Position numbers and translations under genes: made by a program | The notes under the pieces: model-generated | Databases searched by the model: none | Told to the model about the DNA's origin: nothing | What the model saw: the letters and a program-made list of their open reading frames with translations, nothing else | Shown: positions 1 through 20,601 of the stretch, one piece after another | Layout: every line of letters begins with the position of its first letter | How positions within the stretch are numbered: position 1 is the stretch's first letter | Virus record (IMG/VR): IMGVR_UViG_3300048032_000107 | Coordinates: 1 to 20,601 of that record | DNA from: a virus | Length of the DNA stretch: 20,601 nucleotides | Direction: 5' to 3' (one strand)

Positions 1-24
1 TAGCTTTTAGATAAGCCAACTATC

Positions 25-30
25 AGGAGG
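25..30 (+). promoter_or_regulatory. Strong ribosome binding site of the major capsid gene
   Basis: A perfect AGGAGG lies 7 bases before the ATG at 38. It is the best Shine-Dalgarno match in the window and fixes the start of the capsid gene. Bases 1-24 are AT-rich and hold no recognisable promoter; they may be the tail of an upstream gene outside the window. Confidence 0.8.
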
Positions 31-37
31 ATTTATT

Positions 38-1111
38 ATGGCTTTTACATCAGCAGGAGGACACGGTAACTTACCTAACGGTAACTTTAGTTCCGTAATC
101 TACTCCAAAAAAGTGCAGCTTGCTTTCCGCAAGAGCACAGTATGTGGTGACATCACCAACTCTGATTATTTTGGGGAGATTTCTGCCCAAGGTGATACAG
201 TAAAAATTATCAAAGAACCTGAGATTTCCGTAAGCAGCTACGCTCGTGGTACACAGATCTCAGCACAAGATCTTGACGATGAAGATTTTTCATTGGTTGT
301 AGACAAAGCTAACTACTTTGCCTTTAAAATCGATGATATCGAAGAAGCTCACTCACATGTGAACTTTATGGATCTTGCAACCAATCGTGCAGCTTATCGT
401 TTGGCTGACCAGCATGACCAAGAAGTTCTTGGCTACTTGTCAGGTTTCAAACAGTCTGCTTTACATGCAGATGCAGATACAGTTAATGACCAAGTAAATG
501 GTACTAAAGCTGTGACTACTGCAGGTTCAGACGAACTGCTGACATCAATGAAGTTGCGTAAAGATAGCTTTGGCAATATTACAACTAGTTCTGCTGCAGA
601 TCATTCGATCCCAGTGGCTGCTCGTTTGCCGGGTGCTACTGCACTACCAACAGCAACAGCTTCACCAGCAATGGTTGTAGCTCGTATGGCTCGTTTGCTT
701 GACCAACAACAAGTTGATAAGCAAGGGCGCTGGCTGGTTGTAGATCCAGTATTCATGGAAATCATGGCCGACGAAGATTCACGTCTTCTGAATGCAGATT
801 ACGGTGAGTCTGGTGCACTTCGTAATGGTTTGGTCCTTAACAACCTGCACGGATTCCGTGTGTACTCTTCATCTAACCTACCATCTGTAGGTACAGGTTC
901 AGGTACAACAGGTTCTGCAAACCAAAACACTAACTATGGTGTTATCGTAGCTGGTCATGACTCTGCAGTTGCTACTGCTGAGCAGATCAACAAAACCGAA
1001 ACATATCGTGACCCTGACAGCTTTGCTGACATCGTTCGTGGTATGCATCTATATGGCCGTAAGATTCTTCGCCCTGAAGCAATCGTAACTGCCAAATATA
1101 ACGCAGCGTAA
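38..1111 (+). CDS. Major capsid protein (HK97-fold type, inferred)
   Basis: This 357-residue protein most likely forms the icosahedral shell. No signal peptide or membrane segment is seen. The N-terminal region reads as a strand-rich arm followed by GDTVKI (about residues 53-58) and a long acidic helix-like stretch, DDIEEAHSHVNFMDLA (98-113). The C-terminal half has ATASPAMVVARMARLL and WLVVDP, as in other phage capsid proteins with a P22/T7-like domain plan. The length fits the family. It is followed directly by a small Ala/Thr-rich gene and a terminator-like hairpin, then tail tubular genes, which is the order around T7 gene 10. All 16 arginine codons are CGT or CGC, unlike genes at the right end, which fits very high expression. 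The family call rests on remembered similarity and synteny, not on a search. Confidence 0.88.
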   Translation: MAFTSAGGHGNLPNGNFSSVIYSKKVQLAFRKSTVCGDITNSDYFGEISAQGDTVKIIKEPEISVSSYARGTQISAQDLDDEDFSLVVDKANYFAFKIDDIEEAHSHVNFMDLATNRAAYRLADQHDQEVLGYLSGFKQSALHADADTVNDQVNGTKAVTTAGSDELLTSMKLRKDSFGNITTSSAADHSIPVAARLPGATALPTATASPAMVVARMARLLDQQQVDKQGRWLVVDPVFMEIMADEDSRLLNADYGESGALRNGLVLNNLHGFRVYSSSNLPSVGTGSGTTGSANQNTNYGVIVAGHDSAVATAEQINKTETYRDPDSFADIVRGMHLYGRKILRPEAIVTAKYNAA

Positions 1112-1124
1112 GGGGGGCATAGAA

Positions 1125-1538
1125 ATGGCTTTACAATCTCCAGTTCGTATCGAGACAGCCGTGATTGCTCACGGTGACTTGACAACTAGCTCAACTCACG
1201 ACATTGGTACAGTTCCAGACAATTGTGTGGTTCTTGCTGCTGGCGCTGAGTGTACTGCGGCAGCTACCATTGGTGGTGCTAATGCAGTAAGCTTTGGTGT
1301 CACAGGTGGTGACGTTGATTTACTCGGCACTGCCGACATCAATGGCGCTAAGACATTGGCTGCTACCACTACTTCGGTAAATGGTATCACTAATGTTACT
1401 GCTGCTGACACAGTTATCACTGCAAAGCTTGCGGGATCTAACGCACCTTCAGCGGGTTCGTTTAAGTTCTTCGTAGTGTACGCCCCAATGGGTGCTACCA
1501 AAGCAGCTGCAGAAGTAGATCGTGATCTGCTTGCATAA
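1125..1538 (+). CDS. Small Ala/Thr/Gly-rich capsid-associated protein
   Basis: I do not recognise this 137-residue protein by family. It is dominated by Ala, Thr, Gly and Val, lacks Cys-His clusters apart from one Cys, and reads as all-beta, with short strands such as VVLAAGAEC and FKFFVVYAPMG near the C-terminus. It starts 13 bases after the capsid stop, preceded by an unusually G-rich ribosome binding site (AAGGGGGG). It is followed by a terminator-like hairpin, so it shares a transcript with the capsid gene. Codon choice is as refined as in the capsid gene. Its position and composition suggest a head decoration or head fibre protein (inference). A secondary head-completion role is possible. 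Confidence 0.6.
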   Translation: MALQSPVRIETAVIAHGDLTTSSTHDIGTVPDNCVVLAAGAECTAAATIGGANAVSFGVTGGDVDLLGTADINGAKTLAATTTSVNGITNVTAADTVITAKLAGSNAPSAGSFKFFVVYAPMGATKAAAEVDRDLLA

Positions 1539-1547
1539 CTAAAATAC

Positions 1548-1577
1548 TTTGAGGGGCTGGGAAACTGGCCCCTTAAG
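1548..1577 (+). terminator. GAAA-tetraloop hairpin after the head genes (terminator-like)
   Basis: Bases 1548-1560 pair with 1565-1577 around a GAAA loop at 1561-1564. The core is six Watson-Crick pairs (AGGGGC with GCCCCT), continued inward by two G-T pairs and a G-C, and outward by G-T and T-A pairs. The downstream sequence (GCTTATTT) is only modestly T-rich, so termination would probably be partial. It sits exactly between the head genes and the tail adaptor gene, the position of the T7 T-phi terminator after gene 10. It could also act as an mRNA-stabilising or processing element. Confidence 0.65.
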
Positions 1578-1597
1578 GCTTATTTAAAGGTACTATT

Positions 1598-2320
1598 ATG
1601 GCTACGTATGTTGCACTTGTAAACGAACTACTTCGCAGAATAAACGAAACCACACTTGATACAGCAGGTGATGGTTTTGGAGATGTACGTAATCTACAAG
1701 CAATTGCCAAAGATGCAATAAACTCTAGTACCCGTGAAATTTTACAGACATCTCAAGAGTGGCCTTTTTTAATTACAACATACACAGAAACATTATCTGC
1801 AGGTACAGGCAAGTATGCTTGGCAAGCAGATGTATCAAAAGTTGATTGGGATTCTTTTTATCTAAAACAGCTATCCTCTAAAGATAATCAACCTAAAAAA
1901 CTTACAGTTCTTACATATGTAGATTACTTACGTCAACAAAGACCTAGTGAAGATACTGCAGGTACAAGTGGATATACTACACCTCAATACATATATAAGA
2001 CAGAAGAACGTAAGTTTGGTGTTACGCCACTACCAGATGCTGCATATGAAATTGAATATCGCTATTGGTCTTTTCCTAGTGACTTAACAGAATTTAATGA
2101 TGTATCAATTATACCTGATAGATTTAAACATGTACTTATTGATGGTGCAATGATGTACATGATGCGTTTCCGTAGTAATGAACAAAGCGCAGCTATACAC
2201 CAACAGAATTTTCAAAATGGTATAGATACCATGCGTAGATTATTGTTAGACAGTCCTGCTTATATTACATCTACAGTAATAGCACATAGACATTTTAATG
2301 TGAATACAGGCGCACAATAA
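1598..2320 (+). CDS. Tail tubular protein A-like head-tail adaptor
   Basis: This 240-residue protein probably forms the ring joining the portal to the tail nozzle, like T7 gp11 (about 196 residues). Visible features are an N-terminal helix (VALVNELLRRINE, residues 5-17), a second helix (KDAINSSTREILQTSQEWPF, 38-57) ending in the Glu-Trp-Pro-Phe turn common in this family, and then alternating strands. The last third is helical (DRFKHVLIDGAMMYMMRFRS) and Met-rich. It is the first gene after the hairpin at 1548-1577 and has a short AAAGG ribosome binding site. Its stop overlaps the next start as TAATG, so the two are translationally coupled and probably made in fixed ratio. The family call is from pattern memory plus the paired downstream nozzle gene. 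Confidence 0.75.
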   Translation: MATYVALVNELLRRINETTLDTAGDGFGDVRNLQAIAKDAINSSTREILQTSQEWPFLITTYTETLSAGTGKYAWQADVSKVDWDSFYLKQLSSKDNQPKKLTVLTYVDYLRQQRPSEDTAGTSGYTTPQYIYKTEERKFGVTPLPDAAYEIEYRYWSFPSDLTEFNDVSIIPDRFKHVLIDGAMMYMMRFRSNEQSAAIHQQNFQNGIDTMRRLLLDSPAYITSTVIAHRHFNVNTGAQ

Positions 2321-4107
2321 TGGCAGATAGTTTATCTACATTTGCTGTTCCTTGCAGTGGTGGACTTATTAACAATGTAGATCCACTTACACATGGATCG
2401 CAATTTGCGGGTTCAGCTTATCGCATAATTAATTATGAGCCATCTCTTAACGGTGGCTATCGTCGTATCTCAGGGTATACAAACGCATACGGTGAACTTA
2501 CAGGATTAGCTAATAGTCCTGTCTTAGGGTTACATGTTTCACCTGATATTAATCAAGGTATCTTTGGATGCCGTAAACCTGCATCAGGTAATAACTACCT
2601 ACACTGGTACAATCATTATTACGATGTCACACTAGCTTCAGGAGAAGGTGCTGGATTTAGTGTAGGAGAAACAGTTACAGGTGTAGCTAGTTCAAGTGAT
2701 GATTCAGGTGTAGCTGCTACAGGCACAGTTATATCTAAAACTGCAAACGCCCTTGTAATTAATTTTGGTAAATTACCTGAACAGGTATTTGCTACAGGTA
2801 ATGTCCTAACAGGCGGTACATCAACTGCTACAGGCACAGTACAATCTACCCCTGCAGTTAAAGGGTGGCAAACTGTAAGTACTTCAGGTTCCCCTACTAT
2901 GACAGGTGTAAGTCAAGTTAGGTTTGAAAGTTTTAACTGGGGTGCACCTAAGTTTGCTATAGTAGATGGCATAAACCCTGCAGCTACATATGATGGAACT
3001 ACGTATACACAGATTACACATACACAAGCACCTACGGACCCTACACTTGTAGCTGCATTTCAAAATCATTTATTTTTAGCAGGTGATCCTGCAGAACCAT
3101 ATAATCTATATTTTAGTGCACCTGTAGCTGAAACTAATTTTGACCCTGCTGCTGGTGCCGGCGTAATTAATGTAGGCTTTAAGGTAATACAGATTAAAGC
3201 ATTTCGTGACCAACTATTTATATTCGGTACAAACAACATTAAACGTCTTGTTGGTGATAACCAAGCTAACTTTGTACTGCAAAATGTTACGAACAACTTA
3301 GGTTGTATTGCACCTGATAGTGTTGCAGAGTTTAACGGTGAGATTGTATTTTTAGCACCTGACGGTTTACGTCCTGTATCTGGTACAGATCGTATTGGTG
3401 ATATTGAGCTTGCTACATTGTCTAAGCCAATTCAGTCTATCTTTGAAGATTATATTGACCAAGAAGATTTGGCGTCTATTCGTACTATTATAGTTAAAAA
3501 GAAATCTCAGTTTAGATTATTTTTTGCAGATCAAAACTCTCTTGGACTAATTGGTGGTATTCGTCGTAGTGGTGTTAGCACACAGGCAGGTTTTGAATTT
3601 GGACAACTTGTAGGTATTGAAGTAAACTGTGGTGATAGTGGTTACATTGGTGATGAAGAGTTTGTAATTCACGGGGATTCAAACGGTTTTGTTTATCGCC
3701 AAGAAGATGGAAATAATTTTAATGGTAGTAACATTTTTAGCTTATTTCAAACCCCCTACGTCTACATGGATGATCCTGAAGTACGTAAAAATATACATAG
3801 TGTAAATACTTATTTAAGAGCTGAAGGCATTCTTAACGTTATTATGGGCATAGAATATGATTACGGAGATACTGATATTTTAAATCCCACTGATTTTGAT
3901 TTTACTACAGCAGGTGCGGCAGCTTACTATGATCGTGCCACATATGACGCAGCAGAAATTTATGATGGTAATCCATCACCCATTCGTTCAACCAATGTTT
4001 CAGGATCAGGTAAGTCCGTTTCAATTAGATATGTTACCAACTCAGACCAACCTAGCCATACTATTCAAGCTTATAGTATTACGTATGGCGTAGGAGACAG
4101 GAGATAA
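2320..4107 (+). CDS. Tail tubular protein B-like nozzle protein
   Basis: This 595-residue, beta-rich protein has the hallmarks of short-tail nozzle proteins: an N-terminal NYEPSLNGGYRRISGY segment (residues 38-53) and a core with FRDQLFIFGTNNIKRL (295-310), followed by NNLGCIAPDSVAEFNGEIVF and then LAPDGLRPV. T7 gp12 is longer (794 residues). Residues about 105-178 look like a small inserted beta module with two related halves, one with GETVTG and ATGTV and the other with GNVLTGG and ATGTV. The gene starts inside the stop codon of the adaptor gene (TAATG) without a good Shine-Dalgarno, so it depends on translational coupling. Its codons are AT-rich compared with the capsid gene. The role as tail tube or nozzle is inferred from the motifs and adjacency. 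Confidence 0.75.
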   Translation: MADSLSTFAVPCSGGLINNVDPLTHGSQFAGSAYRIINYEPSLNGGYRRISGYTNAYGELTGLANSPVLGLHVSPDINQGIFGCRKPASGNNYLHWYNHYYDVTLASGEGAGFSVGETVTGVASSSDDSGVAATGTVISKTANALVINFGKLPEQVFATGNVLTGGTSTATGTVQSTPAVKGWQTVSTSGSPTMTGVSQVRFESFNWGAPKFAIVDGINPAATYDGTTYTQITHTQAPTDPTLVAAFQNHLFLAGDPAEPYNLYFSAPVAETNFDPAAGAGVINVGFKVIQIKAFRDQLFIFGTNNIKRLVGDNQANFVLQNVTNNLGCIAPDSVAEFNGEIVFLAPDGLRPVSGTDRIGDIELATLSKPIQSIFEDYIDQEDLASIRTIIVKKKSQFRLFFADQNSLGLIGGIRRSGVSTQAGFEFGQLVGIEVNCGDSGYIGDEEFVIHGDSNGFVYRQEDGNNFNGSNIFSLFQTPYVYMDDPEVRKNIHSVNTYLRAEGILNVIMGIEYDYGDTDILNPTDFDFTTAGAAAYYDRATYDAAEIYDGNPSPIRSTNVSGSGKSVSIRYVTNSDQPSHTIQAYSITYGVGDRR

Positions 4108-4110
4108 AAT

Positions 4111-5856
4111 ATGGCAGGATCAGGATACTCACGACAGTCGGTAGCTAGTATTGTACCTACAGCCGTTGTACGTGCTGCCCCAATCAATGCAGAGTTTGAT
4201 AAGCTACGAGATGCGTTTACGCAAAGTAACACAGGCACAACAGGTCATAGGCACGATGGTTCCTCTGATGAAGGTTCCTATGTTCCGTTTATTGCTGACT
4301 TAGATAAAAAGAATTACTTTACAGTAGATCAGACTAACAATCTTTTTGGTTTATTTGTTGAGGTAGGTGGCTCTGCTGTAGAGCAGTTACGTTTTCAAGA
4401 CGGTGTTATAGTTCCTGTCACAGATAATGACATTGACCTTGGTACATCTAGCTTAGAGTTTAAAGACTTGTACTTGGATGGTACTGCTACTGTTGATACT
4501 CTTCAAGTTGATGAGAACGGTACAGTTACAGGAAACTTTACGGTCAATGGTAATACGGTACTTGGTAATGCCACAAGTGATACTGTAACATATACAGCTA
4601 GAGCAGCCTCTGATTTTATACCTAGTGCAGATGGTACGTATGATCTTGGTTCTTCAACTAATGAATGGCAAAACTTGCATATTGATGGTACAGCTACCAT
4701 TGATACATTACAAGTAGATGAGAATGGTGCAGTCACAGGTAACTTATCTGTAGGCGGCAACATGAGCACTACAGGTACAAATGCAATAGGTGGTACTTTA
4801 GCTGTAACAGGTGCAACTACACTAAGTAGTACACTAGGTGTTACAGGTGCAGCTACTCTTAGTTCTACTTTAGCGGTTACTGGTACATCTGTTTTTACAG
4901 GTACTGTCACTGCTAATGGTGGTGTAGTAGGAAATCTTACAGGTAACGTAACTTCTTCTGGTACATCTACATTTGCTGACATTGATATGTCTGGCACTAT
5001 TGATATGGGCAGCAATAAGATTACGGCGGTAACTGATCCAACATCTGCACAAGATGCTGCAACAAAAGCTTATGTAGATTCTGAGGTTGCAGGTCTTATA
5101 GACTCAGCACCAGGAGCATTAGATACTCTTAATGAATTAGCTGCAGCTATTGGTGATGATGCTAACTTTAGCACTACCATAACAAACAGTATTGCAACTA
5201 AGTTACCACTAGCGGGTGGCACTATGACAGGTGCTATAGCTATGGGCAACAGTAAGATAACTGGCCTTGCTACACCTACTGCCTCTACAGATGCGGCGAC
5301 AAAAGGCTACATTGATAGTACCTTTAGTGAGACTGCCGCTGCTGCGGCCAGTGCTACGGCTGCTGCTGCCTCTGCTGCTTCTGCTGCTAGTTCGTATGAT
5401 CAGTTTGATGATCGTTACTTAGGTTCTAAATCTAGTGATCCTACAGTAGACAATGATGGTAATGCACTGATAACAGGTGCTTTATACTACAATACTACAG
5501 CAGAACAAATAAAAGTATATACAGGCAGTGTCTGGAAGAATGCAGGTTCTACAGTAAATGGAACTTCTTCACGTACTGTAGCCACTGCTACATCTAACCA
5601 AACTTCATTTACTGTAACTTACGATGTAGGTTTTGTTGATGTATATTTAAATGGTGTTAAACTTTTAGCAGGTACAGACTTTACAGCCACTAACGGAACT
5701 GCTATAATATTATCGTCAGGTGCTACTGCAGGAGACATTGTAGATATTGTTGCGTATGGTGCTTTTGAACTAGCTAATCATTACACACAAACACAGAGTG
5801 ATGCACGTTATGCGTCAATAGATGACCCAATCGCTATGGCTATTGCATTAGGATAA
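4111..5856 (+). CDS. Tail fibre protein with several repeat types
   Basis: This 581-residue protein is a trimeric-fibre-type protein. The N-terminus (residues 10-60, with PTAVVRAAPINAEFDKLRDA and a GHRHDG motif at 45-50) looks like a virion-attachment domain. It is followed by two 35-residue repeats (108-142 and 177-211), three 12-residue TLAVTG-type units (227-262), two copies of a segment ending in DAATKAYVDS or DAATKGYIDS (about 297-324 and 378-403), an Ala/Ser stretch (409-427) and a globular C-terminal domain (about 485-552) with VDVYLNGVKL and GDIVDIVAYG. The extreme C-terminus, IAMAIALG, recalls the ends of the other repeat fibres here. Two Shine-Dalgarno-like sites (GGAGA and GGAGAT) precede the ATG. 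It lies directly after the nozzle gene, where fibres attach. The receptor is unknown. Confidence 0.82.
   Translation: MAGSGYSRQSVASIVPTAVVRAAPINAEFDKLRDAFTQSNTGTTGHRHDGSSDEGSYVPFIADLDKKNYFTVDQTNNLFGLFVEVGGSAVEQLRFQDGVIVPVTDNDIDLGTSSLEFKDLYLDGTATVDTLQVDENGTVTGNFTVNGNTVLGNATSDTVTYTARAASDFIPSADGTYDLGSSTNEWQNLHIDGTATIDTLQVDENGAVTGNLSVGGNMSTTGTNAIGGTLAVTGATTLSSTLGVTGAATLSSTLAVTGTSVFTGTVTANGGVVGNLTGNVTSSGTSTFADIDMSGTIDMGSNKITAVTDPTSAQDAATKAYVDSEVAGLIDSAPGALDTLNELAAAIGDDANFSTTITNSIATKLPLAGGTMTGAIAMGNSKITGLATPTASTDAATKGYIDSTFSETAAAAASATAAAASAASAASSYDQFDDRYLGSKSSDPTVDNDGNALITGALYYNTTAEQIKVYTGSVWKNAGSTVNGTSSRTVATATSNQTSFTVTYDVGFVDVYLNGVKLLAGTDFTATNGTAIILSSGATAGDIVDIVAYGAFELANHYTQTQSDARYASIDDPIAMAIALG
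4432..4536 (+). repeat. 35-residue fibre repeat, copy 1
   Basis: This encodes residues 108-142 of the fibre and pairs with the copy at 4639-4743. Both read x-DLG-x-S-x(7)-L-x-x-DGTAT-x-DTLQVDENG-x-VTGN. The protein is strongly conserved while many third codon positions differ, so the duplication is old and maintained at protein level. Confidence 0.8.
4639..4743 (+). repeat. 35-residue fibre repeat, copy 2
   Basis: This encodes residues 177-211 and is the second copy of the unit at 4432-4536. It shares DGTAT and DTLQVDENG with the first copy. The two copies are separated by 34 residues, almost one unit length, and that spacer may itself be a decayed unit. Confidence 0.78.
4789..4896 (+). repeat. 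Three 12-residue beta-repeat units in the fibre
   Basis: This encodes residues 227-262 as three units in register: GGTLAVTGATTL, SSTLGVTGAATL and SSTLAVTGTSVF. Regular short strands with Thr/Ser and Gly-turn positions suggest a beta-spiral or beta-helical shaft. The DNA has diverged mainly at synonymous positions. Confidence 0.75.
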
Positions 5857-5866
5857 GGAAACAAAC

Positions 5867-6199
5867 ATGGCTAATACATTTAAAAATGCAGTTAGTTCAG
5901 CAATAGGCACTGGCCAAACAAGTGTCTATACTGTACCTTCTGCTACTACTTCTACAGTTATAGGATTGACTGTATCAAATATAACATCCTCAGACATAAC
6001 AGTTGATGTTGTTGTTACTGACACGAGTGCCAGTGCAAGTGTCCACATAATTAAGGGAGCTACAGTGCCTGTTGGCGGTGCGGTTGTTCCAATAGGCGGT
6101 GATCAAAAGGTTGTGCTAGAAGCAACAGATATACTTAAAGTTACAAGTAGTGCTTCATCAAGTGCAGATGCCCTTGTATCCGTACTAGAACAGACATAA
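5867..6199 (+). CDS. Small beta-rich protein of the tail fibre locus
   Basis: This 110-residue protein has no family I can name with confidence. It is rich in Val, Thr, Ser and Ala, lacks Cys and Trp, and reads as a compact beta-sandwich, with strands such as TVIGLTVSNI and ITVDVVVTD and the hairpin VGGAVVPIGG, ending ALVSVLEQT. No signal peptide or membrane segment is seen. It starts 10 bases after the large fibre gene with an AAGGAAA ribosome binding site and is followed 12 bases later by the first repeat fibre. The context suggests a small structural subunit, for example a fibre-tip, collar or baseplate-like accessory protein. This is inference from position only. Confidence 0.6.
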   Translation: MANTFKNAVSSAIGTGQTSVYTVPSATTSTVIGLTVSNITSSDITVDVVVTDTSASASVHIIKGATVPVGGAVVPIGGDQKVVLEATDILKVTSSASSSADALVSVLEQT

Positions 6200-6211
6200 G
6201 GAGAGACACAG

Positions 6212-7063
6212 ATGCCCTACATTGGTAATCAACCTGCACCCACTAATGTTGGTAGTGCTAATATTACAGATGGTTCTATAGTTAATGCTGACGTTAATGC
6301 TAGTGCAGCCATAGCCCTAAGTAAAATTAGTGGTGCTGCACCGTTAGCTAGTCCTACATTTACAGGTACAGCAACTGCACCTACCGTTAATGCAAGCACT
6401 GCACTACAAATTGGTGGTGTTGCTGTTACATCTACTGCTGCTGAATTAAATATACTTGACGGAGTGACTTCTACTGCAGCAGAGTTAAACATCTTAGATG
6501 GAGTAACTTCTACTGCCGCTGAACTTAATATCTTAGACGGTGTTACATCTACAGCAGCAGAACTAAATATTCTTGATGGAGTAACTTCAACGGCTGCAGA
6601 ACTAAACAAGCTAGATGGTTATACAGGAGCAGTTGCTGATCTTAATAGAACAGACGTAACTACAGAAGGTTTATCAGAAGCAAGTAAAGTTGTGACTGCA
6701 GACAGCAACGGAGTTGTTTCATTTGACAACGGAACTGTTGAGGAAAGTACTGCCATTACATCTAGTTCAAATGCAGCTACGATTAACCTACGTGATGGTA
6801 ATGTATTTACACACACATTGTCCGAAAACGTAACATACACATTTAGTAACCCTGCAGCATCAGGCAGAGCATCTGCTTTTATTCTAAAGATAACACAGGA
6901 TAGTTCAGCAAGAACTATTACATGGCCTTCAAGCGTTGACTGGGCCGCTGCTACCGCACCAACAATAACTGCTACTAATGCAGGTGTAGACGTATTTGGT
7001 TTTATGACGGTTGACGGTGGTACAACTTATTACGGATTTACGCTTGGACAAGCACTGGGGTAA
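6212..7063 (+). CDS. Repeat tail fibre, cassette A
   Basis: This 283-residue fibre begins MPYIGNQPAP, a start I recall from many marine phage fibres, and continues through a linker with SAAIALSKISG to five exact 13-residue units TSTAAELNILDGV (residues 73-137; the last unit reads LNKLDGY). The C-terminal part (138-283) is a beta-rich domain with ATINLRDG, TITWPSSVDW and the closing GFTLGQALG. That part is nearly the same as the C-terminus of the fibre gene at 9579-10778, so the two are paralogues. A clear AAGGAGAG ribosome binding site precedes the ATG. It is followed 6 bases later by a six-module fibre gene, a pairing repeated in cassette B. It probably forms a trimeric shaft plus a tip or adaptor domain (inference). 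Confidence 0.78.
   Translation: MPYIGNQPAPTNVGSANITDGSIVNADVNASAAIALSKISGAAPLASPTFTGTATAPTVNASTALQIGGVAVTSTAAELNILDGVTSTAAELNILDGVTSTAAELNILDGVTSTAAELNILDGVTSTAAELNKLDGYTGAVADLNRTDVTTEGLSEASKVVTADSNGVVSFDNGTVEESTAITSSSNAATINLRDGNVFTHTLSENVTYTFSNPAASGRASAFILKITQDSSARTITWPSSVDWAAATAPTITATNAGVDVFGFMTVDGGTTYYGFTLGQALG
6428..6622 (+). repeat. Five tandem 39-bp units encoding TSTAAELNILDGV
   Basis: Five contiguous in-frame 39-base units at 6428, 6467, 6506, 6545 and 6584. Units 1-4 encode the identical 13 residues, and unit 5 changes I to K and V to Y. Nearly every synonymous position varies between units (for example GAATTA, GAGTTA, GAACTT and GAACTA for Glu-Leu). Confidence 0.95.
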
Positions 7064-7069
7064 TAAACT

Positions 7070-9040
7070 ATGACTGCTAGTAAAATTGTATTAAATGCTG
7101 CCTCTGGTGTAGGTGGTGCTGGCCCTGATGTGAATGAGGTGTTCAGCACTTATTTGTACACTGGTAATAACACTGCCAACAGGGTAATTAACAACGGTAT
7201 TGACCTTGCTGGTGAAGGTGGGATGGTTTGGACAAAGATACGCTATCCAGCAGGTGATCATAATCTATGGACTACAGATATTGGGGCAGGATACCGCTTA
7301 ATACCCAACGGAACAAATTCTAAAATTACTGACAATGGGTTGACTTCTTTTAATAATAATGGATTTACGATACAAGATAACAGTAGTACTAACCCCAACA
7401 ATAATGACATGGCCTCTTGGACATTTCGCAAAGCCCCTAAGTTCTTTGATGTGGTGACATGGACTGGGAATAGCACTGCGGGGCGCACTGTAAGTCACGA
7501 TCTTGGAACAGATGTAGGCTTTATAGCTATAAAATGCACATCAGCTAGTGGGGATTGGATGTCTTGGCACAGGTCTGCAAGTTCTTATGCTGGCCGTGTT
7601 TTAAAACTTAACGCCACAGATGGCGCAACTAATAATTCTTCAATATTTAACAGCACAAACCCTACCTCAACTGAGTTTACTCTTGGTTCAAGTTATGACG
7701 TAAACGGCTCTGGCGCAACATACGTTGCCTACCTATTCGCCCACAATAACGGTGACGGTGAGTTCGGCCCTGATGGTGATGCTGATATTATCAAGTGTGG
7801 TAGTTATACTGGGAATGGTTCATCAAGCGGAGTTGAGGTTGACCTAGGATTTGAACCTCAGTGGGTCTTAATAAAAAGTGCAACTCAAGGCTCAACAAAC
7901 TGGACAATTACCGACACAATGCGGGGTTGGACTGTAGGAAACGGTCAAAATTATGTATACCCAAACTCAAACTCAGCGGAACTTTCAACCACAACCAATC
8001 TGATTGACCCGTTGCCTGATGGTTTTAAGGTGTTTGGTAGTGGCAGTAATTATAATACATCAGGTCAAACCTACATCTACATGGCCATACGCCGTGGCCC
8101 AATGGCAGTGCCTGAGAGTGGAACTGAGGTGTTTGATGTTAGCGTAACTGATTACTCTGCTAATCAAACTATTGCTGCTAATATAGATGTAACCGACACC
8201 TTTATGGTTGGACATCAACCTACAAACAATAACAGTAACGGACTGTATTTGTTCAGCCGCTTAACTGGTAATAAACGCTTGCGAACTGACCAAACATTTT
8301 CAGAAAATGCAGAGTTAGGTCTTTCAGGTTTTGACACTCAGAATGGAGTTGTTGCAGGTTCATCTGATTCAGGCCAAAATGTGTGGAACGCTTCTTTTCC
8401 CTTTATAAAATACTTTATGAAACGTGCGCCTAACTTCTTTGATGTTGTGGCCTACACGGGCAACGCAACAGCAGGACGGGATATACCGCACAATCTTGGT
8501 GTAACCCCTGAAATGATATGGGTTAAGAAACGTAGCTCTGCAACAGATTCTGACTGGGCAGTGTATCACACAGGACTTGCGCAGCCGTATTACTACATTC
8601 GTTTGAACCTATCTAATACTTTCCTCAGTGATCCACAAGCATTTGATTCTGGTAATCACACTGCCACAACTTTTAGTGTTGGATTAAATGCCAGAACAAA
8701 TGGATCATCTGGCGAAGACTACATAGCCTACCTCTTCGCCTCACTAAATGGCATATCCAAGGTAGGTTCAGTAACACACTCAGGAAGCTCTACAGACGTA
8801 GATTGTGGCTTTGCATCAGGAGCTAGATTTGTTCTGCTGAAGCGTACTGACGCAACTGGAGATTGGTATTTCTGGGATACGACAAGAGGTATAGTTTCTG
8901 GCAATGACCCTTACTTAACCCTCAACGGAACTAACCAACCAGAGGTAACTAACACGGATTACATTGATCCATTATCATCTGGCTTTCAAATCTCAGGTGA
9001 CTTTACTGATGGCACATATATCTTCTACGCAATAGCGTAA
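7070..9040 (+). CDS. Six-module tail fibre or receptor-binding protein, cassette A
   Basis: This 656-residue protein is built from six tandem modules of about 100 residues, at roughly 24-120, 125-225, 239-342, 354-453, 456-558 and 564-656. A typical module opens with FFDVV or IIKCGS, then YTGN, a hydrophobic strand with a His-Asn/Asp-Leu-Gly or aromatic-Glu-Pro turn and a Lys-Arg strand. It closes with an aromatic strand such as YVAYLFA, YIYMAIRRG or YIFYAIA. Module 4 is the most degenerate. The pattern resembles a domain of unknown function that I recall from marine phage fibres (DUF7483-like, unverified). It starts 6 bases after the repeat fibre with a poor ribosome binding site, implying coupling. 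It is a full-length paralogue of the gene at 10782-12737. Receptor binding is inferred from locus and architecture; no catalytic motif was seen. Confidence 0.75.
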   Translation: MTASKIVLNAASGVGGAGPDVNEVFSTYLYTGNNTANRVINNGIDLAGEGGMVWTKIRYPAGDHNLWTTDIGAGYRLIPNGTNSKITDNGLTSFNNNGFTIQDNSSTNPNNNDMASWTFRKAPKFFDVVTWTGNSTAGRTVSHDLGTDVGFIAIKCTSASGDWMSWHRSASSYAGRVLKLNATDGATNNSSIFNSTNPTSTEFTLGSSYDVNGSGATYVAYLFAHNNGDGEFGPDGDADIIKCGSYTGNGSSSGVEVDLGFEPQWVLIKSATQGSTNWTITDTMRGWTVGNGQNYVYPNSNSAELSTTTNLIDPLPDGFKVFGSGSNYNTSGQTYIYMAIRRGPMAVPESGTEVFDVSVTDYSANQTIAANIDVTDTFMVGHQPTNNNSNGLYLFSRLTGNKRLRTDQTFSENAELGLSGFDTQNGVVAGSSDSGQNVWNASFPFIKYFMKRAPNFFDVVAYTGNATAGRDIPHNLGVTPEMIWVKKRSSATDSDWAVYHTGLAQPYYYIRLNLSNTFLSDPQAFDSGNHTATTFSVGLNARTNGSSGEDYIAYLFASLNGISKVGSVTHSGSSTDVDCGFASGARFVLLKRTDATGDWYFWDTTRGIVSGNDPYLTLNGTNQPEVTNTDYIDPLSSGFQISGDFTDGTYIFYAIA

Positions 9041-9070
9041 TAATCAAACTCAGACGAAAGGATCAATCAA

Positions 9071-9568
9071 ATGAGTGAATATAGAAACAGAACAACAGGT
9101 GAAGTTAAAACACAAGGGCAATGGCGAGCAGCTAATCCTAATATGTCTTTACCTAAAGTGTGGAACAGTAATGTACTAGATGCACTTAATATAGATGCAG
9201 TGCTACGTAGTCCTGCTGCTACCACTACAGCATATCAAACATCTGTACGTGATGGTGTTGAGCAGGACAGTAATGGTAACTGGGTAGAAAAGTATGTTGC
9301 TCGTGACATGTTTGCTGACACTACAGAAGATGGCGTAACAACCACCAAGGCAGAGCATGAAGCTGCATATCAAGCTACACTAGATGCTAGCACTGCTGAA
9401 GGACATCGTAACACAAGAGCTAGTTTACTTGCTGAGACAGACTTCTATGCTCTGTCAGATGTAACAATGACAGATGCTATGACAGCATATCGTCAGGCTC
9501 TACGTGATCTACCATCACACAGCAATTGGCCTGATCTTGAAGATAGTGATTGGCCTACAAAACCGTAA
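9071..9568 (+). CDS. Tail fibre assembly chaperone-like protein (Phage_tail_APC type)
   Basis: This 165-residue protein ends in a segment typical of the Phage_tail_APC family: RASLLAETDFYALSD (residues 116-130), then YRQALRDLP (140-148), NWP and WP near the end. In that family the pattern is an Arg-rich helix, a Thr/Ser-Asp-aromatic turn, a Tyr-Arg-Gln-x-Leu-Arg-Asp helix and closing Trp-Pro pairs. The N-terminal half (MSEYRNRTTGEVKTQGQWRA) looks like an interaction region seen on other fibre-associated small proteins. The ribosome binding site is AAAGGAT. It sits between the two fibre cassettes, which suits a chaperone or attachment factor serving the fibres. Such proteins are sometimes packaged and sometimes not; the sequence does not decide this. 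Confidence 0.65.
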   Translation: MSEYRNRTTGEVKTQGQWRAANPNMSLPKVWNSNVLDALNIDAVLRSPAATTTAYQTSVRDGVEQDSNGNWVEKYVARDMFADTTEDGVTTTKAEHEAAYQATLDASTAEGHRNTRASLLAETDFYALSDVTMTDAMTAYRQALRDLPSHSNWPDLEDSDWPTKP

Positions 9569-9578
9569 GGATTAACAG

Positions 9579-10778
9579 ATGAGTAAAGCAAGAGATTTAG
9601 CTAACTTGATGTCAACTGGCAATGAGTTGGCAGATGGAAATATTAGTGTTGCTGAAATAAATGACTTAACGGCTACGGCTGCTGAGTTAAATATTATGGA
9701 TGGTGTTACTGCTACTGCAGCAGAGCTAAACTTTGTTGACGGTGTTACATCTAATGTCCAGACACAGGTAGATACTAAGCAACCTTATGCTACAATTGCA
9801 GTTACTGTAGTGAACTCTGGCGGCAATAAGTATGCTCTTGATGGCACTGTACAGCAACTTGCTTTACTTACTCCTTCAACAACATATCGTTTTGATCAGT
9901 CAGATAGTTCTAACTCAGGACATCCCTTACTATTTAGTACAACTTCAAATGGTACACATGGTGGTGGTAGTGCATTTACTACGGGTGTTACTACTGTAGG
10001 TACAGCAGGTAGTGCAGGAGCTTACACACAGATTAAGCTTGAGCAAGACACGCCAAGTACTTTGTATTACTATTGTTCGGCACACTCAGGTATGGGTGGG
10101 GAAGTAAATAAAACTATATCTAAACTATCAGACTTAGGTATTACCTCTACTTCTACTGAGTTAAACATATTGGATGGAGTCACATCTACTGCTGCAGAGC
10201 TTAACATACTTGATGGCGTAACAAGTACAGCAGCAGAATTAAATATACTAGACGGTGTAACAAGTACTGCTGCAGAGCTTAACATCTTAGATGGTGTTAC
10301 ATCTACTGCTGCTGAATTAAATAAATTAGATGGCTTTACAGGTGCAGTAGCAGACCTTAACAGAACAGATGTAACTACTGAAGGAACAACAGAGGCTAGT
10401 AAAGTTGTAACTGCAGATAGTAATGGTGTTGTGACATTTGATAATGGTAAGGTAGAAGAAAGCACTGCAGTTACATCTTCAAGTAATGCAGCTACAATTA
10501 ACTTACGTGACGGTGATAACTTTACCCATACATTGAGCGAGAATGTAACATACACGTTTAGTAATCCTGCAGCGTCTGGTAAGGTATCTGCCTTTACACT
10601 TAAAGTAATACAAGACTCTTCTGCAAGAACAATTACGTGGCCCTCTAGTGTAGATTGGGCGGCAGCTACTGCGCCAACAATAACTGCTACTTCAGGTGGT
10701 GTTGATGTGTTTGTATTTACAACATATGATGGTGGAACTACGTATTATGGATTTACTGCTGGACAGGCAATGGGTTAA
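9579..10778 (+). CDS. Repeat tail fibre with cupredoxin-like domain, cassette B
   Basis: This 399-residue fibre starts MSKARDLANL, carries two TATAAELN units (residues 31-56), a cupredoxin-like domain (about 72-182), five more 13-residue units (189-253) and a C-terminal domain (254-399) closely matching the cassette A fibre, ending GFTAGQAMG. The middle domain has strands around YRFDQSD (103-109), GHPLLFS (114-120) and LYYYCSAHSGMGG (162-174). His115, Cys166, His169 and Met172 match the His, Cys, His, Met ligand order of type 1 copper proteins such as plastocyanin. Cassette A lacks this domain. The ATG follows a TAAGGAT site 10 bases after the chaperone gene. The fibre role is well supported. 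Copper binding is inferred from motif order only. Confidence 0.8.
   Translation: MSKARDLANLMSTGNELADGNISVAEINDLTATAAELNIMDGVTATAAELNFVDGVTSNVQTQVDTKQPYATIAVTVVNSGGNKYALDGTVQQLALLTPSTTYRFDQSDSSNSGHPLLFSTTSNGTHGGGSAFTTGVTTVGTAGSAGAYTQIKLEQDTPSTLYYYCSAHSGMGGEVNKTISKLSDLGITSTSTELNILDGVTSTAAELNILDGVTSTAAELNILDGVTSTAAELNILDGVTSTAAELNKLDGFTGAVADLNRTDVTTEGTTEASKVVTADSNGVVTFDNGKVEESTAVTSSSNAATINLRDGDNFTHTLSENVTYTFSNPAASGKVSAFTLKVIQDSSARTITWPSSVDWAAATAPTITATSGGVDVFVFTTYDGGTTYYGFTAGQAMG
9669..9746 (+). repeat. Two 39-bp TAAELN units before the cupredoxin-like domain
   Basis: Two in-frame units encode TATAAELNIMDGV and TATAAELNFVDGV (residues 31-56). They are variants of the 13-residue unit found downstream at 10143-10337, so the intervening 133 residues interrupt or were joined to the repeat series. 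Confidence 0.88.
9792..10124 (+). other. Cupredoxin-like domain segment within the fibre
   Basis: This encodes residues about 72-182 of the cassette B fibre. It contains a His in a strand preceded by Asn-Ser-Gly (His115) and, about 50 residues later, Tyr-Tyr-Tyr-Cys-x-x-His-x-x-Met-Gly-Gly (Cys166, His169, Met172). In plastocyanin and pseudoazurin the C-terminal ligand loop has the same Cys, His, Met order, with slightly longer His-Met spacing in plastocyanin. An extra His (127) lies in a Gly-rich loop. Confidence 0.65.
10143..10337 (+). repeat. Five tandem 39-bp TAAELN units in the cassette B fibre
   Basis: Five contiguous units encode residues 189-253. The first reads TSTSTELNILDGV, three are exact TSTAAELNILDGV and the last is TSTAAELNKLDGF. 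The number and terminal LNKLDG variant match the cassette A array, so the array was already present before the cassette duplicated. Confidence 0.93.
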
Positions 10779-10781
10779 TAT

Positions 10782-12737
10782 ATGAGCACAGCTAATAAAT
10801 ATATGCAATCCGCATCTGGTGTAGGTGGTGCTGCCCCTGATGTAGATGATGTGTTCAGCACTTATTTGTATGAGGGTAATGGCTCAACTCAAACTATTAC
10901 TAATAATGTAGACCTGTCAGGTGAAGGCGGGTTAGTTTGGATTAAGTCAAGAGCGTGGTCATATCCTCATGGGTTATTTGATACAGAAAGAGGTGCTACA
11001 AAACAATTAAAGTCTTCTAGCACTGTTGCAGAAAGAACTTTATCTACATTACTTACATCCTTCAATAATAATGGGTTTTCTCTAGGGAGTGATAGTGATG
11101 TAAATGGAACATACAGCACTGCAAAATACGCCTCTTGGACATTCCGCAAAGCCGAAAAGTTCTTTGATGTGGTGACATATACTGGGAATGGCACTAATGG
11201 TAGGGCTATCGCACATAATCTAAGTTCTAATGTAGGCTCTGTAATCATTAAAAGGCTAGATGCAACAGAGGCGTGGTACGTGTGGCACAAAGGCTATCCT
11301 TCTGGGTCTTTAAAGCTGAACGAAGATTCTGCTGGATTGTCGTTTGGATTAAACCAATACTTTGGTGGAACGCAGCCTACTAGTTCTAATTTTTATGTTA
11401 GCAGTGATAGTGGTGTAAATAATAATGGCTCAGCCTACGTAGCTTACCTCTTTGCTCACAATAACGGTGACGGTGAGTTCGGCCCTGACGCTGACCAAGA
11501 CATTATCAAGTGTGGTAGTTATACTGGTAATGGTTCTTCTCAGCATATTGATTTAGGTTTTGAACCTCAGTGGGTTTTACTCAAAAGAACAGATGGAAGT
11601 GATGGCACTTTTGACTTTTGGCACCTGACCGACAGTATGCGAGGAATGCCTGTGCTGGATAGCACAAGCGCTGCCCCTGTTTTGCTTACAAATGGTTCAG
11701 ATGCAGAAAGCACTGGGTACTCAAACATAAGGGCTACTGCAAACGGATTTGCTTTCACGCAAGGTAACTCTGGCGAGAACATCAATGGTCACACCTACAT
11801 CTACATAGCCATACGCCGTGGCCCTCTTGCTCCACCTGAGAGTGCGACTGAGGTGTTTGACATTAAAACTTCTGTAAACACTAATCCTGCGTTTACATCA
11901 GATAACGTTATTGATCTAGCAATGTTTACCCATAAAACCTCTAGCGATAATAGATATTGGTCTGCGAGACTAGCGTCTCGTGGGTATCTTTACAGCAACG
12001 CTACTAATGCTGAAGCCACAAACCAACCCACATTTGATTTTGGAGACACACAGTTTGGTCACTATAATGCCACTGGTTTAGGAACTAATTATCTAGGTTA
12101 CTTCTGGAAACGTGCGCCTAACTACTTTGATGTCGTGGCATGGAAAGTAGATGGAACAGGAGATCAAACTATTAACCATAACTTAGGTGTTATTCCAGAG
12201 ATGGTTATACATAAGAATAGGAATGACAGCGGTGGCGGTTCTGGTGACTGGTATATCGCTCACAAGGATTTGTCGGGGTGGGATAGTTCAAATGAAAACG
12301 ACCGACATGTATTAAAGTTTACATCTGCCGCATCAGCTCAACAAGGATACCACAGAGACTTTACTGATACTTCAATAAGACTTCTAAGTAATGGCGCTGG
12401 TGGTTACAACACATCTCACGGCTGCATAGCCTACCTATTCGCAAGCCTAGATGGTGTGTCTAAGGTTGGTTCAGTAACGCATTCTGGAACAACAAACGTG
12501 GACTGTGGCTTCTCCGCAGGTAGCCGCTTTGTTCTTCTGAAGCGCACTGACGCATCTGGAGATTGGTATATTTGGGATAGCACTAGAGGCATTGTGTCAG
12601 GCAATGACCCATACCTACTGCTAAACACAACAGGGGCTGAAGTGACAAACACTGACTACATTGACCCGCTTTCGTCAGGCTTCACAATTACTAGCAGCTT
12701 AACTGCGGGTACTTACATCTTCTACGCAATAGCATAA
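10782..12737 (+). CDS. Six-module tail fibre or receptor-binding protein, cassette B
   Basis: This 651-residue protein is a full-length paralogue of the gene at 7070-9040, with the same six-module plan. Module openings include VFSTYLYEGN (24-33), FFDVVTYTGN (127-136), IIKCGSYTGN (241-250), EVFDIKTSVN (357-366), YFDVVAWKVD (448-457) and KVGSVTHSG (561-569), and the end is again YIFYAIA. Openings and closings are well conserved between the paralogues, while module interiors, for example residues 55-115, 172-212 and 362-435, differ strongly in sequence and length. Conserved frames with variable interiors are what one expects of recognition proteins. It starts 3 bases after the repeat fibre with almost no ribosome binding site, implying coupling. 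No enzymatic motif is visible. Function is inferred. Confidence 0.75.
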   Translation: MSTANKYMQSASGVGGAAPDVDDVFSTYLYEGNGSTQTITNNVDLSGEGGLVWIKSRAWSYPHGLFDTERGATKQLKSSSTVAERTLSTLLTSFNNNGFSLGSDSDVNGTYSTAKYASWTFRKAEKFFDVVTYTGNGTNGRAIAHNLSSNVGSVIIKRLDATEAWYVWHKGYPSGSLKLNEDSAGLSFGLNQYFGGTQPTSSNFYVSSDSGVNNNGSAYVAYLFAHNNGDGEFGPDADQDIIKCGSYTGNGSSQHIDLGFEPQWVLLKRTDGSDGTFDFWHLTDSMRGMPVLDSTSAAPVLLTNGSDAESTGYSNIRATANGFAFTQGNSGENINGHTYIYIAIRRGPLAPPESATEVFDIKTSVNTNPAFTSDNVIDLAMFTHKTSSDNRYWSARLASRGYLYSNATNAEATNQPTFDFGDTQFGHYNATGLGTNYLGYFWKRAPNYFDVVAWKVDGTGDQTINHNLGVIPEMVIHKNRNDSGGGSGDWYIAHKDLSGWDSSNENDRHVLKFTSAASAQQGYHRDFTDTSIRLLSNGAGGYNTSHGCIAYLFASLDGVSKVGSVTHSGTTNVDCGFSAGSRFVLLKRTDASGDWYIWDSTRGIVSGNDPYLLLNTTGAEVTNTDYIDPLSSGFTITSSLTAGTYIFYAIA

Positions 12738-12753
12738 CAAGGACAAAACACTT

Positions 12754-13020
12754 ATGGAAAATGATAGCTGGCACTTAAACAAGTCTGTACCAATTACATT
12801 AATCTTTGGGTTAATTGTTCAAGGTGCAGCTATTGTATGGACAGTTTCTATGATGATGTCTGACATTGAAGATAATTCAGAAGAAATTGTAGCACTAGAA
12901 GAACGTATGGGTAGATTAGAAACATCTGTACATAACCAAGCAGTCTCACTTGCCCGTATAGACGAAAACATAAAAGCAATAAGATCATCAGTAGAAAAGA
13001 TGGCGAATAATGACCAATAG
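12754..13020 (+). CDS. Small single-span membrane protein with coiled coil (holin- or spanin-like)
   Basis: This 88-residue protein has one clear membrane segment (about residues 12-35, with ITLIFGLIVQGAAIVWTVSM). An acidic, heptad-like helix follows from about 36 to 83 (EEIVALEERMGRLETSV and IDENIKAIRSSVEKM). No lipoprotein box or cleavable signal is visible. The layout of an N-terminal anchor plus a coiled coil fits several phage lysis proteins (small holins, or inner-membrane spanins of the Rz type) as well as small virion membrane proteins. It follows the last fibre gene with a CAAGGAC site and precedes a second membrane protein gene and, one gene further, a cell wall hydrolase. A lysis role is therefore plausible but unproven. 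Confidence 0.6.
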   Translation: MENDSWHLNKSVPITLIFGLIVQGAAIVWTVSMMMSDIEDNSEEIVALEERMGRLETSVHNQAVSLARIDENIKAIRSSVEKMANNDQ

Positions 13021-13031
13021 GATTTGCCACA

Positions 13032-13499
13032 ATGATAGAAGTATTAGCTTTAGCAGGTGCAGTTACTAAGATAGCTGGTGCAGTTAGTTCTGCAGTTAAA
13101 GCTGGTAGTGATGTAGCAGACTTATTGCCTCACTTTGGTAAGTTAGCAAAGTTAGATAGTGAGATACAGTTAGCTGAAAAGGGTGCACATAAAGGCCCAT
13201 TAAGTAGACTGAGTTCATCTGAAGAAGAAGGCTTTGCAATAGCACAAGCTAAGATGAAACATAAAGAGTGCATGGACGAGTTAAGATCAGCTTGTCAGTT
13301 GTATGGACCTCCCGGTATGTGGGATTTAGTTGTAAAAGAACAAGCAGCGGCTAGACAAAGGCACAAAGAAGCGTTAGAATTACAAGCAAAGCAAAGAGAC
13401 AGATTGTTCTGGGGTATATCACTAGCAATAGGAATAGTAATATTCGTAGGTGGTTTAGCGGTAATGATCTGGGGTCTTAACGAAGTAGTAAATGGATAA
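13032..13499 (+). CDS. Small protein with C-terminal membrane segment
   Basis: This 155-residue protein begins with a hydrophobic Ala/Gly-rich amphipathic stretch (residues 1-30). It has a charged helical middle with KMKHKECMDELRSACQLYG, a conserved-looking YGPPGMWDLV turn (91-100), a long basic/acidic helix (101-124) and one strong membrane span (about 126-149). I recall related proteins in marine phage genomes but no assigned function. It starts 11 bases after the previous small membrane protein gene, so the two probably work together. Possible roles are a lysis regulator or holin partner, or a membrane-contacting virion protein. The Pro-Pro-Gly-Met-Trp turn is the best handle for family searches. 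Confidence 0.6.
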   Translation: MIEVLALAGAVTKIAGAVSSAVKAGSDVADLLPHFGKLAKLDSEIQLAEKGAHKGPLSRLSSSEEEGFAIAQAKMKHKECMDELRSACQLYGPPGMWDLVVKEQAAARQRHKEALELQAKQRDRLFWGISLAIGIVIFVGGLAVMIWGLNEVVNG

Positions 13500-13504
13500 A
13501 CAAT

Positions 13505-16171
13505 ATGGCAAGATTTAGTACGGCACAAAAAGAAACTCTACGTAAAATGGCTGAAGAAGGTAAGCTCGCTACATCTCAGCTACAAAACATTATGCGTAAT
13601 GCTCAAGAGTTAAAGAAGCTTAATAAGGGTGGTGTTGTAGGCTTTCAAGCTGGAGGTATGCCTGAGGCTCCTGGGTCTGCTCCAACTCCCGTACAAGACC
13701 CTGGTGAATTTAAAGAGGGTGATGATCAGACTGAGTATGACGCCAAGAAAGCTGCTTTTGATCAGTATAAAGCAGACTTAAAATCTTATCAAGATAGAGT
13801 TAAAGCCTATAAGGATTACAATCTAAAGAGTACACAAGAGCTTGCTCAGTCTGCAATAGCAGATCCTACTTCTTTAGTTACTTCAGCTGATGTACAAACT
13901 ATAGATCCTGATACTACAGGTACAACTCTAGCTACAGGTGCAGGTCAGATTACTGGGGATATACCACAGATAACTGCTGAAACTATTACAGCTGAAACTG
14001 CTGCTACACCTAAAGATATCGCTACTAGTAAAGTCACCGCCTCCACTTCACAGCAAGGGGTTCAAGAAGCTTTAGAGGGTGTTGAAAGAGATTATAAACA
14101 AGTAAGCGCTGCAGAAGCAGGTTTTTTACCACCTCCACGAGGTGCGATAGTTACTCAAGCCTTTGAAACTTTTCATAACCCTACTACAGGTGAAGTAGTT
14201 ACAGTTAATACGGGGGGTTATACTGCACCAGAAGGTTTTGTAAAAGGTAAACCCCAAGGTAAATTTAAAACTGGTGGTGTAAAAGCAGCTAAAGGTACGG
14301 TCTCAGATAAAGCTCAAATTACTGCAGCAGAAGGTGAACTATCCACTGAAGCAATGGCAGAAGGACAAAGATTTGAAGAGGATCGCCTTGATCTTGTCTC
14401 CGAAGATCCAAAACTACAGGTAACAAAAGATCAACTTGCAGAAGCTAAAGGTAAAAATCTTGAGGCTGTAAAAGCAGAAGTAGCTGAGTCAGAAACCCTT
14501 GAAAAAGCTGTAGCTGAAACTGCAATAGTTCAGCCTGAAGAGTTACCACCACCCGCACAGATTGCAGAAGATCAGATGGCACAAGCTCAGGCTATGACAA
14601 TGGATGGCTTGACTGATGATGCCACTGCAGTTGCGGTAAAGCTAGAAAAGTTTACTGTAGATGATGGTACACTTGCTCTTGCTATGCAAGGCGATGTAGG
14701 TGCACTAGACACAGTTGAAGGTCAGCTATCACAGTTGATGAAAGACTTTGATGATGGTACTCCTGCATGGGCTGCTGGTGCTATTCGTGCAGCTAACGCA
14801 ACTATGGCCTCACGGGGTCTGGGTGCATCCTCTATGGCAGGTGCAGCTATCCTACAGGCAGCTATGGAATCTGCGTTACCTATTGCACAGCAGGACGCAG
14901 CTACGTTTGCTAACATGAACATGGCTAACCTAAACAATCGTCAACAAACTGCATTGACTAATGCAGCAGCACAACAAGGTCTACAGTTACAGAACCTATC
15001 TAATGAGCAACAGACTGCTTTAGCAAACAGTTCTAATGCATTTGCATTGCAATCACAAAACTTGTCTAACATGCAAGCTACAGTTATTGCTAATGCTCAG
15101 ATTAAGTCTGCAATGCAGGGTCAAAACTTATCTAATGAACAACAATCTAACCTAGCAATTGCTGCACGTTTTGCTGAAGTATCTAATCTTAACTTAACTA
15201 ACAAGCAGCAGACTGCACTACAAAACAATTCATCACAACTGCAGACTAACCTTGCTAACCTTAGTAGTAAGTCACAGGCTTACATTACTAATGCTAATCT
15301 GGGTGCATCATTGCAAGGACAAGTGTTGAGTAATGAACAACAAGTAGCAATTGGCAATGCTGCACGGTACTCTGATGCTTCTAATATTACATTTAGTGCT
15401 GAACAACAGGCTCAGTTGCATAACTCATCTTTGATGCAAACAATTGGCTTAGCTGAACTTAGCTCAGCACAAGCTGCTACATTACAGAATGCTGCCCAGA
15501 CTGCAGGTATGGATATGGCTAACCTCAGCAACCGTCAGCAAGCGGCAGTTGAAAATGCTAAAGCATTCTTGCAGATGGACTTAACTAACCTGAGTAATGA
15601 GCAACAAACTGCTATGTTTAAAGCTCAAGCTACTCAGCAAGCTATTCTTTCAGATACTGCTGCAGAAAATGCTGCTAAACAATTTAATGCTTCCTCTGAA
15701 AATCAAACTAATCAGTTTATGGCAAACCTTAAGAGTCAGACTGAACAGTTTAATGCAGCTCAAAAAAATGCTGTTAATCAATTTAACGCTGGTGAAAAAA
15801 ATGCTGCGGCTAAGTTTAATACTCAGGTAGAAGAGCAACGTAATCAGTTTAATGCCTCTAATGCACTTGTCGTAGCACAGGCTAATGCACAGTGGAAACA
15901 AAATGTAACTACATTAAATACAGCTGCTCAGAATGAAGCTAATGCTGCAGATGCAGCGGCTGCTAATGCTTTTACTTCTACGACAATGGATCAGGTATGG
16001 CAACGTGAGCGTGACCTTATGGATTATGCTTATAAGTCAAGTGAGTCAGATAAAGACAGAGCTTTAGATATTGTACTTGCAGATAAAAAGTATGATGAGT
16101 ATCAAGAAGCTAGAGATGATCAAGAAGAAACTAACAAGTGGCGTTTAGCAACATCTTTACTACTAGGTTAA
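13505..16171 (+). CDS. Large Ala/Gln/Asn-rich repeat protein, probable internal virion protein
   Basis: This 888-residue protein has three parts. The N-terminus (1-60) has a helix and a KGGVVGFQAGG motif, followed by a long low-complexity Ala/Thr/Glu-rich region to about 400. Residues about 405-474 (including AIRAANATMASRGLGASSMA) look like a folded helical bundle. Residues 475-716 are eleven gapless 22-residue units (consensus N-L-S-N-x-Q-Q-x-A), followed by six 11-residue units with QFNA (725-790) and a charged helical end. Cys is absent. The 22- and 11-residue periods are those of hendecad, right-handed coiled coils. It opens the block that also holds the cell wall hydrolase and two large proteins, where T7 encodes its ejected core proteins. 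A fibrous, ejected or tape-measure-like role is inferred; the family is not identified. Confidence 0.72.
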   Translation: MARFSTAQKETLRKMAEEGKLATSQLQNIMRNAQELKKLNKGGVVGFQAGGMPEAPGSAPTPVQDPGEFKEGDDQTEYDAKKAAFDQYKADLKSYQDRVKAYKDYNLKSTQELAQSAIADPTSLVTSADVQTIDPDTTGTTLATGAGQITGDIPQITAETITAETAATPKDIATSKVTASTSQQGVQEALEGVERDYKQVSAAEAGFLPPPRGAIVTQAFETFHNPTTGEVVTVNTGGYTAPEGFVKGKPQGKFKTGGVKAAKGTVSDKAQITAAEGELSTEAMAEGQRFEEDRLDLVSEDPKLQVTKDQLAEAKGKNLEAVKAEVAESETLEKAVAETAIVQPEELPPPAQIAEDQMAQAQAMTMDGLTDDATAVAVKLEKFTVDDGTLALAMQGDVGALDTVEGQLSQLMKDFDDGTPAWAAGAIRAANATMASRGLGASSMAGAAILQAAMESALPIAQQDAATFANMNMANLNNRQQTALTNAAAQQGLQLQNLSNEQQTALANSSNAFALQSQNLSNMQATVIANAQIKSAMQGQNLSNEQQSNLAIAARFAEVSNLNLTNKQQTALQNNSSQLQTNLANLSSKSQAYITNANLGASLQGQVLSNEQQVAIGNAARYSDASNITFSAEQQAQLHNSSLMQTIGLAELSSAQAATLQNAAQTAGMDMANLSNRQQAAVENAKAFLQMDLTNLSNEQQTAMFKAQATQQAILSDTAAENAAKQFNASSENQTNQFMANLKSQTEQFNAAQKNAVNQFNAGEKNAAAKFNTQVEEQRNQFNASNALVVAQANAQWKQNVTTLNTAAQNEANAADAAAANAFTSTTMDQVWQRERDLMDYAYKSSESDKDRALDIVLADKKYDEYQEARDDQEETNKWRLATSLLLG
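14927..15652 (+). repeat. Eleven gapless 22-residue (66-bp) repeats
   Basis: Residues 475-716 divide into eleven units of exactly 22 residues with no indel; most units start Asn-Leu-Ser-Asn-x-Gln-Gln. Units 2-4, 5-7 and 8-10 form a 66-residue (198-bp) super-period: units 2, 5 and 8 carry Asn-Ser-Ser in the middle; units 3 and 6 end in Gln-Gly-Gln; units 4, 7 and 10 carry the related AARF, AARY and AKAF. At DNA level the units are diverged. Confidence 0.9.
15677..15874 (+). repeat. Six gapless 11-residue (33-bp) repeats
   Basis: Residues 725-790 form six consecutive 11-residue units: KQFNASSENQT, NQFMANLKSQT, EQFNAAQKNAV, NQFNAGEKNAA, AKFNTQVEEQR and NQFNASNALVV. Phe is invariant at position 3. 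They follow the 22-residue array after an 8-residue linker, and 11 is exactly half of 22. Confidence 0.9.
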
Positions 16172-16182
16172 GGAAATAAAAT

Positions 16183-16974
16183 ATGTACGAAAAAAATTTA
16201 CTTACAGCTAGAGAGGCAGCTGAGCTTAGATTTCAACAAAAAGGTTTGACTAACTCAAGAAAACCTAGTAAGATCTTAGGTGATCAAGATGCTGAAAAAC
16301 TTCTACCAAGTTCTAGTCAAGGTTTGGTTCCTGATAGTCGAAATAAATCTGAAGGGACATCTTCTGGTGGTTTTGGTAGCCGTGTTTTTGATATGGTTTA
16401 TGCATCTAATAAGGAACTAGACGCTAAAGTTTTGGAAAGACTTCGCCCTTTACCTAAGCCAGACACTGAGGTACTTCCAGCTAAGGACTACCCTGAATCT
16501 ACTTCAGAGGTAGGTGATGCTTTAGTTTTATCTCCTAAAGATGTGGATCTATTAGAGCGTGTAGTCTGGGCTGAAGCTGGTACTGAAGATGTAAATGGTC
16601 GTAATGCTGTTCGTGGTGTGATATTAAATAGAATTGCTTCTGATAGATTTCCTAACACACTCCAAGAAGTTTTAACAGAGTCAGGTCAATTTGAACCTGT
16701 AGGGAAAGTTGGTGGTAATATAGGTAAAATAAAAGCTCCTGCAACCAGATTAGATCAGCAATACTTTGAGTTACTACAGTACTTAAGTGATGGTATAGAT
16801 GCCTCACAGGGAAGTACTTTCTTTGTAAATAAAACTACAGCTAAAAGAAGGGGTACAGATTTTAGTGGGCCTAACCCTTTAGAGGTAGGTAGGCATACTT
16901 TTTATTCTGGGTTAGCGGGGCAAGAGCCAGTAGTAGTTCCAAAGTATTCTCATAATGTTGTTATAAAAAGGTAA
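16183..16974 (+). CDS. Cell wall hydrolase, SleB/Hydrolase_2-like, possibly virion-borne
   Basis: This 263-residue protein should cut the glycan strands of peptidoglycan. The catalytic domain spans about 117-243. LLERVVWAEAG holds the expected catalytic Glu (Glu131), followed by GRNAVRGVILNRI, FPNTLQEVL, then SGQF (168-170 is GQF) and a C-terminal His/Phe/Tyr strand (RHTFYSGL). This order matches SleB-type hydrolases. The N-terminal 115 residues are polar, low in complexity and lack a signal peptide, so they may be a virion-docking or linker region. The gene lies 11 bases after the 888-residue repeat protein and before three probable virion proteins, not beside the small membrane genes. It may therefore be an entry enzyme, a lysis enzyme or both. 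The ribosome binding site is AAGGAAAT. Confidence 0.8.
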   Translation: MYEKNLLTAREAAELRFQQKGLTNSRKPSKILGDQDAEKLLPSSSQGLVPDSRNKSEGTSSGGFGSRVFDMVYASNKELDAKVLERLRPLPKPDTEVLPAKDYPESTSEVGDALVLSPKDVDLLERVVWAEAGTEDVNGRNAVRGVILNRIASDRFPNTLQEVLTESGQFEPVGKVGGNIGKIKAPATRLDQQYFELLQYLSDGIDASQGSTFFVNKTTAKRRGTDFSGPNPLEVGRHTFYSGLAGQEPVVVPKYSHNVVIKR

Positions 16975-16980
16975 ATAAAA

Positions 16981-17496
16981 ATGTTTAACGCACCTATACC
17001 TGGACAGTCTTTAACCTCAGAGCCTAAAAATTATGCTTGGGAAAGACCCCCTCAATACGATCTACCTGAAGAAGCTTTAATGTTTCATTTAGAGAAGTTA
17101 GATGAACCAAAAAAAATTGAGGCTGTTGTAACTCTTTTATCTTTAGGTCTTGACATAAAAACTTTGACAGAAGGTATCCTGAGAAATGGGGTAGCTGAAG
17201 GTAGGCATAGTATTGATGTCTCTCTATTAATCGCACCAGTAGTGCACGAATTTATTCTTGGTGTAGCTAAAAGTGCTGGGGTAGATTATGATGAAGGCCT
17301 TGACGAAGGCGAAGAAATAGACATCGAGGGTACTCGAAACCAGATTAGTAAAAAGAAAGCAGCTAAAATTCTAGCTGAGTATGAGAAAGAAGAAGAGATA
17401 GAACTACCTGAGGTACCTAAAGAGGAGCCACAGGTAGAAGAAGAGGTTGAAATAAAAGAACAACCTAAGGGTTTAATGGCTAGAGGAGTTGTATAA
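16981..17496 (+). CDS. Conserved-looking virion-associated protein with acidic C-terminus
   Basis: This 171-residue protein opens MFNAPIPGQSL and then has a folded helical part (about 25-100) with ALMFHLEKLDEPKKIEAVV and HSIDVSLLIAPVVHEFILG (75-93). It ends in a Glu/Lys/Pro-rich tail (about 115-160) that looks disordered or coiled. No membrane segment or enzymatic motif is seen. I recall similar openings and the SID-x-S-x-x-IAP-x-x-HE pattern in marine phage structural proteins, without a known role. It starts 6 bases after the hydrolase stop and its own stop overlaps the next start as TAATG. Its arginine codons are AGA, AGG or CGA only, the opposite of the capsid gene. It is probably a small scaffold-like or internal virion component. 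Confidence 0.62.
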   Translation: MFNAPIPGQSLTSEPKNYAWERPPQYDLPEEALMFHLEKLDEPKKIEAVVTLLSLGLDIKTLTEGILRNGVAEGRHSIDVSLLIAPVVHEFILGVAKSAGVDYDEGLDEGEEIDIEGTRNQISKKKAAKILAEYEKEEEIELPEVPKEEPQVEEEVEIKEQPKGLMARGVV

Positions 17497-18368
17497 TGGG
17501 ATTTTATACAGGTGCAGTTCTAGGTCTTCAAGATATTAGAGAAGAAGAACAACGTAAGATTGAGAATGAAATAAGGGCAGCTAATTCAGAGAGACTCCAA
17601 AGAGCTGATGAAAGAGCTGAAGCTATGTTTAACTTAAATCAGCGTACAGCAAAGTTTGAGTTGGCTAAATCTTTTTCAGAAAGATTAGGTAATTTTAGCG
17701 GGTCTGAGGCTTCTCCAGAAGATAAACAAAACTTAACTCTCCTTAGTTCAAGACTTAGTGGGGTTGAGGGTGCAGATAAATTTCTTGCTCCTTTTGTTAC
17801 TAACCCAAATTTAGCTACTACTGCTATGAAATCAATTTTAGAGGCGGAAGAAAAGGGTGAAGGCAGAGTACAAATAGGTGGTGAAACTCTTATGAACCTA
17901 TTAAATGTAGTTGGCCTAGAAAATCTTCAAGATACTGTATCTGATTACAGGGGTATGGGAGATATTCTGGCTGCAATATCCGGTAGTGAGGATGAATTTA
18001 ATGCTTTAGTTAATGCTGCAGCTGAGTCTAGAAGTACATCCACACTTGCGGTTGATATAGATCCTAGTGTATATGAAAGACCTAATGCAGACTTTCTTGA
18101 ACAACAAGAAAAAATTTATCTAGCTGCCATAAAACAAGCGGCAACTCTGCATCTAAACTCAGGTGCGTTCGAGGGGGATTCAGTAACTTTTAGTAAAGTT
18201 AATGAGGCTCTTAAAGACGCTAAACCTGACTATTTACCACCAATACTAATACAAAGATACGGTGAAGCTGCGTTTAATGCCATGAGTGGTATGTCTGACC
18301 CCATGTATACAAACTTAGAGAATAATATTTTTCTAAAACCCTACTTGCAAATGTGGCAGACGCAATGA
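17496..18368 (+). CDS. Helical internal virion-type protein
   Basis: This 290-residue protein is not recognised by family. Residues 12-62 form a long charged helix (DIREEEQRKIENEIRAANSE, then ERLQRADERAEAMFNLNQRT), probably a coiled coil. The rest is mixed helical and soluble, with a Leu/Gly-rich middle (about 125-165) and a C-terminus with FLKPYLQMWQTQ. No signal, membrane span or catalytic motif is visible. It starts inside the previous stop (TAATG) and its stop overlaps the next start (ATGA), so three consecutive genes are translationally coupled. This points to subunits of one complex made in set proportions. Position and size suggest a core or ejected protein comparable in place, not proven in homology, to the middle of the T7 gp14-gp16 set. 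Confidence 0.6.
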   Translation: MGFYTGAVLGLQDIREEEQRKIENEIRAANSERLQRADERAEAMFNLNQRTAKFELAKSFSERLGNFSGSEASPEDKQNLTLLSSRLSGVEGADKFLAPFVTNPNLATTAMKSILEAEEKGEGRVQIGGETLMNLLNVVGLENLQDTVSDYRGMGDILAAISGSEDEFNALVNAAAESRSTSTLAVDIDPSVYERPNADFLEQQEKIYLAAIKQAATLHLNSGAFEGDSVTFSKVNEALKDAKPDYLPPILIQRYGEAAFNAMSGMSDPMYTNLENNIFLKPYLQMWQTQ

Positions 18369-20601
18369 ACAAAACTTTAAATGAACTTTTAATGGAAGAG
18401 TTGGAAAAAAAGTACCAACCTGCATCTCCTTTAGATTTAAATGCTACTCAGCCTGAAGTTCAGCCTGAACCTCAACCTGAACCTATGATTGAGGAGCCTC
18501 AAGAAAAACTTTCTGAGTTTGAATTAGCTTCGTCAAATGTCTATGATGAAATTATTGTACCCTACATGGAAGCTAGATGGGGTATGAGTTATGTGAACGA
18601 AGATAGAGAAGAAGTTGTTTCTAGATTTATGAACAACATGCGAGGTTTTAGTGGGGGTAATACTGTTAGGGCTGGTAAGGAACTGTCGTGGTTAGCCGGT
18701 GTATCTGACGAGGATAGAGTTAAGGCTGGTGCTGCTTATTCTTTTGTAGATCAGGACATGGCAAACCTATACAGCAGTGATACGACACTAACTGAAAAAG
18801 CTTCAGGTACATGGGACTACCTAAGGCAGGGTGTATTGGACCCCATCAATATTGTTGGAGGTTTTGTAGGTAAGATTGCAGGGGGAGCTACCTTTAGGCT
18901 TGGATCAGCAGCTGCACGTAAGGCTGCTATAAATGAGTATGGTAGAAGAATAGCTAAGGGTGCTACAGAAAAAGCAGCTACAAGAGCTGCAAATAAAGTT
19001 TTCTTAAAAAGTTCTAAAGAGGCTTCAGAAGCTCTGGCAAAAGAAACCGTAAAAAAGAATGCAACAAAGAGTGCTCTTAATAAATTAGTTACTAGGTCTG
19101 GACTTGCAGAGGTAGGTGCAGCTACTGCTGTGGATATGGTAGCTGGTGCTGTTACAGACTATGGTTATCAAAAAGCTATGTTAAAAACTGGTGCTCAGGC
19201 AGAGTACAGTGAGCTTCAAACCTTCTTATCGGGTGCGTTTAGTTTTGCAGCAGGAGGAATCTCTGCAACTACTGTAGCACTGAGAGGAACATCAGGTTTA
19301 AATCTTGCTAGTAAAGCTACACCAAAGCCAACATCAGAGGGTATTGGAAACGAACTTGTAGCTTCAACAAAGTTTTTAGTTTCTAACATAAAGTCTTGGG
19401 ATTCAAAAGTTACTTCGGGTAGACAGCTAGATGAAATACCAGATAGTTCTTTCTTCGCATTAATAAATGGAGATGAAGAAGGTGGTTGGAAGGGTTTAAA
19501 AGATATCTTTGCAGAACGTAATCTACAATTTACTAATCCAGATATGTATGAGAATAAATCGGATTGGATTACTGATGTAATCATGGACATGCCACAAGCA
19601 GAGGCTGATAATTTTATAAGTTCTTTTAAAGATATAACTGGTATCACTAAAGCTTATGATAATAAGGACTTAACCTTAGAAACTTTTGCTGATGTTTTTG
19701 CTAGAAAAGCTAGTGACTTAGGTAAGAACTTAGGTACTATAAGAAATGTTGGTGCTGTTTTAGGTGATAGTAATATAGAAGAGTATACCTTTAATGATTA
19801 TGCAAAAGCTCTAGGACTTACTGAAGGTAAAAAAGTAGACCCTAGAATTAATGAATCTTCTGATCTACAGAACAATTTAATTCGGGGTATTGTTTCTAAC
19901 TTAGGTACGACAGCTTTAAACGTAAGGGGTTGGGGTCTAGCTACTGCTACCAACAGTGCATCTGATTTGGTACAGGCTCAGATGTTAGCTTTAACTGGAA
20001 ATACTAGAGCTGCTTCACATCTAATTGCAATGCAAGGACAAAAAGTACGCAACCTAGTTGACAACAATACTACACTAGAAGTCTTTTTAGACTACTTAAA
20101 TACAAGACCAGATGTAGGTAAAGCTATGTCTAGGGAAATCTCTGGTGGGGTTGAACAAAAAATAAAATTAGACTTTAATAAGTCTTTTGCAAACCAGAAG
20201 TTTACAGAGTTTGTAGACGGTGTACAAGCTATCAACATGGTGTATGCTCAAGATACTATGACCAAAGCTCAAGAGTTTATGTATCAACTGGATAAAAATA
20301 TACGTCTACAATTTGATATGACTTACTCAGAAATGTTAGCTAATGATGATGCCTTTAAAATTATGAGTAGCGATCTTTATAAGTTAGTTGAAAAAAAGGC
20401 TGTAGATGAAACAGAACGTGCAGTATTTAGTAGGTCTTTTAAAGATGCCGATAACCAATTCATTAGAGGCGTAGCCCGTGTCATAGAAGATGTAAGAAAT
20501 GTACCTGGGATAGGATACCTTGCGCCTTTCGGAAAGTTTTTTAATAACAGCGTCTCTAACATATCAGACCATACAGGTATTACACTTGCGATGCGAGCTA
20601 T
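18365..20601 (+). CDS. Very large internal virion-type protein, 3' end outside the window
   Basis: The frame opens at an ATG overlapping the previous stop (ATGA) and stays open for at least 745 codons to the edge, so the protein is partial. It begins MNKTLNELLMEELEKKYQPA, then a Pro/Glu/Gln linker (about 30-47) and a folded part with PYMEARWGMSYVNEDREEVV. Around residue 155 comes LDPINIVGGFVG, followed by basic Ala-rich helices and Gly/Ala-rich hydrophobic segments (GAFSFAAGGISATTVAL) that could insert into membranes. The remainder is long and helical, with PGIGYLAPFGKFF near the edge. No lysozyme motif is seen in the visible part, in keeping with a separate hydrolase gene upstream. Huge, helical, last in a virion cluster: this fits an ejected internal virion protein. 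A polyvalent multi-domain protein is the alternative. Confidence 0.68.
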   Translation, partial: MNKTLNELLMEELEKKYQPASPLDLNATQPEVQPEPQPEPMIEEPQEKLSEFELASSNVYDEIIVPYMEARWGMSYVNEDREEVVSRFMNNMRGFSGGNTVRAGKELSWLAGVSDEDRVKAGAAYSFVDQDMANLYSSDTTLTEKASGTWDYLRQGVLDPINIVGGFVGKIAGGATFRLGSAAARKAAINEYGRRIAKGATEKAATRAANKVFLKSSKEASEALAKETVKKNATKSALNKLVTRSGLAEVGAATAVDMVAGAVTDYGYQKAMLKTGAQAEYSELQTFLSGAFSFAAGGISATTVALRGTSGLNLASKATPKPTSEGIGNELVASTKFLVSNIKSWDSKVTSGRQLDEIPDSSFFALINGDEEGGWKGLKDIFAERNLQFTNPDMYENKSDWITDVIMDMPQAEADNFISSFKDITGITKAYDNKDLTLETFADVFARKASDLGKNLGTIRNVGAVLGDSNIEEYTFNDYAKALGLTEGKKVDPRINESSDLQNNLIRGIVSNLGTTALNVRGWGLATATNSASDLVQAQMLALTGNTRAASHLIAMQGQKVRNLVDNNTTLEVFLDYLNTRPDVGKAMSREISGGVEQKIKLDFNKSFANQKFTEFVDGVQAINMVYAQDTMTKAQEFMYQLDKNIRLQFDMTYSEMLANDDAFKIMSSDLYKLVEKKAVDETERAVFSRSFKDADNQFIRGVARVIEDVRNVPGIGYLAPFGKFFNNSVSNISDHTGITLAMRA

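Follow-up and report, generated by a model that had tools for sequence, protein, structure and literature searches.

A stepwise variable 11-residue repeat array in a putative ejection protein of HMO-2011-type marine podoviruses

The window analysed here (positions 1 to 20,601 of IMG/VR record IMGVR_UViG_3300048032_000107; 20,601 nucleotides) is part of the genome of an HMO-2011-type marine podovirus. Few marine phages are more abundant than those of this type. Among the genes of the window is an ORF, introduced here as the rod ORF, in which a long repeat array is enclosed by conserved anchor motifs and which is followed on the same strand by four further genes (Table 1).

Table 1. Layout of the rod ORF and of the genes following it. 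Positions are those of the window, residues those of the rod protein.
Feature	Positions	Strand	Residues	Remarks
Rod ORF	13505..16171	+		888 aa; holds the repeat array
N-terminal region	13505..14692	+	1-396	Pro/Gly-rich; length highly variable in homologues
N-anchor	14693..14926	+	397-474	conserved (alignment); PAWAAGAIRAANATMASRGLGASSMAGAAILQAAMESALPIAQQDA...; Gly/Ala-rich; helical in low-confidence AlphaFold2 models
Eleven 22-residue units	14927..15652	+	475-716	unit = two hendecads; consensus NLSNxQQxALxNA
C-anchor motif	15644..15685	+	714-727	ILSDTAAENAAKQF; marker for measuring array length
Linker	15653..15676	+	717-724	8 residues; without indels across homologues
Six 11-residue units	15677..15874	+	725-790	Phe at each position 3 (QFNA)
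W-anchor	15884..15901	+	794-799	NAQWKQ; the 11-residue lattice ends here
C-terminal tail	15902..16168	+		helical; length variable; terminal Peptidase_S74-like chaperone domain in few relatives
Cell wall hydrolase (PF07486)	16183..16974	+		follows the rod gene, in a slot of variable content; present in 6 of the loci fetched
171-aa partner protein	16981..17496	+		homologue in 236 of ~260 loci, always downstream and on the same strand
290-aa protein	17496..18368	+		third module gene; position conserved, sequence divergent
Large protein	18353..20599	+		at least 749 aa, leaves the window; position as T7 gp16-like internal virion proteins

By tblastn, homologues of the rod ORF were found in 26 phage records (HMO-2011, CRP, HTVC, Rhizobium, Vibrio and Aeromonas phages), and further ones in 254 IMG/VR stretches, the scans of IMG/VR enlarging the homologue set to more than 240 loci. 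The profile anchors were present in 22 named phages, with weak N-anchor scores in CRP-3 and CRP-235. Sequence homology places the rod ORF of the window in the phage1322_25 family, with which it shares N-anchor, array and C-terminal region. The eponymous member is the HMO-2011 homologue, a hypothetical protein of 706 aa, and CHOED_013 is annotated as "similar to phage1322_25". These direct homologues have the same lattice, are annotated only as hypothetical and differ in the number of 22-residue units, which is six in HMO-2011, two in CHOED and eleven in the window. Neither Pfam nor PHROGs yielded a family covering the rod when searched with the window proteins, the modules of HMO-2011, CHOED and MQM1, and eight long homologues. 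A PDB profile search with the rod gave only weak, unconvincing matches (FimA, E = 0.008; KMP-11, E = 0.06). A structure search of BFVD with a low-confidence model returned four significant matches, 24-42% identical and probably sequence homologues; two of the matches are named, neither name bearing on rod function, and the rest were not meaningful. Our literature search found no paper on the rod repeat or its length steps.

In the window protein, according to the original prediction, an array of eleven units, each of exactly 22 residues, is joined by an 8-residue linker to six further units of exactly 11. This layout is reproduced by the profile hits, spaced 10 x 22 and 5 x 11 residues (cut-off 9 bits per unit; shuffled sequences reach 3.5 bits at the 99th percentile), and autocorrelation of the rod protein over lags 1-99 gave strong peaks at 22, 44, 66 and 88. 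Likewise, the 242 residues of the array, described as gapless, align without a gap in 19 group A sequences, 18 of which are relatives with 58-95% identity to the window along the entire fragment. Being free of indels among relatives, the 8-residue linker is itself part of one fixed 11-residue lattice. The 66-residue super-period, in which units 2-4, 5-7 and 8-10 were thought to match as triplets, stood only in its first part. Units 2-4 do match units 5-7, with mean BLOSUM scores of 54 and 56 for the very similar pairs 3/6 and 4/7 and a moderate 34 for the pair 2/5, but units 8-10 are not clearly like either set, the pairs 5/8, 6/9 and 7/10 scoring 21, 23 and 29 where about 24 is usual. A permutation test of the overall lag-3 excess among units gave a p of about 0.02. 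These scores are evidence for one old 66-residue duplication, which would have involved units 2-7, and not for three matching triplets. In the DNA, the units are too diverged for the 22-residue array to be detected by Tandem Repeats Finder.

Array lengths were determined as the distance between two flanking motifs, xLPIAx upstream and ILSDxxAxNAxxQF downstream, using regular expressions and then, on all ORFs, position-specific profiles. In 212 distinct ORFs the N-to-C anchor distances are 26, 37, 59, 81, 103, 136, 147, 213, 257, 323, 367 and 433 residues. All twelve equal 4 modulo 11, and they correspond to arrays of 0.5, 1, 2, 3, 4, 5.5, 6, 9, 11, 14, 16 and 19 units of 22 residues. A recount with regular expressions only yielded the same length pattern. 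With each of the twelve lengths free modulo 11, chance agreement would have had a probability of ~11^-11. At least 16 changes of array length have to be placed on a 69-row tree, and none of them leaves the 11-residue lattice. The distances from C-anchor to W-anchor (69, 80, 91, 102, 113 and 124) are 3 modulo 11 in 214 of 215 cases. The one off-lattice length belongs to L246, which has an apparent extra residue ~100 residues past the C-anchor (NSNLAIEQSN versus NSNLVEQSN), perhaps a sequencing error. As a control, we took other parts of the same proteins: 124 different lengths were counted for the N-terminal part and 34 for the C-terminal tail, with every residue class modulo 11 represented, so the lattice is not explained by indels being rare throughout these proteins. 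A constraint on the period itself had been proposed from the gapless array of the window, and the twelve lengths together with the changes on the tree bear this out. Homologues with varying unit length and frequent indels were looked for as counter-evidence; what varies is the unit count, the unit length being constant.

Steps of 22 residues are departed from in CRP-9 and CRP-207 (5.5 units) and in the homologue L262 (0.5 units). In CRP-9 (L084) and CRP-207 (L264) the 11-residue step adjoins the N-anchor. Rods of different viruses being longer or shorter by steps of 22 amino acids, and only rarely of 11, a modular build is suggested.

The composition of the arrays fits a helix, and the hendecad helical periodicity anticipated for the window was recovered. 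The best hydrophobic period is 3.67 residues (11/3), and proline does not occur once in 31,768 array residues, versus 6.1% in the N-terminal regions. The same residues comprise 31% Asn plus Gln, 13% charged residues and 1.3% Gly. On an 11/3 wheel, unit positions 2, 10, 13 and 21 (L, L, A, L) line up in a hydrophobic stripe that includes Gln at position 6 and Gln/Ala at position 17, the Gln at 6 and the Ala at 13 being near-invariant. As in hendecad coiled coils, the hydrophobic period is 11 residues, and it is kept through the length changes. We read the array as a continuous hendecad alpha-helical rod, and favour a continuous helix because proline is absent and because 11-residue steps occur in CRP-9, CRP-207 and L262.

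With regard to the other counter-evidence named, disorder or a non-helical fold, both AlphaFold2 monomer models are helical but of low confidence (mean pLDDT 51), and in them the 22-residue array is broken near NLSN, about every 22 residues, into short helices, the 11-residue part forming one long helix. Taken at face value, such models would describe units of ~17-residue helices linked by NLSN turns, i.e. an alpha-solenoid or chain of helical hairpins with a long continuous helix only in the 11-residue part. Unit position 3, which is S, T, D, N or G in 100% of groups A and B, could be a helix cap, and the predicted breaks near NLSN could be real. We nevertheless regard this architecture as rather unlikely: pLDDT within the array is about 30-66, group C carries other residues at position 3 (24%), and no unit position ever holds a proline, a residue that turns and helix N1 sites usually tolerate. 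Moreover, length changes of 11 residues better suit a hendecad lattice than a 22-residue helix-turn unit.

As to the role of the rod protein, its gene is the first of a series, i.e. rod gene, (variable slot,) 171-aa gene, mid gene and large gene, whose order is conserved downstream of the capsid, adaptor and tail genes. The variable slot is taken by an annotated toxin-activating lysine-acyltransferase in HTVC115P and by a cell wall hydrolase in CRP-603. Neither Pfam nor PHROGs gave a match for the 171-aa protein, and Pfam, PHROGs and a PDB profile search gave no family match for the large one. A cluster that follows the tail genes and continues into a large gp16-like ORF is the arrangement of podovirus ejection genes, which are likewise clustered with the large gene last (PMC8954989). 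The C-terminus of the CRP-738 orthologue (L089, 4510-6924) matches PHROG 4287 "DNA ejection protein" (E = 2e-13) and PHROG 6121 "virion structural protein"; the PHROG 4287 match concerns this one orthologue and lies in its C-terminal region, of which a widespread chaperone domain is part. Because of the conserved neighbourhood and of this C-terminus in one orthologue, we infer that the rod protein is likely an ejected internal virion protein, which is the role that best fits the comparison of genes and sequences. A literature search for virion proteomics of the rod protein in relatives found none.

At its C-terminal end, the CRP-738 orthologue carries a Peptidase_S74 chaperone domain, which is typical of fibres, and similar tails are present in L125, L132 and L133. 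Together with the tail-fibre-like genes upstream in the window, this could point to the shaft of a trimeric fibre or appendage, displayed on the virion surface and assembled via an intramolecular chaperone. Such a shaft is, in our opinion, unlikely, as only 4 of 217 homologues have the tail in question, the same region also matches the DNA ejection protein PHROG, and the rod gene pairs with the downstream module rather than with fibre genes. The variable Pro/Gly-rich N-terminal region and the Gln in the hydrophobic stripe also appear unlike fibres. The HMO-2011 rod homologue carries a different C-terminal extension, and the rod C-terminus seems to be exchanged between phages.

Combining these observations, we propose, with a probability of roughly 0.6, that the ORF product is an internal virion protein of the ejection or pilot type in a short-tailed phage, and that its middle part is a continuous, nearly straight hendecad helical rod, assembled with other copies into a coiled-coil bundle or a tube. 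According to this proposal, several rods would pack side by side via the stripe of unit positions 2, 6, 10, 13, 17 and 21, and with such packing only phase-keeping insertions would be tolerated. The protein and the products of the downstream genes would exit the head together, either ahead of the DNA or along with it. The Asn/Gln-rich, weakly charged, proline-free helices of the rod protein would then refold into part of a conduit across the cell envelope, with the unit number setting the reach of the rod.

Among podoviruses, the closest parallels are gp14/gp15/gp16 of T7 and gp7/gp20/gp16 of P22, which share with the rod module the cluster after the tail genes, the very large last ORF and the short tails (PMC8954989). 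The ejection proteins of T7 and P22 are described there as helical and of variable sizes, but they show no sequence similarity to the rod by Pfam, PHROG or PDB searches, and the section consulted describes no quantised repeat array in an ejection protein. A parallel for the array itself is the H protein of phiX174, a decameric helical tube with hendecads and inward-facing Gln/Asn that has been proposed to serve as DNA conduit across the cell wall (PMC7354561). Hendecad helices rich in Gln and Asn are common to both, and the Asn/Gln-rich positions of the array may be compared with the amide side chains of such a pilot tube, although here tube and oligomer are hypothetical. The two differ in that eleven heptads follow the three hendecads of H, whereas the 11-residue lattice of the rod is unbroken throughout and varies greatly in length, and in that phiX174 is a microvirus and the rod carrier a dsDNA podovirus. 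The phiX174 H tube and the repeats of tape-measure proteins (see below) may serve as models for how the rod works, kinship left aside. In its most far-reaching form, our proposal would have the HMO-2011-type phages and relatives eject an amide-rich hendecad helical tube of ~1-19 units, its length evolving by whole 22-residue steps (33 angstrom if fully helical), as a modular, tape-measure-like DNA conduit that does without a long tail; this form we put forward only tentatively. Our understanding of how short-tailed phages span the cell envelope is incomplete, and the fixed-step rod lengths offer a natural series, from ~1 to 19 units, for asking which role length plays in DNA delivery. For structural biologists the rod is a defined target, and it shows in clean form how helical phase constrains the length of a protein across deep divergence.

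Repeats of 11 and 22 residues with 11/3 periodicity are also the hallmark of apolipoprotein- and synuclein-type helices. By analogy, the array, which is amphipathic and weakly charged and in a profile search weakly matches KMP-11 of kinetoplastids (E 0.06), could be a long amphipathic membrane helix that aids envelope crossing without a coiled coil. The near-invariant Gln at position 6 and Ala at position 13 would make the stripe weak for membrane binding, and apolipoproteins retain proline at their unit boundaries, unlike the array. We therefore consider a membrane helix very unlikely.

The original prediction had suggested that the array could set a physical length, and had proposed a comparison of repeat number with tail or periplasm-spanning length. 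Between phages, the unit number follows neither host nor genome size in any simple way. Phages of FZCC0023 have 5.5 or 6 units and SAR11 phages 2 or 9, while those of a single Rhodobacteraceae strain, FZCC0040, have 3 and 5.5 (the host comparison set includes CRP-3 and CRP-235 with their weak N-anchor scores). Named phages range from 2 to 11 units at similar genome size (52.7-56.2 kb). Short tails have been reported for HMO-2011-type phages (PMC9038755) and for MQM1, in which the tail measures 9.2 nm (PMC10410586) and the rod has 2 units. With differing phages of one strain and with short tails, a simple match of rod length to host periplasm or tail length is not supported. As a simple rule, a match of rod length to the host was rejected because phages of one strain differ, and the lack of a relation to host identity also speaks against a simple periplasm ruler. 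In such short-tailed phages a fully extended rod of this size would find no room in the tail as a tape measure.

Tape-measure proteins of siphophages contain 11-residue units with F/W markers, variable in number, and change in length by whole units (Belcaid 2011, PMC3271669); six F/W residues spaced exactly 11 apart are found in 69 of 217 rod homologues. Tape-measure proteins set the length of a long tail, whereas the rod phages are short-tailed and their main array is a 22-residue Asn/Gln repeat; a long tail whose length follows the repeat number, as expected with a tape-measure protein, is absent from these phages. That the rod acts in tape-measure manner as an assembly ruler or scaffold in the head, its unit number setting some virion dimension, is very unlikely in view of the short tails and of the range of unit numbers at similar genome size. 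Least credible of all is that the 11- and 22-residue steps are a mere by-product of recombination with phase unselected: unequal exchange does alter tandem arrays by whole units, for which no selection is needed, and units 2-4 and 5-7 resemble a 66-residue duplication, but none of the 212 ORFs has an off-lattice net array length, as against 124 and 34 lengths outside the array, and in the DNA the units have diverged beyond detection by Tandem Repeats Finder.

Just upstream of the rod gene (12754-13499) are two small ORFs, one of 88 aa with weak XhlA-like and holin-like matches and one of 155 aa matching PHROG 32327 (unknown function). Further upstream, degenerate tandem repeats of 39 bases (13 residues), of the type STAAELNILDGVT, are common to two tail-fibre-like ORFs (6212-7063 and 9579-10778), in which they occupy positions 6431-6606 and 10146-10333 of the window.

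Follow-up and report, generated by a model that had tools for sequence, protein, structure and literature searches.

The gene at 16183..16974 of the window, by which we mean the whole 20,601-nucleotide stretch of viral DNA analysed here (IMG/VR record IMGVR_UViG_3300048032_000107), encodes a SleB-type peptidoglycan hydrolase that probably travels in the virion and acts at entry, a location that we infer from comparison with related phages. We favoured a virion-borne entry enzyme because, among these relatives, the catalytic domain is exchangeable, the N-terminus is common to proteins with different catalytic domains, and a second lysin was found in 15 of 18 contigs. These results suggest that the protein is an exchangeable tool for host entry rather than a host-bursting enzyme.

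The window comes from a phage of the marine HMO-2011-type group. In tblastn searches, the proteins of the gene block matched those of Roseobacter CRP phages, Pelagibacter HTVC phages, and Puniceispirillum phage HMO-2011, and further matches came from Rhizobium, Vibrio, and other phages. The nearest records were IMG/VR contigs: L004 showed 97% identity across the hydrolase, and L005 and L006 showed 72% across its residues 96-263, while the capsid protein of G001 was 100% identical to that of the window and the major capsid protein of G002 (52.3 kb) was 96% identical. The record of the window phage starts at the capsid gene and is incomplete.

The hydrolase gene and its product

The open reading frame at 16183..16974 (plus strand, as are all genes from 12754 onward described below) is a genuine gene. 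It starts with ATG and is preceded by AGGAA at 16171..16175, a possible ribosome-binding site. Between the window and L004, dS was 0.078 and dN was 0.012, namely, the changes were mostly synonymous relative to sites. The preliminary description had suggested that the product may be a separate polypeptide with an N-terminal extension of 115 residues; indeed, the frame encodes 263 residues, and the extension ends near residue 113.

Residues 1-113 (16183..16521) form a mostly disordered module with two helices predicted at low confidence, one at residues 9-19 (16207..16239) within the conserved block YEKNLLTAREAAELRFQQKGL and the other at residues 64-86 (16372..16440) within the conserved block VFDMVYASNKELDAKV. 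This module is the proposed docking part. Residues 114-263 (16522..16971) form the SleB-like catalytic domain, which was modelled with a block-mean pLDDT of 84-97. The Pfam family PF07486 (Hydrolase_2) matched residues 135-241 with an E-value of 5.9e-14 and 53 bits against a curated cut-off of 27. When the AlphaFold model was compared with the PDB using Foldseek, the SleB catalytic domains 4fet and 4f55 (three chains) were the sole matches at E ≤ 0.001, with E-values of 3e-5 to 5e-5 and TM-scores by target of 0.71-0.73. Furthermore, E131 (codon 16573..16575), which aligns with the SleB catalytic Glu, was conserved as Glu in all 29 SleB rows in our alignment (A9). By profile, fold, and this conserved Glu, the protein groups with SleB, and its lytic activity is predicted. 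No hydrophobic segment was found in the protein. The best PHROG match of its domain carries the label 'endolysin'.

Neighbouring genes

The hydrolase was found, as the preliminary description had placed it, between a giant repeat protein and three further frames, the order being an 888-aa protein, the hydrolase, and proteins of 171, 290, and at least 749 aa. The Gln/Ala-rich repeat protein occupies 13505..16171, and we call the position between its C-terminal part and the 171-aa protein (p171, 16981..17496) the slot. The next two frames encode p290 (17496..18368) and the start of p1117 (18353..20601), a large helical protein that is cut at the window end and has 1,117 aa in L004. The earlier assignment of these three as probable core proteins could not be upheld by homology: profiles of p171, p290, and p1117 against PDB sequences gave nothing credible (best E-values 0.17-0.36), and the Foldseek search with p1117 gave, among the matches listed, nothing at E ≤ 0.001 and no phage ejection protein, a null result that is not evidence of absence. 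Between the window and L004, p290 diverged faster (dN 0.088) than the hydrolase, and p171 had no non-synonymous difference.

The small membrane proteins described earlier as preceding the repeat protein were also confirmed. They are an 88-aa protein with one hydrophobic segment at residues 14-32 (12754..13020) and a 155-aa protein with such segments at residues 4-22 and 128-146 (13032..13499), and neither adjoins the hydrolase gene. Both were near-identical in relatives with diverged neighbouring genes, and the 155-aa protein was 72% identical in CRP-901/902 and 66% identical in CRP-114, an Autographiviridae phage in which the homologue sits near DNA maturase genes; the 155-aa protein therefore seems mobile.

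The scan of the window for protein families covered ten proteins, with the fibre-like frames set aside. By eye, the fibre-like genes form pairs that are alike and apparently duplicated (6212-7063 with 9579-10778, and 7070-9040 with 10782-12737), and the first pair bears repeated STAAELNILDGVT units. A 595-aa protein at 2320-4107 matched phrog_5107, labelled 'amidase', at E 8e-53 and matched no Pfam family; HMO-2011 gp44 and CHOED gp6 bear the same label. The label is doubtful, since the position of the gene suggests a tail or nozzle protein. By this PHROG match a second virion lysin is possible in the window, and, if the label is true, the structural block would contain a further lysin.

Variety of catalytic domains in the slot

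With edges set by the repeat protein (its C-terminal part) and by p171, we surveyed the slot in the best 80 of at least 588 p171 relatives (at least 600 pattern matches). These were ranked by likeness to the p171 of the window, and the survey accordingly reaches the nearest part of the group. Both flanks were present in 104 loci. All slots except that of L014 were resolved, giving 103, of which 84 were distinct; among the 103 are named isolates and loci that overlap on the same contig. The ORF finder gave no slot frame in L143, L144, L152, and L169; lysozyme- or SLT-like frames seen by eye in L143 and L169 were left uncounted.

Among these best 80 of at least 588 relatives, 76 distinct slot proteins were longer than 200 aa (226-478 aa, mostly 226-345) and fell into 15 C-terminal clusters, separated by the lack of any BLASTP link at E 1e-4, and six other distinct slot proteins had 65-76 aa. 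Several of the hydrolase families concerned probably have a lysozyme-like fold in common. When Pfam was run on these 82 frames (the 76 large and the six small membrane-type ones), it gave Phage_lysozyme2 18 times, SLT 12, Phage_lysozyme 10, Hydrolase_2 8, GH19 7, Transglycosylas 5, and SLT_4 once, a tally in which one member may count repeatedly. Most clusters matched peptidoglycan hydrolase families, namely SleB, GH24, SLT, phage tail lysozyme, GH19, Rpf-like, and others. Clusters x1, x2, x5, and x6 had no Pfam match, yet they had PHROG lysin matches, and x3 and x7 matched no lysin family clearly in either collection; x8 lay outside the single-member scans. The cluster labels SLT, GH24, PL2, and GH19 were assigned from the Pfam counts and by eye, with single members confirmed.

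The slot protein of G001 is cut by the contig end, and its C-terminal part was 67% identical to the SLT-type slot protein of G002. Among the isolates, CRP-603 gp48 is SleB-type, CRP-13 gp38 showed 51-56% identity to x4 slot proteins with weak tail lysozyme and SLT matches, and CRP-207 gp43 had LysM and a weak GH19 match. HTVC104P gp60, at the slot position, had no lysin match. In more distant relatives, HMO-2011, CRP-1, and CRP-3 among them, the slot was mostly without a hydrolase. In G047, a 238-aa frame of PAPS-reductase type by reading (L324:2397-3113, reverse-complement count) lies between the repeat gene and a short slot frame. A description of the slot was absent from the literature listings and passages searched (PMC9038755, PMC6918029, PMC8528129, PMC8954989, PMC12629253, PMC6116005); the original HMO-2011 paper was outside that search.

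Exchange of catalytic domains on a common N-terminal module

Ten slot proteins, all of types other than SleB, supplied the N-termini for a profile. This profile found the N-terminus of the window protein at E 2.3e-16 among 6,615 frames. There were 23 matches up to E 1: 22 were listed slot frames, and the other one (L126) ends directly before p171. Furthermore, the SleB protein of L005 and the SLT-type protein of G001 had another N-terminal type in common, with 43% identity over 86 residues. Since N-terminal types are common to slot proteins with different catalytic domains, the N-terminus and the catalytic domain recombine.

The extent of the exchange was estimated on a p1117 tree of 60 phages, restricted to loci with a complete p1117 and a labelled slot frame. 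On this quick tree (LG+G4, long-branch warnings), the catalytic type changed at least 35 times, compared with a minimum possible of 13 and a shuffled mean of 44.8; 0 of 200 shuffles gave a count as low. Close sisters with unlike types were L005 (SleB) and L165 (SLT), L139 (GH19) and L140 (x4), L179 (tail lysozyme) and L183 (GH24), and L171 (x6) and L174 (SleB).

A short motif also recurred in this region. The C-terminal region of p171 has GLM[SA]R in 16 of 18 copies (GLMAR at 17470..17484 in the window), and a looser GLMxR form was found within the first 80 residues in 30 of 63 slot N-terminal clusters, compared with a shuffled mean of 4.0 and a maximum of 11 in 1,000 shuffles, whereas it occurred in residues 111-190 in 1 of 57. 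This shuffle test is post hoc, because the motif was spotted after looking, and the slot protein of the window has GLVPDSR, which does not fit the motif. The motifs in p171 and in the slot N-termini may represent a docking or processing site in common.

Other lysins and the question of lysis

The preliminary description had called for a search for other lysins elsewhere in the genome. Using phmmer seeds on all frames of at least 70 aa, we scanned 18 slot-hydrolase contigs, 48.6-58.9 kb long. Pfam covered 44 of 44 listed frames below 420 aa in G002, 36 of 53 in G044, 49 of 104 in G035 and G042, and a mixed set of 62 from G042, G036, G046, and CRP-2. Another lysin was found in 15 of the 18. Ten (G005, G029, G030, G031, G032, G034, G037, G038, G039, and G040) have a lysin like CRP-1 gp55, which is annotated as an endolysin and has a match to PHROG endolysin 465; three (G002, G035, and G044) have a GH108 lysin; and two (G033 and G041) have a GH19-like protein with a peptidoglycan-binding-like tail by reading. 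The search gave no second lysin in G036 and G042 (phmmer and part Pfam) or in G043 (phmmer only). G044 has SleB in the slot and GH108 elsewhere. The GH108 genes of G002 and G044 lie upstream of the terminase genes, each preceded by a small membrane-type gene; we read the latter as holin-like, and PHROGs assign it no function. The isolate CRP-9 has both the slot protein gp39 and the endolysin gp71, and CRP-1 and G011 have a gp55-type endolysin together with a slot frame of just 65-69 aa. Taken together, these findings indicate that the slot enzyme is usually additional to another lysin.

Endolysin had been our first reading of the slot enzyme and was lowered after the second lysin had been found in these contigs. 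On that reading, the hydrolase would form a lysis cassette with the 88-aa and 155-aa proteins, the repeat gene interrupting it. In line with this are the hydrophobic segments of the two small proteins and the PHROG label of the hydrolase domain; in addition, CRP-3 and RHph_N3_13 have an annotated lysozyme, placed one or two small genes ahead of the repeat gene. However, a soluble endolysin needs no common N-terminal module, the two small genes also appear to precede the repeat gene in G011 (by ORF reading), where the slot has no hydrolase, and the other lysin present in 15 of 18 contigs includes the GH108 of G002 and of G044, the latter with SleB in its slot. We therefore regard this reading as unlikely.

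A further ground for it is the CRP-2-like subgroup (CRP-2, CRP-603, CRP-207, and contigs), in which a conserved membrane-type gene for 138-147 aa lies between the slot and p171; copies were seen at L009:10730-11173 and, as relatives, in L160, L163, L167, L171, L172, L333, and L334. The encoded protein is possibly a holin. No other endolysin was found in the three CRP-2-like genomes examined (CRP-2, G036, and G046). The slot enzyme of this subgroup may serve lysis, or entry and lysis.

The latter case corresponds to the proposal, also made in the preliminary description, that one enzyme serves entry and lysis, being packaged in the virion while the surplus acts at lysis. The three genomes and their holin-like gene adjoining the slot are in line with it for that subgroup, although two of them (CRP-2 and G046) have a post-portal SleB domain as well. 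Such an economy would be unnecessary where another lysin exists, which is the case in 15 of 18 contigs, including GH108 in the nearest long relatives of the window; furthermore, a query with the 147-aa protein against the first 14 contigs and isolates found it in CRP-2 only. For the window phage we hold dual use to be slightly less probable still than a pure endolysin. An action on the wall in assembly, superinfection exclusion, or host takeover, by an enzyme that is neither virion lysin nor endolysin, is very improbable, as the slot is conserved and placed inside the structural block.

A SleB domain after the portal gene

SleB domains were also found between the portal and capsid genes, in the gene that follows the portal. 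They occur in about 50 distinct frames and are mostly 45-58% identical to that of the window, down to 37%; L258 and L263 gave no frame in this survey. The domain usually lies near the N-terminus of a gene between the portal and a gene read as scaffold (L202-L257; L010:28103-31981; L009:28316-30259). Among 15 contigs with this domain, 11 have p171, and their slot frame has 56-69 aa in ten and encodes a 355-aa CRP-2-like protein in one; the 11 are related rows and include near-copies. The association of a post-portal SleB with a short slot in 10 of 11 fits a function moving between two late proteins. The exclusion does not work in the other direction: in HMO-2011, CRP-1, and MW202701 the slot is short and the post-portal gene has no Pfam lysin.

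Discussion

In the relatives, modules recombine and another lysin is usually present, and from these results we propose the following course for the virion-borne entry enzyme. The hydrolase is encoded as its own polypeptide among virion genes, as the gene order shows, and would be expressed late. Its N-terminal module, with two short predicted helices and disordered linkers, would dock to a virion component encoded next to it, perhaps p171 or the repeat protein; docking is suggested by the module being common to different catalytic domains. On ejection, the SleB-fold domain would cut the wall locally and let the ejection apparatus cross, an activity suggested by the fold and Glu131. Lysis would be carried out by another enzyme from elsewhere in the genome, and 15 of 18 long relatives have such a second lysin; the record of the window itself starts only at the capsid gene. 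The catalytic domain would be a replaceable cartridge, often exchanged while the slot is kept and, in many cases, the N-terminal module as well.

Several observations speak against the entry reading: the 'endolysin' PHROG label, the CRP-2-like subgroup, the 'amidase' at 2320-4107, the two small proteins with hydrophobic segments, the failure to find a second lysin in G042 and G043, the lack of a match to T7 core proteins, and the mostly hydrolase-free slot of distant relatives. Our literature searches found no virion proteomics for this phage group.

We further put forward, tentatively and at somewhat less than even chance, a wider model for HMO-2011-type phages, in which the slot holds an interchangeable virion lysin cartridge. 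The short N-terminal module would dock its product, possibly by means of a motif resembling G-L-[MA]-x-[RK] that p171 also has near its C-terminus. The catalytic part would be swapped at a high rate among about a dozen hydrolase families, perhaps tracking host wall chemistry. A post-portal SleB could take the place of the cartridge, and one subgroup, with a holin-like gene added, could use it for lysis instead. Because so many wall-cutting families occur in one slot, it offers a natural experiment for virion targeting and host matching of entry enzymes, and the isolates CRP-9, CRP-13, CRP-603, and CRP-207, which have a filled slot, are usable for testing. The case also shows that the function need not follow from a domain-match label like 'endolysin'.

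Comparison with known systems

Within the group, CRP-603 gp48, annotated as 'cell wall hydrolase', is SleB-type and lies in the same slot; it is 26-32% identical to the slot SleB of the window type and 50-52% identical to the L158/L174 type, and is followed by the 147-aa holin-like gene. In CRP-3 gp36 and CRP-2 gp58, the gene after the portal, an N-terminal SleB domain is 56% and 49% identical, respectively, to that of the window by tblastn; there, SleB is fused to a large protein elsewhere, and no slot lysin domain was recognised in those phages. The spore cortex-lytic SleB of Bacillus (4f55 and 4fet) has the same fold and the aligned Glu, whereas its matches leave the N-terminal 113 residues of the window protein uncovered, and the window protein stands in a phage context with a predicted activity.

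The split version of the T7 design suggested in the preliminary description is borne out in part: the separate polypeptide, the common N-terminal module, the conserved block, and the second lysin in 15 of 18 contigs agree with it, whereas the profile and fold searches found no homology of the neighbours to T7 core proteins. The likeness to the N-terminal lytic transglycosylase domain of T7 gp16 lies in the peptidoglycan cutting proposed for a podovirus ejection gene block. In G001, whose capsid protein is identical to that of the window, the slot domain is 67% identical to one matching Pfam SLT, and SLT activity is of the kind described for gp16 in a review (PMC8954989). The T7 domain, however, is part of a 1,318-aa protein, whereas the window encodes a separate 263-aa SleB-type polypeptide and not the N-terminus of a giant ejection protein; unlike the gp16 domain, the slot protein changes its family between relatives. 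The same review (PMC8954989) covers K1E/K1-5 gp35 and a swap of the hydrolase domain between gp15-like and gp16-like proteins. The likeness there lies in the mosaic movement of lysins among ejection proteins, while in the phages related to the window different catalytic families replace one another within a single small gene, with at least 35 changes across 60 phages.
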